A stretch of DNA of 64,000 bases from Streptomyces liliiviolaceus (lineage in GTDB: Bacteria > Actinomycetota > Actinomycetes > Streptomycetales > Streptomycetaceae), in NCBI RefSeq assembly GCF_018070025.1, contig NZ_JAGPYQ010000001.1:1-64000 (forward strand), written 5' to 3'. Each line of letters opens with the position of its first letter. Within the stretch, counting starts at the first letter, position 1. Both the position numbers and the translations under genes were made by a program. The notes beneath the pieces were generated by a model. It had not been told where the DNA came from, searched no databases, and saw only the letters and a program-made list of their open reading frames with translations. Shown one piece after another: positions 1 to 64,000 of this stretch.

Positions 1-801
1 ATGCCCGACTATCGCGATGACCTGCGCCTCGCCCATGTCCTGGCGGACGCCGCCGACGCCGCGACGATGGACCGGTTCAAGGCGCTCGACCTCAAGGTCG
101 AGACCAAGCCGGACATGACCCCGGTGAGCGAGGCCGACAAAGCCGCCGAGGAACTGATCCGCGGCCACCTCGGAAGGGCACGGCCACGGGACGCGATCCT
201 GGGCGAGGAGTACGGGGTCGAGGGCACGGGCCCCCGCCGCTGGGTGATCGACCCGATCGACGGCACCAAGAACTACGTACGCGGAGTCCCCGTCTGGGCC
301 ACCCTGATCGCGCTGATGGAGGCGGGCGAGGGCGGCTACCAGCCCGTCGTCGGCGTGGTCTCCGCACCCGCGCTGGCCCGCCGCTGGTGGGCCTCGAAGG
401 GCCACGGCGCCTTCACCGGCCGCAGCCTGTCGTCCGCGTCCCGGCTGAAGGTCTCCCAGGTCTCCCGGATGAAGGACGCCTCCTTCGCGTACTCCTCGCT
501 GAGCGGCTGGGAGGAGCGCAGCCTGCTGGACGGCTTCCTGGACCTGTCCCGCGAGGTGTGGCGCACGCGCGCGTACGGCGACTTCTGGCCGTACATGATG
601 GTCGCCGAGGGCTCGGTCGACATCTGCGCGGAGCCCGAACTCTCGCTCTGGGACATGGCGGCCACCGCGATCGTGGTGACCGAGGCGGGCGGCTCCTTCA
701 CCGGCCTCGACGGCCGCCCGGGCCCGCACAGCGGCGACGCGGCGGCCTCGAACGGCATCCTCCACGACGAGCTGCTGGGGTACCTGAACCAGCGCTACTA
801 G
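1..801 (+). CDS. hisN: Histidinol-phosphatase / inositol monophosphatase family
   Basis: A 266-aa Mg-dependent phosphomonoesterase of the inositol monophosphatase fold. In Streptomyces this family supplies histidinol-phosphate phosphatase (HisN), which removes phosphate from histidinol phosphate in histidine synthesis. Visible metal-binding motifs are GEEYG (68-72), DPIDGT (84-89) and WDMAA (217-221), in family order and spacing, so the enzyme should be active. The ATG lies exactly at base 1, so an upstream start cannot be excluded. It is not in a his operon here; a CBS-domain gene follows after 132 nt. A generic inositol monophosphatase is the alternative. The family is certain, the HisN assignment likely. 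Confidence 0.88.
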
Positions 802-878
802 CCGGACACGCGCCCCGAACCAGCCACGTACGCCCCCTTGTTGACCCTCCCTTTAACTGCGACTCTGAGAGTTCCCCC

Positions 879-907
879 ACTTGTGAACTTGTGAATTCGT
901 TAACGAA
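879..907. promoter_or_regulatory. Direct repeats plus palindrome upstream of the CBS-domain gene
   Basis: Two adjacent copies of ACTTGTGA (879-894) are followed by the perfect 12-bp palindrome TTCGTTAACGAA (896-907). The latter lies 10 nt before the Shine-Dalgarno of the CBS-domain gene. The arrangement looks like an operator or repressor site, but no known regulator motif is recognised. Confidence 0.35.
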
Positions 908-933
908 CGGATTCGTAGGAGGTGGCTCGGTCC

Positions 934-1326
934 ATGCTCGTCCGCGACGCCATGAGCACGGTGGTCCTCACCATCGGCCCCGCCCACACACTCCGGAAGG
1001 CTTCCGCCCTGATGGCCGCGCGCCGCATCGGCGCGGCGGTGGTCCTCGATCCCGACGGCACCGGGATCGGCATCCTCACCGAGCGCGACATCCTCAACTC
1101 CGTCGGCCTGGGCCAGAACCCGGACACCGAGCGGGCGCACGCGCACACGACCACCGACGTGGTGTTCGCGGCCCCGACCTGGACGCTGGAGGAGGCCGCC
1201 CGGGCGATGGCCCACGGCGGCTTCCGGCATCTCATCGTCCTCGACCGCGGCGAACCGGTCGGCATCGTCTCGGTCCGCGACATCATCCGCTGCTGGGCGC
1301 CGCTGCGTCAGCCCGCCCCGGCCTGA
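934..1326 (+). CDS. CBS-domain protein (paired CBS motifs)
   Basis: A 130-aa stand-alone protein made of two CBS motifs, one at about 5-65 and one at about 72-127. Each contains the hydrophobic GIGILTERDIL / GIVSVRDII type signature. Such Bateman modules bind adenine nucleotides and act as energy or nucleotide sensors; no effector domain is attached. The start is placed at ATG 934 because AGGAGG at 917-922 is spaced 11 nt from it. The in-frame GTG at 922 overlaps that Shine-Dalgarno and is unlikely to be used. The gene converges on the catalase gene through a hairpin terminator. The substrate and partner are unknown. Confidence 0.85.
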   Translation: MLVRDAMSTVVLTIGPAHTLRKASALMAARRIGAAVVLDPDGTGIGILTERDILNSVGLGQNPDTERAHAHTTTDVVFAAPTWTLEEAARAMAHGGFRHLIVLDRGEPVGIVSVRDIIRCWAPLRQPAPA

Positions 1327-1365
1327 GAGCCCCGACGGGCTCCGAGCGGGCGGCGGCACAGGGGT

Positions 1366-1406
1366 GAGCGGGCCGGCTCCCCGGTACGGGGGAATCCGGC
1401 CCGCTC
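1366..1406. terminator. Bidirectional terminator between CBS gene and catA
   Basis: An 11-bp perfect stem (GAGCGGGCCGG at 1366-1376 with its complement at 1396-1406) encloses an inner CCCC/GGGG pairing. It lies between two convergent genes. Confidence 0.7.
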
Positions 1407-1433
1407 TCTACGGCAAGCGATCCAGTGCTGGTG

Positions 1434-2885
1434 TCAGCCGCGCAGGGCCTGGACCGCGGCGTCCAGCCGCTTGCCGAAGTCCTCGTCGGCCTGACGGAAG
1501 TTGCCGATCGCCCGCGCGGCGATGTCGTCGCGCGAGACCTCGGCGATGAACCCCGCCAGGTTGCCGATCAGCCGCTCCCGCTCGGCCTCGGACATCAGAC
1601 GGTAGAGATCGCCCGCCTGTACGAAGTCGTTGTCCTCGGCGTGGGCGGGCGCCTCGCCGTTGCCGGTGACGCCGGTGACGGGAAGGGGCTGCCACAGCGG
1701 CCGGTCCGTCTGGACGGGCCCGCCGAAGCTGTTGGGCTCGTAGTTCTTCGCGCCCTTGTGACGGCCGTCGTACAGGAAGCCGTCACGGGAGTTGGTACGC
1801 GCCTCGGTGGCGTGCGGACGGTTCACCGGCAGATGGTCGGCGTTGACGCCGACGCGGTAGCGGTGGGCGTCGCCGTACGCGAAGAGGCGGCCCTGGAGCA
1901 TCTTGTCGGGCGAGGGCCCGATGCCCGGCACGAAGTGCGCGGGGCTGAAGACGCTCTGCTCGACCTCGGCGAAGATGTTCTCCGGGTTGCGGTCCAGCTC
2001 CAGCTTCCCGATCTCGATCGGCGGGTAGTCCTCGTGCGGCCACACCTTGGTGAGGTCGAACGGGTTGAAGCGGTAGGCCGCCGCGTCGGCCGCCGGCATG
2101 ATCTGCACCTGCACCGTCCAGGACGGGAAGTCGCCGCGCTCGATCGACTCCCGCAGATCGCGCTGGTGCGAGTCGGGGTCGAGCCCCGAGACCCGCACCG
2201 CCTCCTCGGTCGTCAGGTTCTTGATGCCCTGGTCGGTCTTGAAGTGGTACTTGACCCAGAAGACCTCGCCGGCCTCGTTGTTCCACTGGTAGGTGTGCGA
2301 GCCGTACCCGTTCATGTGGCGGTACGAGGCCGGGATGCCGCGGTCGCCGAAGAGCCAGGTCACCTGGTGGGTGGACTCGGGCGACAGCCCCCAGAAGTCC
2401 CACACGTTGTCGGCTTCCTGCGAGCCCGTGTACGGGTCGCGCTTCTGCGTGTGGATGAAGTCGGGGAACTTGATGGCGTCCTTGACGAAGAACACCGGGG
2501 TGTTGTTGCCGACGAGGTCGTAGTTGCCCTCCTCGGTGTAGAACTTCAGCGCCCAGCCGCGCGGGTCACGGACGGCGTCGGCCGAGCCGAGGTTGCCGGC
2601 CACGGTGGAGAAGCGCAGAAAGGTCTCGGTCCGCTTGCCGACCTCGGAGAGGAACGCGGCACGCGTGTAGCCGGTGACATCGGCGGTGACGGTGAACGTG
2701 CCGTAGGCGCCGGCGCCCCGGGCGTGCACGACCCGCTCCGGAATGCGCTCGCGGTTGAAGTGCGCGAGCTTCTCCAGCAGGAGCTGGTCCTGGACGAGGA
2801 CCGGGCCGCCGATGCCCGCGGTCTCGCTGTTCTGGTTGTCGGCCACCGGCGCGCCGGCCTCCGTCGTAAGCGGTCCCTGCGTCAC
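1434..2885 (-). CDS. katA: Monofunctional heme catalase
   Basis: A 483-aa small-subunit heme catalase that converts hydrogen peroxide to water and oxygen in the cytoplasm. Visible features are the distal catalytic His54 in RVVHARG, the essential Asn in VGNNTP (127-128), and the proximal heme-ligand Tyr337 in [12 protein letters not shown]. Length is normal for the clade-3 type. The start is GTG 2885, with AGGAGG (complement of 2891-2896) 5 nt upstream. It is divergent from a Fur-family regulator gene and shares a 118-nt intergenic region that carries a palindrome. By family precedent in S. coelicolor (CatA/CatR) it is repressed by that regulator and induced by peroxide; this is inferred, not shown. 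Confidence 0.95.
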
Positions 2886-2926
2886 GTGCGCCTCCTGGTT
2901 CCTGTGCCAAAGTCGAGATCGATCCT

Positions 2927-2940
2927 ACAATGGACATTGT
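2927..2940. promoter_or_regulatory. Fur/PerR-like palindrome between catalase and catR
   Basis: ACAATGGACATTGT is an inverted repeat with 6-bp arms and a 2-nt spacer. It lies in the shared intergenic region, 41 nt upstream of the catalase start and 64 nt upstream of catR. It resembles Fur-family operators in size and symmetry and is the best candidate CatR-binding site. Confidence 0.5.
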
Positions 2941-3003
2941 CTAAGTCAAGCCAAGCTCCAAAGTCACACTTGTTCGGGTTCTGGTCCAGCAGGCTGTTAA
3001 GCT

Positions 3004-3426
3004 GTGCGTATGAGCGACCTGTTGGAACGACTGCGCGGACGCGGCTGGCGCATGACCGCGCAGCGGCGCGTCGTGGCCGAGGTCCTGAACGGGGATCACG
3101 TCCACCTGACGGCCGACGAGGTGCACGCGCGCGCCGTGGTGCGACTCCCGGAGATCTCCCGGGCGACCGTCTACAACACCCTGGGCGAGCTGGTCTCGCT
3201 CGGCGAGGTGCTGGAGGTCGCCACGGACAAGCGCGCCAAGCGGTACGACCCGAACGCCCACCGGCCGCACCACCACCTGGTCTGCGCCCAGTGCGGCGCG
3301 ATCAAGGACGTGCACCCGGACGGCAACCCGCTGGCGGACCTCCCCGACTCCGAGCGCTTCGGCTTCACGGTGTCGAACGTAGAGGTGACGTACCGAGGCC
3401 TCTGCCCGAACTGCGCGGCAGCCTGA
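3004..3426 (+). CDS. catR: Fur-family peroxide-responsive repressor (CatR/PerR type)
   Basis: A 140-aa Fur-family regulator. An N-terminal winged helix (about 5-80, with the recognition segment ISRATVYNTL at 51-60) is followed by a metal-binding dimerisation domain. That domain carries HRPHHHLVCAQC and two CxxC pairs (C94/C97 and C134/C137) for structural zinc. It lies head-to-head with the catalase gene, the known arrangement of S. coelicolor catR and catA. The protein probably senses peroxide through metal-catalysed oxidation and represses catalase and itself. GTG 3004 is chosen because an AGCAGG-type Shine-Dalgarno lies 10 nt upstream; ATG 3010 is an alternative. The gene ends before a strong bidirectional terminator. 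Confidence 0.9.
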   Translation: MRMSDLLERLRGRGWRMTAQRRVVAEVLNGDHVHLTADEVHARAVVRLPEISRATVYNTLGELVSLGEVLEVATDKRAKRYDPNAHRPHHHLVCAQCGAIKDVHPDGNPLADLPDSERFGFTVSNVEVTYRGLCPNCAAA

Positions 3427-3466
3427 GCGGGACTCCCGGCCCCTGGCTGCCGGGAGCACGCACAAC

Positions 3467-3508
3467 ACCGAGGGCCCGGAACCAATGATCTGGTTCCGGG
3501 CCCTCGGT
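3467..3508. terminator. Strong bidirectional terminator, catR / tRNA-fMet
   Basis: A perfect 18-bp stem (3467-3484 paired with 3491-3508) with a 6-nt loop. It lies downstream of catR on the plus strand and immediately downstream of the tRNA gene on the minus strand. Confidence 0.9.
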
Positions 3509-3514
3509 CTTCAG

Positions 3515-3588
3515 TAGCGGGGACAGGATTTGAACCTGCGACCTCTGGGTTATGAGCCCAGCGAGCTACCGAGCTGCTCCACCCCGCG
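3515..3588 (-). tRNA. Initiator tRNA-fMet (CAT), copy 1
   Basis: A 74-nt tRNA with anticodon CAT read on the minus strand. The acceptor stem begins CGCGGGG and has an unpaired 1-72 position (C1 against T72). The anticodon stem has three consecutive G:C pairs next to the loop. Both are hallmarks of initiator rather than elongator tRNA-Met. The 3' CCA is not encoded. It is identical to the copy at 5877-5950. Confidence 0.95.
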
Positions 3589-3653
3589 GCGATGTCTGAA
3601 CATTACGCCACCCCGACCGACCAGCGCAAATCACTATTCCGACGGCTCCATTC

Positions 3654-3798
3654 AGCCCGTCCGCGAATTATTTAGCCCGTCCGGCGCTTGAGGACGAGCG
3701 CGAAGCGCGACAGGGGGGCAAGGGGGCGAAGCCCCCATACGTGGACGGGAACGGGAAGGGGCGGCGGGGGCGAAAACCCCACCCCGCCACCCCTTCCC
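3654..3798. repeat. GC-rich hairpin region downstream of the Sel1 gene
   Basis: This stretch holds the decamer AGCCCGTCCG twice (3654-3663 and 3674-3683), a GGGGGC/GCCCCC hairpin (3722-3736), and a long stem of 16 pairs with one mismatch (3753-3769 with 3782-3798). The last lies just past the stop of the Sel1-repeat gene and probably ends its transcript. The sequence style, with a GGCGCTTGAGGACGAG segment, matches dispersed intergenic elements common in Streptomyces. Confidence 0.6.
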
Positions 3799-3821
3799 CC
3801 TCTCCCCCCCGCCCGGAGGGC

Positions 3822-5636
3822 TCACGCGGACAACTCCTGCCGCAAAGCATCCCGCAACCGAGCCGCCCGCTCAGAAACCTCCCGAGGCCCGAGCGACACC
3901 GCCCGATCGGCCCACCGCTGCCCCTCCGCCAGCTCCCCCCGACGCGCGTAGACGAGGGCGAGCCGCAACGCCGCCCGCCCATGCCCCGCATCGGCGGCCC
4001 GGGCCCACCACAGCGCGGCCTCCGGCTCGCTCCCCTCCCGCGCCAGCAGCAGCCCGAGATTGAACGCCCCGTTCCGCGACCCCGCCTCGGCCGCCTCCCG
4101 GTACCACCGGGCGGCCTCCACGACGTCCCCGCGCGCGGACGCGAGCATCCCCACCCGCACCTGGGCCCGCCGATGCCCCTGGGACGCGGCCCGCTCGTAC
4201 CACTCCTCGCACTCGCTCTTCTCGGTGGCCGGCTCCCCCAGCTCGTGTTCGGGCGCGGGCGGGCGCCGCGCGTCGAGCACGGTCGCCAGCCGGTAGGCCC
4301 CCTCCGCGCTGCCGCCTCCCGCGGCGCACCTGAGGTGCCGCTCGGCGGCCGACTCGTCGCCGTCCCGGAGCCGGGCGATGCCGACCTGGAGCGCGGCCTC
4401 GGTGTGCCCGGCCGCGGCGGCCCGCTCGTAGCAGCGCAGCGCCGCCGCGTCCTCACCGCGCCCGGCGTGCAGGATGCCGAGGTTGAACGCGGCGTCGACA
4501 CTGCCGGCCTCGGCGGCCTTGGAGAACCACGGCTCGGCCCCGGCGGCGTCACCGACCTGCAGCAGCAGAATGGCCAGCGCGTTCGCCGCCTCGCGGTGCC
4601 CCGCGTACGCCGCCCGCCGGTACCACTGCTCGGCCTGGGCGGTCCGCGACTGCTCGGCGCAGAGCAGCCCGAGGTTGTACGCGCCGTTCACGTCGCCCGC
4701 GTCCATCGCGGCCCGGTACCACCGCTCGGCGGTCTGCGTCTCGCCCCGCTCCGCGTGCAGCGCGCCCAGGGCGTTGGCGGCGTTCCCGTCGCCGTCCTGG
4801 GCGGCGCGCAGCCACCACACGGCCGCGCTCTCGGTGTCGCCCGCGTCCCGCAGCAGGAAGCCGAGCGCGCAGGCGGCCCGCGCCTCACCGTCCTTGGCGG
4901 AGGTCAGGTACCAGCGCCCGGCCTCCTTGAGCTCCCCGCGCCTCTCCAGGATCGCCCCGAGGTGCAGCGCGGCCCGGCGGTGGCCGCGCGCGGCGGCCTG
5001 CCTGTACCACTGCTCGGCCGCCTCGCCCGCGGCCCCCGCGGTCTCGGAGGCACCGCCGTCGAGGTCGGTCCCGTCCGCCTGCGCGGCCGTCCGGTCGAGT
5101 GCGCGCGCGAGCCGGTAGGCCGCCTCGCGGTGTCCTCGCTCGGCGGCGGCACGCATCCAGTCCTCGGCGCGGGGGTCACCGCGGTGCTCCAGGAGATCGG
5201 CGAGCGCGTACGCGCCCAGCGAGTGGCCCTGCTCGGCGGACTGGCGCAGCCAGTACTCGGCGGCGGGCTCGTCGCCGCGCTCACGGTGGTGGCGGCCCAG
5301 CGCGTGCGCGGCGGCGGCGGAACCGGCGACGGCGGCGATCCGCCACCATCCGGCGGCCTCCTCCGCGTAGCCGCGCTGGTGCAGGAGGACACCGAGGTTG
5401 TTGGCGGCGGCCCGGTCGCCGGCCGCGGTGGCAGCGCGCAGCTGCGGCTCGGCTCCGTCGAGATCACCGCGGCGGAGCAGCATGGCTCCGAGGACGCTCA
5501 TGGCCTCGGCGTCGCCCTCTTGCGCGGCGAGCCGCTGACGAGCCTCCTCCACTGCCTCACCGGTCTCGTCCCGGTCGGAAGGCTGCACAAACCGCCCTGT
5601 ATCCAACAGAGTTGCCTTGTCCCCCATAACGTCCAT
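3822..5636 (-). CDS. Sel1-like / TPR repeat protein
   Basis: A 604-aa protein built almost entirely of Sel1-like repeats of about 36 residues. The recurring pattern is AA..G...A...LG.L....G....A..WY, and about 14 units run from residue 45 to 585. Such helical-hairpin solenoids are protein-protein scaffolds; no catalytic domain, signal peptide or membrane segment is seen. Two Gly/Asp-rich linkers interrupt the array (about 185-205 and 445-465). ATG 5636 is used, with ATG 5627 as an alternative; neither has a strong Shine-Dalgarno. It is flanked on both sides by identical initiator tRNA genes on the same strand. The partner and role are unknown. Confidence 0.85.
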   Translation of the reverse strand: MDVMGDKATLLDTGRFVQPSDRDETGEAVEEARQRLAAQEGDAEAMSVLGAMLLRRGDLDGAEPQLRAATAAGDRAAANNLGVLLHQRGYAEEAAGWWRIAAVAGSAAAAHALGRHHRERGDEPAAEYWLRQSAEQGHSLGAYALADLLEHRGDPRAEDWMRAAAERGHREAAYRLARALDRTAAQADGTDLDGGASETAGAAGEAAEQWYRQAAARGHRRAALHLGAILERRGELKEAGRWYLTSAKDGEARAACALGFLLRDAGDTESAAVWWLRAAQDGDGNAANALGALHAERGETQTAERWYRAAMDAGDVNGAYNLGLLCAEQSRTAQAEQWYRRAAYAGHREAANALAILLLQVGDAAGAEPWFSKAAEAGSVDAAFNLGILHAGRGEDAAALRCYERAAAAGHTEAALQVGIARLRDGDESAAERHLRCAAGGGSAEGAYRLATVLDARRPPAPEHELGEPATEKSECEEWYERAASQGHRRAQVRVGMLASARGDVVEAARWYREAAEAGSRNGAFNLGLLLAREGSEPEAALWWARAADAGHGRAALRLALVYARRGELAEGQRWADRAVSLGPREVSERAARLRDALRQELSA

Positions 5637-5833
5637 CGTCGCACCACCTGCAACCTGGGTACACCTGGTATACCGCAGCCAGTGAGGTCACTTCAGCGTT
5701 TTGTCGACATGCCCACAGAGAGACAAGTGAAACACAGTTCCCCCAACTCCCTCCGTCTCGCGCGGCCTTCACCGCGGCAGCACTGGTGAACGAGGAGCGC
5801 CTTCGCGCACTCGGCTGACGGTCCGCACACGCA

Positions 5834-5868
5834 GAAGGACCCGGATCCTGTGAGGATCCGGGTCCTTC
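5834..5868. terminator. Terminator downstream of tRNA-fMet copy 2
   Basis: A 16-bp perfect stem with a 3-nt loop lies immediately 3' of the second tRNA on the minus strand. It equals the first tRNA terminator in position but not in sequence. Confidence 0.85.
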
Positions 5869-5876
5869 AACATCAG

Positions 5877-5950
5877 TAGCGGGGACAGGATTTGAACCTG
5901 CGACCTCTGGGTTATGAGCCCAGCGAGCTACCGAGCTGCTCCACCCCGCG
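5877..5950 (-). tRNA. Initiator tRNA-fMet (CAT), copy 2
   Basis: Identical over all 74 nt to the tRNA at 3515-3588, with the same C1/T72 mismatch and G:C-rich anticodon stem. The flanking sequence differs apart from a few bases, so this is a genuine second gene rather than a larger segmental duplication. Confidence 0.95.
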
Positions 5951-6004
5951 CCGTTGTGTTGAAACCGTACCACGGCGCGAGGGTGGCTCCTGACTCACCT
6001 CTGC

Positions 6005-8971
6005 TCAGCCGCTGTCCGGGCTCTTGCTGCTGCTCGGACTGCTGCCGGGCTTGGCGCTCTCCTCGGTCTTCTTGTCGCCCGAGTCGCCGGCCTTGTCGCT
6101 GCCGCCCGCCTTCTTGTCGGCCGCGGCCTGTGCGTCCTCGGCCTTCTTGAGCGCGTCCTCCAGGTCCTTCTGCGCCGTTCCGTACGCCTCCCAGTCGCCC
6201 TTCTTGAGGGCTTCCTGGCCCTGGTCGAAGGCCTTCTGGGCGTCGTCGAGCGCTTCCTGGACCGTCGGGTCGCTGGAGGTCGGCGGCGGATTCGTCTCGT
6301 CCTCATCCGGCGGTTCGGCGGTCGAACCCTCCGCTCCGAAGACCTTGTCGAGCGCCTGCCCCAGCGTGTCCTCGAAGGCCGTCGCGCCTCCGTAGGTCAC
6401 GAGCACCTTCCGCAGCAGGGGGTACTTCAGTCCACCACCGCGTACGTAGACGGGCTCCACGTAGAGCAGTCCGCCGTCGAGCGGCACCGTCAGCAGGTTG
6501 CCGTACTCGACTTCCGAGTCACCACCTCTGAGGAGCCTGATGGACTCGGCGATGGACGGCTCGGAGTTGAACTGGCTCTGCACCCGTTTCGGTCCGTCGA
6601 CCGTTCTGCCGGTGGGCAGTTTGAGAATGTTGATCTTGCCGTAGTCGCTCGTGCCGGCTTCGGCGTTGACCGACATGAAGGCGCTCAGGTTGTCCCGGCC
6701 GTTCGGAGTGAGCGTCGTCGTCAGGGAGAACGCCTGCGACTCCTCCCCCGGCATCTTCATGCTGAGGTAGTACGGCGGCACCGCGTTGCCCGACTTGTTC
6801 GTCGGGTCGTCCGGCACCTGCCACACCTCGCTGCCGCTGAGGAACGTCTCGGCGTCCTTCACGTGGTAGCGGGTCAGCAGCTCGCGCTGGACCTTGAACA
6901 GGTCCTGCGGGTACCGCAGATGATCCATGAGGGCCTGCGGGATGTCGCCCTTCGGCTTCACCGTCCCGGGGAAGGCCTTCTTCCAGGTCTTCAGGACCGG
7001 GTCCTTGGTGTCCCACTCGTAGAGCGTGACCTTGCCGGTGTACGCGTCGACGGTCGCCTTCACCGAGTTGCGGATGTAGTTGACCTGGTTCTGCTGGGCC
7101 ACCACCGCCCGCTGGTTGTTGGCGGCGGTCAGCGAGTCGGCCGTCGTGTCCCCGAGCGTGGTGCGCGAGGCGTACGGGTAGCCGTTCGTCGTCGTGTACG
7201 CGTCGACGATCCACTCGATCTTGTTGCCGACGACCGCGGGGTAGGCGTCGCCGTCGATGGTCAGCCAGGGGGCCACCGCCTCGACGCGCTCCTTGGGCGT
7301 GCGGTTGTAGAGGATCCTCGAACCCTCGCCGATCGCTCCGGAGTAGAGGATCTGCGGCTCGCTGAACGCCACCGCGTACGCCGCCCGGTTGACCGGGTTC
7401 GAGAGGTTGACCCCGCTCTTGCCCTTGTAGCTGGTCGTCTTCTCGCCGGTGTCGTCGGAGTAGTCGATCTCCTTCTGCGGACCGCCGACGATCGAGTACT
7501 GGCTGGTCTTCTCGCCGTAGTAGATCCGCTGCTGGTACTCACCGAGGTCGCCCTTGGACGGCAGGTCGTACTCGGTGAACTCGGGGCGTCCCTCGGAGTC
7601 GGCGGTGGTGCCCTTGGCCGCGACCACTCCGAAGCCGTGCGTGTAACGGAAGTGGTTGTTGATCCAGTTGCTCTTCGGGATGCCCTGCAGGTTCAGCTCG
7701 CGCAGACCGATGACGGTGTCCTGGTCCTTGCCGTCCTTGCTGTAGCGGTCGACGTCGAGGTTCGACGGGAACGCGTAGTAATTACGGACCTGCTGGAGCT
7801 GCTGGAACGTGGGCGAGACGACGTTCGGGTCCAGGAGCCTGATGCTCGCGGCGCCGTCGGCGTCGTCGCGCAGCTTGGTCTTGTCCTTGGTCGTGCTCGT
7901 GCCCGCGTACTCGGTGACCTCGGTGCCCGTGATGCCGTACGCGTCGCGGGTCGCCTTGAGGTTCTTCTCGACGTACGGCGCTTCCTTGGCCTGCTCGTTC
8001 GGCTGGACCTGGAACTTCTGCACGATCGCCGGGTACAGACCGCCGATGAGGATCGCGGAGAGCACCATCAGGCCGAAGCCGATGACGGGCAGCTGCCAGG
8101 TGCGCCGCCACAGGGTGGCGAAGAACAGCAGGGCGCAGATGACCGCGATGCAGAAGAGGATCGTCTTGGCCGGCAGGTAGGCGTTGGCGTCGACGTACCT
8201 CAGGCCCGTCCAGTTGCCGGTCGCCTTGAAGTCGCTGGACTTCACCGCAAGGCCGTACCGGTCGAGCCAGTACGCCACCGCCTTCAGCGCGACGAAGATG
8301 CCCAGCAGCACCGAGAGATGGCCGGTGGCCGCCGCCGTGGCGCGCGCTCCGGGGCTGGTGACGCGCAGTCCGCCGTACAGGTAGTGCGTCAGCGCCGCGG
8401 CGATCAGGGAGAGGATCGCGGCCGCGAAGCCGAAGCCCAGCATGAAGCGGTACCAGGGCAGGTCGAAGGCGTAGAAGGACACGTCGAGGTGGAACTGGGG
8501 GTCCTTCTGGTCGAAGGGCACTCCGTTCACCCACATGAGCCACGTACGCCACTGGCCGGCCGCGGAGGCTCCCGCGATCAGCCCGACCAGCGAGGTGATC
8601 CCGAGAAGAATCCACTTCTTGTACGGGGCCACGCTCATCCGGTACCGGTCGAGGCTCTGCTGCTCCATCGACATGGCGCTGAGCGGCGGCCTCAGACGGT
8701 GGGCCAGCCAGATGTTCACGCCGACGGCCACGGCCATCAGCAGTCCGAAGACGAAGAACAGACCGATCTTGGTCCACAGCGTGGTCGTGAAGACCGACGA
8801 GTACTTCACCGACCGGTACCAGAGCCAGTCCGTCCAGAACCCCGCGAACATGACGAAGGCCATGGCCAGCACGGCCAGTACGCCCAGTGTCATGAGCAGG
8901 GTCCGGACGCGCCGGGACGGTCGGCCCACTCTCATCCGCGGCCCTGTCGGGCCTCCGCCGCGGTCCGGCAT
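6005..8971 (-). CDS. UPF0182 family large membrane protein
   Basis: A 988-aa integral membrane protein of the UPF0182/COG1615 family. About seven hydrophobic segments occupy the first 330 residues, such as [18 protein letters not shown] and [20 protein letters not shown] large extracytoplasmic domain follows, then an acidic Ala/Lys-rich tail ending in a Ser/Pro-rich region. No function is established for the family; the M. tuberculosis homologue is Rv3193c. ATG 8971 (MPDRGGG) is chosen. The frame extends upstream only to a TTG at 9028 and a GTG at 8992, neither well supported. It is divergent from the PPA1309-type gene. The family assignment is firm and the function unknown. Confidence 0.88.
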
Positions 8972-9108
8972 CTGGAAAGCCAAGGTGCGCACCTCGAAGT
9001 TCGCTGTTGGAATCTGGGGGCCCTGCAAACGCCGGGCCCCATCTATGCAACTTACTAATGCTTTACTCGGTTCCCGGTTCGGGGGCCGAACGAGGCAGGA
9101 TTGTGACC

Positions 9109-9666
9109 ATGTCCAACACCGCCTCCTCAGGCACCCCCATGGCGGCCGGGCCGCTCACCCGCGCCGCGCTCGAAATCGACGAGTACGTCGCGGGGCTCGG
9201 CTGGGACCAGCCCGCCCGGCTCTTCGCCCTGGTCGACACCGGCAGACTGCGTTCTCAGGAACCCGGACTCGCCGAGCGGCTGGGTCTGACCGAAGACGTG
9301 CCCGACGGCACCCTCACCCCTATCGAGCAGGAGGAAATTCCCGCGGGCAGCCCGCTGGACGAGTTCCTGGGCACCATCGCCTGGCCGGACTCCGTGGTCG
9401 GCTGCGCGCTGTCCGTGGAGCGGCTGATGCTGCCGCCGTCCGCGGAGGCGTCCGTACCGGACGGCCTCGACGAGAAGCGGCTGGCGAAGTGGGTCGCCGA
9501 GCACCCGGAGCGCCAGGAGGTCCGGATGACCGTCGCCGTGCTGCGGGGCGGGAAGCGCGAATCGGCGCTGCGGCTGCGCGAGAAGGACTCGGCGAACGAC
9601 GTGCTCACCGGCTCCGACCTGGTCCCGGGACTGGCCGACGCGCTCACGGCGACGTTCGCGGCGTAG
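9109..9666 (+). CDS. PPA1309 family protein (uncharacterised)
   Basis: A 185-aa soluble acidic protein. I recognise it as the PPA1309-type family, a conserved actinobacterial hypothetical normally located next to the UPF0182 and PDZ-protease genes, as here. No membrane segment, signal peptide or catalytic motif is visible. ATG 9109 is preceded by a GGCAGGA Shine-Dalgarno; the open frame upstream of it has no support. It converges with the PDZ protease gene, with an 8-bp-stem hairpin between them. The function is unknown. Confidence 0.8.
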
Positions 9667-9700
9667 TCCGGGCGTCCGCGGCCTGCCGGTGTGCCCGGAC
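9666..9700. terminator. Hairpin between convergent genes
   Basis: GTCCGGGC (9666-9673) pairs with GCCCGGAC (9693-9700). It starts at the stop of the PPA1309 gene and lies just before the end of the convergent protease gene. Confidence 0.55.
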
Positions 9701-9708
9701 CCGGTGTC

Positions 9709-10797
9709 CTAGGCGCATTTCGGCAGGCCGTCCGTGTCGCCGCCACGGATGTCCTTGAGGGCGCTCACCGCGTCGTCGATGGTGTCGACCTTGACGAGCG
9801 TGAGCCCGTCGGGGACGTCACGGGCGGCGGCCGCGCAGTTGTCCTTGGGCGTCAGGAAGTACTGGGCGCCCTTGGCGCGGGCGCCGACGGTCTTCATCTC
9901 GATACCGCCGATCGGGCCCACCTTGCCGTCGTCGGTGATCGTGCCGGTGCCGGCGACGAACTTGCCGCCGGTGAGGCTCCCCGGGGTCAGCTTGTCGACG
10001 ATGCCGAGGGCGAACATCAGACCGGCGCTGGGGCCGCCCACGTCGGCGAGCTTGATGTCGATGGTGAACGGGAAGGTGTGGTCGGTCCCGGCCGAGATGC
10101 CGACGATCGCACGGTCCTCGCCGCTGTCGTCGGACTTGGCGGTGGTGATCGTGATGTCCTCGGTCCTGGTCGCCGTCTTCTTCTGCTTCTCGGCGGCGGC
10201 CTGTTCCTTGGCGGGCACGATCGTGAAGACGACCTTCTCGCCGGCCTTGTGCTTGGTGACCAGCTTCGCGACGTCGTCGTACGCCTTCACCGCCGTGCCG
10301 TCGACGGCCTTGATCACGTCACCGGCGTGCAGCCTGCCCTCGGCGGGGGTGTCCTTGACCACGGTGGAGACGATCACCCAGGACTTCACGGGGATGCCGA
10401 TCTCCTTGAGCGCCGCGACCTTGGCGCTCTCCTGGGACTGGCTGAACTCCTCGGCGTTCTCCTGCGTCGACTGCTCCTCCGTCTTGCCGTTGGGGTAGAG
10501 CGTGTCGTGCGGGACCACCTTGTTGTCGTGTGCCAGCCAGCCGTACACGGCTTCGACGAGGTTCATGTTGTAGTCGGCGCTCGTGACCCGGACGGTGGTC
10601 ATGTTCAGATGACCGCTCGTCGGGTAGGTCTTGCGGCCGGAGATCTGGAGCACCGGCTCGCCGTCGTGCTCGCCGAGCGTGTTCACCGTCGGGCCCGGTG
10701 ACATCTCCGAATACGGCACGTTGATGAAGACTCCCGCGCACAGGAGCGCGATCAGCATCAGGGTGGAGGCGAGCATCGTCGCGGTGCGGCGTGGCAT
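9709..10797 (-). CDS. Membrane-anchored PDZ / Lon-like S16 serine protease (YlbL family)
   Basis: A 362-aa protein with one N-terminal membrane anchor (about 8-27), a PDZ domain (about 135-200) and a Lon-type S16 protease domain (about 235-350). The Ser/Lys dyad is visible as S257 in DVGGPSAG and K302 in GGIEMKT. The 45-residue spacing equals that of Lon. There is no AAA ATPase domain, so proteolysis should be ATP-independent, facing outside the membrane. A charged Lys/Glu linker joins the PDZ and protease domains. It corresponds to Bacillus YlbL and mycobacterial Rv3194c. The substrate is unknown, perhaps envelope quality control. ATG 10797 starts directly at the basic MPRR anchor. Confidence 0.9.
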   Translation of the reverse strand: MPRRTATMLASTLMLIALLCAGVFINVPYSEMSPGPTVNTLGEHDGEPVLQISGRKTYPTSGHLNMTTVRVTSADYNMNLVEAVYGWLAHDNKVVPHDTLYPNGKTEEQSTQENAEEFSQSQESAKVAALKEIGIPVKSWVIVSTVVKDTPAEGRLHAGDVIKAVDGTAVKAYDDVAKLVTKHKAGEKVVFTIVPAKEQAAAEKQKKTATRTEDITITTAKSDDSGEDRAIVGISAGTDHTFPFTIDIKLADVGGPSAGLMFALGIVDKLTPGSLTGGKFVAGTGTITDDGKVGPIGGIEMKTVGARAKGAQYFLTPKDNCAAAARDVPDGLTLVKVDTIDDAVSALKDIRGGDTDGLPKCA

Positions 10798-10866
10798 GGA
10801 ACGACAGTACGGGACAGCACTGTCAACGCACCGTCGGGGCCGCCCGTCCGGGGGTCCGACGGTCGG

Positions 10867-11031
10867 TCAGGCGTCCGAGTGCGACTTCTCCATGGCCTCG
10901 CGGAAGCGTGTGTAGCCGGCGAGCTCGTGGCCGTCACCGATGGTCTTGCGGTTCCGTCCCGCCCAACTGCCCCAGGCTCCGGCACCGATCGCGGCGAACA
11001 GCGGAATCAGCAACCAGGCGAGCGCCGCCAT
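10867..11031 (-). CDS. Small single-pass membrane protein, 54 aa
   Basis: A short gene of 54 codons plus stop. The product starts MAALAWLLIPLFAAIGAGAW (one membrane helix, about 3-20), then has a basic stretch with GRNRK and a charged C-terminal segment ending EKSHSDA. ATG 11031 has a GGGAGG Shine-Dalgarno 6 nt upstream, which supports real translation. It lies upstream of and co-directional with the PDZ protease gene (69-nt gap), so the two may be co-transcribed. I do not recognise a named family. Small one-helix proteins of this shape often accompany membrane proteases, but a role here is inference. Confidence 0.7.
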   Translation of the reverse strand: MAALAWLLIPLFAAIGAGAWGSWAGRNRKTIGDGHELAGYTRFREAMEKSHSDA

Positions 11032-11135
11032 GCCGACCTCCCAACCCCATGATCCACCGCAACTGACTGATCAGCAGATTAACCATCCGCTTGTCCAACG
11101 TTCGCGGCAGGGGTCGGGTTACGCAACCGGAGCGG

Positions 11136-11597
11136 TCAGCAGGCCCCGACCCATTCCTCCGTGCCGTCGGAGAACTTCTGGTGCTTCCAGATCGGGACCT
11201 CGTGCTTCAGGTCGTCGATCAGCTTCCGGCAGGCCTCGAAGGCCTCGCCCCGGTGCGGGCAGGAGACGGCGACGACCACCGCGAGATCGCCCACCCGCAG
11301 GTCACCGACCCGGTGCACGGCGGCGAGCGCCCGCACCGGGTACTCCGCGACGACCTTCTCCGCGACCCGCCGCATCTCAGCCTCGGCACTGGGGTGGCAG
11401 GAGTATCCGAGGGCGTCGACGTCCGCTCCCCCGTCGTGGTTGCGCACGGTCCCCACGAAGAGCGCGGTCCCTCCGGAGGCGTCGTCACCGACGGCCCGGA
11501 AGACCTCGTCCAGGGAGAGGTCGGTCTCCCGGATCGCCAGAAGCTTGATGGGGTCCTGCGCCGCCTGCTCACCGGGATGGTCGCTCATGGGTGCCAT
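11136..11597 (-). CDS. moaE: Molybdopterin synthase catalytic subunit MoaE
   Basis: A 153-aa MoaE. With thiocarboxylated MoaD it inserts the two sulfurs into precursor Z (cPMP) to make molybdopterin. Conserved features are ALFVGTVRNHDGG near the N terminus, VAVSCPHRGEAFEACR, and the C-terminal catalytic-lysine region VPIWKHQKFSDGTEEWV. The length is typical. ATG 11597 is preceded by a G-rich stretch; ATG 11588 (MSDHPG) is an alternative. No other moa gene is adjacent, but the MoeZ-type adenylyltransferase/rhodanese that could charge MoaD lies at 43066-44244. Confidence 0.93.
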   Translation of the reverse strand: MAPMSDHPGEQAAQDPIKLLAIRETDLSLDEVFRAVGDDASGGTALFVGTVRNHDGGADVDALGYSCHPSAEAEMRRVAEKVVAEYPVRALAAVHRVGDLRVGDLAVVVAVSCPHRGEAFEACRKLIDDLKHEVPIWKHQKFSDGTEEWVGAC

Positions 11598-11745
11598 GCC
11601 CCCATCGTGCCCCACCCCGTCGGCACGGCGGAACGGCACTTTCGCACGTACGCGCGCGTCAGCCGTCGGAGCCTCCTACAGGACCGCGGGCAGGGCCCGG
11701 TCCGGCGCCTCGCCGTTTCGGCGTCGTCCCGGCTCCGGCACCGGC

Positions 11746-12909
11746 TCAGATCCGCCGCCGGGCCTTGCGCGCCCGCCGTACCAGCGCGGCCGTGCCCAGC
11801 AGGGCGACCGTCGCCCCCGCGGCTCCCGCCGCCGTGGCGTCCTTGCGGCCGAGCCGCCGTCCGGCGAGGGTGTGCCGCCCGGCGACCTCGCCCAGCAGCT
11901 CGGCGAGCACCTCCTCGTTGGTCCACCGGGGACGCCACCCGGCATCGTGCAGCCGGCTCCCGCTGACCACCCAGGGGTACATCGTGTACGCGAGGTCCCC
12001 GGCCGGCGACGGGGTGAGCCCGATGCGGTGGAGGCGGGCCGCGGCGCCCAGGGCGACGGCGGACGGCAGCTCCATGCGCCGGATGCCGCTGAGCTCCTCG
12101 ACCTCCTCCTGCTCCAGCCATCCGTCGCACCCGACGGCCAGCTCCCCGTCGACCTTCTCCAGGGCTGCGTACTCCAGAGCGGCGCACAGGTCCTCGACGT
12201 GGCAGAACTGCCAGGCGGGCCGCGAACCGGCGACGACCAGGAGGCGGGGCGACTCGAAATACCTGGTCAGCGCGGTGTCGGTGCCTCCGACGAGCACGGC
12301 GGGGCGTACGACGGTGACGTTGAGCCCGGGGTGCGCGCGGGGCGCCCGCCGGGCGAGCCGCTCGACCTCCAGCAGGTCCCCGACGCCCGTGGCCTCGGCG
12401 GTGGCCCGCAGTTCGGCGTCTTCGGAGAGGGGCAGTTCGTTGTCGGGCAGCGCTCCGTAGACCATGGCCGACGTGCACAGCACGACGCGGTGGACCCCGG
12501 CAGCGGCGGCGGCCGTGAGCACGGTCTGGGTGCCCCGCACGTTGTACGCCGTACGCGCCGCCGGATCCGTCTCAAGGTCGAGGTCGAGGGCCAGGTGCAC
12601 CACGACGTCCGCCCCGCGCAGCTTCTCGGCGATGGCCGGGTCCCGGACGTCCAGGATGTGCCACTGCGCGCCCGCGCACTCGCCGCGCCGCTCGTCGATG
12701 GCGATGACCTGCTTGATCTCGTCGCAGGCGACGAGCCGCTCGGTGAGCATCGCGCCGATCCCGGCCGCGGCACCGGTGATCGCGACGACGGGGCCGCGCA
12801 CGGCGGAGGTCCCGTCGGCGCGCTGCGACGCCGGTGCGGGCCGATGTTCGGGTGACGGGTGGGTTGAGAGGTTTCGCGCTGCGCGAACCTGTGGATCTGG
12901 GGAACTCAC
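11746..12909 (-). CDS. NAD-dependent epimerase/dehydratase-like SDR
   Basis: A 387-aa extended short-chain dehydrogenase-like protein. A Rossmann NAD motif (VAITGAAAGIGAM) follows a short disordered N terminus. An Asp after beta-2 (AIDERRGE), a DVRDP segment and a TSAMVYG strand follow, typical of epimerases. The catalytic Lys of YxxxK is not seen after VYG, so catalysis is uncertain. The C-terminal tail is very basic (RRARKARRRI) and follows an Ala/Gly-rich hydrophobic stretch (about 360-378), suggesting a membrane-associated tail. GTG 12909 is chosen because a GGAGA lies 8-10 nt upstream; ATG 12975 would add 22 residues. Divergent from the zincin-like gene. Confidence 0.8.
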   Translation of the reverse strand: MSSPDPQVRAARNLSTHPSPEHRPAPASQRADGTSAVRGPVVAITGAAAGIGAMLTERLVACDEIKQVIAIDERRGECAGAQWHILDVRDPAIAEKLRGADVVVHLALDLDLETDPAARTAYNVRGTQTVLTAAAAAGVHRVVLCTSAMVYGALPDNELPLSEDAELRATAEATGVGDLLEVERLARRAPRAHPGLNVTVVRPAVLVGGTDTALTRYFESPRLLVVAGSRPAWQFCHVEDLCAALEYAALEKVDGELAVGCDGWLEQEEVEELSGIRRMELPSAVALGAAARLHRIGLTPSPAGDLAYTMYPWVVSGSRLHDAGWRPRWTNEEVLAELLGEVAGRHTLAGRRLGRKDATAAGAAGATVALLGTAALVRRARKARRRI

Positions 12910-13099
12910 CAGGCGTCTCCAGCGGTTGTCTTCAGTAAGAACGCGAGTGACGCGTACGTACCAGGTGGCATCCATCCTGCCGCAGCCGCCGAGTCGGCGA
13001 CGCACCGAGGCCCGAACCGGTTGTGGTGTCTACGCTGGGTGGTGATGCAGGGCAGCCGCCGTCGGAGCGAACCGGCGGCCTTAACAGCCGAGGAATCCC

Positions 13100-14539
13100 G
13101 TGAGTGACACCCCATTCGGATTCGGCCTTCCGCCGGAGGAGCCGGAGAACGGCGACGAGGGCAAGAAGAAGGACCAGCAGAGCGGTGGTGGTCAGGGACC
13201 TGCCAACCCGTTCGGTTTCGGGCCCGGCGGACCTGGAGGCGACAACCCGCTCGCCGCCATGTTCGGTTCGCTGAACCCCAACGACCTGGGCGCCGCGTTC
13301 CAGCAGCTGGGCCAGATGCTCTCGTACGAGGGCGGCCCGGTGAACTGGGACATGGCCAAGCAGATCGCCCGCCAGACGGTCTCCCAGGGCACCTCCGACG
13401 GCACGAAGGACGCGAGCGTCGGCCCCTCCGAGCGCGCCGCGGTCCTGGACGCGGTGCGGCTGGCCGACCTGTGGCTGGACGACGCGACCTCGCTGCCGTC
13501 CGGCGCCACGTCCGCGGTGGCCTGGAGCCGCGCGGAGTGGGTCGAGGCGACCCTGCCGGTGTGGAAGGAGCTCGTCGACCCGGTCGCCGAGCGCGTCGGC
13601 GCGGCCATGGGCGATGTGCTGCCCGAGGAGATGCAGGCCATGGCGGGCCCGCTGCTCGGCATGATGCGCTCCATGGGCGGCGCCATGTTCGGTTCGCAGA
13701 TCGGACAGGCCGTCGGCGTGCTCGCCGGCGAGGTCGTCGGCTCGTCCGACGTCGGCCTGCCGCTCGGCCCGGCCGGCAAGGCCGCGCTGCTCCCGCTGAA
13801 CATCGAGGCCTTCGGCAAGGACCTGGGGATCGCCCAGGACGAGGTGCGCCTCTACATCGCCCTGCGCGAGGCCGCCCACCAGCGGCTCTTCGCCCACGTG
13901 CCGTGGCTGCGCTCGCACCTGTTCGGCGCGGTCGAGGGGTACGCGCGCGGGATCAAGGTCGACACGGCGAAGCTGGAGGACGTGGTCGGCCAGTTCGACC
14001 CGCAGAACCCCGAGGAGCTGCAGCAGGCCCTTCAGCAGGGCATGTTCCAGCCGGAGGACACACCGGAGCAGAAGGCCGCGCTGGCCCGTCTGGAGACGGC
14101 TCTCGCGCTCGTCGAGGGTTGGGTCGACGCGGTGGTCCACTCCGCCGCGAAGCCCCGTCTGACGTCCGCCGACGCGCTGCGCGAGACACTGCGCCGCCGC
14201 CGCGCCACGGGCGGCCCGGCCGAGCAGACGTTCGCCACGCTGATCGGCCTGGAGCTGCGTCCGCGCCGGCTGCGGGACGCCTCGCGCCTGTGGGCCTCGC
14301 TCACGGACGCGCGCGGGGTCGACGGCCGGGACAACCTGTGGGAGCACCCGGACATGCTGCCGACCGCCTCCGACCTGGACGACCCGGACGGCTTCGTGCA
14401 CCGCGAGCAGCTGGACTTCTCCGAACTCGACAAGATGCTCGGCGAGGCAGCGGGCGGTTCACCCGAAAAGCCCAACCTCACGAAGGACGAGAGCGGGCCC
14501 GAGGACGAGAACGACGACAAGGGCGACAACGACAAGTGA
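13100..14539 (+). CDS. Zincin-like metallopeptidase family (DUF2342/TIGR03624)
   Basis: A 479-aa protein of the actinobacterial zincin-like family, known from M. tuberculosis Rv3195. It has a Gly/Pro-rich N terminus with repeated NPFGFGPGG motifs and a mostly helical body. The zincin-like site reads REAAHQRLF (E257, H260) rather than the classical HExxH. The C terminus is an acidic Asp/Asn/Lys tail. Whether it is catalytic is not established. GTG 13100 starts it, and the last four bases overlap the GTG of the following Nudix gene (GTGA), so the two are probably translationally coupled. Confidence 0.85.
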   Translation: MSDTPFGFGLPPEEPENGDEGKKKDQQSGGGQGPANPFGFGPGGPGGDNPLAAMFGSLNPNDLGAAFQQLGQMLSYEGGPVNWDMAKQIARQTVSQGTSDGTKDASVGPSERAAVLDAVRLADLWLDDATSLPSGATSAVAWSRAEWVEATLPVWKELVDPVAERVGAAMGDVLPEEMQAMAGPLLGMMRSMGGAMFGSQIGQAVGVLAGEVVGSSDVGLPLGPAGKAALLPLNIEAFGKDLGIAQDEVRLYIALREAAHQRLFAHVPWLRSHLFGAVEGYARGIKVDTAKLEDVVGQFDPQNPEELQQALQQGMFQPEDTPEQKAALARLETALALVEGWVDAVVHSAAKPRLTSADALRETLRRRRATGGPAEQTFATLIGLELRPRRLRDASRLWASLTDARGVDGRDNLWEHPDMLPTASDLDDPDGFVHREQLDFSELDKMLGEAAGGSPEKPNLTKDESGPEDENDDKGDNDK

Positions 14540-15057
14540 GCCTGTACGACGACGCCGTCCTGGTCCTGAAGGACATCGAGGGCCAGGAGGAGCTGCGCGA
14601 GGCCTACCTCGACCATCTTCGGGCTCACCCGGACGGCATGTGGAAGGCCTGCACGGCAGGACACGTCACGGCGAGCGCCCTGGTGATCGACCCCGAGCAG
14701 GGCAGGGTGCTGCTGACGCTCCACAGGAAGCTGCGGATGTGGCTCCAGATGGGCGGTCACTGCGAGCCCGGGGACACCACCCTGGAGGCCGCGGCCCTGC
14801 GTGAGGCCACGGAGGAGTCGGGCATCGCGGGTCTGACGCTGCTCCCGGGCGGACCCGTCCGGCTCGACCGGCACCCCATCCCGGCGCCGTGCCACTGGCA
14901 CTTCGACGTCCAGTACGCGGTCGTGGCCGAGCCGGGCGCCGTCCAGGAGATCAGCGACGAGTCCCTGGACCTGCGCTGGTTCGCCTACGACGAGGTGGCA
15001 CAGGTGGCGGACGACTCGGTCGTCCGCCTGCTGAACGCGACACGGGCAAGACTCTGA
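14536..15057 (+). CDS. Nudix hydrolase
   Basis: A 173-aa Nudix protein. The complete Nudix box spans about residues 74-96, from GHCEPGD through REATEESGI, matching GX5EX7REUXEEXGU with all metal-ligand glutamates present. The start is GTG 14536, overlapping the stop of the zincin-like gene by 4 nt (GTGA), which fixes both the start and the coupling. Such enzymes hydrolyse nucleoside diphosphate-linked substrates; the substrate here cannot be told. A long frame that opens further upstream is only out-of-frame reading through the previous gene. Confidence 0.9.
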   Translation: MSLYDDAVLVLKDIEGQEELREAYLDHLRAHPDGMWKACTAGHVTASALVIDPEQGRVLLTLHRKLRMWLQMGGHCEPGDTTLEAAALREATEESGIAGLTLLPGGPVRLDRHPIPAPCHWHFDVQYAVVAEPGAVQEISDESLDLRWFAYDEVAQVADDSVVRLLNATRARL

Positions 15058-15110
15058 TCGGGGGTATCGGGGGTACGGGTAAAGGAGCGCCCGCAGTAGC
15101 GACCGCCCCT

Positions 15111-15207
15111 TACACACGTGCCCCGTCAGGGGCGCGGGGAACTGCGCGACAAGCCCTCACCGGACCGGCACCCGTCCACCGGCCCCTCCCCGCGCGCCCC
15201 CGAAGGG
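15111..15207. repeat. Dispersed Streptomyces-type intergenic repeat, single copy
   Basis: Core GGCGCGGGGAACTGCGCGAC (15131-15150), followed by the Pro/Arg-codon-like GC-rich tail, sits between the Nudix gene and the convergent AIM24 gene. The same core recurs three times in tandem near 61055-61221. It may act as a transcript end between the convergent genes. Confidence 0.7.
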
Positions 15208-15208
15208 C

Positions 15209-15964
15209 CTAGCTCCAGACATTCCCCTGGTTCTGCCCCCGGGCGCCCTGCTGCCCGACCCCGTACTGCGCCCCGAGCCCGGACCCGATGACCGCGTTCT
15301 GCGGCGGCAGCATCTCGCTGGGCTGGACGAGCACGTACCCCTGCCCCATGAAGCTGAGCTCCCAGCCCTCCCCCGTGTTGCCACGACGGCGGAACACTCC
15401 GGAGGAATGCGTCTGGGCCTGCATCTGTACGCGCAGACTCGTGGACCAGGCGACGATCGCGTCCGCGTCGCAGTTGACGTACTTGTCCGGCGTGACCTGC
15501 ATCATCAGGGGCATGCCCGACGTCATCAGGGCGACCTTGCCGCGCCCGGTGATGTTGAGCTGATACTTGCCGGAGCCGGAGATGCCGTACTGGCTGTCCA
15601 CGGCGATCACCTCGTGGTGCAGCGCGGAGTCCATCGCCAGGACGTAACTGCTGTCCACGGTGAGACCGTCCTGGTCCACGTCCACCACGTGGATGTGCTG
15701 GGCGAGGTTGGCCAGGAAGACGGTGCCCTGCCCGTGGCAGCGCATCAGGTCGAGGCCCTCACCGGTGTAGGCGCGCGACCGCTGCTGGCCGGAGTTCTGG
15801 TACTCGGCGTCGAACTCCACCATGCCCTGGTAGGCGACCATGGTGCCCTTGCGGGCGAGCACGTCGTCGTGGCCCTCCAGAAGGACCCGCAGCATCTGCT
15901 TGTTCTGCAGGCTGTAGCGGTCCTGGGACTGCTGGTCGTTGTAGGCGAAAAGCGAACTCTGCAT
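15209..15964 (-). CDS. AIM24 family protein, copy 1
   Basis: A 251-aa protein of the AIM24/TIGR00266 (DUF124) beta-barrel family. Typical features are the ARKGTMVAYQG segment near residue 37, GEGLDLMRCHGQGTVFLA (about 70-87), and the terminal GEGWELSFMGQGYVLVQPSE. A Gly/Gln-rich tail of about 35 residues follows. Bacterial members have no firmly known role; in Streptomyces they often accompany TerD proteins, as here. The start ATG 15964 has a GAGGGGGGA Shine-Dalgarno. It is the last of three co-directional AIM24 genes separated by 13-15 nt, so an operon is likely. Confidence 0.88.
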   Translation of the reverse strand: MQSSLFAYNDQQSQDRYSLQNKQMLRVLLEGHDDVLARKGTMVAYQGMVEFDAEYQNSGQQRSRAYTGEGLDLMRCHGQGTVFLANLAQHIHVVDVDQDGLTVDSSYVLAMDSALHHEVIAVDSQYGISGSGKYQLNITGRGKVALMTSGMPLMMQVTPDKYVNCDADAIVAWSTSLRVQMQAQTHSSGVFRRRGNTGEGWELSFMGQGYVLVQPSEMLPPQNAVIGSGLGAQYGVGQQGARGQNQGNVWS

Positions 15965-15979
15965 GATGTGTGTCCCCCC

Positions 15980-16660
15980 TCAGCCCCGTACCCGGAGGCG
16001 GTCGGTGCTGTCCTCGCTGGGCTGGACGACGACGATGCCCTGTCCGGAGAAGGCCATCTGGAAGGCCTCGCCGCTGCCGCGCCCTATCAGCGACTGCGCC
16101 TTGAAGCTGCGCTTGCCCTTCACCTTGAGGTTCGGGGACCAGGCGACGAGCGCGTCCGGGTCGACGTACGTCTCGTCCTCGCCGCCGCCGCAGTCGACGA
16201 CGATGGGCTTGCCCCGGGAGGTCAGCGCGACCCAGCCCTGCCCGGAGATCTTGGTGTTCCACAGGCCCTGGCCTGCGAACTTGGCAAGCCCCTTGACCCG
16301 CTCGACACCCCACGTCAGATGGGCGTCGAAGGCGAGCAGGTTGGTGGCGTTGACGGAGATCGCGTCGCCGTTCAGGTTGATGACGACGACGTTCGCCCCG
16401 TAGTCGGAGAGGTAGAGCAGGCCGTCTCCGGAGCACTTCATCAGAGGTGCGCCCTCGCCGGTCATCCAGTCCTTGGCGATCTGGCGCACAGCCGGCGGAT
16501 TGGGCTCGTACTGGACGAAGCCTTCGTAGGCGACCATCGACCCCACGCGCGCGAGGAGGTCGTTTCCGGTCTGCATGGCGACCTTGAGCATGTGATTGCC
16601 GTGGTTCTCCATGCGCGCGGCAACGGGTGCCGGGGCGAAGCCCGCGAGTTGCTGGATCAT
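15980..16660 (-). CDS. AIM24 family protein, copy 2
   Basis: A 226-aa AIM24 paralogue with ARVGSMVAYEGFVQYEPNP near the N terminus, GEGAPLMKCSGDGLLYLSD in the middle and the closing AFSGQGIVVVQPSE. It lacks the Gln/Gly tail of copy 1 and is the shortest of the three. ATG 16660 has a GGGAGC-type Shine-Dalgarno. It lies 13 nt downstream of the TerD-AIM24 fusion gene and 15 nt upstream of copy 1. The three copies have diverged well beyond recent duplication. Confidence 0.88.
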   Translation of the reverse strand: MIQQLAGFAPAPVAARMENHGNHMLKVAMQTGNDLLARVGSMVAYEGFVQYEPNPPAVRQIAKDWMTGEGAPLMKCSGDGLLYLSDYGANVVVINLNGDAISVNATNLLAFDAHLTWGVERVKGLAKFAGQGLWNTKISGQGWVALTSRGKPIVVDCGGGEDETYVDPDALVAWSPNLKVKGKRSFKAQSLIGRGSGEAFQMAFSGQGIVVVQPSEDSTDRLRVRG

Positions 16661-16673
16661 GAAACGGGCTCCC

Positions 16674-18380
16674 TCAGACCTCGTACGGCTGGACGACGAT
16701 GAAATTGCCGGGCGCGCCGCGGAACTGGAGGTTCACGCTCTCCCCGGTGTCGCCCGGATAGGCGTTGCGGCGCATGCGCACCTGGCTGGAGACGATCACC
16801 TGGGAGGCGGCGGACCAGGCGACGACGGCGTTGCAGTCGGCGAACGTCGTCGGTGTCACGGGCAGGACGACGGGCACGCCACGCGTCTTGACGACGATCG
16901 TGCCGGTCCCCTGGAACTGCATCGTGAACAGGGCCCCTCCGGGGATGCCGTGCCCCTCGACGCGGCGCACCTCGTACTGCAGCGTCTCGTCGAAGGCCAG
17001 GACGTTCTCCGCGGAGACGCAGACGGCGTCCCCCTGCAGCTCGATGGGGTGCAGCATGGCGCCGTTCTCCGCGAGGAAGACCTGGCCGCGGCCCGAACAC
17101 CGCATGAGCTGCATCTCCTGGCCGGTCGCGTTGCCCACGAGCCGGCCGGAGAACCCGGCGCCCTTGTAGCTGAAGTCGACCTTGCCCTGGTAGAGCACCA
17201 TGCTGCCCTGGCGGGCCAGTACGGCCTGGTCGCCGCCCATGCCGAGGTCGACACGGACCATCTTCTTGTTCTGCTGGGTCCAGCGCTGCCCGGTGGGCGT
17301 CTCCTTGTAGGCCTGCAGTGCCGCGGTGACACCGGCGCCGCCCTGGGGAGCGCCCTGCGGCACGCCGTATCCGGCGGGCGCGCCCGGTGCGCCGGGCGGA
17401 CCGGGCACCTGACCGAACGGCGGCTGCTGTCCGTAGCCCGGAGGCGGAGCCGGCTGGCCGCCGTAGCCGGGTGGCGGGGCGGGCGCCTGAGGTGCCTGGG
17501 GCTGTCCGTAACCGGGCGGCAGAGGTGCGGTCTGGCCGGGGGCCTGGCCGTACGAGGGCTGCTGGCCGGGCTGTCCGTACGGCGCCGGAGCGGGTGCCGG
17601 CGGCGGTACGGGAGCGCCACCGGGCGGGGTCATGGGCGCGATGATGGTCGGCGCCGCGTGCACCGGAGGCGCGGGCGCGGGCGGCGGCGTCTGGCCCGCA
17701 GGCGGCGCGAAACCCTGCGCGGGCTGCGGTGCCGGAGGGGCGGGCGGGGCATGACCCGCCGGGGCCCCGAACGCGGGCGGCGCGGCGGCCTGGGCCGGCG
17801 GCGCGAACGACGGCGCACCGGCCTGCGGCGCGGGCGCGGCGGCGGGCTCCTCCTCGGCGACCTCGCCGCCGAAGTTCTTCAGCAGCGCGTCGAGGCCGCC
17901 GTCGAAGCCCTGCCCGACCGCGGCGAACCGCCAGACGTCCTTCAGGTAGAAGTCGCCCAGCATCACGGCACGCTCGGTGGAGAACTCGGCGCCGGTGAAC
18001 GAGTACCGGGCCACCTCCTCGCCGCCCGCCACGATCCGGATGTACCCGGGCGCGATCTGGGACATCTGTCCCGCGCCGTCGACGGTCGCCGTGAACGACA
18101 GTTTCTGGATCTGCGGAGGGATCCTGTCGAGCGTGACGCGGAAGGACTCCGTGTCGCCCGCCTGCGCGCCGAGGAGCTGAATCGACTCCTCGGGGGACTT
18201 CGGCTGGTTGAAGAAGATGAAGTACCGGTCGTCCGACAGCCGTTCGTCGGCGTCCAGACCGAAGCAGCTGATGTCGAAGGTCAGCCCCGGGCCGGTGATC
18301 TGCACGCCTACGTACAGATCGGTGCCCGCGGTGAGGTCACTGATCCTGGCCTTGTGGCCGCGTTGGAATTCCCTGGCCAT
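16674..18380 (-). CDS. TerD-AIM24 fusion protein
   Basis: A 568-aa two-domain protein. Residues 1-175 are a TerD domain, recognisable from TDLYVGVQI, FDISCFGLDADERLSDD, an FFNQP segment and DFYLKDVWRFAAVGQGF. About 180-350 is a long Pro/Ala/Gly-rich linker with PPGYGQ-type repeats. About 351-568 is an AIM24 domain, closing with FRGAPGNFIVVQPYEV. TerD domains bind Ca and belong to tellurite/stress-response modules. The fusion ties AIM24 function to that system. ATG 18380 heads a tight three-gene operon. The acidic Ca-binding residues of TerD (DADERLSDD) look intact. The biochemical role is unknown. Confidence 0.9.
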   Translation of the reverse strand: MAREFQRGHKARISDLTAGTDLYVGVQITGPGLTFDISCFGLDADERLSDDRYFIFFNQPKSPEESIQLLGAQAGDTESFRVTLDRIPPQIQKLSFTATVDGAGQMSQIAPGYIRIVAGGEEVARYSFTGAEFSTERAVMLGDFYLKDVWRFAAVGQGFDGGLDALLKNFGGEVAEEEPAAAPAPQAGAPSFAPPAQAAAPPAFGAPAGHAPPAPPAPQPAQGFAPPAGQTPPPAPAPPVHAAPTIIAPMTPPGGAPVPPPAPAPAPYGQPGQQPSYGQAPGQTAPLPPGYGQPQAPQAPAPPPGYGGQPAPPPGYGQQPPFGQVPGPPGAPGAPAGYGVPQGAPQGGAGVTAALQAYKETPTGQRWTQQNKKMVRVDLGMGGDQAVLARQGSMVLYQGKVDFSYKGAGFSGRLVGNATGQEMQLMRCSGRGQVFLAENGAMLHPIELQGDAVCVSAENVLAFDETLQYEVRRVEGHGIPGGALFTMQFQGTGTIVVKTRGVPVVLPVTPTTFADCNAVVAWSAASQVIVSSQVRMRRNAYPGDTGESVNLQFRGAPGNFIVVQPYEV

Positions 18381-18531
18381 GCGTAACGACCGTCCCCCAT
18401 CCCGAATACAAGTGCGTCGCGTCAGGCTAACGGCAAAATCCAGCCGTGGCGGAAGCCGGTACAGACCCGGTACACAAACCCGCTCCCGGCGGTCCGTGCA
18501 GGGCGTTCGGCGTCAGGCCGTCAGCCGTGCC

Positions 18532-19128
18532 TCACTCGCCGCGCGCCGCGGGCAGATGGGGCAGCCGGTCGGCGGCGACCACTCCTTCGAGGTAGCCACG
18601 GGCCCGCTCGGTGCGCGGATAGGCCTCCAGGAGCCGCCAGAAATCGGCTCCGTGGCCCGGTACGAGCAGATGCGCGAGCTCATGGACGAGGACGTAGTCG
18701 ACGACGTACTCGGGCATGCCCTGCAGGCGGTGCGAGAGTCGGATACTGCCCTCGGCCGGGGTGCACGAGCCCCAGCGCGTGTTCTGATTGGTGACCCAGC
18801 GCACCGAAGTGGGCCGGGCCCGGCCGTCGAAGTACAGCTCGGAGAGGCGCGCGGCCCGCTCGGACAGCTCCGTGTCGCCGAGCACCCGCCTGTTCTCCTG
18901 GGCGGCCAGCTTGTCGAGCATGACGGTGACCCAGCGCTGCTCCTCCGCCTCGGACATCCGGGCGGGAATGAGCACGACGGTGCGATCGCCCTCACGGTAC
19001 GCGGAGACCGTTCTGCGCCGTCGCGCGCTCCTGCGGACCTCGATCGCGCTCGCCCCCGAGCCGCTCGGCGGCTGGCTCGTCGTGCTGCGCTGTGGGTTTC
19101 CGGCACGGTGCAGTGGGTCGGCGGGCAC
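18532..19128 (-). CDS. YgjP-type (DUF45) zinc metallopeptidase
   Basis: A 198-aa M48-like metallopeptidase of the YgjP/WLM group. The zinc site HELAH is at 149-153, followed by H159 in VPGHG, and the family signature TRWGSC is at 118-123. It has no signal peptide or membrane segment, so it is cytoplasmic. The N-terminal 35 residues are polar and basic. Start GTG 19128 is weakly supported. The gene is divergent from the ThiF-like gene across 221 nt, in which I see no clear promoter. The substrate is unknown. Confidence 0.87.
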   Translation of the reverse strand: MPADPLHRAGNPQRSTTSQPPSGSGASAIEVRRSARRRRTVSAYREGDRTVVLIPARMSEAEEQRWVTVMLDKLAAQENRRVLGDTELSERAARLSELYFDGRARPTSVRWVTNQNTRWGSCTPAEGSIRLSHRLQGMPEYVVDYVLVHELAHLLVPGHGADFWRLLEAYPRTERARGYLEGVVAADRLPHLPAARGE

Positions 19129-19349
19129 GCCCCGACGTTACCCGTTGCGCATGGTGGAAGTCCCGTCCCCGGTACGCATCGATGCCGAACCGCACCCGAC
19201 GCGCTCGATTTGTATGACGAACATCCACCGCCTGTGGACAACTTTCGGCACGCGCCGGGCAATGCGGGCATCCTGGCATTCGGCCGACGGAGCAGGACGA
19301 ACTCCGCCGGCACACCGGGACGACGACGGGGACGTACGGGGGTCGCTGC

Positions 19350-20543
19350 ATGCATCCGATGGTGAAACCCGCGCTGCGGCGCGGCTGGCGGGATCTGAAC
19401 ACCGTGCAGTTCGGGATGGCACCGGCGCACGCGATGGTGCTCGGCCCGGTGGACACGGCGACGGGCAGCCTCCTGACCTTGTTCGACGGAACACGCGGGC
19501 TGCCCCTGCTGCGCGACGAGGGGCGCCGGATGGGCCTGCCCGACGGCCATGTCGACGGCTTGGTGGAGCGGCTGTCCCGGGCCGGACTGCTGGACGACGC
19601 GACGGGCGGCGGCCCGGCCGCCGACGCCCTGCGCGGAAAACCGGCCGTCCTGGACCGGTTACGGCCCGACGCCGCCTCGCTCTCCCTCGTCGCTCCCGAT
19701 CCGGGCGAGGCCATGCGTCGGCTGGCGGCCCGCCACTCGCTGCGCGTTCAGGTACGGGGCGCGGGCAGGGTCGGGGCCGTCCTGGCCGCGGCGCTGGCGG
19801 GCGCGGGCGTGGGCAGGGTCGAGGTGCAGGACGGCGGCTGCGTCGAGCCCTGGGACGTGGCGCCGGGCGGACTGCCCGTGGAGTCCGTCGGCGAGCGCAG
19901 GGACGAGGCCGCACGGCGCGCGGTGCGCAGAGCGGCCCCCGGCCGACCGCCTCGCCAAGGAGGCGCCCGGTCCGCTTCCGCTCAGGACGACCCGGGTTTC
20001 TCCCTGGTGATCGTCGCGCCCCGGGACGGCCTCGCCGTCCACGCGCCCGATCCGGCGGTCTTCGAGCCACTGATCGACTCCGGTACGCCGCATCTGTTCG
20101 CCGGGGTCGTGGAAGGGACAGGCGTCGTCGGCCCGCTGGTCCTGCCCGGGGACACGGCCTGCGTGGGCTGTCTGGACCTCGGGCGCACCGACCGGGACCC
20201 GGCCTGGCCCCGCCTTCTCGCACAGTGGCGCTCCGGGCGGCCCCGTCAGGTTCCGGCGTGCGATCTGACCCTGGCGGCCACGGTCGCGGGGCTGGCCGCG
20301 GGGCACGCGCTGGCCTTCCTGGACGGGGGGCTACCGTCGAGTGCGGGAGCCCGCTGGGAGGTCTCGGTCCCCGGTTTCGACTGGCACGCCCGCCCGGTGT
20401 GGCAGCATCCCGCATGCCCCTGCGGGCCCGGGGAGAAAGCTAAGGGGGAGCAGACCTCGGAAGACGAAGGGCCGCACGAGACAATGGCCGGGCAACAGCC
20501 GCACGCGGCACGGCTGTCCGGTACTTGGAGGGCGCATGTCTGA
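19350..20543 (+). CDS. ThiF/E1-like adenylyltransferase-fold protein
   Basis: A 397-aa protein with an N-terminal winged-helix-like region (about 1-95) and an E1/ThiF-type Rossmann domain. Its nucleotide loop is GAGRVG (137-142), followed by VEVQDGG where E1 enzymes have the ATP-binding Asp. The usual downstream Arg/Gln-rich ATP contact region is missing (APGGLPVES instead). Zinc-type cysteines occur as CVGC (271-274) and CPC (356-358). Architecture recalls the E1-like half of azoline cyclodehydratases, but no YcaO partner or precursor peptide is nearby. It overlaps the following ABC1-kinase gene by 8 nt, indicating coupled translation. Confidence 0.75.
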   Translation: MHPMVKPALRRGWRDLNTVQFGMAPAHAMVLGPVDTATGSLLTLFDGTRGLPLLRDEGRRMGLPDGHVDGLVERLSRAGLLDDATGGGPAADALRGKPAVLDRLRPDAASLSLVAPDPGEAMRRLAARHSLRVQVRGAGRVGAVLAAALAGAGVGRVEVQDGGCVEPWDVAPGGLPVESVGERRDEAARRAVRRAAPGRPPRQGGARSASAQDDPGFSLVIVAPRDGLAVHAPDPAVFEPLIDSGTPHLFAGVVEGTGVVGPLVLPGDTACVGCLDLGRTDRDPAWPRLLAQWRSGRPRQVPACDLTLAATVAGLAAGHALAFLDGGLPSSAGARWEVSVPGFDWHARPVWQHPACPCGPGEKAKGEQTSEDEGPHETMAGQQPHAARLSGTWRAHV

Positions 20544-21981
20544 TCTTCCCCGGAAGGCGGTCACCCGGACCGCCAAGCTCGCCGCGCTACCGCTCGGCTT
20601 CGCCGGGCGCGCCACCTGGGGACTCGGCAAGCGGATCGGCGGCAAGTCCGCGGAACTCGTGGGCCGCGAGCTGCAGCAGCGGACGGCCGAGCAGCTGTTC
20701 AAGGTGCTCGGTGAGCTCAAGGGCGGCGCCATGAAGTTCGGGCAGGCCATGTCCGTCTTCGAGTCGGCTCTCCCCGAGGAAGTCGCGGGCCCCTACCGCG
20801 CGGCGCTCACGAAGCTCCAGGAAGCGGCCCCGCCGATGCCGACGCGCACGGTGCACACCGTGCTGGCCGAGCGGCTCGGCGAGGACTGGCAGGATCTGTT
20901 CCTGGAGTTCGAGGACAAACCCGCCGCGGCGGCCTCGATCGGGCAGGTGCACCGGGCGGTCTGGCACGACGGCCGGCAGGTCGCCGTCAAGGTCCAGTAC
21001 CCCGGTGCGGGCGAGGCCCTGCTGTCCGATCTGAACCAGCTGAGCCGTTTCGCCCGGCTGCTGGGACCGCTGATCCCGGGCATGGACATCAAGCCGCTCA
21101 TCGCGGAACTGCGCGACCGGGTGTCCGAGGAGCTCGACTACGGCCTGGAGGCACAGGCGCAGCAGGCACACGCGGAGGAGTTCGCGGACGACCCGGATGT
21201 GCTGGTGCCGGCGGTGGTCCACCAGCGCGAGCAGGTGCTGGTGACGGAGTGGATCGACGGAACGCCTCTGTCCGAGGTGATAACGGACGGCACTCCCGAG
21301 GAGCGGGACCGGGCCGGTCAGCTCCTCGCCCGCTTCCTCTTCTCCGGCCCCTCCCGTACAGGTCTGCTGCACGCCGACCCGCATCCGGGGAACTTCCGTC
21401 TCGTGCCGGACGACGGTACCGACAGCCCCGACGGCTCCGACGGCCCCGCCGACATGAGCGGCTGGCGGCTGGGGGTCCTGGACTTCGGCACGGTGGACCG
21501 CCTCCCGGACGGGCTGCCGTGGACGATCGGCGCATCTCTCCGTATGACCCTCGACGGCGAGGCGGACGCCGTCTACGAACTGCTCCGCGAGGAGGGCTTC
21601 GTCAAGGAGTCCATAGAGCTGGACCCGGACGCCGTCCTCGACTACCTGCTCCCCATCATCGAGCCGGCTCAGGTCGACGAGTTCACCTTCAGCCGGGGCT
21701 GGATGCGGAACCAGGCGGCCCGGATCGCCGACCCTCGCTCCCCCGCACACCAGTTGGGCAAGCAGCTCAATCTGCCCCCGGCGTATCTGCTGATCCACCG
21801 GGTGACCCTGAGCACGATCGGTGTGCTGTGCCAGCTGGGAGCGACGGTCCGGCTACGGCAGGAGCTCGAAGAATGGCTCCCCGGCTTCCTGCCGGACACG
21901 GAGCCTGATCTGGACACGGACTTGGACGCCGATGCGGACACGGATGTGGACGAGGCGGAGGACTCGGCAGCCGGGGCGTGA
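20536..21981 (+). CDS. ABC1/UbiB-family atypical kinase
   Basis: A 481-aa ABC1 (ADCK/UbiB) protein. The family-specific KFGQ motif (67-70) and the Ala-rich loop AAASIGQVH are present, with VAVKVQY (K152), DPHPGN (281-286) and the DFG Asp (316). All conserved motifs are intact. The C terminus ends in an Asp-rich low-complexity tail of short DxD repeats. Members bind nucleotide and support quinone or lipid metabolism. The neighbour of mycobacterial whiB7 (Rv3197) belongs to the same family, and here too wblC is adjacent. ATG 20536 has GGAGG upstream. It converges with the wblC operon through a 14-bp terminator. Confidence 0.92.
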   Translation: MSDLPRKAVTRTAKLAALPLGFAGRATWGLGKRIGGKSAELVGRELQQRTAEQLFKVLGELKGGAMKFGQAMSVFESALPEEVAGPYRAALTKLQEAAPPMPTRTVHTVLAERLGEDWQDLFLEFEDKPAAAASIGQVHRAVWHDGRQVAVKVQYPGAGEALLSDLNQLSRFARLLGPLIPGMDIKPLIAELRDRVSEELDYGLEAQAQQAHAEEFADDPDVLVPAVVHQREQVLVTEWIDGTPLSEVITDGTPEERDRAGQLLARFLFSGPSRTGLLHADPHPGNFRLVPDDGTDSPDGSDGPADMSGWRLGVLDFGTVDRLPDGLPWTIGASLRMTLDGEADAVYELLREEGFVKESIELDPDAVLDYLLPIIEPAQVDEFTFSRGWMRNQAARIADPRSPAHQLGKQLNLPPAYLLIHRVTLSTIGVLCQLGATVRLRQELEEWLPGFLPDTEPDLDTDLDADADTDVDEAEDSAAGA

Positions 21982-22030
21982 CGTCCTCCCGCGCGTTCGC
22001 AGAGCGAAGCGAAGGAAGGCACAACGCACC

Positions 22031-22063
22031 GCGGGGGCCGGTCCCGTTCGGACCGGCCCCCGC
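22031..22063. terminator. Bidirectional terminator, ABC1 kinase / wblC operon
   Basis: A perfect 14-bp stem, GCGGGGGCCGGTCC (22031-22044) with its complement (22050-22063) and a 5-nt loop, sits between convergent transcription units. Confidence 0.88.
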
Positions 22064-22102
22064 GATCAGCGGTTGTTCGTGCTGCCTCTCGGCCAGTGGG
22101 TC

Positions 22103-22426
22103 CTACTGCATGACCGCCATGGCCAGGGCGCGGCGGGCACGCAGCGACGCGCGCTCGGCCCTGCGCTGCATACGGCGGGCGACCACCAGGCGCATGGCCC
22201 GGCGTTCCCTCTCCGCCTCCTGGATTCGCTCGTGCATATGCGCACGGGCGAGAGCTTCTGGGATGAGTTGCATCTCGCGGGTCCTGTTCTGACGCGAGTC
22301 GTTCGCGCCGGTGGCAGTGAAGTCTGGGGTCGCGGAGCCGGTGGGCTCGCCGGTGGACGGCTTCATCGGGGCCTGTTTCTTGGGGTCGTGCGTCAGGGGG
22401 CGATCGATCGTTCCTGTGATGTTCAT
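22103..22426 (-). CDS. Small basic protein translationally coupled to wblC
   Basis: A 107-aa protein with a polar N-terminal half and a strongly basic, Arg/Ala-rich amphipathic helix at the C terminus (about 50-107; ERERRAMRLVVARRMQRR). It contains no Cys, membrane segment or known domain. ATG 22426 overlaps the wblC stop codon (ATGA), so translation is coupled and the product should rise with WhiB7 under antibiotic stress. I do not recognise the family. The basic helix could bind RNA or DNA, which is inference only. Confidence 0.72.
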   Translation of the reverse strand: MNITGTIDRPLTHDPKKQAPMKPSTGEPTGSATPDFTATGANDSRQNRTREMQLIPEALARAHMHERIQEAERERRAMRLVVARRMQRRAERASLRARRALAMAVMQ

Positions 22427-22791
22427 GCCGCAACCGGGTTCTTGCGCGGGCGGCCACGCGGCCGCTTCCGGGCGACAACGACACCCTGGACGAAGAGCTC
22501 GCCGCCCCAGACGCCCCAAGGCTCGCGCCGCTCCTTGGCGCCGGCGAGGCAGGCCTCGATCAGCGGGCAGGTGCGGCAGAGGGACTTGGCGTACTCGACA
22601 TCGGCCGGCGACTCGGCGAAGAAGACCTCCGGGTCGTACGAACGGCAGGGGACGGGCACGCCGAGGTTCTCGATGGCGTCGTCGAGCGCGGTCAGCGCAG
22701 TGAGCGGGGTCAAGGTGGAGTCCTCCGTGGAGCCGGGCGGGGTGATCGTTTCGGAAGGCGGTACGGACGGGGCGTGCGCTTCGAGTTGCAC
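22423..22791 (-). CDS. wblC: WhiB7-type (WblC) antibiotic-resistance activator
   Basis: A 122-aa WhiB-family protein. Four Fe-S cysteines are present (C49, C72, C75, C81), then the GVWGG turn (93-97) and a C-terminal AT-hook RGRPRK inside ARKRPRGRPRKNP (108-119). The AT-hook is diagnostic of WhiB7/WblC. It binds the primary sigma factor and AT-rich DNA beside -35 elements and activates intrinsic resistance genes. Start GTG 22791 is chosen because GAGGAAGA lies about 10 nt upstream; longer readings are leader sequence. It has a long leader with a uORF and attenuator, and an AT-stretch promoter typical of autoregulation. It is flanked by an ABC1 kinase and uvrD2, as in mycobacteria. Confidence 0.95.
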   Translation of the reverse strand: MQLEAHAPSVPPSETITPPGSTEDSTLTPLTALTALDDAIENLGVPVPCRSYDPEVFFAESPADVEYAKSLCRTCPLIEACLAGAKERREPWGVWGGELFVQGVVVARKRPRGRPRKNPVAA

Positions 22792-22900
22792 GGTTGGTCT
22801 TCCTCGTCTGGTCGTGCCGGCCGGGTCGGCCGGTTGGCGGCTGGTACCGGGTTTTTTCTTGTCCCGAGGCCCCTTCGCTCCGTCGTCCCCGGTCGGGGAC

Positions 22901-22941
22901 AAACAGAAGGGCCGCGGATCCCGGGTGGGGTTCCGCGGCCC
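22901..22941 (-). terminator. wblC leader attenuator (intrinsic terminator)
   Basis: Read on the minus strand, GGGCCGCGGA (22941-22932) pairs perfectly with 22918-22909. The stem is followed at once by the T-rich TTCTGTTT (22908-22901). It starts 25 nt after the uORF stop and lies 110 nt before the wblC start. A second 6-bp hairpin follows (22885-22900). Confidence 0.85.
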
Positions 22942-22966
22942 TGAAGGCGCCGGCCTGATCATCGGA

Positions 22967-23281
22967 TCAGGCTGGATCACTCCAGGGGTCAGGCCCACGG
23001 AAGGCCCACATCGTGTGATGCGTCTGCTTGCTGGCTCCGGCACCGGCCGCCTCAAAGGCATAGGCCTTCGCCTGTGCCTCTACTGCTTCCAGTGCCTTCA
23101 TCGGTCGCTCATTGCGCTCGCGGACAGGGAGTGTCGCGAGAGACACGGGGGACGCCGGCCGAACGGCAGCGATGCCGGACAGACCGGTGCCCAGGTTCGA
23201 GAAGCCGAGCAGGCAGGTGGAGACGACCGAGCGATCGGTCATTTTGGCGGTGCTGGCGGAGCTGGTGGTGATGCTGATCAC
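22967..23281 (-). CDS. uORF in the wblC leader, 104 codons
   Basis: An upstream ORF with a perfect AGGAGG (complement of 23290-23295) 8 nt before GTG 23281. It encodes 104 aa with a Ser/Thr-rich start, an ARG/GLU-containing middle (PVRERNERP) and a C terminus rich in Trp, Phe, Gly and Pro ending FRGPDPWSDPA. No domain is recognised, so its role is most likely translation-sensing rather than product function. The stop codon lies inside an 18-nt hairpin (22954-22971) that competes with a longer pairing (22952-22958 with 22989-22995). The attenuator follows 25 nt later. uORF control of whiB7 is known in Actinobacteria; this exact layout is read from the sequence. Confidence 0.8.
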   Translation of the reverse strand: MISITTSSASTAKMTDRSVVSTCLLGFSNLGTGLSGIAAVRPASPVSLATLPVRERNERPMKALEAVEAQAKAYAFEAAGAGASKQTHHTMWAFRGPDPWSDPA

Positions 23282-23344
23282 TGGAATCGCCTCCTCTCGG
23301 CGTCTCTGGGACCGGGCGAGCCGGTCCGTCGGTTGTTAAGTACA

Positions 23345-23385
23345 GCACGAAACCTGGGCCTTCGAGAAGGCCGCCGTTTCCGTGC
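23345..23385 (-). promoter_or_regulatory. 5' stem-loop at the start of the wblC leader RNA
   Basis: GCACGAAAC (23345-23353) pairs with 23376-23385 (one bulge), enclosing an inner GGCCTTC/GAAGGCC hairpin (23358-23373). It sits exactly at the predicted 5' end of the leader transcript and may protect the RNA. Confidence 0.5.
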
Positions 23386-23392
23386 TCTAGAA

Positions 23393-23430
23393 CTTATGGG
23401 GATTGCTGGGGCATGCGCAAACTATTTTCT
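23393..23430 (-). promoter_or_regulatory. wblC promoter with WhiB7-type AT stretch
   Basis: On the minus strand, a -35 TTTGCG (23421-23416) and a -10 CATAAG (23398-23393) are separated by 17 bp. An AT-rich run (AGAAAATAG, 23430-23422) lies directly upstream of the -35, the position bound by the WhiB7 AT-hook. Autoactivation is therefore expected. The promoter sits just before the stop of uvrD2. Confidence 0.65.
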
Positions 23431-23443
23431 CGACGAGTTTGAA

Positions 23444-25672
23444 TCATTCCTCGTCTTCACCGGTATCAGGCTCTTGACCTGCGCAGATGGCGAGTACGTC
23501 GGTTCCGTAGCGGTTGAGCTTGCGGGCGCGGACGCCCGGGATGCGGGCCAGCTCAACCGGAGTGGACGGCACCGCTTCCGCGATGGCCATCAGCGTCTTG
23601 TCCGTGAAGACGCAGAAATCCGGCTGCCCGCTCCCCTGGGCCTGGACCGCGCGCCAGTCGCGCAGCCGCTCATAGAGCCCTTCGTCCATGTCGGAGGGGC
23701 AGTCCTCGCAGCGCATCAGCTTCATCTCGCCGGCGTCGTTGAGGGTGCGACCGCAGACCCGGCAGCGGGCGGGGGTGCGGTTGGTCCGCCGGGGTGCGTC
23801 GGGGACGCTGCCCGCGGCCCCGCGCTCGATGCCGCCGGGCCCGCCGCCCGTCAAGCCCCGGCGGCCCGCGGTGGCGACGGAGCCGGGCCGCAGGCCGTCG
23901 AGGAAGCGGCTGGGCCGCCGGTTGGGACGGCCGCCGGGCGAGCGGGACTGCGACCAGGAGACGCAGAGGTGCTGTCGTGCGCGGGTGACACCGACATAGA
24001 GGAGGCGGCGCTCCTCCTCGATCTGGTCGTCGGTCTTGGCGTAGGAGATCGGCATCATGCCCTCGGCCACGCCGACCAGGAAGACGACGTCCCACTCCAG
24101 GCCCTTGGCGGAGTGGAGGGAGGCGAGGGTGACGCCCTGGACGGTCGGGGCGTGCTGGGCGCCGGCGCGCTCTTCGAGTTCGGCCACGAGGTCGCCGAGG
24201 GTGGCGCCGTCCCTGGCGGCGGCGAAGTCCTGGGCGAGGTTCACGAGGGCGGCGAGGGACTCCCAGCGCTCCCTGACGGCGCCGGAGCCCGCCGGTGGCT
24301 GATGGGTCCAGCCGTCCCCGGACAGCACCGCCCGGACCTGCGAAGGCAGGTCGGGGGCGTCGTCGAGGAGCGAGTCGTTGCCCCCGAAACGGGCCGCGCC
24401 GCGCAGGGCGTGGATGGCCCGCTTCACCTCGGGGCGGTCGAAGAAACGCTCGGCCCCGCGCAGCTGGTAGGGCACGGCGACATCGGCGAGGGCCTGTTCG
24501 TAGATCTCGGACTGCGAGTTCGTACGGAAGAGGATCGCGATCTCGCTCGCGGGGGTGCCGGAGGCCATGAGGTCGCGGATGCGGCGGGCGGCGCCCTCGG
24601 CCTCCGCGGGTTCGTCGGCGTACTCCGCGTAGCCGGGCTCGGGGCCCGCGGCGCGCTGGGAGATCAGCTCCAGCCGGTGGTCGGCGGCGCGACCGCGGGC
24701 CTGGGCGAGCAGCCCGTTGGCGAGGTGGACCACCTGGGGGGTGGAGCGGTAGTCGCGGACGAGCTTGACGACCGTGGCGCCGGGATGGCGGGCGCGGAAG
24801 TCGAGGAGGTGGTCGGGGGTGGCGCCGGTGAACGAGTAGATGGTCTGGCTGGCGTCGCCGACGACACAGAGGCTGTCGCGCTCGCCGAGCCACAGTTCCA
24901 GGAGGCGCTGCTGGAGGGGGCTGACGTCCTGGTACTCGTCGACCACGAAGTGCTGGTACTGGGCGCGGACCGCTTCCGCGATGTGGTGCTGGTCCTGGAG
25001 GATGCCGACGGTCAGCAGCAGGACGTCCTCGAAGTCGATGACACCGCGCCCGCGTTTGATGTCCTCGTACGCCGCGTAGAGCTGTGCGATCTCGGCGCGG
25101 TCGCGGGGGGCCTCGCGTCCTGCCTTCACGGCCGCCGCCGCGTAGTCGGCGGGGATGGTCTGGGTGACCTTGGACCATTCGATCTCGGCGGTGACGTCCC
25201 GCAGTTCGCCGCGGTCGAGCCGGATGCGGGAGGCGGCCGCGGCGTCGGCGACGAGCTGGATCTTGCGGTCGACGATGCGGGGCAGGCTGCCACCGACCGC
25301 TTTCGGCCAGAAGTACTGGAGCTGACGCAGGGCGGCGGAGTGGAAGGTACGGGCCTGGACCCCGGAGGCGCCGAGCTGGCGGAGACGGCCGCGCATCTCG
25401 CCCGCGGCGCGTGCGGTGAAGGTGACGGCGAGCACGCTGGAGGGCTGGAGGATCCCCGCCCGCACCCCGTAGGCGATCCGGTGGGTGATGGCACGGGTCT
25501 TGCCCGTGCCGGCTCCCGCGAGCACGCAGACCGGGCCGTGCAGGGCGGTGGCGACCTCGCGCTGCTCGGGGTCGAGCCCTTCGAGCACCGCATCGGCCCC
25601 ACTCGGCGGTGCCGGGTACTGAGAGCCGTGGGTGCCCTGCGGGAAAAGGGTGGAGTGCGATGCTGCTGTCAC
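23444..25672 (-). CDS. uvrD2: UvrD2-type superfamily 1 DNA helicase with HRDC domain
   Basis: A 742-aa SF1A helicase. Walker A is AGAGTGKT (52-59); DEYQDVSPLQQ (motif II), GDASQTIYSF (III), LVRDYRSTPQV (IV), LHSAKGLEWD (V) and VGVTRARQHL (VI) follow. The C terminus carries a tetracysteine zinc module (CRVCG and CEDC) and an HRDC domain (about 670-735). This is the architecture of mycobacterial UvrD2, a DNA-unwinding repair/replication helicase. GTG 25672 (MTAASHS) is chosen with a GGCGGG upstream. The stop is at the wblC promoter, and it is divergent from the mycoredoxin gene, as in M. tuberculosis. Confidence 0.93.
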   Translation of the reverse strand: MTAASHSTLFPQGTHGSQYPAPPSGADAVLEGLDPEQREVATALHGPVCVLAGAGTGKTRAITHRIAYGVRAGILQPSSVLAVTFTARAAGEMRGRLRQLGASGVQARTFHSAALRQLQYFWPKAVGGSLPRIVDRKIQLVADAAAASRIRLDRGELRDVTAEIEWSKVTQTIPADYAAAAVKAGREAPRDRAEIAQLYAAYEDIKRGRGVIDFEDVLLLTVGILQDQHHIAEAVRAQYQHFVVDEYQDVSPLQQRLLELWLGERDSLCVVGDASQTIYSFTGATPDHLLDFRARHPGATVVKLVRDYRSTPQVVHLANGLLAQARGRAADHRLELISQRAAGPEPGYAEYADEPAEAEGAARRIRDLMASGTPASEIAILFRTNSQSEIYEQALADVAVPYQLRGAERFFDRPEVKRAIHALRGAARFGGNDSLLDDAPDLPSQVRAVLSGDGWTHQPPAGSGAVRERWESLAALVNLAQDFAAARDGATLGDLVAELEERAGAQHAPTVQGVTLASLHSAKGLEWDVVFLVGVAEGMMPISYAKTDDQIEEERRLLYVGVTRARQHLCVSWSQSRSPGGRPNRRPSRFLDGLRPGSVATAGRRGLTGGGPGGIERGAAGSVPDAPRRTNRTPARCRVCGRTLNDAGEMKLMRCEDCPSDMDEGLYERLRDWRAVQAQGSGQPDFCVFTDKTLMAIAEAVPSTPVELARIPGVRARKLNRYGTDVLAICAGQEPDTGEDEE

Positions 25673-25868
25673 CCCGCCATGCTGCCAGGTCGGCCGGGAC
25701 GGATGCGCCGGTTGTCCACAGGCAGCCGCTCGCAGTCGTACTAATACGGCAGGCGTCGCCCGCCCCCGGGTCGCCCCTGCCCGCCCGCGCACGGGAATGG
25801 CAGCCCGGTCGCGTACGTTCCCCTCACTGCGAACACGCACCTCCCTGCAGCGAAGGAGCATGAGAGAC

Positions 25869-26111
25869 ATGCCGGGCACTGTGACGATGTACAGCACCAC
25901 GTGGTGCGGCTACTGCCGTCGGCTGAAGAGCCAGATGGACCGTGAGGGCATCACGTACGACGAGATCAACATCGAGCACGACCCGGCGTCCGCGGCGTTC
26001 GTGGAGAAGGCGAACGGCGGAAACCAGACAGTTCCCACCGTCCTCTTCCCGGACGGCTCGACGCTGACGAACCCTTCGCTGGCGCAGGTGAAGCAGAAGA
26101 TCGGCGCCTAG
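25869..26111 (+). CDS. mrx1: Mycoredoxin / glutaredoxin-like protein
   Basis: An 80-aa thioredoxin-fold protein with the active site WCGYC (C13, C16), a TVPTVLF cis-Pro segment and an N-terminal TVTMYSTTWC strand typical of mycoredoxin-1. In Actinobacteria it reduces mixed disulfides with mycothiol. GAAGGAG at 25852-25858 is spaced 10 nt from ATG 25869, so that start is preferred over the in-frame ATG 25860, which is too close. Its position between uvrD2 and nudC equals Rv3198A. Confidence 0.93.
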   Translation: MPGTVTMYSTTWCGYCRRLKSQMDREGITYDEINIEHDPASAAFVEKANGGNQTVPTVLFPDGSTLTNPSLAQVKQKIGA

Positions 26112-26112
26112 G

Positions 26113-26131
26113 GGGACCTGTCAACGGTCCC
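26113..26131. terminator. Short hairpin between mrx1 and nudC
   Basis: GGGACC (26113-26118) pairs with GGTCCC (26126-26131) in the 34-nt gap between two convergent genes. Confidence 0.45.
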
Positions 26132-26145
26132 GGGCGCGGGCTGCC

Positions 26146-27093
26146 TCAGGCGGCCGCCGAGCGCGTCGGCAGGGGCTTGCCGTACCAGAGCTCGATCAGA
26201 CGGGCCGCAATCGAGATGCCGTACGGAGGCAGGACCTCCCCGGACTCGAAAGCGGCCCGCAGGTCTTCGCGGGAGAACCAGCGCGCTTCCTCGATCTCCT
26301 CGCCGTCGACGTTGATCTCCGCCGAGGTCGCGCGGGCCATGAAGCCCAGCATGAGGCTGGAGGGGAACGGCCAGGGCTGACTGGCGACGTACTCGACCTC
26401 GCCGACGGTGATGCCGGCCTCCTCGAACACCTCGCGGCGGACCGACTGCTCGATGGACTCGCCGGGCTCGACGAAGCCCGCGAGGGTGGAGAAGCGGCCT
26501 TCGGGCCAGTGCACCTGCCGGCCGAGCAGGATGCGGTCCTCGTTGTCCGTCACGGCCATGATCACGGCCGGGTCGGTGCGCGGGTAGTGCTCGGCACCGC
26601 AGGCGGGGCAGCGGCGGATGTGACCGGCCGCGGCGATCACCGTGCGTTCACCGCAGCGGGAGCAGAAACGGTGCAGGCGCTGCCAGTTCTCCAGGGCGAC
26701 CGCGTGCACCATGAGACCCGCGTCACGGGGTGACAGGAGCAGGCCCGCCTCGCGCAGACCCGCCGCGCGCGCGGACTGGTCCATACGGCCGGGCAGGGTG
26801 TCCTTCTGGAGGGCGAAGTAGCTCACACCGTCGTCGTCGGTGCCGAGGAAGTAGCGGTGCGCCTCGGTGAGGGGCGCTTCGAAGGACGGGGTCATGACGA
26901 GTTCGGTGGTGCCGTCGGGCGTCTCGTCGATGAGGACCTGACCGCCGGAGACCACGAAGGCCCGGGTGGTGGGGTGGCTCCACGCCGCGGCGAGCCAGGC
27001 CTCGTCGAGCCGGTGGTGGGCGGCCCGGTCGATGCCGCTCGGGGCGGTGAGCGAGATGGGACGGTCGGCGGTGCGGTCGGTCCAGGTGGTCAC
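26146..27093 (-). CDS. nudC: NAD(+) diphosphatase NudC
   Basis: A 315-aa NudC enzyme, hydrolysing NAD(H) to NMN(H) and AMP and able to decap NAD-capped RNA. A zinc ribbon (CSRCGER ... CPACG) precedes the Nudix box (GFVEPGESIEQSV through FEEAGI). The NudC-specific SQPWPFPSS motif follows. All key residues are present. GTG 27093 (MTTWTDR) is chosen on family-like start and a GGAAG upstream; ATG 27198 would add 35 residues. It follows the M20 peptidase gene by 94 nt on the same strand. Confidence 0.93.
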   Translation of the reverse strand: MTTWTDRTADRPISLTAPSGIDRAAHHRLDEAWLAAAWSHPTTRAFVVSGGQVLIDETPDGTTELVMTPSFEAPLTEAHRYFLGTDDDGVSYFALQKDTLPGRMDQSARAAGLREAGLLLSPRDAGLMVHAVALENWQRLHRFCSRCGERTVIAAAGHIRRCPACGAEHYPRTDPAVIMAVTDNEDRILLGRQVHWPEGRFSTLAGFVEPGESIEQSVRREVFEEAGITVGEVEYVASQPWPFPSSLMLGFMARATSAEINVDGEEIEEARWFSREDLRAAFESGEVLPPYGISIAARLIELWYGKPLPTRSAAA

Positions 27094-27187
27094 GGGTGCT
27101 TCCAACTCCCCCGGTGAAACGGTTGGTTCGGCGGGCTGTTCAGCCGGATGTCCGGTTGTACGGCAGGACGGGTGCGGCGGGGCTTCT

Positions 27188-28591
27188 TCAGTGTGCATCT
27201 CGCCAGTTCCGGGCCAGATCGCCCCACAGGTGGGCGGAGGTCTCGACGCCTTTCAGGAGGAGGTCGAGTTCGACCTTCTCGTTCGGGGCGTGCCAGCCGT
27301 CGGACGGGACCGAGATGCCGAGGAACAGCACCGGGGCGGCGAGGACGTCCTGGAGGTCCGCGGCGGGCCCCGAACCGCCTTCGCGGGTGAAGCGGATCTC
27401 CTTGTCGAAGGCGCGGCCCATGGCCCGTACGACGGACTGCAGGGCGGGATGGTCGAGCGGTGTCAGGCACGGGCGCGTGGCGGCGCCGAAGGTGATCTCG
27501 TGGCGGATCCCGGCGGGCAGCTGCTCGGCGGTCCAGGCGCGGACGGCCTTCTCGATGTGGTCGGGGTCTTGTCCGGCGACGAGCCGGAAGGAGAGTTTGA
27601 CCATCGCCGAGGACGGCACGATCGTCTTGTTGCCGGGGCCCTGGTAGCCGCCGCCGATGCCGTTGACCTCGGCGGTCGGGCGGGCCCAGACGCGCTCCAG
27701 AGTGGTGTGGCCGCTCTCTCCGTAGGTGGCCGTGGACCGGGCGGTGCGCAGCCAGCTCTCCTCGTCGAAGGGCAGTTCGGCGAAGAGTTCCCGCTCACGG
27801 TCGGTGAGTTCGGTGATGCCTTCGTAGAACCCCGGGATCGCCACGCGCGCGTGCTCGTCGTGCAGGGCGGCGACGAGGCGGGCGACGGCGGTGGCCGGAT
27901 TGGGCACGGCGCCGCCGAAGGAGCCGGAGTGGATGTCCTGGTCGGGTCCGTACAGCTGGATCTCGCACTCGGCGAGGCCGCGCATGCCGGTGCACACCGT
28001 GGGGGTGTCCTCGGACCACATGCCGGTGTCGGAGACGATCACCGCGTCGGCGGTCAGCCGGTCCTTGCGGGCTTCGACGAGGTCACGGAAGTGCGGGGAG
28101 CCGGACTCCTCCTCGCCCTCGATCAGCAGCTTCAGATGGACCGCGGGAGTCGTGCGGCCCGTGGCGGCGAGGTGGGCCCGGACGCCGAGTGTGTGGAAGA
28201 ACACCTGCCCCTTGTCGTCGGCGGCCCCGCGCGCGTGGAGTCGGTTCCCGCGGATCACGGGCTCGAAGGGGTCGGTGTCCCAGCCGTCCTCGCGGGCGGC
28301 GGGCTGTACGTCGTGGTGGCCGTAGACGAGGACCGTGGGCGCCCGCGGATCGTCCGAGGGCCATTCGGCGAAGACCGCGGGTGCGCCGGGGGTCGACCAG
28401 ACCTCGCAGGTCGGGAAGCCCGTCTCCCGCAGTTTCGCGGCGAGCCAGTCGGCACTGCGCCGTACGTCCGCGGCGTGCTCGGGCTGGGCCGAGACGGACG
28501 GGATGCGCAGCCATTCGGCGAGGTCGTCGAGGAAGGCTGCGCGGTGCTGCTCGGTGTACGCGCGGACGGCGCTGTCCGGAGTCTTGCTCAT
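27188..28591 (-). CDS. M20-family metallopeptidase (dipeptidase)
   Basis: A 467-aa di-zinc peptidase of the M20 family, dipeptidase/carnosinase-like branch. Zinc ligands and catalytic residues are seen in YGHHDVQPA, RGAADDKGQ, LIEGEEESGS (Glu pair), VSDTGM and the late GWHAPNE. A lid/dimerisation domain is inserted in the middle, with the QDIHSGSFGG segment. It is cytoplasmic with no signal peptide. ATG 28591 is chosen; GTG 28597 is two codons upstream. It begins 10 nt from the end of adnB on the same strand and may be read from the adnAB transcript. The substrate is not predictable. Confidence 0.9.
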   Translation of the reverse strand: MSKTPDSAVRAYTEQHRAAFLDDLAEWLRIPSVSAQPEHAADVRRSADWLAAKLRETGFPTCEVWSTPGAPAVFAEWPSDDPRAPTVLVYGHHDVQPAAREDGWDTDPFEPVIRGNRLHARGAADDKGQVFFHTLGVRAHLAATGRTTPAVHLKLLIEGEEESGSPHFRDLVEARKDRLTADAVIVSDTGMWSEDTPTVCTGMRGLAECEIQLYGPDQDIHSGSFGGAVPNPATAVARLVAALHDEHARVAIPGFYEGITELTDRERELFAELPFDEESWLRTARSTATYGESGHTTLERVWARPTAEVNGIGGGYQGPGNKTIVPSSAMVKLSFRLVAGQDPDHIEKAVRAWTAEQLPAGIRHEITFGAATRPCLTPLDHPALQSVVRAMGRAFDKEIRFTREGGSGPAADLQDVLAAPVLFLGISVPSDGWHAPNEKVELDLLLKGVETSAHLWGDLARNWRDAH

Positions 28592-28601
28592 GGTCACGAG
28601 C

Positions 28602-31600
28602 CTATCCGTCCACGCGCGCGTGCTGGTCCGGCGGTTCGTCGGGAACCCCTTCGGGTGGTTCTTCCAGGAGGAGGCGTTCCAGCGCGGCCCGGTCCGGCAG
28701 GCTCCTGGGGCGTACGACCTCGCCGCTGCGCACGTACAGGAAGGTGGCCTGTACGGATTCCAGGGGGATGCCGTGCTTCTCGGCCCAGGCGAGCCGGTAG
28801 ACGGCGAGCTGGAGCGGATCGGCGGTGCGGGTGCGGCTGGTCTTCCAGTCGACGATCTCGTACATCGTCGTCGCCCGCCCGTCCCCGTCGGCCTCCTCCT
28901 CGGGGACCTCTTCCTTGTAGACCGCGTCGATCCGGCCCCGTACGACGCGGCCGGCGATGGCGAGCTGGAAGGGGACCTCGACCCGGTGGGGCGTGCGGTG
29001 GGCGTAGGGGGTGCGTTCGAAGGCGTCCTTGAGGGCTTCCAGGTCGCGTTCGTCGGCGATCTCGGCCCCGCTGCCGGGCAGGTCCTCCGGCTCCAGCATC
29101 GGCAGGCGCAGCGCTTCGAAGCGGGCTTCGACCCAGGCGTGGAAGCGGGTGCCCCGGCGGGCGGCGGGCTGGGGAGGGCTCGGCATGGGGCGTGCCAGTT
29201 CCTGGGCGAACCCTTCCGGGTCCGCGGCCAGACGCAGCAGCTGGGACGCGGTCAGGGAGGCCGGCAGGGGGACGTCCGTGACGCTCTCGCGGGCGCGCAG
29301 GAGTTCCCCGGTGAGGGCGTCCAGGTCGCGGTCCCAGGAGGCGATGGTGCGGGCTTCCTCGGGGGTGGGGCGCGTGGTCCCGGGAGAGTGCGGGCGGGCG
29401 TCCGGGGCGGGGCTGGGGTGCGGGACCGTCGGACGGTCGGAGGTCGCCGGGCGGTCGGGGGTCGCCGGGCGGTCGGGGGTCGCCGGGCGGTCCGGTGTCC
29501 ACGAGTCCCAGTCGTCTGGGGCCGCGTCCGTGAAATCGGCCTCTTCGTAAGGAGGCTCGTCCTCCTCCGGCGGCGGCCAGTCCGGGTCGTCGTAGGGACC
29601 CGGCTCGTCGGGAGCCGAGGGGTGGGCGCTCTCGTGGGAGTGGCCGGACTCCAGGTGGGCCAGCACCGTCCGGGCGGCCTCGCGGCGGCGGGCCGTCGCC
29701 AGGTCGTCGAGCGGGAGCGGCCAGGCGTGGTCGCCACCGGCCGCCAGCAGCGCGGGGTTCTCCTCGTCCTCCTCGGGCTCGTCCTCCCAGGCCTCGATCT
29801 CGCCGTGCCCGGCCGCGCAGTGCTCGTACAGGGCGTGCAGGAAGTCGGAGGGGCCGCGGGGCTTCTTCTGGGAGGGGCCCCACCAGTGGCCGGAGCCGAG
29901 CAGCAGGGAGCGGGGGCGGGTGAAGGTGACGTAGCCGAGGCGGAGTTCCTCGGTGTGCTGGTGCTCCTTCATGGCCTCGTGGAAGGCCTTCATGCTGCGG
30001 GAGTCCCAGGCGTCGATGTCGGGCAGGGTGTCGGCGTCGCCGCGCAGTCCGTGCGGCAGGACCTTGCCCTGGGCGGTCCATTTCTCGCGGCCCTGGGCGC
30101 TGGGGAACGTGCCGGTGACGAGCCCCGGGACCACGACGACGTCCCATTCCAGGCCCTTGGACTTGTGCGCGGTGAGCACCTTGACGGTGTTCTCGCCGCC
30201 CGGCAGGGCGTTGTCGAGGCCCTTCTCGTACTGGGCCGCGGTGCGCAGGAAGCCGAGGAAGGCGAGCAGGCTGGCCTCGCCCTCGTTCGCGGCGAAGGAG
30301 GCGGCGACGTCCAGGAAGTTGGACAGGGTCTCGCGGCGGCGGGCGGCCAGGGCGTGCGGGGACGCGGAGAGCTCCACCTCAAGGCCTGTGGTGGCCAGGA
30401 CCCGGTGCAGGACGTCCATGAGCGGGTCGGCGAGCGAGCGGCGCAGATCGCGCAGTTCGGTGGCCAGGCGCGCGAACCGTACGCGTGCGTCGGCCGAGAA
30501 CGGCAGCCCGTCGTCGTCCCCTTCACCGCCGAGGGGCGTCTCCAGGAAGGTGTCGAGCGCGTCCGCGAGGGAGATCACCTCGGCCGGGTCGACGCCTTCG
30601 ACGGCTGCGGCGAGCCGCAGGTCGGGGTCGTCGTCGGCGTCCACGCGCGCGTGGGACACGAGCAGCCGGGCCCGGCGGCCCAGGAGGGCGAGGTCGCGGG
30701 GGCCGATGCGCCAGCGCGGTCCGGTGAGCAGACGGACCAGTGAGGCGTTGGCCCCGGGGTCCTGGAGGACCTCGCAGACGGCGACCAGGTCGGCGACCTC
30801 GGGCAGGTGCAGCAGCCCGGAGAGCCCGACGACCTCCACCGGGATGTCGCGGGCCACGAGCGCGCCCTGGATCTGGGCGAAGTCGGTCGCGGTGCGGCAC
30901 AGGACGGCGATCTCACCGGGGGACTTGCCGGTGCGTACGAGATGGGCGATGGAGTCGGCGAGCCAGTCCATCTCCTCGGCGTGGGTACGCAGCAGCGCGC
31001 AGCGGACCGTGCCGTCGTGCTCGGCGCCTGGGGCGGGGCGGAGGGCCTCCACGCCCGCGTGCATGGCGCGCAGGGGTTCCGCGAGGCCGTTGGCGAGGTC
31101 GAGGAGGCGGCCGCCGCTGCGGCGGTTCTCGCTGAGCGACTGGCGGGTCGCCGGGCGGCCGTCGGCGTGCGCGAAGTGTTCGGGGAAGTCGTCGAGGTTG
31201 GCGACGGAGGCGCCGCGCCAGCCGTAGATGGCCTGGCAGGGGTCACCGACGGCGGTCACCGGGTGGCCCGTGCCGCCGCCGAACAGGCCTGCCAGGAGGA
31301 TGCGCTGGGCCACGGAGGTGTCCTGGTACTCGTCCAGGAGGACCACCCGGAACTCGTCGCGCAGGATGCCGCCGACCTCGGAGCGGGTGCGGGCGAGGGT
31401 CGCCGAGAGGGCGATCTGGTCGCCGAAGTCGAGGAGGTCGCGCTCGCGCTTGGCCTTCCGGTAGCGGCTCACCAGCTCGGTCAGTTCACGCCGGGCGGCG
31501 GCGGTCTCCGGGACCTTGCGCAGGTCGGCGTTGGTGAGCTTGGCGCCCTCCAGGTCGTGCAGCAGCCGGGCGTCGTACGCGCGCAGTTCCTCCGGCTGTA

Positions 31601-32144
31601 CGAGGTGTTCCGCCAGCTCGGAGTCGAGGGTGAGGAGGTCGCCGACCAGGTCGGGGAAGGAGCGGGTGAGCGCGGGGTAGGGGCCCGGTGCCTCGCGCAG
31701 GACCCGGGCGGCGAGCTGGTAGCGCGTGGCGTCGGCGAGGAGGCGCGCGGTGGGTTCGAGTCCGATGCGCAGCCCGTGATCGGTCAGGAGGCGGCCGGCG
31801 AAGGCATGGTAGGTGGAGATCACCGGTTCGCCCGGCGGGTTGTCCGGGTCGATCACGTCCGGGTCGGTGACTCCGGCCTTGATCAGGGCCTTCCGTACGC
31901 GCTCGGCGAGTTCGCCCGCCGCCTTGTTGGTGAACGTCAGGCCCAGGACCTGCTCGGGGGCCACCTGTCCGGTGCCGACCAGCCACACCACGCGCGCGGC
32001 CATCACCGTGGTCTTGCCGGAGCCGGCTCCGGCCACGATCACCTGCGGGGCGGGCGGGGCGACGATGCAGGCCGTCTGCTCCGGGGTGAACGGGATGCCG
32101 AGGAGCTCCTTGAGCTGCTCGGGATCGGAGATACGGGCTGGCAC
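28602..32144 (-). CDS. adnB: AdnB-type helicase-nuclease
   Basis: A 1180-aa SF1 helicase fused to a RecB-family nuclease. Walker A is VIVAGAGSGKTT, motif II LLDEYQDTSVAQ, motif III GDPCQAIYGWRG and motif V TAHKSKGLEWD. An acidic/Pro linker contains tandem ATPDRP units (coded around 29450-29500). The C-terminal nuclease has GTRFHAWVEARFE, GRIDAVY, IVDWKTS and QLAVYRLAW. With AdnA it forms the actinobacterial end-resecting heterodimer for double-strand break repair; AdnB is the lead motor. GTG 32144 is chosen; GTG 32168 adds 8 residues and neither has a strong Shine-Dalgarno. Confidence 0.9.
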   Translation of the reverse strand: MPARISDPEQLKELLGIPFTPEQTACIVAPPAPQVIVAGAGSGKTTVMAARVVWLVGTGQVAPEQVLGLTFTNKAAGELAERVRKALIKAGVTDPDVIDPDNPPGEPVISTYHAFAGRLLTDHGLRIGLEPTARLLADATRYQLAARVLREAPGPYPALTRSFPDLVGDLLTLDSELAEHLVQPEELRAYDARLLHDLEGAKLTNADLRKVPETAAARRELTELVSRYRKAKRERDLLDFGDQIALSATLARTRSEVGGILRDEFRVVLLDEYQDTSVAQRILLAGLFGGGTGHPVTAVGDPCQAIYGWRGASVANLDDFPEHFAHADGRPATRQSLSENRRSGGRLLDLANGLAEPLRAMHAGVEALRPAPGAEHDGTVRCALLRTHAEEMDWLADSIAHLVRTGKSPGEIAVLCRTATDFAQIQGALVARDIPVEVVGLSGLLHLPEVADLVAVCEVLQDPGANASLVRLLTGPRWRIGPRDLALLGRRARLLVSHARVDADDDPDLRLAAAVEGVDPAEVISLADALDTFLETPLGGEGDDDGLPFSADARVRFARLATELRDLRRSLADPLMDVLHRVLATTGLEVELSASPHALAARRRETLSNFLDVAASFAANEGEASLLAFLGFLRTAAQYEKGLDNALPGGENTVKVLTAHKSKGLEWDVVVVPGLVTGTFPSAQGREKWTAQGKVLPHGLRGDADTLPDIDAWDSRSMKAFHEAMKEHQHTEELRLGYVTFTRPRSLLLGSGHWWGPSQKKPRGPSDFLHALYEHCAAGHGEIEAWEDEPEEDEENPALLAAGGDHAWPLPLDDLATARRREAARTVLAHLESGHSHESAHPSAPDEPGPYDDPDWPPPEEDEPPYEEADFTDAAPDDWDSWTPDRPATPDRPATPDRPATSDRPTVPHPSPAPDARPHSPGTTRPTPEEARTIASWDRDLDALTGELLRARESVTDVPLPASLTASQLLRLAADPEGFAQELARPMPSPPQPAARRGTRFHAWVEARFEALRLPMLEPEDLPGSGAEIADERDLEALKDAFERTPYAHRTPHRVEVPFQLAIAGRVVRGRIDAVYKEEVPEEEADGDGRATTMYEIVDWKTSRTRTADPLQLAVYRLAWAEKHGIPLESVQATFLYVRSGEVVRPRSLPDRAALERLLLEEPPEGVPDEPPDQHARVDG

Positions 32145-32270
32145 GTCAGAGAGGCTAGTCGCGCCCACTGACAGTCGGCGCCGATTCGGCGGCAGGGTCG
32201 AAGGATGCGCAGGTCAGCACACGTGGTGCTGTATGTCACTTCGCGGCGCTTCGTACCCGGCAGGCACCCT

Positions 32271-32342
32271 TTGGTGCGGATTGCCGCAGACACTTCGGCG
32301 CGGATTTCCGCAGACGCCTCGGCGCGAATTGGCGCAGACGGG
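32271..32342. repeat. 24-bp tandem repeat, three copies, between adnA and adnB
   Basis: Copies at 32271-32294, 32295-32318 and 32319-32342 share the pattern TYGGYGCGRATT..CGCAGAC. It lies in the 237-nt gap between the end of adnA and the start of adnB. No gene or hairpin with a T-run is evident there. Confidence 0.8.
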
Positions 32343-32381
32343 GCGGACACCCCGCGCACGGCTGCCCGGGGTCGTGCCCCG

Positions 32382-35300
32382 TCACTCGACGACGTGGCGT
32401 CCCTCCGGGCGGGCGCTGCACGAGGCCCGGAACGCGCAGTGCGTGCAGTGCTGGCCGGTCGTCGGCGTGAACCGTTCGTCGAGGACCTTGCCCGCGGCGG
32501 TGGCGAGGAGGTCGCCGACCCACTCCCCCTCCAGCGGCTGCTGGGCCTGCACCTTGGGCAGGGTCTCGCCGCCGTCCTTCTTGGGGGCGCCCTGGCGCAG
32601 CTGGACGAGTTCGGCGCCGCCGGGCTCGGGGCGTTCGCCGTCGAAGGCCTCGTCCACGGCGCCCTCGCTGACCGCGAGCTGGTAGACCGCGAGCTGCGGG
32701 TGATGAGCCACGTCCGCGGCGCTCGGTGCCTGCTTGCCGGTCTTGAAGTCGACCACGTAGGCGCGGCCCTCGGCGTCCCGCTCGACGCGGTCCATGGAGC
32801 CGCGGATGCGGACTTCGTAGGAGCCCGCTTCGAGGGTGACGTCGAAGTCGTGCTCGCTGGCCACCGCGGTGCGTTCGGCGCGGTCCATGACGTGCCACTT
32901 CAGGAAGCGTTCGAGCGCCACGCGCGCGTGCTCCTTCTCCTGGGCCGACTTCCAAGGCGCGTCGAAGGCGAGCGCCTCCCACACGGAGTCGAGGCGCTCC
33001 ATGAGGACGGCGAGGTCGGCGGGCGTGCGGCCGGAGGCGACCTCGTCCGCCAGGACGTGCACCACGTTGCCGAAGCCCTGGGCCGCGGTCGCGGGGGCGT
33101 CGGCCTTCACCTCGCGGCCCAGGAACCACTGCAGGGCGCAGGTGTTGGCGAGCTGGTCGAGGGCGCTGCCGGAGAGCACGACGGGATGGTCGCGGTCGCG
33201 CAGCGGCACCTTGCTCTCGGTGGGCTCGTACATGCCCCACCAGCGGTAGGGGTGCGCGGACGGCACCAGGGGGCGGCCGTCCTCGTCGCCGAGCGCGGCG
33301 AGTCTGCCCAGGCGGCGCGCGGCGGCCTCCCTGAGGGTGGCCGAGACGCGGGGGTCGACCGTGGTGGACCGCAGTTCCGCGACGAGCGCGGCGACGGACA
33401 GGGGGCGGCGGGGGCGGCCCGTTATGTCCTTGGGCTCCGTGCCGAGTTCGGTGAGGAAACGGGAAGGCTGGTCGCCGTCGTCCGCGGGGGCCTTCACGGC
33501 GGTGACGACGAGCCGTTCACGCGCGCGCGTGGCGGCCACGTAGAACAGGCGGCGCTCTTCGGAGAGGAGCGCTCCGGGGGTGAGCGGCTCCGCGAGACCG
33601 TCCCGTCCGATGCGGTCGGCCTCCAGGAGGGAGCCGCGCCGGCGCAGGTCGGGCCACAGGCCCTCCTGGACGCCCGCGACGACGACCAGGCGCCACTCCA
33701 GGCCCTTGGAGCGGTGCGCGGTCATCAGACGTACGGCGTCGGGGCGCACGGCCCTGCGGGTGAGCGTGTCGGCGGCGATGTCCTGGGCGTCGACCTCCTC
33801 CAGGAAGTTGAGGGCGCCTCGGCCTCCGGTGCGTTCCTCGGCGCGGGCCGCGGTCGCGAACAGCGCGCACACGGCGTCGAGGTCGCGGTCCGCGTTGCGG
33901 CCGGCCGCTCCGCCGCGCCGGGCGGCCCGCTCCAGGCGCTGCGGCCAGGGTGTGCCGTCCCACAGCTCCCAGAGCGCCTCCTCGGCCGTGCCGCCCCCTG
34001 CCAGGCGCTCCCGTGCCTTGCGCAGGAGGGCGCCCAGGCGCTGGGCCCCGCGCGCGTACGCGGGGTCGTGGGCGACCAGCCGCTCCGGCTCGGCCAGGGC
34101 CCGCGCCAGCAACTCGTCGGAGGGCGGCGGCACGTGGTTGCCCGCGGCGCGCTCCTCCTCGCGCAGGGCGCGGCCCAGACGGCGCAGGTCCGCGGCGTCC
34201 ATCCCGGCCAGCGGGGACGCGAGGAGGGTGAGCGCGGTCTCGACGTCGAGCCACGGCTTCTCCTGGACGGCCTGTTCCCCCGGGGCGGTCTGTTTCTCCG
34301 GGACGGCCTGCTCTTCCTGGACGGACCGCTCCTCCGAGGCGGCCTGCTCCTCCGGGACGGACTCCTCCGGCGAGGCGGGTCCCTCCGGCGTCACCTCGGC
34401 CGAGGCCGGCTCCTCAAGCTCCGCCACGGCCACCGCCTTGAGAGCCGTCAGCAAGGGCGTCACCGCCGGTTCGTGGCGCAGCGGCAGGTCGTCGCCGTCG
34501 ATGTCGAGGGGGACGCCGGCCGCGGTGAGCGTGCGGCGGATCGTCGGGATGGTGCGGGAGCCGGCACGTACCAGGACGGCCATCTCCTTCCACGGAACGC
34601 CGTCCTCCAGGTGGGCGCGGCGCAGGATGTCCGCGATGTTGTCCAGCTCCGTACCGGCGGTCGGGTACGTGTAGACCTCCACCTGGCCGCCGTCCCGTAC
34701 GGGGGCGAGTTCCCTGTGGGCGCGTACCTTCTCCGCCGGGAGGCGGGTCAGGGGCATGCGCTGGGTCAGCAGCCGGGTGGCCGCCAGCAGGCCCGCCCCC
34801 GACCTGCGGGACGTCCTGAGGACCTCGACCGGCGCCGGTGTGCCGTCCACGCGCGGGAAGACGTCCGGGAACTCCAGGATGCCGTTCACGTCGGCGCCCC
34901 GGAACGCGTAGATCGACTGGTCGGGGTCGCCGAAGGCCACCAGCGTGCGGCCGCCGCCCGCGAGCGCGTCCAGGAGCCGCAGCTGCGCCGGATCGGTGTC
35001 CTGGTACTCGTCGACGAAGACCGCGTCGTACCGCTCGGCGAGCCGTTCGGCCACGCCGGGACGCCGGGCGAGCAGCACCGCGCGGTGCACCAGTTCGGCG
35101 TAGTCGAGCACTCCCTGCATGTCGAGCACGTCGAGGTACTCGGCGAGGAAGGCGGAGGCGGCCAGCCAGTCGGGGCGGCCGATGCGCCTGGCGAAGGTCT
35201 CCAGGGCGTCGGGGCCGAGGCCCAGTTCACGGCTGCGGGCGAGGACCGCGCGGACCTCGTCGGCGAAGCCGCGCGTCGTCAGGCACGCGCGCAGTTCGTC

Positions 35301-35810
35301 CGGCCAGCGCACATGGGCGAGGCCGAGCCGCTCCAGGCCGGGCTGGCCCGCGAGCAGTTCCCGTACCGCCACGTCCTGTTCGGGGCCGGAGAGCAGCCGC
35401 ATCGGTTCCACGAACAGATCGGTGTCCTGGTGGGCCCGGACCAGGGCGTAGCAGAAGGAGTGGAAGGTCGTCGCCCGGGGCGCGCGGGCCGCTCCCACGC
35501 GCAGCGCCATGCGGTCGCGCAGTTCCACGGCGGCCCTGCGGCTGAACGTCAGCACCAGGATGCGCTCGGGGTCCGCGCCGCGGGCGACCCGGGCCGCCAC
35601 GGACTCGACGAGCGTGGTCGTCTTGCCGGTGCCCGGACCTGCGAGGACGAGCAGCGGGCCCCCCTCGTGGTCAACCGCCGCACGCTGGGCTGCGTCCAGC
35701 AGAGGGGGAGCCACCCGTACCGGCGGGGTACGCACCAGCCGGTAAGCGCCACGGGTCCCCTGTCGACCCTGGGGGTACGACAGGCGCCTGGTGGAGAAAG
35801 AGGAGCTCAC
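32382..35810 (-). CDS. adnA: AdnA-type helicase-nuclease with Fe-S cysteines
   Basis: A 1142-aa partner of AdnB. Walker A is LLVLAGPGTGKTTT, motif II VDEYQDTDPAQ, motif III GDPDQSIYAFRG and motif V TAHRSKGLEW. A repetitive acidic insert rich in EEQA/PEEQ units lies in the middle (about 455-520). The C-terminal nuclease has IRGSMDRV, VVDFKTGK and QLAVYQLAV. A Cys after the helicase (TCALQWFL) and a C-terminal CTHCAFRASC cluster fit the AddB/AdnA Fe-S fastener. GTG 35810 starts it. It is the upstream gene of the pair, same order as in mycobacteria. Confidence 0.9.
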   Translation of the reverse strand: MSSSFSTRRLSYPQGRQGTRGAYRLVRTPPVRVAPPLLDAAQRAAVDHEGGPLLVLAGPGTGKTTTLVESVAARVARGADPERILVLTFSRRAAVELRDRMALRVGAARAPRATTFHSFCYALVRAHQDTDLFVEPMRLLSGPEQDVAVRELLAGQPGLERLGLAHVRWPDELRACLTTRGFADEVRAVLARSRELGLGPDALETFARRIGRPDWLAASAFLAEYLDVLDMQGVLDYAELVHRAVLLARRPGVAERLAERYDAVFVDEYQDTDPAQLRLLDALAGGGRTLVAFGDPDQSIYAFRGADVNGILEFPDVFPRVDGTPAPVEVLRTSRRSGAGLLAATRLLTQRMPLTRLPAEKVRAHRELAPVRDGGQVEVYTYPTAGTELDNIADILRRAHLEDGVPWKEMAVLVRAGSRTIPTIRRTLTAAGVPLDIDGDDLPLRHEPAVTPLLTALKAVAVAELEEPASAEVTPEGPASPEESVPEEQAASEERSVQEEQAVPEKQTAPGEQAVQEKPWLDVETALTLLASPLAGMDAADLRRLGRALREEERAAGNHVPPPSDELLARALAEPERLVAHDPAYARGAQRLGALLRKARERLAGGGTAEEALWELWDGTPWPQRLERAARRGGAAGRNADRDLDAVCALFATAARAEERTGGRGALNFLEEVDAQDIAADTLTRRAVRPDAVRLMTAHRSKGLEWRLVVVAGVQEGLWPDLRRRGSLLEADRIGRDGLAEPLTPGALLSEERRLFYVAATRARERLVVTAVKAPADDGDQPSRFLTELGTEPKDITGRPRRPLSVAALVAELRSTTVDPRVSATLREAAARRLGRLAALGDEDGRPLVPSAHPYRWWGMYEPTESKVPLRDRDHPVVLSGSALDQLANTCALQWFLGREVKADAPATAAQGFGNVVHVLADEVASGRTPADLAVLMERLDSVWEALAFDAPWKSAQEKEHARVALERFLKWHVMDRAERTAVASEHDFDVTLEAGSYEVRIRGSMDRVERDAEGRAYVVDFKTGKQAPSAADVAHHPQLAVYQLAVSEGAVDEAFDGERPEPGGAELVQLRQGAPKKDGGETLPKVQAQQPLEGEWVGDLLATAAGKVLDERFTPTTGQHCTHCAFRASCSARPEGRHVVE

Positions 35811-36076
35811 GTGGTTCGCCGGTCCTGGTGGGTGTGCTGGGGATTGTCACTGTCGGCGCGGGTCGCCGTCGGTGAGGGATCGTGCTCGGGCGACGGGTGG
35901 GAGATCGGCGGCGCGAGGCGGGCGGTGGCCGCGGGATGAACGGGACGCGTGCCGTCGACGCTACGCCGGTGGATGCCGTGGAAACGGCGCTTCCCCGTGT
36001 TCCCTCCCGGCACCGGTGTCTCCCGCATCACGAACGTACGGCATGTCCCGGGCGTGCCCGCATTCCCCCGTACGGG
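35811..36076. other. Intergenic region upstream of adnA, no convincing gene
   Basis: 266 nt between the adnA start and the end of the ATL-type gene. One minus-strand frame (35807-36031) ends in a GTGA overlap with adnA, but it has no Shine-Dalgarno and a compositional pattern of untranslated sequence. No strong hairpin or promoter was recognised. Confidence 0.5.
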
Positions 36077-36490
36077 TCACCCGTCCCCCTCCTGGCGGTT
36101 GGATGCCGGAAGCTGTCGGGTGTGACCCTCCGCGCGATCACCGCCGTCCCATCTGGCCTGTTTCATGTCGATACGCGGAAGGTGACCCTCGGAGGATCTG
36201 CTCGCGCCCTTCAGGGGCGTACCTTCGGCCCGGTACTGCTCCAGCGCCCGCAGTTCGTGGCCGGGGAGCAGCGTCCCGTCCGCGCGGACGACCCGCCACC
36301 ACGGAACGGCTCCTCCGTAGAGGGCCATCACCCGTCCGACCTGTCGCGGACCGCCCTCCTCCAGCCATTCCGCGACATCTCCGTACGTCATGACGCGCCC
36401 GGGCGGGATCTGCTCAGCCACGTCGAGGACCCGCTCCGCGTACTCCGGCAAGGCGTCCGCCGGGAGGCTCTGCTCGCTCATCCGGTCCAT
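36077..36490 (-). CDS. Alkyltransferase-like (ATL) DNA-binding protein
   Basis: A 137-aa protein of the MGMT C-terminal fold. It has PPGRVMTYGDVAEWL (29-43), GGPRQVGRVM with the DNA-flipping Arg, and the active-site loop VPWWRVVRADG (62-72). The alkyl-acceptor Cys of PCHRV is replaced by Trp64 and the following His by Trp65. It therefore cannot transfer alkyl groups and should act as an ATL that marks alkylguanine for nucleotide excision repair. The homologue is Rv3204. ATG 36490 has a GGAGGGG about 9 nt upstream; ATG 36481 is an alternative. It sits beside adnAB. Confidence 0.87.
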   Translation of the reverse strand: MDRMSEQSLPADALPEYAERVLDVAEQIPPGRVMTYGDVAEWLEEGGPRQVGRVMALYGGAVPWWRVVRADGTLLPGHELRALEQYRAEGTPLKGASRSSEGHLPRIDMKQARWDGGDRAEGHTRQLPASNRQEGDG

Positions 36491-36666
36491 CCTGCACCAC
36501 CCCTCCGACAACGTGACGCGGCGGCGACGGTACGTATCCCTCGCCCCGGAACAGCGCTTCGGGCAGACTGTGCGCCCCCGCATTGCACCCTGATGCCCCC
36601 CTGTGTCGGCGGGGCATGCCACCATCGTGCGGGCGGTTACTGGTGATACGAGACCAAGAAGAGACG

Positions 36667-39540
36667 ATGAAACAGCAGGGTGTGCACCCCGAAGACGCGG
36701 AGGGCACCTCTGAGGTTTCGTCGCGCCCGGATTCCGGCGACGATACGGACGAGAGCCTTCCGGAGAAGGCAGAGGCGTCCGTGACACCGGTGACGGACGC
36801 CACGCCCGAGACGGGTGTGGCGTCCAAGACGAGTGTGACGGGCGTGACGTCCGGGAATCCGGACACGTCCCGGAAGAAGGACATGCGCAAGGAGAGCGGA
36901 GCCGCGGAGACCGACGGCGTGGCCTGCGACGACGCCCCGGCCGAGGCGGTCGAGGGCGACGAACCGCTGCTCCCCGCGCGCGTGCACCGTCCCTCCGACC
37001 TGATGCGCCTGCTGGTGGGCGTTCTCGCGATCGTCGTACTGCTGTCGATCGCCGCTTTCGCGCACGGCACGACGTCGGGGCTGGCGCAGGACATCAACAA
37101 GGGCACCGACGAGGCGCCCGACCTGCTGATCAAGATCGCCGGGCTCGCGTCGAGCATCGCGATCCTCCTGGTGCCGGTCGCCTTCGCCATCGAGCGGCTG
37201 ATCAAGCGGGACGGCCTGCGGATCGCCGACGGCGTGCTGGCCGCGGTCCTCGCCCACGGTGTGACGCTCGCCACCGATCTGTGGGTCGCCAAAGGCGCTC
37301 CGGACTCGATCCAGAAAGCGCTCACACAGCCCTCCCCCGGAGACATCCACGCCCTGACCGACCCGGTGCACGGTTACCTCGCGCCGGTCATCGCCTACAT
37401 GACGGCCGTCGGCATGTCGCGACGGCCGCGCTGGCGTGCGGTCCTGTGGGTCGTGCTGATGCTCGACGCCTTCTCCATGCTGGTCACCGGCTACACGACC
37501 CCCTTCTCGATCGTCCTCACGGTGCTGATCGGCTGGAGCGTCGCCTACGGGACGCTGTACGCGGTCGGCTCACCGAACGTCCGGCCCACGGGCCGGACCC
37601 TGATGGCCGGCCTGCGGCACGTCGGCTTCCACCCGGTGAGCGCCGCGCGCGACGAGACCCCGGAGGCCGCGGACGGCGACCGCGGCCGCCGGTACTTCGT
37701 GACACTCCAGGACGGCGCCCCGCTGGACGTCACGGTGGTGGACCGGGAACAGCAGGCACAGGGCTTCTTCTACCGCGTGTGGCGCCGGCTGACCCTGCGG
37801 GGCATCACCACGCGCCGCAGCCTCCAGTCGCTGCGCCAGGCCCTGGAACAAGAGGCGCTCCTCGCGTACGCGGCCATCGCGGCCGGGGCCAACGCGCCGA
37901 AGCTGATCGCGACCTCCGAGCTGGGTCCGGACGCCGTGATGCTGGTCTACGAGCACATCGGCGGGCGCACCCTCGACGCGCTGACGGACGAGGAGATCAC
38001 CGACGACCTGCTGCGCGAGACCTGGCACCAGGTGCAGGCGCTGCAGTCGCGGCGCATCGCCCACCGCAGGCTGGCCGGTGACGCCGTTCTGGTGGATCGT
38101 TCCGGCACGGTGATCCTCACGGACCTGCGCAACGGCGAGATCGCCGCCGGTGAGCTGATGCTGCGCATGGACGTCGCCCAGCTGGTGACCACGCTGGGCC
38201 TGCGCGTCGGCGCTGAACGCGCGGTGGCCTCGGCCGTCGGTGTGCTCGGCCCGGACGCGGTCGCCGACTGCCTGCCCATGCTGCAGCCCATCGCGCTCAC
38301 CCGCTCCCACCGCGCCACCTTGCGCAAACTGGCCCGGGAGCGTTCGGAGCGCGAGCGCGAGGCGGTCCTGGAGGCCTCCCGGCAGGCCAAACTGGCCCGC
38401 GCCGAGGAGCACGAGGCCACGCCCGAGGAGACCAGGCCCGTCCTGGAGAAGCCCGACAAGAAAACCGTACGGGCCGAGCAGCGGGCCGAGAAGCGGGCGA
38501 TCGACGAGGCGCTGGACGAGGCCCGCGAGGAGGATCTGCTCACCCAGATCCGGCATCAGGTGCTGCTGATCAGGCCGCAGGCTCCGGTCGAGCCGGCCCG
38601 TCTTGAGCGCATCCGTCCGCGCACGCTGATCAGTTTCATCGCGGGCGCGTTCGGCGCGTACTTCCTGCTGACGCAGCTCACGCACATCGAGTTCGGCACG
38701 CTCTTCGAAAGCGCCCAGTGGGGCTGGGTCGCCGCGGCGGCGCTCTTCTCGATGCTGAGCTACTTCGCCGCGGCCATGAGCCTGCTGGGCTTCGTGCCCG
38801 AGCGGGTGCCGTTCATGCGGGCTGTTGCGGCGCAGGTCGCCGGGTCCTTCGTGAAGATCGTGGCGCCCGCGGCGGTGGGCGGTGTCGCGCTCAACACGCG
38901 GTTCCTCCAGCGTGCGGGGGTACGGCCGGGGCTCGCGGTGGCGAGCGTCGGCGCGTCGCAGCTGTTCGGGCTCGGCTGTCACATCCTGATGCTGCTGTCG
39001 TTCGGCTATCTGACCGGTACCGAGAAGACGCCCTCCTTGTCGCCGTCCCGGACGGTCATCGCGGGTCTGCTGACCGTCGCGGTCCTCGTCCTCGTCGTGA
39101 CCTCGGTGCCGTTCCTGCGGAAATTCGTGGTCACGCGCGTGCGGTCACTTTTCGCGGGTGTCATTCCCCGCATGCTGGACGTCCTCCAGCGGCCGCAGAA
39201 GCTGATCACCGGCATCGGCGGCATGCTTCTGCTGACGGCCTGCTTCGTGATGTGCCTCGACGCGTCGATCCGGGCGTTCGGCAGCGAGGACATGCCCGCG
39301 ATCAGCATCGCCAGCGTGGCCGTCGTCTTCCTCGCCGGGAACGCGCTCGGTTCCGCGGCGCCCACCCCGGGCGGGGTGGGCGCGGTCGAGGCCACCCTGA
39401 CGGTCGGTCTGATCGCCGTCGGGCTCCCCAAGGAGGTCGCGGCGCCCGCCGTGCTCCTGTACCGCCTGCTCACGCTGTGGCTGCCCGTGCTGCCGGGGTG
39501 GCTGTTCTTCAACCACCTGACACGCAAGGGCGCGCTCTAG
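36667..39540 (+). CDS. Pseudokinase-flippase membrane protein (LPG-synthase TM / UPF0104 type)
   Basis: A 957-aa multidomain membrane protein. Residues 1-110 are disordered and Thr/Asp-rich. About 115-310 holds 6-7 membrane helices, and about 330-560 is a kinase-like fold. In the latter the catalytic HGD/HRD loop reads IAHRRLAGDAVLVD and the metal-binding segment ILTDLRNGE. A charged coiled coil (about 570-640) is followed by 7-8 further helices of the lysylphosphatidylglycerol flippase/UPF0104 type, with a conserved APTPGGVGAVE motif. No synthetase domain is present. ATG 36667 follows AAGAAGAG. The stop codon lies inside a CTAG flank of a palindromic element. It may move a lipid-linked substrate. 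Confidence 0.82.
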   Translation: MKQQGVHPEDAEGTSEVSSRPDSGDDTDESLPEKAEASVTPVTDATPETGVASKTSVTGVTSGNPDTSRKKDMRKESGAAETDGVACDDAPAEAVEGDEPLLPARVHRPSDLMRLLVGVLAIVVLLSIAAFAHGTTSGLAQDINKGTDEAPDLLIKIAGLASSIAILLVPVAFAIERLIKRDGLRIADGVLAAVLAHGVTLATDLWVAKGAPDSIQKALTQPSPGDIHALTDPVHGYLAPVIAYMTAVGMSRRPRWRAVLWVVLMLDAFSMLVTGYTTPFSIVLTVLIGWSVAYGTLYAVGSPNVRPTGRTLMAGLRHVGFHPVSAARDETPEAADGDRGRRYFVTLQDGAPLDVTVVDREQQAQGFFYRVWRRLTLRGITTRRSLQSLRQALEQEALLAYAAIAAGANAPKLIATSELGPDAVMLVYEHIGGRTLDALTDEEITDDLLRETWHQVQALQSRRIAHRRLAGDAVLVDRSGTVILTDLRNGEIAAGELMLRMDVAQLVTTLGLRVGAERAVASAVGVLGPDAVADCLPMLQPIALTRSHRATLRKLARERSEREREAVLEASRQAKLARAEEHEATPEETRPVLEKPDKKTVRAEQRAEKRAIDEALDEAREEDLLTQIRHQVLLIRPQAPVEPARLERIRPRTLISFIAGAFGAYFLLTQLTHIEFGTLFESAQWGWVAAAALFSMLSYFAAAMSLLGFVPERVPFMRAVAAQVAGSFVKIVAPAAVGGVALNTRFLQRAGVRPGLAVASVGASQLFGLGCHILMLLSFGYLTGTEKTPSLSPSRTVIAGLLTVAVLVLVVTSVPFLRKFVVTRVRSLFAGVIPRMLDVLQRPQKLITGIGGMLLLTACFVMCLDASIRAFGSEDMPAISIASVAVVFLAGNALGSAAPTPGGVGAVEATLTVGLIAVGLPKEVAAPAVLLYRLLTLWLPVLPGWLFFNHLTRKGAL

Positions 39541-39596
39541 GCCCTGTCGTCAAATTCCCGCCTGCCGGGCGGACGTCGGGAATTTGACGACAGGAC
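39541..39596. mobile_element. 56-bp palindromic MITE-like element with CTAG flanks
   Basis: Left end GCCCTGTCGTCAAATTCCCG (39541-39560) and right end (39577-39596) are inverted repeats of 20 bp with one mismatch, around a 16-bp centre. Direct CTAG copies flank it (39537-39540 and 39597-39600), like a 4-bp target duplication. The left CTAG includes the stop codon of the preceding gene. The stem could also act as a terminator. Confidence 0.65.
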
Positions 39597-39736
39597 CTAG
39601 GGGGTCTCCGGGACCCGTCCGGCGCTCCCCCGGGCCGCCCGACGGGCGACGACGGTCCGCAAGGGCGGACGCGGGTTCCTCACCCGCACGGCCCGCGCCC
39701 CGAGCGGCCGGTCCTGTACGACCTCAGGATGGGTCT

Positions 39737-41287
39737 ATGCCGAACCCTTCCCCGCCGCGTGCCGCCGCCCTGACCGCCACCGCCCTTCTGCTGCTGGCGG
39801 CCCTCGCCGGATGCGGCGACGACGGCGGCTCCGCGGACGAGGACCTGTCGGCGCAGAAGCTCAGCTGGAAGGACTGTCCCGAACCGTCCGAGTCCGAGGG
39901 CGGCGGGGACGCCCCCTCGCCGCTGCCGGACGGCGGCACCTGGCAGTGCGCGACCCTGAAGGCGCCGCTGGACTGGGACAAGCCCAAGGGGGACACCATC
40001 GGTCTCGCGCTGATCCGCGCGCGGACGAGCGGCGCCGAGGACCGGCGCATCGGTTCACTGCTCTTCAACTTCGGCGGACCGGGCGGCTCGGGCGTCACCA
40101 CGCTCCCCGCGTTCGGCAAGGACTACGACGAGCTGCGTACCCGCTACGACCTGGTCAGTTTCGACCCGCGCGGTGTCGGCCGCAGCGCCGGTGTGAAGTG
40201 CGAGGACAGCGAACAGCTCGACGAGTACTTCCAGCAGGACGCCACCCCGGACGACGAAGCCGAGCAGCGGACTCTGCTGAACAGCACGAAGAACTTCAAC
40301 AAGGCCTGCGAGAAGAACTCCGGGAAGCTCCTCCCCCACGTACGCACCACCGACGCGGCCCGCGACATGGACCTGATGCGCCAGGTCCTCGGCGACGACG
40401 AGCTGCACTACTTCGGCATCTCGTACGGCACCGAACTGGGCGGCGTGTACGCGCACCTGTTCCCCGAGAAGGTCGGGCGGGCCGTCTTCGACGCGGTCGT
40501 GGACCCGACGCAGAACTCCGAACAGGGGTCCCTCGGACAGGCCAAGGGCTTCCAGCTGGCGCTCGACAACTTCGCCGAGGACTGCGCCTCCAAGGCCGAG
40601 GAGTGCCCCCTCGGCGACAGCGCGCAGGACGTCAAGGACCGGATCGCCACACTGCTCAAGGAACTCGACGGCAAACCGATCCCGGGCATCTTCCCTCGTC
40701 AGCTCACCCAGACCGCCGCCACGAGCGGCATCGCGCAGTCCCTGTACTCCAAGGAGTTCTGGGAGTACCTCACCGAAGGACTCCAGCAGGCGTACGACGG
40801 TGACGGCAAGGTTCTGATGCTGCTGTCCGACTCGATGAACGGACGCAACCAGGACGGCGAGTACAGCAACATCAGCGCCGCCAACGTCTCCATCAACTGC
40901 GCGGACGACAAACCGCGTTACACCGCCGCCGACGTGACGGCGAAGCTCCCGGAGTTCCGCAGGGCCTCGCCCGTCTTCGGCGACTATCTGGCGTGGGGCA
41001 TGGTCGGCTGCACCGACTGGGCGGTGGCGGGCGACGCCGACCACCCCGATGTGAACGCGCCCGGCTCCGCTCCGATCCTCGTGGTCGGAAACACCGGCGA
41101 CCCGGCGACCCCGTACGAGGGCGCCCGGAAGATGGTGGATGCACTGGGCAAGGGGGTCGGTGTGGAGCTGACGTACAAAGGCCAGGGGCACGGGGCGTAC
41201 GACAGCGGGAACAAGTGCGTGCGCGGCGCGGTGAACGGCTATCTGCTGAACGGGAAGGTCCCGCGGACCGGAACGGTCTGCTCCTGA
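39737..41287 (+). CDS. Secreted lipoprotein alpha/beta hydrolase (TAP-like), copy 1
   Basis: A 516-aa lipoprotein peptidase-like hydrolase. The signal peptide ends in lipobox LAGC (C26). The alpha/beta-hydrolase core follows, with oxyanion segment FNFGGPGGSG, nucleophile S229 in GISYGTELGG, and a C-terminal TAP-like domain ending with the catalytic His in GQGHGAYD. Streptomyces relatives (tripeptidyl aminopeptidase / SlpD-E type) remove peptides from the N termini of secreted proteins. ATG 39737 is used. It has a strong paralogue directly downstream, so a tandem duplication is evident. Confidence 0.9.
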   Translation: MPNPSPPRAAALTATALLLLAALAGCGDDGGSADEDLSAQKLSWKDCPEPSESEGGGDAPSPLPDGGTWQCATLKAPLDWDKPKGDTIGLALIRARTSGAEDRRIGSLLFNFGGPGGSGVTTLPAFGKDYDELRTRYDLVSFDPRGVGRSAGVKCEDSEQLDEYFQQDATPDDEAEQRTLLNSTKNFNKACEKNSGKLLPHVRTTDAARDMDLMRQVLGDDELHYFGISYGTELGGVYAHLFPEKVGRAVFDAVVDPTQNSEQGSLGQAKGFQLALDNFAEDCASKAEECPLGDSAQDVKDRIATLLKELDGKPIPGIFPRQLTQTAATSGIAQSLYSKEFWEYLTEGLQQAYDGDGKVLMLLSDSMNGRNQDGEYSNISAANVSINCADDKPRYTAADVTAKLPEFRRASPVFGDYLAWGMVGCTDWAVAGDADHPDVNAPGSAPILVVGNTGDPATPYEGARKMVDALGKGVGVELTYKGQGHGAYDSGNKCVRGAVNGYLLNGKVPRTGTVCS

Positions 41288-41413
41288 CGAACCTCGCAAA
41301 GCGGCAGGTCAGAGGGTTATCCACAGGGCTCCGCTGTGCTCGCGGAGATCTGCCTACTATGGCCTGACTGTCATCCGCGACATCGGCGGACGACGATGCG
41401 AGGGGGGAAGTTC

Positions 41414-42970
41414 ATGGCGCGTATCGCACGGTGGACGGCACTGGCCGCCGCCGCGTTGCTGGTGGCCGGCTGCAGCGGCTCGTCCGGGGACGACGGAGGG
41501 AACGACAAGAACGACGACGCGGGCAGGTCCCCGGGCGCGGCATCCTCCTCGGACACCGTGCCGGGGCTGCCCGCCTCGCTCACCTCGCAGAAGCTCGACT
41601 GGGACAAGTGCAAGGCCACCGAGACCGGCCCCGCGCCGGGCGGGGACTGGCGGTGTACGACGCTCAAGGTGCCGCTGGACTGGGCGAAGCCGGCGGGCGA
41701 GACCATCGGACTGGCCCTGATCCGCAGCGAGTCGAGCGGATCCTCGGACGACCGCATCGGCTCACTGCTGTTCAACTTCGGCGGCCCCGGCGGCTCGGGC
41801 GTCGACTATCTGCCGCCGTACGGGCCGACGTTCGCGAAGCTCCACGAGCGGTACGACCTGGTCAGCTGGGACCCGCGCGGTGTCGCGGCCAGTGAGGGCG
41901 TGCGCTGCCGCAGCGACAAAGAGGTCCAGGCGGCCGAAGCCGTCGACACCACCCCGGACACCTCCGCCGAGGAGACCGCGTTCCTCAAGGACGCCGCGGA
42001 CTTCGGCAAGGGCTGCCAGAAGTCCGCGGGCAAGCTCCTCGGACATGTCTCGACGACCGACACGGCCCGGGACATGGACCTGATGCGGCATGTCCTCGGC
42101 GACCGGAAGATGCACTACTTCGGCATCTCGTACGGCACCGAACTGGGCGGCGTGTACGCCCACTTGTTCCCCAAGAACGCGGGGCGGCTGGTCCTGGACG
42201 CGGTCGTCGACCCGAGCGCCGGGACGGTGGGCCACGCGGAGAACCAGACCAGGGGTTTCCAGCGCGCGCTGGAGGACTACCTCGAATCCACGGGCCGGGA
42301 CCCGAAGGAGGGCTCCCAGGAGATCGCGGCCCTGCTCAAGCGGATCGACTCGAAGCCGCTGGCGACCACGAGCGGCCGCGAGCTGACCCAGCAGCTCGCT
42401 CTCACCGGCATCATCTATCCGCTGTACAGCAAGTCGTCCTGGCCGGCTCTCACCAGCGCGCTCGCAGCGGCCGAGGACGGCGACGGAACGGAACTGCTCG
42501 CGCAGGCCGACGGCTACAACGACCGTGACGCCTCGGGCCACTACGGCACGACCACGCATTCCCAACGGGTCATATCGTGCTTGGACGACAAGGAGCGGCC
42601 GACGCCCGAGGAGGCGAAGAAGCGGCTCCCGGAGTTCAGGAAGATCTCGCCCGTGTTCGGGGACTCGATGGGCTGGGACACGGCCGGCTGGTGCCACGAC
42701 TGGCCGGTGGCCGGGCAGTACGAGACACCGGAGGTGAGCGCGCCCGGCGCGGACCCCGTCCTGGTGGTGGGCAACACCGGCGACCCGGCGACGCCGTACG
42801 AGGGTGCGCGCAAGATGGCGGACGAGCTGGGCAAGGGCGTCGGTGTGCAGCTGACCTGGAAGGGCGAGGGACACGGGGCCTACGGGAACGGGAGCGACTG
42901 CGTCGACAGCACGGTGGACGACTACCTGCTGGACGGATCGGTACCGGACGACGGCAAGGTCTGCTCCTAG
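41414..42970 (+). CDS. Secreted lipoprotein alpha/beta hydrolase (TAP-like), copy 2
   Basis: A 518-aa paralogue of the preceding gene: lipobox VAGC (C20), FNFGGPGGSG, nucleophile S239 in GISYGTELGG, and catalytic His in GEGHGAYG. The two share long identical stretches around the catalytic Ser and the NTGDPATPYEGARKM segment, but differ in the N-terminal linker and the insertion after the nucleophile. ATG 41414 is chosen because GAGGGGGGAAG sits 5-6 nt upstream; ATG 41396 would place that Shine-Dalgarno inside the gene. A 126-nt gap separates the copies. Ends before a hairpin terminator shared with moeZ. Confidence 0.9.
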   Translation: MARIARWTALAAAALLVAGCSGSSGDDGGNDKNDDAGRSPGAASSSDTVPGLPASLTSQKLDWDKCKATETGPAPGGDWRCTTLKVPLDWAKPAGETIGLALIRSESSGSSDDRIGSLLFNFGGPGGSGVDYLPPYGPTFAKLHERYDLVSWDPRGVAASEGVRCRSDKEVQAAEAVDTTPDTSAEETAFLKDAADFGKGCQKSAGKLLGHVSTTDTARDMDLMRHVLGDRKMHYFGISYGTELGGVYAHLFPKNAGRLVLDAVVDPSAGTVGHAENQTRGFQRALEDYLESTGRDPKEGSQEIAALLKRIDSKPLATTSGRELTQQLALTGIIYPLYSKSSWPALTSALAAAEDGDGTELLAQADGYNDRDASGHYGTTTHSQRVISCLDDKERPTPEEAKKRLPEFRKISPVFGDSMGWDTAGWCHDWPVAGQYETPEVSAPGADPVLVVGNTGDPATPYEGARKMADELGKGVGVQLTWKGEGHGAYGNGSDCVDSTVDDYLLDGSVPDDGKVCS

Positions 42971-43003
42971 CCGACCCGGCCACCCCTGCCCGGGCGACGG
43001 GAA

Positions 43004-43032
43004 GGGGCCCGGCACACACGGTGCCGAGCCCC
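43004..43032. terminator. Bidirectional terminator, hydrolase copy 2 / moeZ
   Basis: A 12-bp stem with one mismatch (43004-43015 with 43021-43032) and a 5-nt loop, located between convergent genes. Confidence 0.7.
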
Positions 43033-43065
43033 TCTCCGTACAGGGTCTGTCCCTGCGGGGTCCTG

Positions 43066-44244
43066 CTAGTAGATCGGCTTCTCCGGCTCGATCTGGTTGA
43101 CCCAGCCGATCACACCGCCGCCCACGTGCACGGCGTCGGAGAATCCGGCCGACTTGAGGACCGCGAGGACCTCCGCGCTGCGGACACCGGTCTTGCAGTG
43201 CAGGACGATCTTCTTGTCCTGCGGCAGGGTCGCCAGGGCGGTGCCCATGAGGAACTCGTTCTTCGGGATCAGCTTGGCGCCGGGGATCGAGACGATCTCG
43301 TACTCGTTGATCTCGCGGACGTCGATGATCTCGATGTTCTCGCCGTCGTCGATCCACTCCTTGAGCTGCTTGGGAGTGATCGTCGAGCCGGCGGCCGCCT
43401 CCTGGGCCTCTTCGGAGACGACGCCGCAGAAGGCCTCGTAGTCGATGAGCTCGGTGACGGTCGGGTTCTCGCCGCAGACCGCGCAGTTCGGGTCCTTGCG
43501 GACCTTGACCTGGCGGTACTGCATCTCCAGGGCGTCGTAGATCATCAGGCGGCCGAGGAGCGGCTCGCCGATGCCCGCGAGGAGCTTGATGGCCTCGTTG
43601 ACCTGGATGGAGCCGATGGACGCGCACAGCACGCCCAGGACACCGCCCTCGGCGCAGGAGGGGACCATGCCGGGGGGCGGGGGCTCCGGGTAGAGGCAGC
43701 GGTAGCATGGCCCGTGCTCGGACCAGAAGACGGAGGCCTGACCGTCGAAGCGGTAGATCGAGCCCCAGACGTACGGCTTGTTCAACAGCACGCACGCGTC
43801 GTTGACCAGGTAGCGGGTCGCGAAGTTGTCCGTGCCGTCGACGATCAGGTCGTACTGGCTGAAGATGTCCATCACGTTCTCGGCTTCGAGCCGCTCTTCG
43901 TGAAGGACCACGTTCACGTAGGGGTTGATGCCGAGCACGCTGTCGCGGGCCGACGCCGCCTTGGAGCGGCCGATGTCCGCCTGGCTGTGGATGATCTGGC
44001 GCTGCAGGTTCGACTCGTCGACCTCGTCGAACTCCACGATGCCGAGCGTGCCCACGCCCGCGGCGGCCAGGTACATCAGCGCCGGCGAGCCCAGGCCGCC
44101 GGCGCCCACACAGAGCACCTTGGCGTTCTTCAGCCGCTTCTGCCCGTCCATGCCCACGTCGGGGATGATCAGGTGGCGGGAGTACCTGCGGACCTCGTCT
44201 ACGGTGAGCTCAGCAGCTGGCTCGACCAGGGGTGGCAGCGACAC
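43066..44244 (-). CDS. moeZ: MoeZ: sulfur-carrier adenylyltransferase with rhodanese domain
   Basis: A 392-aa two-domain protein. The MoeB/ThiF E1 domain (1-250) has GAGGLGSPALMYLAAAGVG, DESNLQRQ and zinc cysteines CYRC and CAVC. The rhodanese domain (about 285-392) has the active Cys in LHCKTGVRS. It activates ubiquitin-like sulfur carriers (MoaD, CysO, ThiS type) as acyl-adenylates and thiocarboxylates. It is therefore the likely partner for MoaE at 11136-11597. ATG 44244 is the start. In M. tuberculosis the homologue (Rv3206c) is followed by the DUF3152 gene, but here about 11.7 kb of other genes intervene. Confidence 0.95.
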   Translation of the reverse strand: MSLPPLVEPAAELTVDEVRRYSRHLIIPDVGMDGQKRLKNAKVLCVGAGGLGSPALMYLAAAGVGTLGIVEFDEVDESNLQRQIIHSQADIGRSKAASARDSVLGINPYVNVVLHEERLEAENVMDIFSQYDLIVDGTDNFATRYLVNDACVLLNKPYVWGSIYRFDGQASVFWSEHGPCYRCLYPEPPPPGMVPSCAEGGVLGVLCASIGSIQVNEAIKLLAGIGEPLLGRLMIYDALEMQYRQVKVRKDPNCAVCGENPTVTELIDYEAFCGVVSEEAQEAAAGSTITPKQLKEWIDDGENIEIIDVREINEYEIVSIPGAKLIPKNEFLMGTALATLPQDKKIVLHCKTGVRSAEVLAVLKSAGFSDAVHVGGGVIGWVNQIEPEKPIY

Positions 44245-44307
44245 GGGGACTCCGTTGGTCGGTCAATCACTACGGTTGTTCTCCCCGTAACACTGCCACG
44301 CCCTTCT

Positions 44308-45057
44308 TCATTCCGAGACACCCGTTCCGATCCGCGAGACGAGTTCGTCCCAGTAGCCGGGCAGGCTCTCCCAGGGGCCGGCCGAACCTCCGCGGTCCGT
44401 GCGGTCCGTGAAGTAGATCGTCGAGGCTCCCTGCCAGCGGGCGATGCGCAGAGCCTCGTCGAGATGGCCTCGGGGCATGCCGTGGACGAAGTGGCAGAAG
44501 CGCTCCGGCGGGTATTCGGCGGTCCACTCCGCCACCTGCGACCAGCGGTAGTCGCTCCAGGGCCCGGAGAAGGTCACCAGCTGGTCGGCGGTCTCGGCGT
44601 AGCCGGGATACGGGTGGGTGCCGTGGCCGAGGACGATGTGGCCGTCGCCGAGGAGCGCCCGCAGGGTGTCGCTGGTGCGCCGGACCTCCGGGAGGGCTGT
44701 CCGCTCCGTGGGACAGCGGTCCAGGAGGAAGCCGTCGACCTGATACCAGTCGAGATAGCGGTGTGCCTCGGAGACGACTTCGCCGAAGGCGCGGGCGCCG
44801 TAGGTCACGTCCAGGTGGCCGAGTACGCGGACGCCCGCGTTGCGCAGGCGTCCGGCGGCCTCCAGGCAGTGGGGGTCGGGGCGGGCGCCGGGGCCGTCGG
44901 AGACGTTCAGGACGACCCAGTGCAAGGGGGTCCCGGGGCGGGTGAGGCCGCCCCATTCGACCGGGGCGACCAGCGGGTGCGCATAGCCGGGGACGCCGAA
45001 GCCGATCCTCAGGTCCGTGCTCGCGGTGCCCGTCGGCGTGCTGGTCAGATACGGCAT
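44308..45057 (-). CDS. Spherulin-4 / GH135-like glycosidase
   Basis: A 249-aa protein of the spherulin-4 family (TIM-barrel, GH135-like). GFGVPGYAHP, WVVLNVSDGPG, AGVRVLGHLDVTYGAR and WYQVDGFLLDRCPT match the family's strand motifs. Characterised fungal members (Sph3) cleave alpha-1,4-GalNAc/Gal polymers. The conserved Asp of the FLLD strand is kept, but the usual following acidic residue is Arg (LLDRC), so activity is uncertain. No signal peptide is seen, so it is cytoplasmic or exported otherwise. ATG 45057 overlaps the epimerase stop by 13 nt: last gene of the polysaccharide-type operon. Confidence 0.78.
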   Translation of the reverse strand: MPYLTSTPTGTASTDLRIGFGVPGYAHPLVAPVEWGGLTRPGTPLHWVVLNVSDGPGARPDPHCLEAAGRLRNAGVRVLGHLDVTYGARAFGEVVSEAHRYLDWYQVDGFLLDRCPTERTALPEVRRTSDTLRALLGDGHIVLGHGTHPYPGYAETADQLVTFSGPWSDYRWSQVAEWTAEYPPERFCHFVHGMPRGHLDEALRIARWQGASTIYFTDRTDRGGSAGPWESLPGYWDELVSRIGTGVSE

Positions 45058-46004
45058 GCGGCCTCCATCCAGATGTCGGCGAGGGATTCCTCAAGGTTGA
45101 TCCGGGGCCGCCAGCCGAGCCGGTCGCGTGCGGTGCGCACGTCGGCCTGCTGCCAGCTGCCGCAGCCGTCCGGGTAGGGGTACGCGGCGGGGGCCGTGTG
45201 CTCTGTTTCGGAACGGGGGTGACCGATGGATGGCCGGGCGGGGCCGGGAACTCCGTCGAGTTCGTGGAGGGCTCCCCCGTAGCCGGCGACGCGTGCGAGG
45301 ACGGAGGCGGCGTCGCGCAGACGTACGGCACGACCGGATCCGATGTTGATGACGCCCTGCGCGGCGGAGAGGGAGGCGGCATGGACGGCACGGGCTACGT
45401 CGCGTACGTCGATGAAGTCGCGTTGGACACCGAGGCCGGCGAGTTTGAGGTCGCCGTCGCCGGACTGCATGGCGCGGCGCATCGCTTCGGCGAGCCGGCC
45501 GAGCGGGGAGCCCGCCGGGGTGCCGGGCCCGCACGGCGAGAACACCCGCAGGACGACGGCGTCCAGGCCGGAGCCGAGGACCAGTTCGGTGGCGGCGAGC
45601 TTGCTCACGCCGTAGGGGCCGCCGGGGCGGGGCACCGCGTCCTCGGCCGTGGAGGATCCGGGCTGGCTGGGCCCGTACTCCGCGCCGCAGCCGATCTGTA
45701 CGAGGCGTGCACCGCACCCGCTGCGGCGCAGTGCCTCACAGACGGTGGCGACGGCGACGGTGTTGTGCCGGGTGAGCTCGCGGGCGCCGCCACGGGTGGT
45801 ACCGGCGCAGTTGACGACGACCCCGGGGTGCACCGCGTCGAGGAAGCGGGTGAGCGCTCCCGGGCTGCCACTGGCGAGGTCGAAGCGCACGTCCGCGTCG
45901 TCGCCCCGGCCGAGCGCGGTGAGCTGCACGGCCGGGTCGGCGAGGAGACGGTCGGCGACGAATCGGCCGAGGTATCCGTTGGCTCCGATCAGCAGCACCC
46001 TCAT
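45045..46004 (-). CDS. NAD-dependent nucleotide-sugar epimerase/dehydratase
   Basis: A 319-aa extended SDR. The NAD loop GANGYLG (8-14) lies at the N terminus, VVNCAGTT marks beta-4, and the catalytic YGVSK supplies Tyr/Lys. RVFSPCGPG and FIDVRDVARA are typical of sugar-nucleotide epimerases. The likely product is a UDP-sugar interconverted at C4, for example UDP-Gal/GalNAc; this is inferred from family and context. ATG 46004 overlaps the stop of the preceding small ORF (ATGA), and its own stop overlaps the spherulin-like gene by 13 nt. Confidence 0.88.
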   Translation of the reverse strand: MRVLLIGANGYLGRFVADRLLADPAVQLTALGRGDDADVRFDLASGSPGALTRFLDAVHPGVVVNCAGTTRGGARELTRHNTVAVATVCEALRRSGCGARLVQIGCGAEYGPSQPGSSTAEDAVPRPGGPYGVSKLAATELVLGSGLDAVVLRVFSPCGPGTPAGSPLGRLAEAMRRAMQSGDGDLKLAGLGVQRDFIDVRDVARAVHAASLSAAQGVINIGSGRAVRLRDAASVLARVAGYGGALHELDGVPGPARPSIGHPRSETEHTAPAAYPYPDGCGSWQQADVRTARDRLGWRPRINLEESLADIWMEAACRI

Positions 46005-46141
46005 CGGGCGGCTCCCGGGGCGGACTCTCCGATGCGGAGGGTGATCATCTTGCGTTCTCCTTCAGGGTGGTGCCATGGGTCGTACGGAAGGCCCGCGGTG
46101 TCGGCCCCGCGGGAAGGGGGGTGCTCGGCGCGGGGATCCAT
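46001..46141 (-). CDS. Small 46-aa ORF coupled to the epimerase gene
   Basis: A 46-codon ORF fills the gap between the membrane-protein gene and the epimerase and overlaps the epimerase start (ATGA). An internal ATG at 46048 has a strong AAGGAG 8 nt upstream and would give a 15-aa peptide (MITLRIGESAPGAAR) with the same stop. The longer form has only AGGA upstream of GTG/ATG 46144/46141. The product is polar, Pro/His/Arg-rich and of unknown function. It may mainly serve to deliver ribosomes to the epimerase. Confidence 0.5.
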   Translation of the reverse strand: MDPRAEHPPSRGADTAGLPYDPWHHPEGERKMITLRIGESAPGAAR

Positions 46142-46173
46142 CACGAATCCTGGAGCCGAGAGTCGGTGGCGGG

Positions 46174-47907
46174 TCACGGCGTGTCCCCGTGCGCCGCGTG
46201 GGCGGAGGCCCGGGTGAGGGTCCTGGTCGCGTGGATCAGGAGGACGAGCGCCGCGGCCCCGCACGCGAGAGCCGGGATCGCGCCCGCTCCCCAGGCGTCG
46301 GCCACGGTCTCGACGGGCACGGCCAGCGCCTCGCAGCCGGGAAGGCGGCTTCCGAAGACGCTCAGGAGGGCCAGCGCCTCGGCCACGCCCGCGGCCGCGA
46401 GCATGACGGCGGGGGCGTGCCTGAATCCGTGCACGGTGAGAAGCCGGGCGAGCAGGAGGAGCGCGCCGAGGGCCCCGGCCCCGGCGTAGGCGGCGGACTC
46501 GTCCAGTACCGCCCCGCTCAGGGCGAGCAGGCCGCCGAGGACGCAGAGGAACAGGACGAAGACGCCCAGGAGCAGGGGTTTCACGGAGGACGCGAACTCC
46601 TCCAGGGCGCGGCTGGTGACGAGGCGGCGGCGCGCACGCACCGTGAAGAGGTGCGCGCACCAGGCCGCCGGGGCGCAGGCCGCGCTCAGGGCCAGGACGG
46701 ACGCGAGGGCGATCGGCCAGGAGCTGCCGGGGCTGCCGGTGGGCGGTCCGTCGGGGCCGCCCTCGATGGCGGCGGCGAGCAGGCCGTCGCCGAGGAGGGC
46801 GTAGGCGACGAGCCAGTAGGTCCACGCGCGGGTGGACGGCGTCGGGGACCACGGCCGCGTGGCGTGCAGGGGGCCGCGGCTGCGGGCCGCGCGTACGGCG
46901 AGGGCCACGGCGAGTACGCCGACGACGGTCACCGCGAGGCGCGGCCGGCCCTCGGTGTAGCGCAGTCCGGTCACGACAGCCGCGCACAGGGCGCCCGGCA
47001 GCAGGGTGAGTACGGCCCAGTCGGCGTGCGCCTTCGGGGTGTCGGGTGTCTCGGGCCGGGGTGCCGTGTCGCCGGCGCGGGGCACTCGCGCGTACATCTC
47101 CTCCGCGAGGGAGAAGACGTCCCGGTGCCGGAAGTGGGTGGCGGTCCGGTCGGTCACACCGTGCGCCTCCAGGGCCGCCGCGATCTCCAGCGGGTCCACC
47201 GCGCGCTCGCACAGTTGCCGGTGGCGGTGCATCAGGGCCTTCACCGGGTCGGCGTCGCCGCGGGGGGCGGAGGGCGTGCGGTCGGCGACGTCAGGCTCGC
47301 CGAGCTGTCCGTCGGCCTGGTCGTGAACCGGGCCGAGGGCAGCGACCGCGTCCACCGGACCGGGAGCCTGCCGGTCGGAGATCCGCCGACCGAGGTGCTG
47401 CTGGTCGACGGTCTGCTGGTCGGCGTCCGGCCACGCGGGAACCTTCGGCTCGGGAACCGGCCGGTCGGAGACGTGCGCCTCGGGAACCGGCCGGTCGGAG
47501 ACGTGCGGCTCGGGAACCGACCGGTCGGAAGCCTGCTCGTCCGCAGCCGGAGGGGACGCCTCCGGCGTGACGGTCACGGCGTCCCACGCCAGCCGGGCGT
47601 ACGTGGCCGTCGAGGACCCCTGCCTCGGTCCCGGCCGGGACCCGTGCTGGGCCGGGTCCTTCGCCCAGCTGGGCCGTGGGACCGTCGGTCCCGGTTCGCC
47701 CGGGGGGCGTGCGTCCGCGATTCTCGACTCGCCCAGCTGGACGTCGACCACACGGGTCTCGCCGGGCTGGATGTCCACCACCTTGATCTCGCCCACCTCG
47801 GCGTTCATGCCCCGCACGTCCCCGAGGTCTCCCGACCGCCCGGCCTCCGTGTCCTCGGTGGGGCCGCCGGAGGTCCGGTCCGCCGCTTTGATCCGTCGCG
47901 CGCTCAC
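46174..47907 (-). CDS. Polytopic membrane protein of the polysaccharide locus
   Basis: A 577-aa protein that starts at GTG 47907, overlapping the glycosyltransferase stop (GTGA). About residues 1-215 are disordered, with near-identical tandem units HVSDRPVPE (coded around 47450-47530). A helical segment (ALMHRHRQLCERAV to HRDVFSLAEEMYARVPR) follows, and about eight membrane helices fill residues 300-575. The helices include LLLGVFVLFLCVLGGLLAL. I do not recognise a family. It could be the export/polymerisation partner of the adjacent PelF-like glycosyltransferase, like PelG or the membrane half of fungal Gtb3, but no sequence signature proves this. Confidence 0.75.
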   Translation of the reverse strand: MSARRIKAADRTSGGPTEDTEAGRSGDLGDVRGMNAEVGEIKVVDIQPGETRVVDVQLGESRIADARPPGEPGPTVPRPSWAKDPAQHGSRPGPRQGSSTATYARLAWDAVTVTPEASPPAADEQASDRSVPEPHVSDRPVPEAHVSDRPVPEPKVPAWPDADQQTVDQQHLGRRISDRQAPGPVDAVAALGPVHDQADGQLGEPDVADRTPSAPRGDADPVKALMHRHRQLCERAVDPLEIAAALEAHGVTDRTATHFRHRDVFSLAEEMYARVPRAGDTAPRPETPDTPKAHADWAVLTLLPGALCAAVVTGLRYTEGRPRLAVTVVGVLAVALAVRAARSRGPLHATRPWSPTPSTRAWTYWLVAYALLGDGLLAAAIEGGPDGPPTGSPGSSWPIALASVLALSAACAPAAWCAHLFTVRARRRLVTSRALEEFASSVKPLLLGVFVLFLCVLGGLLALSGAVLDESAAYAGAGALGALLLLARLLTVHGFRHAPAVMLAAAGVAEALALLSVFGSRLPGCEALAVPVETVADAWGAGAIPALACGAAALVLLIHATRTLTRASAHAAHGDTP

Positions 47908-49778
47908 CGCGCCCCCTCCCCCGCGGGTACGGGCTCGCCCGGAGCGCTTCCCAGCGGGACACCCCGTACCGGCGGTCCCGCCGCCCAGCCCGGGCCCGGT
48001 CTCCCGGCCGCCGGCCGCGCCTCCGGTTCCGGCCACCGGCCCGGCACCTGTGCCTCGACGGGTATGGCGAACGGAAGGGGCTCGCCCGAGGCGTCGACCA
48101 CGTCCCGCCGGACCGGGCAATGCGAGACGATATCGAGGTAAATGCCGTGAAATGCCATGATGTTCTGCTCGACGGTGAAGAGTTCGAGGGCCCGGGCGCG
48201 GGCCGCGGCACCGAGGCGCGACCGGCGTTCCGGATCGCGCAGCAGGGCGACGCAGGCCTCGGCGAGCGCCCGCGGGTTGCGCGGCGGAACGACGAGCCCC
48301 GTACCGCCGATGACCTCGACGACCGCGCCGACGTCCGTGGAGACCGTGGCGCGGCCGGCGAACATCGCTTCGACGAGGCTGATGGGGAAGCCCTCGACGA
48401 CGCTGGACAGGACGACGAGGGCGCCTGCCGCATAGGCCTCGGGGAGGGTCGGTACGTCGGGTCCGCCGATCTCCTCGAAGGAGACCGGGTTGTCGCCGAC
48501 GGCGTGCACGCGCTCGGCCTCGTCGGGGAAGAGTTGCGAGGCCAGCGCCTTGCAGTGCGCCAGATGGGTCGCGCCCTCCGGGCCGTCCGCGGGTGCGCCG
48601 ACGATCCGCAGCCGCGCCTTCGGCTCCTCCTTGCGGATCTCCGCGAAGGCGTTCAGCAGCGAGGCCAGATCCTTGGCGGGCTCGATGCGTCCGACCCACA
48701 CGAGGGTGTACGGGTCGGCGTGTTCGGCGCTCTCGCCCACCTCCGAGAAGCGGGACGCCTCCATGCCGGGGTAGACGGTACGGATTTTGGTCCGGTCGGC
48801 GCCGCAGCGCTCCTGCCAGCGGCGGGCGTGCGTGTTGCCGGGCGTGATGACCGTGGCCTGCCGGTAGGCCTCCGCGGCGAGCCGGCCGTGGAACGCCGCG
48901 AGCAGGGCCCGCGCCGGCGCCGACGCGGCGTGCCCCCGAAGATCCTCGCGGGGGCCCAGGTAGTGCGCCCGCAGCTGTACTCCGTACTCCGTGACCAGCA
49001 GGGGTACGCCCGAGAAGTGGCGGGCGAGCAGTCCCGGCAGGGCCGCGGCGCCGCCGGACGTGGCGTGGCACAGGTCGACCGAGCCGAGCCCGTCGTCGCC
49101 GTACCAGTCGAGGGAGAGGGGGCGCAGTGCGCGTTCCACCTGGGCGGCGACGGTGAGCAGGTCCGGCACGCGGGCAGTGCGCGCGGCGCGCAGTGCGCCG
49201 GGCGCGCGGCAGGCGCGTTCGAGGGCGCACACCGCCGCCTCGGAGCGCAGGGCGCCGACCATGCCGCCCTCGTCGCGGGCCAGTTCGGCGAGCCCGTACA
49301 GCGCGCTGCCGAAACGGTCCGCCGCACCGGCCGAGGCGCCCTCGCCCCGACCCCCGGCGTGACCATCGGCCCCGGCGTGACCATCGGCTCCGGCGAAACC
49401 CCCGGACGCCGTATCGGACATCACACCGGACACCACGCCGGGCAGGGCACCCGACACCGCATCGGGCGCGGCGCCGCCGAGGGCGTCCGGCGCGCACATG
49501 GCCGCCGCCAACTCCGCGTAGCACTCGGCGAATCGGCGCCGGGCCCGTCGCCCGTAGGCCACGCCGTCGTCGTTCGCCGTCCAGAGCGGGGCGGTGCGCA
49601 CCCGGCTCACCTGGGAGGGGAGCTGGATCCAGCCCTCGTCCTCCTGCTGCTCACTGCGGCTCAGCGCGTAGATGTCGAACTCGTGCTGTCCGAGCCCGCG
49701 CACGAGCCGGTCGCACCAGAGCCTGGCCTCACCGCTCACATACGGATAGCCACCCTCCGTAAGCAGTCCTATGCGCAC
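47904..49778 (-). CDS. PelF-like glycosyltransferase (DUF3492 + GT4)
   Basis: A 624-aa GT-B glycosyltransferase. The N terminus RIGLLTEGGYPYVSGEARLW, with WCDRLVRGL, is the DUF3492/PelF signature. The GT4 half shows VWVGRIEPAKDL, DVPTLPEAY, the EX7E motif in EGFPISLVEAM and VVPPRNPRALAEA. A Gly/Ala/Asp-rich insertion sits at about 135-180, and the C-terminal 60 residues are Pro/Gly-rich. PelF polymerises UDP-GalNAc-type sugars in Pel synthesis. The start is GTG 49778, with GGGAG 7 nt upstream. It heads a five-gene minus-strand operon with sugar epimerase and spherulin-like genes. Confidence 0.88.
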   Translation of the reverse strand: MRIGLLTEGGYPYVSGEARLWCDRLVRGLGQHEFDIYALSRSEQQEDEGWIQLPSQVSRVRTAPLWTANDDGVAYGRRARRRFAECYAELAAAMCAPDALGGAAPDAVSGALPGVVSGVMSDTASGGFAGADGHAGADGHAGGRGEGASAGAADRFGSALYGLAELARDEGGMVGALRSEAAVCALERACRAPGALRAARTARVPDLLTVAAQVERALRPLSLDWYGDDGLGSVDLCHATSGGAAALPGLLARHFSGVPLLVTEYGVQLRAHYLGPREDLRGHAASAPARALLAAFHGRLAAEAYRQATVITPGNTHARRWQERCGADRTKIRTVYPGMEASRFSEVGESAEHADPYTLVWVGRIEPAKDLASLLNAFAEIRKEEPKARLRIVGAPADGPEGATHLAHCKALASQLFPDEAERVHAVGDNPVSFEEIGGPDVPTLPEAYAAGALVVLSSVVEGFPISLVEAMFAGRATVSTDVGAVVEVIGGTGLVVPPRNPRALAEACVALLRDPERRSRLGAAARARALELFTVEQNIMAFHGIYLDIVSHCPVRRDVVDASGEPLPFAIPVEAQVPGRWPEPEARPAAGRPGPGWAAGPPVRGVPLGSAPGEPVPAGEGAR

Positions 49779-49805
49779 GACCGCACTCCCGATCTCCCGT
49801 ATGGG

Positions 49806-49892
49806 GAGCCGCCGTTGACCCGGCGGCTCGCAGCGGGAAGAACGTATGCGGACATGGCGGTGGTGCGATGGAGGGTTGTCCATCGCACCACC
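49806..49892. promoter_or_regulatory. Two perfect hairpins in the leader of the polysaccharide operon
   Basis: GAGCCGCCG (49806-49814) pairs with 49821-49829 (9 bp). GGTGGTGCGATGGA (49859-49872) pairs with 49879-49892 (14 bp, 6-nt loop). They lie between the end of the ABC operon and the start of the PelF-like gene, both on the minus strand. The 14-bp stem has no downstream T-run on either strand, so it is not a classical terminator. Confidence 0.6.
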
Positions 49893-49968
49893 AAAAGGGG
49901 TGAACGGTCGTAACTTTCCCGTGCGGGTCGCGTTCCGTCGCGCTAAGAGATCAACCGAACACGTTTCG

Positions 49969-51765
49969 TCATACGGCGGCCAGTTGTTGGCGGGCGGCTC
50001 GACGGGTCGCGCGACGGGCGGCCGCGACCGCCGGATCGAGCGCGGGGACGGCGGCGAGGAGCTGCCGTGTGTACGGGTCCCGCGGCGACTCGTAGACCTC
50101 GTCGACGGGTCCGTACTCGACGATCCGGCCGCCGCGCATCACCGCCACCCGGTCGCTGACCTGGCGTACGACGGCGAGGTCGTGGGCCACGAAGACCAGG
50201 GCGAGGCCGAGTTCCCGCCGCAGTTCGCCGAGCAGGGCGACCACCTGGGCCTGGGTGGTGACGTCCAGTGCGGAGACCGGTTCGTCGCACACGATGACCC
50301 TCGGGTCGGCCGCCAGAGCACGTGCGATGCCGACGCGTTGGCGCTGGCCGCCGCTGAACTCGTGCGGGTAGCGGTCGTAGTGCGCCCCTTCGAGCCCCAC
50401 GCGCTCCAACAGCTCCCGTACGCGTCCCCGCACGCCCCCTTCGTCCCGCTCGCCCCGCGCCCGAAGAGGGTCGGCGATCGACTCGCCCACGCTGCGGCGG
50501 GGGTTGAGGGAGGAGACGGGGTCCTGGAAGACCATCTGCACATCGGGGCGTACCCCGCCGCCGGGGGTGATGCGCCCCGCCGTCGGTTCCAGCAGGCCGA
50601 CCAGCATGCGGCCCAGCGTCGTCTTGCCGCTGCCGCTCTCGCCCACGATGCCGAGCGTCTCGCCCCGGCGGACCGTGAGCGACACGTCGTCGACGGCCGC
50701 GAACGCCCGCTTCCCGCGCCCGAACTCGCGCCGCAGCCCGACCGCTTCCAGCACGACCTCGTCCGCCGCCGCGCCGGACGTCACGCTCGCCGCCACGCCG
50801 GACGTCACGCTCGCCGCCGCGCCGACCGCCGCACCGGTCTCCACACCGCCTGGCGCGTCCCCCCTCGACGCCGACGCGTCCACCCTTGGCGCATCCACCC
50901 TCGGGACCGCGCCCAGCAGTTCGCGTGTGTAGGGCTGCGCCGGCGCGCCGAGGACCGTGGCGACGGGGCCGTGTTCGACCACGCGTCCGTGCCGCATGAC
51001 CAGGATCTCGTCGACGCTCCCGGCGGCGACGCCCACGTCGTGCGTGACGAGCAGGAGCCCCATTCCGGTCTCCTCCCGCAACGTGTGGAGCAGGTCGAGG
51101 ATCTGGGCCTGGACGGTCACGTCGAGCGCGGTGGTCGGCTCGTCGGCGATCAGCAGATCGGGCTCGCAGGCCAGCGCCATCGCGATGAGGGCACGCTGGC
51201 GCATCCCGCCGCTGAACTCGTGCGGGCGCGAACGGGAGCGCCGGACCGCGTCCGGGATCCCGACACGGTCCAGCACCTCCACGGCACGCGCGCGGGCAGC
51301 CCGCCGCGAGGCACGCGTGTGCACGCGGTACACCTCGGCGATCTGGTCCCCGATCGCGTAGTACGGGTCGAGGGACGACAGCGGGTCCTGGAAGACCATT
51401 GCGGCCCGCGCGCCGCGCAGCCGCCGCAGTTCGTCGTCCGACGCCCGCTGTACGTCGATCCCGGCGACCTCGACCGAACCGCCGACGTACGCGCCCGTGC
51501 CCCGGTGCAGTCCCAGCAGGGCCGAGGCGACCGTGGACTTGCCCGAGCCGGACTCGCCGACCAGCGCGAGCGCGGCGCCCCGCGCCAGCCGGAAGGAGAG
51601 CCCGTCGACGGCCCGCAGTTCGCCGAACCCGACGGTGAGATCGCTCACTTCGACCAGGCTCACGCCCGCACCACCCGTACTACCCGCACCACTCATGCCA
51701 CCCGCACCACCCGTGCCTCCCGTACTACCCGCACCACCCATGCCCCCCGCATCACCCGCACTCAT
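49969..51765 (-). CDS. Fused dual-domain ABC ATPase (DppD-DppF type)
   Basis: A 598-aa protein carrying two complete ABC ATPases in one chain. Domain 1 (about 37-290) has GESGSGKST, the signature FSGGMRQR and LLIADEPTTALD. Domain 2 (about 330-580) has GESGSGKTT, FSGGQRQR and VIVCDEPVSALD. Each ends with the oligopeptide-importer C-terminal PYTRELL / PYTRQLL segment. It energises the di/oligopeptide importer encoded upstream. ATG 51765 overlaps the permease stop (ATGA) and gives a Gly-rich repetitive N terminus of 34 residues. GTG 51663 (MSLVEVSDL) is an alternative start without that extension. Last gene of the operon. Confidence 0.92.
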   Translation of the reverse strand: MSAGDAGGMGGAGSTGGTGGAGGMSGAGSTGGAGVSLVEVSDLTVGFGELRAVDGLSFRLARGAALALVGESGSGKSTVASALLGLHRGTGAYVGGSVEVAGIDVQRASDDELRRLRGARAAMVFQDPLSSLDPYYAIGDQIAEVYRVHTRASRRAARARAVEVLDRVGIPDAVRRSRSRPHEFSGGMRQRALIAMALACEPDLLIADEPTTALDVTVQAQILDLLHTLREETGMGLLLVTHDVGVAAGSVDEILVMRHGRVVEHGPVATVLGAPAQPYTRELLGAVPRVDAPRVDASASRGDAPGGVETGAAVGAAASVTSGVAASVTSGAAADEVVLEAVGLRREFGRGKRAFAAVDDVSLTVRRGETLGIVGESGSGKTTLGRMLVGLLEPTAGRITPGGGVRPDVQMVFQDPVSSLNPRRSVGESIADPLRARGERDEGGVRGRVRELLERVGLEGAHYDRYPHEFSGGQRQRVGIARALAADPRVIVCDEPVSALDVTTQAQVVALLGELRRELGLALVFVAHDLAVVRQVSDRVAVMRGGRIVEYGPVDEVYESPRDPYTRQLLAAVPALDPAVAAARRATRRAARQQLAAV

Positions 51766-52760
51766 GCCAGTACCACCCGTCGGTCGGCCACCGCGTAGAG
51801 CACGTCCGCGAGGGCGTTGGCGATGACGACGAAGAACCCGACGACCAGGACCATCCCGACCACGACGGGGAGGTCGACGACATCGACGGCGTGGACCAGT
51901 TCCCTTCCGATGCCGGGCAGCCCGAAGAGCGTCTCGGTGAGGACCGCGCCGCCGACGGCCGATCCGACGTTGTTGGCGTTCAGCGCGATGACCGGGGCGA
52001 ACGCCCCGCGCAACGCGTGCCGCCAGATGACCGACCGCTCGCCGACGCCGTACGCGCGGAAGGTCCGGATGTGGTCCTCGGCCAGGGTCTCCAGCATCGA
52101 CGACCTGGTCAGCCGGGCGAACGCCGCGGCCTCGATGAGCGCGAGGGAGAGCCAGGGCAGCAGCAGGTTCCACGCCCACTGTTCGGGGTCGTCGGTGAGG
52201 TTCACGTACTGCGGGAAGGGCAGCAGTTCCAGTTCGCCGCAGACGACGATCATCAGGACCAGGCCGATGACGAAGACGGGTGTGGCCACGCCCACGAGCG
52301 TGATGCCGGTCAGCACCCGCTCGGTGAGCCGTCCGCGCCGCCACGCCGAGAGCACGCCGGTGCCGACGCCGAGGATCAGCCAGATCACCATCGCACCGAA
52401 CACGAGCGACAGGCTGACCGGCAGCTTCGTGAGGATCAGCTCGGTGACCTGCTGGTCGCTCTGGTACGACAGCCCGAGGCAGGGCGCCGGGCAGTGCTGC
52501 ACCGCGGTGCCGGTCGAGTAGTCCTGGCCGGCGACGAGCCCTTCCAGGAAGTGCCAGTAGCGCACGTACAGCGGGTCGTCGAGGCGTAGTTGCTCGGAGA
52601 CCTGCTGGACCTGGACGGGCGAGCAGCGCGGGCCGCAGGTGATCTGGGCGACGTTGCCGGGGGTGACGTAGAAGACGACGTAGATGATCACCGAGATGGC
52701 GAAGAGGGTGACCAGGACGCCGACGACCCGGCGCAGGACGAACCCCGTGAACCCACTCAT
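51762..52760 (-). CDS. ABC importer permease, DppB type
   Basis: A 332-aa integral membrane permease of the di/oligopeptide importer family. The N-terminal FVLRRVVGVLVTLFAISVII helix, a periplasmic loop with paired cysteines (TCGPRC and HCPAPC), about six membrane segments, and the EAA-type loop (RTFRAYGVGERSVIWRHALR) facing the ATPase are visible. It overlaps the preceding permease (ATGA, 52757-52760) and the following ATPase (ATGA). It normally precedes the DppC-type gene, but here the order is reversed. Confidence 0.92.
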   Translation of the reverse strand: MSGFTGFVLRRVVGVLVTLFAISVIIYVVFYVTPGNVAQITCGPRCSPVQVQQVSEQLRLDDPLYVRYWHFLEGLVAGQDYSTGTAVQHCPAPCLGLSYQSDQQVTELILTKLPVSLSLVFGAMVIWLILGVGTGVLSAWRRGRLTERVLTGITLVGVATPVFVIGLVLMIVVCGELELLPFPQYVNLTDDPEQWAWNLLLPWLSLALIEAAAFARLTRSSMLETLAEDHIRTFRAYGVGERSVIWRHALRGAFAPVIALNANNVGSAVGGAVLTETLFGLPGIGRELVHAVDVVDLPVVVGMVLVVGFFVVIANALADVLYAVADRRVVLA

Positions 52761-53884
52761 GAGGCACCTCCCCGCCCCGACCCACCGGACACACCTGACA
52801 CATCTGACACACCGGAGCCATCGGCCCCATCGGCCGCGGCAACCGCCCCAGCCACCCCAGCCCCCTCAACCGCCACAGCGGACCGCGTCACCTTCGCCTC
52901 CCGCCGCCGCCCCGTCCCGACCCGCAGCCGTGAGGCCGCGCGCGGGTCGAGGGCCGTGCGGACCCCGTCGCCGAGGACGGTCAGCGCGAGGACCGTCACG
53001 AAGAGCGCGCCCGCCGGCAGCAGCAGATACTGCGGCGCGGCCTGGTACCAGACGTCGGCGGCGGTGAGCATCTGCCCCCACGACGGTGTCGGCGGCTTCA
53101 CGCCCACCCCCAGGAAGGACAGGGCCGCCTCGACGGTGATGTTCTGCGGGATGAGGATCGCCGCGTACGTGATGACGGGCGCCGCGAGCCCCGGCAGCAG
53201 CTCTCGCCGGGCGATCCGCCAGGTGCCCCAGCCGCTGAGCCGGGCGGCGGAGACGTAGTCCAGCCCCTTGAGGGTGAGCGTCTGCGCGCGGACGATCTTC
53301 GCGATGTTGCCCCAGGCGATCAGCCCGATGACGCCTGCGACGAGGACGGGCCGCGGGAATCCCGACGGCACGATCGCGAGCAACGCGAGGGACATGATCA
53401 TCAGCGGCAGGGCGACGATGATGTCGGTGAACCGGCTCAGCAGCTGGTCGACCCAGCGGGTGCCGAGCGCGGCCGCGACTCCGACCACCACGCCGATGAC
53501 GATCTGCGCGACGGTCGCGGCCAGCGCGACACCCAGTGAGACCCGGGCCCCGTACACGAGCCGTGCGAACAGGTCGCGGCCGGTCTGCGGCTCGACGCCG
53601 AGCCAGTGGTCGCCGCTCATGCCGCCGAACGATCCGACCGGCACACCGCCGCGCGCGGAATCGATCAGATCCGGGTGGTACGTGGTCGGATCCTGACCCT
53701 CGATCGCGGTGAGCAGCGGTGCGGCGAGCGCGACCAGGACGAGCAGGGCGACGACGGCCGCCGCCGCGAGGGCGGCGCGCTGTGCGCGCAGCCGCCGCCA
53801 GAACTGACGAGCCCCCGAGGCCCCCGGCGCGACGGAGAGGTCCGCCGCGCCGGGGGCCTGGGAGGCGACGAGTACGTCGCTCAC
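52757..53884 (-). CDS. ABC importer permease, DppC type
   Basis: A 375-aa permease partner. An OppC-type N-terminal helix (about 36-60), LGVEPQTGRDLFARLVYGAR and the EAA-loop segment DYVSAARLSGWGTWRIARRE identify the DppC family, with about six membrane segments. After the last helix comes a 45-residue Gly/Ser/Val/Ala-rich low-complexity tail encoded by simple repeats near 52760-52870. Start ATG 53884 lies 4 nt after the end of the binding-protein gene. Confidence 0.92.
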   Translation of the reverse strand: MSDVLVASQAPGAADLSVAPGASGARQFWRRLRAQRAALAAAAVVALLVLVALAAPLLTAIEGQDPTTYHPDLIDSARGGVPVGSFGGMSGDHWLGVEPQTGRDLFARLVYGARVSLGVALAATVAQIVIGVVVGVAAALGTRWVDQLLSRFTDIIVALPLMIMSLALLAIVPSGFPRPVLVAGVIGLIAWGNIAKIVRAQTLTLKGLDYVSAARLSGWGTWRIARRELLPGLAAPVITYAAILIPQNITVEAALSFLGVGVKPPTPSWGQMLTAADVWYQAAPQYLLLPAGALFVTVLALTVLGDGVRTALDPRAASRLRVGTGRRREAKVTRSAVAVEGAGVAGAVAAADGADGSGVSDVSGVSGGSGRGGAS

Positions 53885-53888
53885 GGCG

Positions 53889-55613
53889 CTACTTCACCGA
53901 GACCTGCGAGATGTCCAGCACCCCGGTCCAGTCGCTGATCACGATGTTCTTGATGTCCTTGCCGTACAGGCGCTTGTAGACCGGGTGGAACAGCGGCACG
54001 GTCAGCGCCTGCTCGCCGATCTTCTTGTCGAGGGCGCCCCAGCGGGTGGCGGCCTCGTCGAGGTCGGTCAGCTTGTTGATCGCGTCGATCTCGGCGTTGA
54101 CCGACTTGTCGTCGAGGAAGCCGGTGTTGAAGTTGGCGCCGTCCTTGACGATCTGGCGGCCGTCGAAGATCGGGGCCAGGAAGGGCCCGCCCGAGGGCCA
54201 GTCGGCACCCCAGTGCGCGAGGAAGAAGCCGGGCTCGGTCTTCGCGCTGTGGATCTTGTCGCTGTAGTCGTTGTCCTCCAGGCCCTGGAGCTTGACGGTG
54301 ATCCCGGCCTTCTTCAGGGCGTCCTGGATCGCGGTCGCTATCTCGGGGCTGGTCTCGAAGTCCTTGGCGTTGGAATGGGTGAGGGTCACGGTCAGGCCCT
54401 TCGCGTGCCCGGCCTCCTTCAGCAGCTCCTTCGCCTTGGCCGCGTTGCCTGACTTGCCGGCCGGGAAGTGGTCGTAGGCGGTGTAGCCGAAGGACTTCTG
54501 GTTCGGCAGGTACGTCGTCGCGGCCTCGGCCAGCGAGGAGCCGCCCGCCGCGTTGATCACGGAGGTGCGGTCGATGGCGTACGAGATCGCCTGGCGCACC
54601 TTCGGGTCGTCGAACGGCTTCACCTTCGGGTTGAAGGCGATGTAGTTCGTGTAGCCGAAGTGCCCGGTGCCGACCCGCGCGGCCAGTTCCTTGTCACCGC
54701 TGACCTTGGCGAGTTCGGCGGGTCCGAGGTTCGTGTCGGTGGTCACGGCGGCGGCGTCCGCGCCCTGCGAGGAGGACAGCCGCTGGTTGATGACGGACGA
54801 GTCGAGCCCGGAGCGTACGTCGATCCTGTCGGGGTAGGCCTTGCGCTCGGCGTCCGTCGAGGCGGACCAGTGCGTATTGCGCTCCAGGGTCAGCCGCTCG
54901 CCGTCGTTCTCGTTCTTGACGACCTTGTACGGACCGGACGAGACCGGGTGCTCCTCGTACTTCGTACCGGTGTCCTTGGCCTTCGGGACGGGCGCGAACT
55001 GCGTCTGCGTGGCGAGGTACGGGAACTCGCCCTCGGGCTTGTTCAGATGGAAGACGATGGTCTGCTCGTCGGGCGTCTCGATGGAGTCGAGGCCCTTCTT
55101 GTCCTTGTAGGGCCCCTGGTAGTCGGCGCCGCCGATCAGCCAGTCCCGCAGGTAGGGCGCACCGCCGGAGAGTTCGGCCGCGAAGGACCGCTCGATGCCG
55201 TACTTGATGTCGGCCGAGGTGATCGCGCTGCCGTCCTCGTACGTGAGGCCCTTCTTCAGCGTGTACGTCCACACAGTCGCGTTCTTGCTGGGGCGGCCGG
55301 TGTCCGTGGCGAGGTCGGGGACGACCTTGGCGCCCTCGGCCCCGTCCTCGCGGTTGCGCGTGGTGAGCGTACGGAAGACGAGCGAGGGGACGTTTCCGCC
55401 GCCGGAGGTGTAGAGCCGGGCGGGGTCGAAGTCCTGCTGCGGGTTGGAGTTCAGGACCGTGAGGGTGCCGCCCTTGGCCGGCTTCGCGTCCGCGCCGCCG
55501 GACGTGGCCTTGGCATCGTTGTCCTCCGGCCCGCAGGCGACTGCACCCGCTGCCACGGCGAGGCTGACGGATACGGCGGCCAGACGGCGCGCTGTGACGG
55601 ACGATTGACGCAT
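53889..55613 (-). CDS. Peptide-binding lipoprotein of ABC importer (SBP family 5)
   Basis: A 574-aa solute-binding lipoprotein. A twin basic N terminus, hydrophobic core and lipobox AVAC (C27) place it on the outer face of the membrane. The mature protein is family 5 (DppA/OppA type), with FDPARLY, YTLKKGLTYEDGSAITSADI, KVRQAISYAIDR and FLAHWGADWPSGGP typical segments. It captures peptides or related solutes for the permeases downstream. ATG 55613 has GAGGGG 9 nt upstream. The transcript leader of about 280 nt carries a leader peptide and a terminator-like hairpin. Confidence 0.93.
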   Translation of the reverse strand: MRQSSVTARRLAAVSVSLAVAAGAVACGPEDNDAKATSGGADAKPAKGGTLTVLNSNPQQDFDPARLYTSGGGNVPSLVFRTLTTRNREDGAEGAKVVPDLATDTGRPSKNATVWTYTLKKGLTYEDGSAITSADIKYGIERSFAAELSGGAPYLRDWLIGGADYQGPYKDKKGLDSIETPDEQTIVFHLNKPEGEFPYLATQTQFAPVPKAKDTGTKYEEHPVSSGPYKVVKNENDGERLTLERNTHWSASTDAERKAYPDRIDVRSGLDSSVINQRLSSSQGADAAAVTTDTNLGPAELAKVSGDKELAARVGTGHFGYTNYIAFNPKVKPFDDPKVRQAISYAIDRTSVINAAGGSSLAEAATTYLPNQKSFGYTAYDHFPAGKSGNAAKAKELLKEAGHAKGLTVTLTHSNAKDFETSPEIATAIQDALKKAGITVKLQGLEDNDYSDKIHSAKTEPGFFLAHWGADWPSGGPFLAPIFDGRQIVKDGANFNTGFLDDKSVNAEIDAINKLTDLDEAATRWGALDKKIGEQALTVPLFHPVYKRLYGKDIKNIVISDWTGVLDISQVSVK

Positions 55614-55730
55614 GGGAGGAAACCCCTCGGAGAATTCGGCGAACACCGCGCGCGAACAGGGCACGGCGTGAGGAAGTAATCGCGGAATCGCCCCGAGGGC
55701 ACGCTGGCACAAGAGCACGAGGGCGCTCTG

Positions 55731-55764
55731 GAAAACACCCGGCACCGTGATTCCGGTGCCGGTG
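55731..55764 (-). terminator. Putative attenuator hairpin ahead of the ABC operon
   Basis: Read on the minus strand, CACCGGCACCG pairs with CGGTGCCGGGTG (one bulged G, 6-nt loop) and is followed by TTTTC. It lies 39 nt after the leader-peptide stop and 118 nt before the binding-protein start, the place for a transcription attenuator. Confidence 0.65.
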
Positions 55765-55803
55765 AAAGAGCGGGAGAACGCCGACGCGCGCCAGGGGCGA
55801 GGG

Positions 55804-55896
55804 TCAGCGACAGTGAATGTCGGCCACGCAGAGCGCGGTCACGCCGAACAGCGCCAGCTCAAGGGCTGCGCGTGCGGAGATGTGACGAGGCGACAT
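55804..55896 (-). CDS. Leader peptide of the ABC operon, 30 aa, predicted leaderless
   Basis: A 30-codon ORF starting at ATG 55896, only 7 nt from the -10 box, so the transcript would begin at the start codon itself (leaderless). The peptide begins MSPRHISARAALELALFG and ends ALCVADIHCR, with Cys codons at positions 23 (TGC) and 29 (TGT). It has no domain. Its position between a strong promoter and a terminator-like hairpin suggests a sensing role, possibly of cysteine. This is inference from layout and resemblance to actinobacterial Cys-containing leader peptides. Confidence 0.6.
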   Translation of the reverse strand: MSPRHISARAALELALFGVTALCVADIHCR

Positions 55897-55903
55897 GCGA
55901 GAA

Positions 55904-55932
55904 AATATGAACGAACTTTTCCCGCCTGTCAA
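55904..55932 (-). promoter_or_regulatory. Primary-sigma-type promoter of the ABC operon
   Basis: On the minus strand, a perfect -35 TTGACA (55932-55927) and a -10 CATATT (55909-55904) are separated by 17 bp. The segment is AT-rich relative to its surroundings. Confidence 0.75.
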
Positions 55933-55974
55933 TGTGAGCCGTCCGTCCCCCGACCGCTCCCGCGGCGCGCCCGC

Positions 55975-57807
55975 TCAACTCGACGGGAAGGGCCACGGGT
56001 TGGGCCGGCACTTGATCCCGTCGTGGTTCAGGAACTTGGTCTGCTGCTGCATGACGGGGGCGAGCCCGCCGTCGACACTGCAGCTCACATGCCCGTACCC
56101 GAGCCGGTGCCCCACCTCGTGGTTGATCAGCATCTGCCGGTACGAGTACATCTTGTCCCCGTACGTCTCGGAGCCCTGGGCCCACCGATATGCGTTGATC
56201 ATCACGCGGTCGGTGGCGGCCGAGTCGCAGGAGACATTGTCCTCGGTGGTGTCGAGACCCGACTTGGCGCACCAGAACGCGGTGGTGCCGGGACTCGCGA
56301 GCGTGATGACGAAGTCGGGCTTTCCGGAAGAAATCCGCTCGAAGGTGCGGCCGCCGCCGTGCGCCCAACTCCGCTTGTCGTTGAGGGTTTTCTGCACGGC
56401 CTGTGCGAAGAGCTTTCCGTCGAGTCCGAGGGATTTCTCCACGTCGACGCGGTAGGTGAATTTCTGTCCCGTACCCGGCGCCTTGTCGAAGCCGGTGACC
56501 GCGTCGAATTTCCCGCCGCCCTTGAGTTCGGCCTCCAGGGGGTATTTCGCCGCCATCTGCTGGGCGTACGACAGCGTCGTCACCGCGCGCGGTGACGTGG
56601 AGGGCGCGGGCCGCTTGTCGGTGCGCGACGCGGAGTCCTTGGCCTCCCGGTCGGCGCCGGCCGCCTGCGAGCCCGCGGAGTCCTCCTTGCCGCCGTCGGC
56701 GACCTGGCCCGCCACGACGACGGCCAGCACGGTGGTGACGGCCGCGGCCGCGATGCCGGTGAAGGCCCGGCCCTTGCCGCCCTTGGTCCTGTCCGGCCGG
56801 GTGTCCGGCGTCCGCGGCCCCCGGGGCGACGACGTCTTGTGCTCGGCCTCCTCGTCCGGGTCGGTGACCGGGGCGAAGGGGTCCGCGCGCAGCGCCGCCC
56901 CCGCGGGTGTGGCGGCACGCGGTGCGAACCGGTCGTCCTCACCACCCCCGCCGCTCCCGCCGCCCCCGTCGAACGCGTCGACGTAGGCCTGGCGCGGGCC
57001 GCCCGCTCCCGCCGTGCCCGGCGCGTACCGCTGCCCGGGGATCGGCACTCCCGGGCGGTCGCGCGGCGCGCCCTGGCCCGGACCGCGCGGCGGCCCCTGC
57101 GGAGACGCCTGCGTCACGCCGACGCCGACGCCGTACCCGGACCCGGCGGCCGTCCTCGCCGTGCCCCAGCCGCCGCCCGCCTCACGCTGCTCGGGGTGAC
57201 CGCCGCGGACACGGGGCACGCCGTGGGCCGGGGTGCCGTCGGCGTCGAGCGGCGCACCCTGCGCCGGACCGCCACCGGGCGACCCACCGGGCGACCGCTG
57301 AAAGCCATGGGCCGGGGTCCCGTCCTGAAGGCGCGGGAACCCGTGCGCCGGAGTGCCGTCCGGCAGCCGGGGAAATCCATGGGCGGGGGTGCCGTCGGGG
57401 AGCCGCGGAAAACCGTGGGCCGGAGTGCCGTCCTGGAGACGGGGGAATCCGTGTGCCGGAGTGCCGTCGGGCAGGTGCGGGAATCCATGGGCGGGCGTTC
57501 CGTCGGGAAGACGCGGGCCTCCGCCCGGCTGCGCGCCGCCCCGGTACTGGCCCGCGGACGGGCCTCCCTGTCCGGGCACACTTCCCGGCCCTTGCGGAAC
57601 CCATCCTTCAGGCAGCCGGGGCACCCCCCGAGCAGGTGTCCCGTGGGCCGGCGGGACCGGCGGTGTCGCGGACTGCGGTCCGCCCGGGGGCCGTCGGCGC
57701 GCCGCCGCCTCCGAGGTGGTCCCCGTCTGCGGCCGGGCAGCCCGAGCAGCGGGAGGGTCGGCGGTCTCGCCCTTGGGGGCGGGCCCGCGCCGGCTGTGAC
57801 GTCCCAC
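55975..57807 (-). CDS. DUF3152 zinc-metalloprotease-like membrane protein
   Basis: A 610-aa protein with a long low-complexity N-terminal half (about 1-340), one membrane helix (about 347-372), and an extracytoplasmic DUF3152 domain. The latter contains a metzincin-type site HEVGHRLGYGH (563-573) and cysteines around it. The zinc motif is complete, so a secreted or membrane-tethered protease is likely; the family has no assigned substrate (Rv3207c homologue). The N-terminal part has six near-perfect 12-residue units of DGTPAHGFPRLP type. It starts 8 nt after the alpha/beta-hydrolase gene on the same strand. Confidence 0.87.
   Translation of the reverse strand: MGRHSRRGPAPKGETADPPAARAARPQTGTTSEAAARRRPPGGPQSATPPVPPAHGTPARGVPRLPEGWVPQGPGSVPGQGGPSAGQYRGGAQPGGGPRLPDGTPAHGFPHLPDGTPAHGFPRLQDGTPAHGFPRLPDGTPAHGFPRLPDGTPAHGFPRLQDGTPAHGFQRSPGGSPGGGPAQGAPLDADGTPAHGVPRVRGGHPEQREAGGGWGTARTAAGSGYGVGVGVTQASPQGPPRGPGQGAPRDRPGVPIPGQRYAPGTAGAGGPRQAYVDAFDGGGGSGGGGEDDRFAPRAATPAGAALRADPFAPVTDPDEEAEHKTSSPRGPRTPDTRPDRTKGGKGRAFTGIAAAAVTTVLAVVVAGQVADGGKEDSAGSQAAGADREAKDSASRTDKRPAPSTSPRAVTTLSYAQQMAAKYPLEAELKGGGKFDAVTGFDKAPGTGQKFTYRVDVEKSLGLDGKLFAQAVQKTLNDKRSWAHGGGRTFERISSGKPDFVITLASPGTTAFWCAKSGLDTTEDNVSCDSAATDRVMINAYRWAQGSETYGDKMYSYRQMLINHEVGHRLGYGHVSCSVDGGLAPVMQQQTKFLNHDGIKCRPNPWPFPSS
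57301..57504 (-). repeat. 36-bp coding minisatellite in the DUF3152 gene
   Basis: Six tandem 36-bp units encode DGTPAHGFPRLP or a single-residue variant (P/Q, R/H) at residues 102-169. A degenerate seventh unit follows near residue 190 and a related GTPARGVPRLPEG lies near residue 56. Copy-number variation between strains is likely. Confidence 0.9.
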
Positions 57808-57815
57808 GTGCCGCT

Positions 57816-58805
57816 TCAGCTCCTCGCGCCGGTAGCGCCGGTGTCGGTCAACTCGCCTGTGTCCGCGAGGAGTTCGCGGAAGGCCGTGGCCACGGTCTCC
57901 GGATACTCCATCATCGCCACATGCCCCGCGTCAGGCAATGTCAGCAACCGTGAGTCCCTGAACGCACGCGCCGCGCGCTGGGCCATACGGTACGAGACGA
58001 GCTGATCGCGGCCTCCGTAGACAAGAAGTGTAGGGGCGAGCACCCGCTCGGCCTGACGCCACAGTCCGTGCTGGCCGCCCAGGGTGTACGCGTTCACGAT
58101 GCCGCGCGCCGAGCGGGCCATGACGTCCCAGAAGTAGGGAAGGGCGAGCCGCCGCTCCATCTCCTCGACCGCGTTGCGGAATCCTTCCGGCGTCACCATG
58201 CCGGGGTCCCCGTAGCAGAGCGCGGTGACCCCCCGCACCCGCTGCTCGGCGGTCCAGCCCTTGGTGAAACCGGTGAACAGGGCCGCCACACCCGGCAGGG
58301 CGAGCAGCGCCGTCGGCACCGCGCTGCGCTGCACCCGCAGTTCCGGGAGCGCCGGTGAGACGAGCGTGAGCGTACGGACGAGATCGGGACGGACGGCGGC
58401 CACGCGTGTCGAGACGGCGCCGCCCAGCGAGTTCCCGAAGAGGTGCACGGGCCCGCGCTCGGCCGCGTCGAGATAGCGGATGACCGCGCGGGCGTGTCCG
58501 GTCACCGAGTAGTCGCTATCGTCCGGTGGCGGCGAGTCGCCGAAGCCCGGCAGATCGAGGGCCTCGCTGTCCACGAGGCCGTCCAGGAGCGGCATCAGCG
58601 CCGACCAGTTCTGCGAGGAACCGCCCAGCCCGTGCACGTACAGCGCGGGTGGCAGGCCCTCCGAGGCCGGCGGCCTCGAACGGACCGTCAGCGTGATCCC
58701 GGGGAGCCCGACCGTGCGCAGCCGCTCCCCCGCGGCCACCCTGACGGAACTGACCTTCGGCGCGACGGAGGTGGCCAGCACTGACGGCAGTTCGGTCGAA
58801 GACAT
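57816..58805 (-). CDS. Alpha/beta hydrolase
   Basis: A 329-aa alpha/beta-hydrolase fold protein. The oxyanion HGLGGSSQNW segment (58-67), nucleophile S126 in GNSLGG, acid Asp in YGGRDQ (about 271) and His in LPDAGHVAMMEYP complete the triad. A cap region (about 165-240) and an alanine/threonine-rich C terminus are present. No signal peptide is seen. The substrate is unknown. It is co-directional with and directly upstream of the DUF3152 gene (8-nt gap), so they are likely co-transcribed. Confidence 0.9.
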   Translation of the reverse strand: MSSTELPSVLATSVAPKVSSVRVAAGERLRTVGLPGITLTVRSRPPASEGLPPALYVHGLGGSSQNWSALMPLLDGLVDSEALDLPGFGDSPPPDDSDYSVTGHARAVIRYLDAAERGPVHLFGNSLGGAVSTRVAAVRPDLVRTLTLVSPALPELRVQRSAVPTALLALPGVAALFTGFTKGWTAEQRVRGVTALCYGDPGMVTPEGFRNAVEEMERRLALPYFWDVMARSARGIVNAYTLGGQHGLWRQAERVLAPTLLVYGGRDQLVSYRMAQRAARAFRDSRLLTLPDAGHVAMMEYPETVATAFRELLADTGELTDTGATGARS

Positions 58806-58976
58806 GCGGCAATGTTACGAGACGATCACGCGCTGGATCGTGTGTTCGCCGTCACAGGAAGCAGTCACGGCCCGGCTGGATCGCGTAGCGCCCCCCTCCC
58901 AGGTCTCTTAGGCTTCGTGAACGAGGGCACTCGTACCAGCGCAAGAGCGCACTCGCACCGCTCGGGAAGAGGACTC

Positions 58977-59201
58977 ATGACTGTCGACCCCACCGACCCC
59001 GAGGCAATCGAGGACACGGACGCCACCGGCGCGACCGAGATCGGCGTGGAGGCCCCCGAGGCCGACGCCGCCGAGCAGCGGACGGATCTCGCACCCCGGC
59101 AGGACGACCCGCTGACCGGGGCGGACCCGGACAGCGCCAGCGAGGGAGACCTCGCCGAGCAGGCGAGAGTCGTGGCACTCGACGAGGACGACTATCGGTG
59201 A
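58977..59201 (+). CDS. Small acidic protein of unknown function
   Basis: A 74-aa, very acidic protein (Asp/Glu/Ala/Thr-rich, few aromatic residues), ending in DEDDYR. ATG 58977 is preceded by GAAGAGGA. No domain or membrane segment is seen and it is predicted disordered. It is divergent from the alpha/beta-hydrolase gene and precedes the TetR regulator gene by 268 nt. I do not recognise its family or function. Confidence 0.65.
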   Translation: MTVDPTDPEAIEDTDATGATEIGVEAPEADAAEQRTDLAPRQDDPLTGADPDSASEGDLAEQARVVALDEDDYR

Positions 59202-59469
59202 ACCGCCCCCGGGCGGTCCGACCGACCGCCCGGACCGCGGCATCCGGACCGCGGCACCGGGACCGCCGTGCCCGGACACACGGGCACCCGTCACCGGGTG
59301 CGGCACCGGGAACCCCACGAGCCCGCCATGACCCCCTATGGCGCGATCTGCACGGTTTCACCGGCGTCCGGTCCGTGAAATTCTCCGCTCGCACCGCGCA
59401 CACCACGGTTACCGAAAAGTACGATGGCCGCGCGGCGCTCACCGCATGTGGACGATTTTGGGAGGCGGC

Positions 59470-60111
59470 GTGACAGCCATCGAGCAGACAGAGGCGGCAC
59501 GCCCGCGGGGCACACGCCTGCCGCGCCGTGCCCGACGCAACCAGCTCCTCGGCGCCGCCCAGGAAGTGTTCGTTGCGCAGGGATATCACTCGGCCGCGAT
59601 GGACGACATCGCCGAACGCGCGGGCGTCAGCAAGCCGGTTCTCTACCAGCACTTCCCCGGCAAGCTCGATCTGTATCTCGCGCTGCTCGACCAGCACTGC
59701 GAGTCGCTGCTGGTCGCCGTACGGACCGCGCTGGCGTCCACCTCGGACAACAGCCTGCGCGTACGGGCCACCATGGACGCCTACTTCGCGTACGTGGAGG
59801 ACGAGGGCGGCGCCTTCCGGCTGGTCTTCGAGTCGGACCTGACGAACGAGCCCGCGGTGCGCGAGCGGGTCGACAAGGTCACGTTCGAGTGCGCGGAGGC
59901 GATCTGCGAGGTCATCGCGGAGGACACCGGTCTGTCGAAGGCCGAGTCCATGCTGCTCGCCTCGGGCCTGGGCGGACTCGCCCAGGTGGTGGCCCGCTCC
60001 TGGCTGCACAGCGACCGCAGCGTGCCGCGCGAGCAAGCGGTGCAGCTGCTGACCTCGCTGGCGTGGCGGGGCATCGCGGGTTTCCCCCTGCACGGCACCG
60101 AGCACCACTGA
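59470..60111 (+). CDS. TetR-family transcriptional regulator
   Basis: A 213-aa TetR regulator. The N-terminal HTH (about 18-65) shows LLGAAQEVFVAQGYHSAAMD and the signature ERAGVSKPVLYQHFPGKLDL. The C-terminal ligand domain is helical. GTG 59470 has a GGGAGG 4-9 nt upstream; the longer open frame is not supported. It corresponds to Rv3208 and lies 136 nt upstream of the DUF3107 gene, the same order as in mycobacteria. The ligand and targets are unknown. Confidence 0.92.
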   Translation: MTAIEQTEAARPRGTRLPRRARRNQLLGAAQEVFVAQGYHSAAMDDIAERAGVSKPVLYQHFPGKLDLYLALLDQHCESLLVAVRTALASTSDNSLRVRATMDAYFAYVEDEGGAFRLVFESDLTNEPAVRERVDKVTFECAEAICEVIAEDTGLSKAESMLLASGLGGLAQVVARSWLHSDRSVPREQAVQLLTSLAWRGIAGFPLHGTEHH

Positions 60112-60246
60112 CCGCCACTTTGTTCCCACAAGGTGTTCGCTCCTGGCGTTCTCGGGCGGAGCATGTACGTCCCCTCACCGGGCTAATGTGTGCTGCGTAC
60201 GGCGCGGAGACACGCGCACATCAGTGACCGTCGGAGGGACATAGCC

Positions 60247-60474
60247 GTGGAGGTCAAGATCGGCGTGCAGCACGCGCCCCGCGAGATCGTTCTGGAGAGC
60301 GGTCAGACCCCGGAAGAGGTCGAGCGCGCGGTGTCCGAGGCGCTGGCAGGCAAGTCGCAGCTGCTCAGCCTCGTGGACGACCACGGCCGCAAGGTCCTGG
60401 TACCGGCGGACCGCCTCGCGTACGTGGAGCTCGGCGAGCCCACGACCCGCAAGGTGGGCTTCAGCGCGCTGTAG
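60247..60474 (+). CDS. DUF3107 family protein (TB9.4-like)
   Basis: A 75-aa protein of the DUF3107 family, with conserved VEVKIGVQHAPREIVLE at the start and DDHGRKVLVPADRLAYVE. GTG 60247 has GGAGGGA 9 nt upstream, fixing the start. It is a small alpha/beta cytoplasmic protein of unknown function; the homologue Rv3208A (TB9.4) also follows the TetR gene. It ends in a 9-bp terminator with a T-run. Confidence 0.88.
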   Translation: MEVKIGVQHAPREIVLESGQTPEEVERAVSEALAGKSQLLSLVDDHGRKVLVPADRLAYVELGEPTTRKVGFSAL

Positions 60475-60509
60475 GACGCGGTACGCAGTACGCCGCAGAA
60501 GGCGGAAGA

Positions 60510-60544
60510 GGGGCTCGGAGGCCGATGGCCACCGGGCCCCTTTT
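60510..60544 (+). terminator. Intrinsic terminator after DUF3107 gene
   Basis: GGGGCTCGG (60510-60518) pairs with CCGGGCCCC (60532-60540; one G-T wobble) and is followed by TTTT (60541-60544). Confidence 0.8.
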
Positions 60545-60735
60545 CATGCCTTTCATCGCCCTTCCATGCCGTTCTTCCCTACCGTTCCTCCCTGCTGTGC
60601 GCCCCGTCCGCGCCGCATGTCCGCGCTTCACGGATGGAGCACAACTCATCCACACGGGAGGGTTGCATTCCGCAGGTCACGGGTATGACGGGCTACGACC
60701 GAAGTGCACACAGCCGTGCGGAAGGGACCCCCCTC

Positions 60736-61008
60736 ATGTTCTTGGAAGCGCTCGGCTCGGCCATCCTCGGTCTGGCACTGGCCCTGGCGGCGGCATACCG
60801 CCTGCCGCACCGCCTGCCGGTCCGCAGGATCGTCCTCCCGACGGGCGTCGCGGGCGGCCTCTTCGGAGCCTTCCTGACCCACACCGCGCTGGGATCCGTC
60901 GGCTTCCTGCCGGTGATGCTGGGCGCGGCAGCAGTGGCCGCGGCCTCCGTCTCCCTGCTCCTACGCCCCGCGGGAAGACTCCGCCACCACCACGGGGCAA
61001 CGGTCTGA
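60736..61008 (+). CDS. Small membrane protein, 90 aa, unknown
   Basis: A 90-aa hydrophobic protein with three predicted membrane helices: about 2-20 (LEALGSAILGLALALAAAY), 32-50 (PTGVAGGLFGAFLTHTALG) and 55-76. A basic HHH tail follows. ATG 60736 has a GAAGGGA Shine-Dalgarno about 8 nt upstream. The Gly-rich second helix recalls GlsB/YmgE-type small membrane proteins, but I cannot assign it. It sits between the DUF3107 gene and the tandem repeats at 61055. Confidence 0.7.
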   Translation: MFLEALGSAILGLALALAAAYRLPHRLPVRRIVLPTGVAGGLFGAFLTHTALGSVGFLPVMLGAAAVAAASVSLLLRPAGRLRHHHGATV

Positions 61009-61054
61009 AACACGACGACTGAACCCCCGAAAGGCCCCGCCAGGGGCCTTCTTG

Positions 61055-61221
61055 GGGGCGCGGGGAACTGCGCGACCAGCCACGACGTGGCCCGCACCCG
61101 AACACCGGAGGCCCAGGGGCCCCTTCAGGGGCGCGGGCAACGGCGCGACAAGCCCCCACGGACCCGCAGCCGAACGCGACAGGCCCGAAGGGCCTTTCAG
61201 GGGCGCGGGGAACGGCGCGAC
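61055..61221. repeat. Three tandem copies of a 72-73-bp intergenic repeat
   Basis: The core GGCGCGGGGAACTGCGCGAC (or GGAACGGCGCGAC variant) recurs at 61055-61076, 61128-61149 and 61200-61221. Period is 72-73 bp, each preceded by a CAGGGGC or TTCAGGG segment and followed by a CCCCACGGACCCGC-type stretch. A single copy lies at 15111-15207. The block fills the gap between the convergent small membrane protein gene and the ferritin-like gene. Confidence 0.85.
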
Positions 61222-61268
61222 CGGCCCCCACGGACCCGCAGCGACGACGAACCGTCACCACTCAAAGC

Positions 61269-62006
61269 TCAGGCGGCCAGCCCCAACGCAGCCATCCTCT
61301 TCGTGTGCGCCTCCGTGATCCGCGAGAACATCCGCCCCACCTCCGCGAGATCGAACCCGTCCGCGACCCCACCGACGAGCATCGTCGACAGCGCGTCCCG
61401 GTCGGCGACCACCCGCTGGGACTGCGACAACGCCTCCCCCATCAGCCGCCGCGCCCACAGCGCGAGCCGCCCGCCCACGCGCGGATCCGCGTCGATGGCG
61501 GCCCGCACCTTCTCGACGGCGAACGACGCGTGCCCCGTGTCGTCGAGGACGGCCAGCACGAGTTTCCGCGTATCGGCGTCGAGCCGCGCCGCGACCTCCC
61601 GGTAGAAGTCACTGGCGATCGAGTCGCCGACGTAGGCCTTCACGAGCCCTTCCAGCCAGTCGGACGGCGCGGTCTGCTTGTGGAACCCGTCGAGCGCGGC
61701 GACGAACGGCTCCATCGCCTGCGTCGGCTCCGCCCCGATCTCGGTCAGCCGGGCCCGCAGCTGCTCGAAGTGGTGGAACTCGGCCGAGGCCATCTTCGCC
61801 AGCTCCGCCTTGTCCCCGAGCGTCGGCGCCAGTTTCGCGTCCTCCGCGAGCCGCTCGAACGCCGCCAGCTCCCCGTACGCGAGCGCGCCGATCAGGTCCA
61901 CGACCGCGGCACGGTACTGGGGGTCCACGGAGGCCGTGGCCCAGTCCTGGGCGGCGACTCCGGTGGGTTCGGCGGGTGCGTCGGAAGATTTGGCAGGCGT
62001 CGTCAT
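61269..62006 (-). CDS. Ferritin-like-fold protein
   Basis: A 245-aa helical protein of the ferritin-like/MiaE-like group. Helix motifs carry possible metal ligands, e.g. AYGELAAFERLAED and the SAEFHHFEQL segment, and later YVGDSIASDFYREVA. The di-iron pattern is plausible but I cannot place every ligand. ATG 62006 (MTTPAKSS) lies 7 nt from a TATTGT -10-like box, so the mRNA may be leaderless. It is divergent from the DEAD-box helicase gene. The homologue is Rv3210c, in the same position next to rhlE. Confidence 0.8.
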   Translation of the reverse strand: MTTPAKSSDAPAEPTGVAAQDWATASVDPQYRAAVVDLIGALAYGELAAFERLAEDAKLAPTLGDKAELAKMASAEFHHFEQLRARLTEIGAEPTQAMEPFVAALDGFHKQTAPSDWLEGLVKAYVGDSIASDFYREVAARLDADTRKLVLAVLDDTGHASFAVEKVRAAIDADPRVGGRLALWARRLMGEALSQSQRVVADRDALSTMLVGGVADGFDLAEVGRMFSRITEAHTKRMAALGLAA

Positions 62007-62396
62007 GAAGCGCACAATAGCCCGCTCGCCGCACGGCGTAAGGCCCTGGTCAATCAGTGTGACGACGACTACGTGACCAAATCGGCCATCGCATATGCGC
62101 GGATCCGGGGTATGGTGGTAATGCGCTCGCTGAGTTGATCTACGTAACCCGGCGGGTCCGCACGAATGAGGATGCCCGGTCGGTGGCCCGATCGGCTCCG
62201 ACCCGACAGCCCTCTCAGCCCGTACGGCACAGTGCGTACGGCATCCGGAGGGACCCTCAGCGGTACGAACGCTTGAGCGTCGGCAGTGGTCCCATGCCAC
62301 CCCGGCCGCTGGTCAATAGCGGCCGACGTCCCCGGCACGGTCCCCGACACGACCCCCGCGCTCGCCTCGCACCGCGTACACAGAAGAGGCAGCACC
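62007..62396 (+). other. 390-nt leader/intergenic region of the DEAD-box helicase gene
   Basis: This gap lies between divergent genes and holds the helicase mRNA leader. One 7-bp hairpin (GGCCGCT/AGCGGCC, 62304-62324) and a short CGTACGGCACAGTGCGTACGG-like imperfect repeat (around 62222-62242) are seen. No convincing promoter, terminator or uORF was recognised. A long leader is common in cold-inducible DEAD-box genes, but this is inference. Confidence 0.45.
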
Positions 62397-64000
62397 CTGA
62401 CTACTTTCCGAGACCTCGGGATCCTTCCCGAGACTGCCGAGGCCCTTGAGGCCGTCGGCATCACGAGTCCCTTTCCCATCCAGGAGATGACGCTCCCCGT
62501 CGCCCTCGCGGGCAACGACGTCATCGGCCAGGCCAAGACCGGCACCGGCAAGACGCTGGGCTTCGGCCTCCCGCTCCTTGAGCGCGTGACCGTCCCCGCG
62601 GACGTCGAGACGGGCCGGGCGCAGCCCGAGCAGCTCACCGACGCCCCGCAGGCCCTCGTCGTCGTCCCGACGCGCGAGCTGTGCACCCAGGTCACGAACG
62701 ACCTGCTGACGGCCGGCAAGGTCCGTAACGTCCGCGTTCTCGCCATCTACGGCGGCCGGGCGTACGAGCCGCAGGTCGAGGCCCTCAAGAAGGGCATCGA
62801 CGTCGTCGTCGGCACCCCGGGCCGACTGCTGGACCTCGCGGGCCAGAAGAAGCTCAACCTCAAGCACGTGCGCGCCCTCGTCCTCGACGAGGCCGACGAG
62901 ATGCTCGACCTGGGCTTCCTGCCCGACGTCGAGAAGATCATGAACATGCTGCCGGTGCGCCGTCAGACGATGCTGTTCTCGGCAACCATGCCGGGCGCGG
63001 TCATCGGTCTCGCGCGCCGCTACATGTCGCAGCCCACGCACATCCGCGCCACCACGCCGGACGACGCGGGCGCGACCGTCGCGAACACCGCGCAGTTCGT
63101 CTACCGCGCGCACAACATGGACAAGCCCGAGATGGTCGCGCGGATACTGCAGGCCGACGGCCGCGGTCTCGCGATGGTCTTCTGCCGTACGAAGCGCACG
63201 GCCGCCGACCTCGCCGACCAGCTGCAGCAGCGCGGTTTCGCCTCCGGCGCGGTCCACGGCGACCTCGGCCAGGGCGCCCGCGAGCAGGCGCTGCGCGCGT
63301 TCCGCAACGGCAAGGTGGACGTGCTCGTCTGCACCGACGTGGCCGCGCGCGGCATCGACGTCGAGGGCGTGACGCACGTCATCAACTACCAGTCCCCCGA
63401 GGACGAGAAGACGTATCTGCACCGCATCGGCCGCACCGGCCGCGCGGGCGCCAAGGGCATCGCGATCACCCTCGTCGACTGGGACGACATCCCGCGCTGG
63501 CAGCTCATCAACAAGGCGCTGAACCTCGGCTTCAACGACCCGCCGGAGACGTACTCCACGTCCCCGCACCTCTTCGAGGAGCTGAGCATCCCGGCCGGCA
63601 CCAAGGGTGTCCTGCCGCGTTCCGAGCGCACCCGTGCCGGTCTGTCGGCCGAGGTCGTCGAGGACCTCGGCGAGACCGGTGGGCGGGGCGCACGCGGTGG
63701 CCGCGGAGGCCGTCCCTCCACAGGTCCGGCCCCGGCCGCCGAGCGCGGTCGTGACCGCGACCGTGACCGTGACCGTGACCGTTCGGAGCGCACCCCGCGC
63801 CGCCGCCGGCGTACGCGCAACGGCACGGCGCTCGACGCCGCGGAGCCGCAGAACACGTCGCGGACGGCAGCACAGTCCGCGCCGGAGACCGTGATCGACG
63901 GCACCGAGCCGGGCCGGGCGACGGAGTCGCGCACCCCGCGCCGCCGCCGTCGTACGCGTGCCGCGGGCTCGGAGGCAGCCGCGAGCGCGGTCGCGACGTC
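62397..64000 (+). CDS. rhlE: DEAD-box RNA helicase (RhlE-like), cut by window end
   Basis: A DEAD-box helicase, about 534 codons visible; the 3' end lies beyond the window. Seen are the Q motif FPIQEM, AKTGTGKT (46-53), PTRELC, TPGR, DEAD (164-167), SAT, ARGID and HRIGRTGR. The C terminus is basic and repetitive: RGRDRDRD runs, then TPRRRRRTR twice. It unwinds RNA for ribosome biogenesis or decay. The start appears to be a rare CTG at 62397: AGAAGAGG lies 8 nt upstream and no ATG/GTG/TTG in frame is near. The family residue pattern (TTFRDLGI) begins right after it. Homologue: Rv3211. Confidence 0.9.
   Translation, partial: MTTFRDLGILPETAEALEAVGITSPFPIQEMTLPVALAGNDVIGQAKTGTGKTLGFGLPLLERVTVPADVETGRAQPEQLTDAPQALVVVPTRELCTQVTNDLLTAGKVRNVRVLAIYGGRAYEPQVEALKKGIDVVVGTPGRLLDLAGQKKLNLKHVRALVLDEADEMLDLGFLPDVEKIMNMLPVRRQTMLFSATMPGAVIGLARRYMSQPTHIRATTPDDAGATVANTAQFVYRAHNMDKPEMVARILQADGRGLAMVFCRTKRTAADLADQLQQRGFASGAVHGDLGQGAREQALRAFRNGKVDVLVCTDVAARGIDVEGVTHVINYQSPEDEKTYLHRIGRTGRAGAKGIAITLVDWDDIPRWQLINKALNLGFNDPPETYSTSPHLFEELSIPAGTKGVLPRSERTRAGLSAEVVEDLGETGGRGARGGRGGRPSTGPAPAAERGRDRDRDRDRDRSERTPRRRRRTRNGTALDAAEPQNTSRTAAQSAPETVIDGTEPGRATESRTPRRRRRTRAAGSEAAASAVAT

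Follow-up and report, generated by a model that had tools for sequence, protein, structure and literature searches.

An apparently worn-down galactosamine-polymer cluster beside moeZ in Streptomyces, with a tightly conserved reductase-like SDR, suggests an operon turned to a new job

Four minus-strand genes of Streptomyces liliiviolaceus raise the question of whether a locus assembled from the parts of a polysaccharide cluster still makes a polymer. They lie at positions 44308–49778 of the window, the 64,000-nucleotide stretch of DNA analyzed here, in the order GT (glycosyltransferase), MP (membrane protein), EPI (extended SDR) and SPH (spherulin-4/GH135-like protein). An earlier note had proposed a reduced, possibly undescribed GalNAc/Gal polymer system encoded by one chain of overlapping genes. 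All four genes were confirmed where that note had placed them, with profile matches for GT, EPI and SPH; what looks like a worn-down galactosamine-polymer cluster with a tightly conserved EPI nevertheless suggests an operon turned to a new job.

The GTGA overlap of GT with MP and the 13-nt overlap of EPI with SPH are visible in the sequence. The ATGA overlap had been assigned to MP and EPI, but these two genes are separated by 169 nt, and ATGA joins EPI to a 15-codon ORF (46001–46048, minus strand; read from the sequence), whose stop overlaps the EPI start. Among the 92 loci in which an EPI start was called, a stop codon overlapped it in 91, and in L141, L148, L152, L250, and L252 a membrane-protein-like frame, judged by eye, reaches the ATGA. 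Going by these frames, the short ORF may be what is left of the end of MP, and it possibly preserves a translational coupling inherited from a longer version of that gene.

Many Streptomyces have a paralogous complete cluster at another site, comprising genes for an Agd3-like deacetylase, a GT, a MOP-fold membrane protein, a LegB-like dehydratase, a nucleotidyltransferase, an EPI-like SDR, an intact GH135 protein and a GH114 protein. Compared with this set, the window locus lacks four genes (those for the deacetylase, the GH114 protein, the dehydratase and the nucleotidyltransferase) and has a shorter MP, so that the description of the locus as reduced holds. The Agd3-like assignment rests on gene position and two Pfam families, Agd3_CE in 11 of 14 members (best E 1.6e-6, accepting E up to 1) and CBM87_Agd3 in 2 of 14 (L118 at 21.8 bits, under the cut-off of 27.6); PDB searches with an Agd3-like protein and its profile found no Agd3, and L100 and L154, searched as single sequences, matched no Pfam family. 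An Agd3 homolog was not found in the window's genome (G000), although three control genomes gave matches. Two GH114 proteins are encoded elsewhere in that genome, and its one match to the PelG model PF16933, also elsewhere, scored 25.7 bits (cut-off 29), whereas the T. maritima control matched.

The site is marked by moeZ (43066–44244, minus strand; ThiF PF00899 and rhodanese PF00581), a conserved neighbor outside the cluster, and the place beside it is fixed in nearly all members of the Streptomycetaceae examined. The order moeZ, SPH, EPI, GT was unchanged in 20/20 Streptomyces loci, which had been chosen by an MP match and come from 20 of the 22 further genomes that have MP. EPI was present in all 31 Streptomyces genomes of a set drawn for a different search, so that the arrangement exceeds chance. 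The moeZ-side locus is probably present in most genomes of the genus. Selective constraint is swapped relative to the complete clusters: by a simple method with non-independent pairs, omega of EPI was 0.13 beside moeZ vs. 0.38 in complete clusters, and that of GT was 0.337 (about 0.34) vs. 0.23. Within the locus, constraint is strongest on EPI, at about the level seen for moeZ, and MP (omega 0.41) evolves fastest.

Such a pattern might also be left by a decaying relic without function beyond, perhaps, EPI as a housekeeping reductase, the other genes being lost. Parts and residues have indeed disappeared piecemeal in several lineages, with SPH undetected in 3/36 Streptomyces and 34/60 other-genus loci, GT missed in 6 of these 60 (some at contig ends), MP undetected in 4 of 60, and EPI below threshold in 7/121 family genomes; omega values of up to 0.44 for GT and 0.41 for MP point the same way. 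However, EPI and moeZ occurred together in 60/60 of the other-genus loci fetched and GT in 54, and GT copies deficient in active-site residues had an omega of 0.44, not 1, and, in 17 genomes of a single genus, still formed long open frames. The soluble motif of MP was almost invariant in 19 sequences (which had been cut by that same motif), and SPH had an omega of 0.32 in Streptomyces. A mere relic is thus an unlikely explanation.

The reading of the earlier note, a compact locus that still makes and exports a GalNAc/Gal polymer (GT would be the synthase, MP the exporter, EPI a UDP-sugar epimerase and SPH a trimming hydrolase), draws evidence from GT (47904–49778, minus strand; 624 aa) and from the kinship of the locus to complete clusters. 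GT is a PelF/DUF3492-type GT4 enzyme, matching PF11997 at 101 bits (cut-off 23.3) and the NCBIfam PelF model NF038011 at 112 bits, barely above the cut-off of 100, with the best stretch at model positions 173–489; a grouping with non-Pel GT4 enzymes was not borne out. It is under purifying selection and retains the active-site Arg, Lys and both Glu of EX7E, and may still polymerize. The motif EHGVYLRE, found in 80/80 named complete-cluster copies, reads EYGVQLRA in the window GT. All four active-site residues were retained in 31/36 Streptomyces copies (among the five exceptions, L035 may reflect an alignment fault), whereas active-site residues were lost from 29/54 copies of related genera, in which the locus nonetheless persists.

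SPH (44308–45057, minus strand) speaks against a working system. Its homology to GH135 stood, with 86.9 bits to PF12138 Spherulin4 (cut-off 30.2) and an alignment by sequence comparison with Sph3 (5d6t/5c5g; 35.8 bits, E 4.9e-8). Some hydrolases use a displaced acid/base. In Sph3, Asp166, Glu167, and Glu222 are named as putative catalytic residues in the available text of PMC10485009; the window SPH has Asp, Arg, and Ser at these positions, which leaves the function "hydrolase" unsupported. Glu222 was missing from 33/33 Streptomyces copies, whereas Asp and Glu222 were both present in 86/86 complete-cluster GH135 copies. The Asp-Arg pair was rejected as decay of residue 167, a position variable in both groups and also occupied by Arg or Gln in complete clusters; decay counts at Glu222, plus Asp166 in 12 of 33 copies. 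No signal peptide was visible by eye. Judged from these residues, the window SPH is a probable pseudo-hydrolase. Gene loss was considered for 11 Streptomyces genomes without a Pfam match and rejected, as tblastn recovered SPH in 9 of them. In a class-wide search, PF12138 occurred in 25/296 genomes; in the five outside Streptomyces, the spherulin-4 genes belonged to complete or partial clusters or else lay on short contigs, and EPI at 1e-40 was absent from all five.

EPI (45045–46004, minus strand; PF01370) has GxxGxxG, Tyr131 and Lys135, with Cys106 at the catalytic Ser position, as in the Streptomyces-side copies. Its best PDB relative was 2pk3, a GDP-4-keto-6-deoxymannose reductase (RMD), at 122 bits with the family profile, while the GalE profile scored 32 bits (cut-off 262). 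Identity as GalE/Uge3 was rejected on these scores and on the broken Ser-Tyr-Lys triad, which leaves the proposed function of sugar epimerase unsupported. EPI looks like a 4-keto-sugar reductase with Ser replaced by Cys, a form that might still be working; the Ser form occurs naturally in sister genera. Its paralogs in complete clusters occur with genes for the LegB-like dehydratase and the nucleotidyltransferase, which also weighs against the polymer reading.

MP (46174–47907, minus strand; 577 aa) matches no Pfam family, PelG PF16933 included, and was rejected as PelG by sequence; the same model also misses the complete-cluster genomes G199, G347, and G220. MP consists of a variable N-terminal stretch of ∼215 residues, a conserved soluble motif (∼218–277), and ∼7–8 hydrophobic segments. 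The label "eight-helix" is approximate, since a simple scan gave seven segments (mostly 7–10 in complete-cluster MP) and the structure model ∼8 helices at low confidence (pLDDT 67); structure searches with this model returned weak and mixed matches. Window and complete-cluster MP share the soluble motif and 29–38% identity, and the complete-cluster homolog has a MOP fold, so that MP is, by sequence, a shorter homolog of a MOP-fold protein. Counted from the shared motif, it has 339 residues vs. a median of 401, a moderate shortening compatible with a working system. Because this shortening is modest and the window model poor, a loss of transport by MP is a possibility at most. Overall, a GalNAc/Gal polymer system is unsupported for the window locus because SPH lacks Glu222, MP is shorter, searches of the genome gave neither a PelG match above the cut-off nor an Agd3 homolog, EPI is 4-keto-reductase-like with Cys for Ser, and sister genera keep the locus even where GT has lost its active site; a working polymer system is quite unlikely here.

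How the locus arose is indicated by one relative, L145, which has a complete gene set at the moeZ site. Its EPI grouped inside the window clade in the EPI tree (support 100/100), and the window locus therefore looks eroded in place. That the L145 cluster instead landed near moeZ by chance, as a separate acquisition, is very improbable: L145 and L140 are long branches that meet, leaving the exact place of L145 unsure, L145 falls between the window and complete-cluster groups in the GT tree, and its cluster is set apart from moeZ by ∼2.5 kb that include a gene resembling bioB, judged by eye, but its EPI is 64% identical to the window's, compared with 43–50% for the listed complete-cluster paralogs, and L152 is intermediate, with EPI Ser and SPH Glu222 retained and four other cluster genes not found. 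GT, the SDR, MP and SPH share descent with agd3/GAG-type operons, and the kinship of the locus to GAG/Pel-type clusters is well supported. The analogy drawn from the parts list holds for ancestry and probably fails for present function.

We consider it moderately likely that the locus is a repurposed, EPI-centered module descended by in-place erosion and not a working polymer exporter. The data support descent, residue losses, gene losses and shifted constraint. An ancestor of the Streptomycetaceae would have had a complete GAG/Pel-type exopolysaccharide cluster beside moeZ, from which the four genes named above were later lost, while the MOP-fold protein would have been shortened and the GH135 protein would have lost its catalytic Glu and sometimes been deleted. 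EPI remains under strong selection. It is usually accompanied by the MP soluble motif and, within Streptomyces, by a GT whose active-site residues are mostly intact. The module would lie at the cytosol/membrane around EPI, which would bind or reduce a nucleotide sugar; SPH, where present, may bind a sugar ligand without cleavage, MP may anchor the parts to the membrane, and an intact GT may hand a sugar on to an acceptor that is not an elongating GAG/Pel chain. The absence of polymer export and every substrate we infer, as we do a complex of EPI, MP, GT, and SPH, which gene order alone suggests. More tentatively, domestication in the Streptomycetaceae may have converted an exopolysaccharide biosynthesis operon into a core module that makes no polymer, with three pseudo- or changed enzymes in different lineages. 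The reductase-like SDR would be its essential sensor-like or modifying center, held at the membrane by the soluble motif that a one-time flippase has kept.

These results offer a graded natural series at one chromosomal site, with a complete cluster for a galactosamine-type polymer at one end and a bare remnant at the other. Catalytic residues of three enzymes (glycosyltransferase, hydrolase and SDR), lost or changed by lineage, provide material for studying the reuse of biosynthetic operons. Spherulin-4/GH135 and PelF annotations at the moeZ locus should not be taken as polymer synthesis; the separate complete clusters are better candidates for Streptomyces galactosamine polymers, and EPI, about as constrained as moeZ, becomes a clear target for study. 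In searches of the open-licence literature, no published work was recognized as treating the moeZ-side locus, which fits its description as undescribed; two papers there contain SCO5183, a number putatively belonging to this locus, once each.

Among known systems, EPI resembles RMD (2pk3) in SDR type and in its retained Tyr and Lys, and differs in having Cys for the catalytic Ser in Streptomyces-side copies. The fungal galactosaminogalactan cluster (uge3, sph3, gtb3, ega3, agd3) likewise combines a GH135-like protein, an SDR and a PelF-kind GT, gtb3 being akin to PelF. Unlike it, the window locus lacks Agd3 and Ega3 and its SDR is reductase-like rather than GalE-like, and unlike Sph3, SPH is without Glu222 and a visible signal peptide. 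PelG is a member of the MOP fold, and pel operons pair it with a PelF-type GT. The window locus resembles the pel operons of P. aeruginosa and Gram-positive bacteria in its PelF-type GT and membrane partner, as far as these are described in the portions seen of PMC7112168, which gives the Gram-positive arrangement pelDEA-DA-FG, and PMC7112194, which gives loci with pelF-pelG only; it differs in having no PelD, PelE or PelA deacetylase and an MP unmatched by the PelG Pfam model. Bacterial agd3-containing exopolysaccharide operons have already been published (Bamford et al., 2020; PMC7229062), with a GT and a multi-span membrane protein, commonly GH114, and spherulin-4 genes in some Actinobacteria, and, going by the sections of that paper available, the complete clusters identified in Streptomyces belong to this type. 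Compared with the operons in those sections, the window locus lacks the deacetylase, GH114, dehydratase and nucleotidyltransferase, carries a GH135 protein without the catalytic Glu, and keeps a fixed place beside moeZ.

The four genes lie on the minus strand at 44308-49778, as the earlier note had placed them, with moeZ, the flanking marker gene, next in line. In profile searches the glycosyltransferase (GT) matched DUF3492 and scored barely above the cut-off of the NCBIfam PelF model, the spherulin-4/GH135-like protein (SPH) matched Pfam Spherulin4, and the "epimerase" (EPI) was an extended SDR; no Pfam family matched the 577-aa membrane protein (MP). This observation was mostly right, except that the claimed chain of overlapping genes held only in part: an ATGA overlap is present, but it is shared by a 15-codon ORF and EPI, and 169 nt separate MP from EPI. 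An ATGA start, overlapped by the stop of another frame, was found in 91 of 92 loci, that is, nearly all window-type EPI genes (those of the reduced set beside moeZ), suggesting retained translational coupling. Upstream of GT are oligopeptide-type ABC transporter genes (49969-55745), whose ATPase was matched in 13 of 20 relatives' loci, once partially. Two tandem genes at 39584-42970 resemble, by eye, secreted alpha/beta-hydrolase peptidases; homologues of both occurred near the site in most relatives, with a single place matching both in a few and none seen in two.

MP was matched in 23 of 41 genomes, comprising 23 of 25 Streptomyces (own genome counted) and 0 of 16 outside the genus. The 20 Streptomyces loci compared, from 20 of the 22 other genomes having MP, all kept the order of moeZ, SPH, EPI and GT, and MP was seen by tblastn in 19, one locus (L037) being partly masked. 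EPI was present in 31/31 Streptomyces genomes of one search set (identity 79-100%). At E 1e-40 it was matched in 114 of 121 Streptomycetaceae genomes, 113 with the window type (identity at least 58%) and one (G396) with the paralogue type only; the seven genomes without a match at this threshold represent two genera. Other genera contributed 85 window-type loci, of which 60 were compared, chosen non-randomly and with some stretches short or stopping at a contig end; moeZ and EPI were found in all 60, MP in 56, GT in 54 and SPH in 26.

Many Streptomyces carry, away from moeZ, complete paralogous clusters of Agd3, PelF, MOP, LegB, NTP, SDR, GH135 and GH114 genes (L099-L113, L154-L233). In these clusters, scored as two sets, the first from 80 named loci, all Streptomyces, the catalytic Ser of EPI was invariant (76/76 and 13/13), as were R, K, E and E of the GT active site (80/80 and 18/18) and the SPH Asp and Glu at Sph3 positions 166 and 222 (67/67 and 19/19). 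In window-type EPI, Ser was replaced by Cys in all 35 scored Streptomyces copies (L037 unscored) and 28 of 60 outside the genus, a single change on the tree (support 97/85); Tyr and Lys were retained throughout except for one Phe (g118). SPH was not found in 3/36 Streptomyces and 34/60 outside-genus loci. Where present, it had Glu222 in 0/33 Streptomyces copies (window counted), with Asp166 in 21/33, and Glu222 in 2/26 outside the genus. The window copy reads Asp-Arg-Ser at positions 166/167/222; Arg167 was rejected as a residue loss, being common there in complete clusters. The four GT residues were retained in 31/36 Streptomyces copies (window counted); of 54 outside the genus, 24 retained and 29 lost them, and one (L264) was split between frames. 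All but one (g120) of these 29 came from genera forming one EPI clade (99/96). The EHGVYLRE stretch, retained in 80/80 named complete-cluster copies, is altered in the window GT. In Streptomyces, GT may remain active, with a different acceptor.

By a simple counting method with non-independent pairs, omega for EPI was 0.125 in Streptomyces, against 0.381 in complete clusters (29 genes from the first 30 named loci); three further genera gave 0.066, 0.149 and 0.248. Values in Streptomyces and complete clusters were 0.337 versus 0.231 for GT and 0.316 versus 0.345 for SPH; moeZ gave 0.140. GT copies that have lost residues of the active site still gave 0.437 and 0.444. A smaller run of nine sequences gave 0.076 (EPI), 0.118 (moeZ), 0.263 (GT), 0.330 (SPH) and 0.411 (MP). 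Constraint has moved from GT to EPI, and MP, taken whole, is the least constrained gene.

A conserved soluble motif (DPLEIAAALEAHGVTDRTA...HRDVFSLAEEMYARVPR, 46174-47256), which the complete-cluster MOP-fold protein also has and which matches no Pfam family, precedes the membrane part of MP; the structure model predicts it with confidence to be helical (block pLDDT 90-96). From this motif MP has 339 residues versus a median of 401 in its complete-cluster counterpart, and 7 hydrophobic segments versus mostly 7-10; the overall model was poor (pLDDT 67), so the shorter MP may or may not have lost transport. Away from the locus, one long open frame of the own genome (G000:C1:4185054-4185428) gave a partial PelG match (25.7 bits, below the cut-off of 29).

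In L145, a locus of a different Streptomycetaceae genus, all eight parts lie close to moeZ; its Agd3 homologue, truncated by the edge of the fetched stretch, was recovered whole in a genome search, and its EPI lacks the overlapping ATGA start. In the EPI tree (77 chosen rows) it fell inside the window clade (100/100), with the caveat that both L145 and L140 have long branches, and in the GT tree (40 chosen rows) between the two groups, separated by 99/98 from complete clusters and by 100/99 from other window-type copies. Within the stretches compared, the Agd3, LegB-like, nucleotidyltransferase and GH114 genes were not found in the other 59 of the 60 outside-genus loci. L152 is intermediate: these four genes were not found there, and it retains Ser in EPI and Glu222 in SPH. 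A second spherulin-4 protein near an Agd3-like gene (L118:6704-7933) seems, judged by eye, to carry a signal peptide, unlike the other copies compared. Two GH114 (PF03537) proteins above cut-off are distant from the locus in the own genome (G000:C2:1553690-1554304 and G000:C1:6067956-6068594).

The earlier note's reading of a Pel/galactosaminogalactan-like polymer system was right as to shared ancestry with complete clusters and is doubtful as to function. Because EPI is reductase-like, MP is shorter and no enzyme in the locus looked secreted by eye, a repurposed, EPI-centred module, with a putative complex and putative substrates, is preferred. The interest of the locus lies in its series of erosion states and in EPI. 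For galactosamine-containing polymers of Streptomyces, and for the endogalactosaminidase of S. griseus mentioned in PMC7229062 and PMC12054363, the complete Streptomyces clusters are candidate loci. The closest solved relatives of EPI are GDP-4-keto-6-deoxymannose reductases, and since a LegB-like dehydratase and a nucleotidyltransferase lie next to its paralogue, ancestral EPI probably catalyzed the final step to an NDP-6-deoxy sugar, in which it would differ from its fungal counterpart, a UDP-Gal/GalNAc epimerase.
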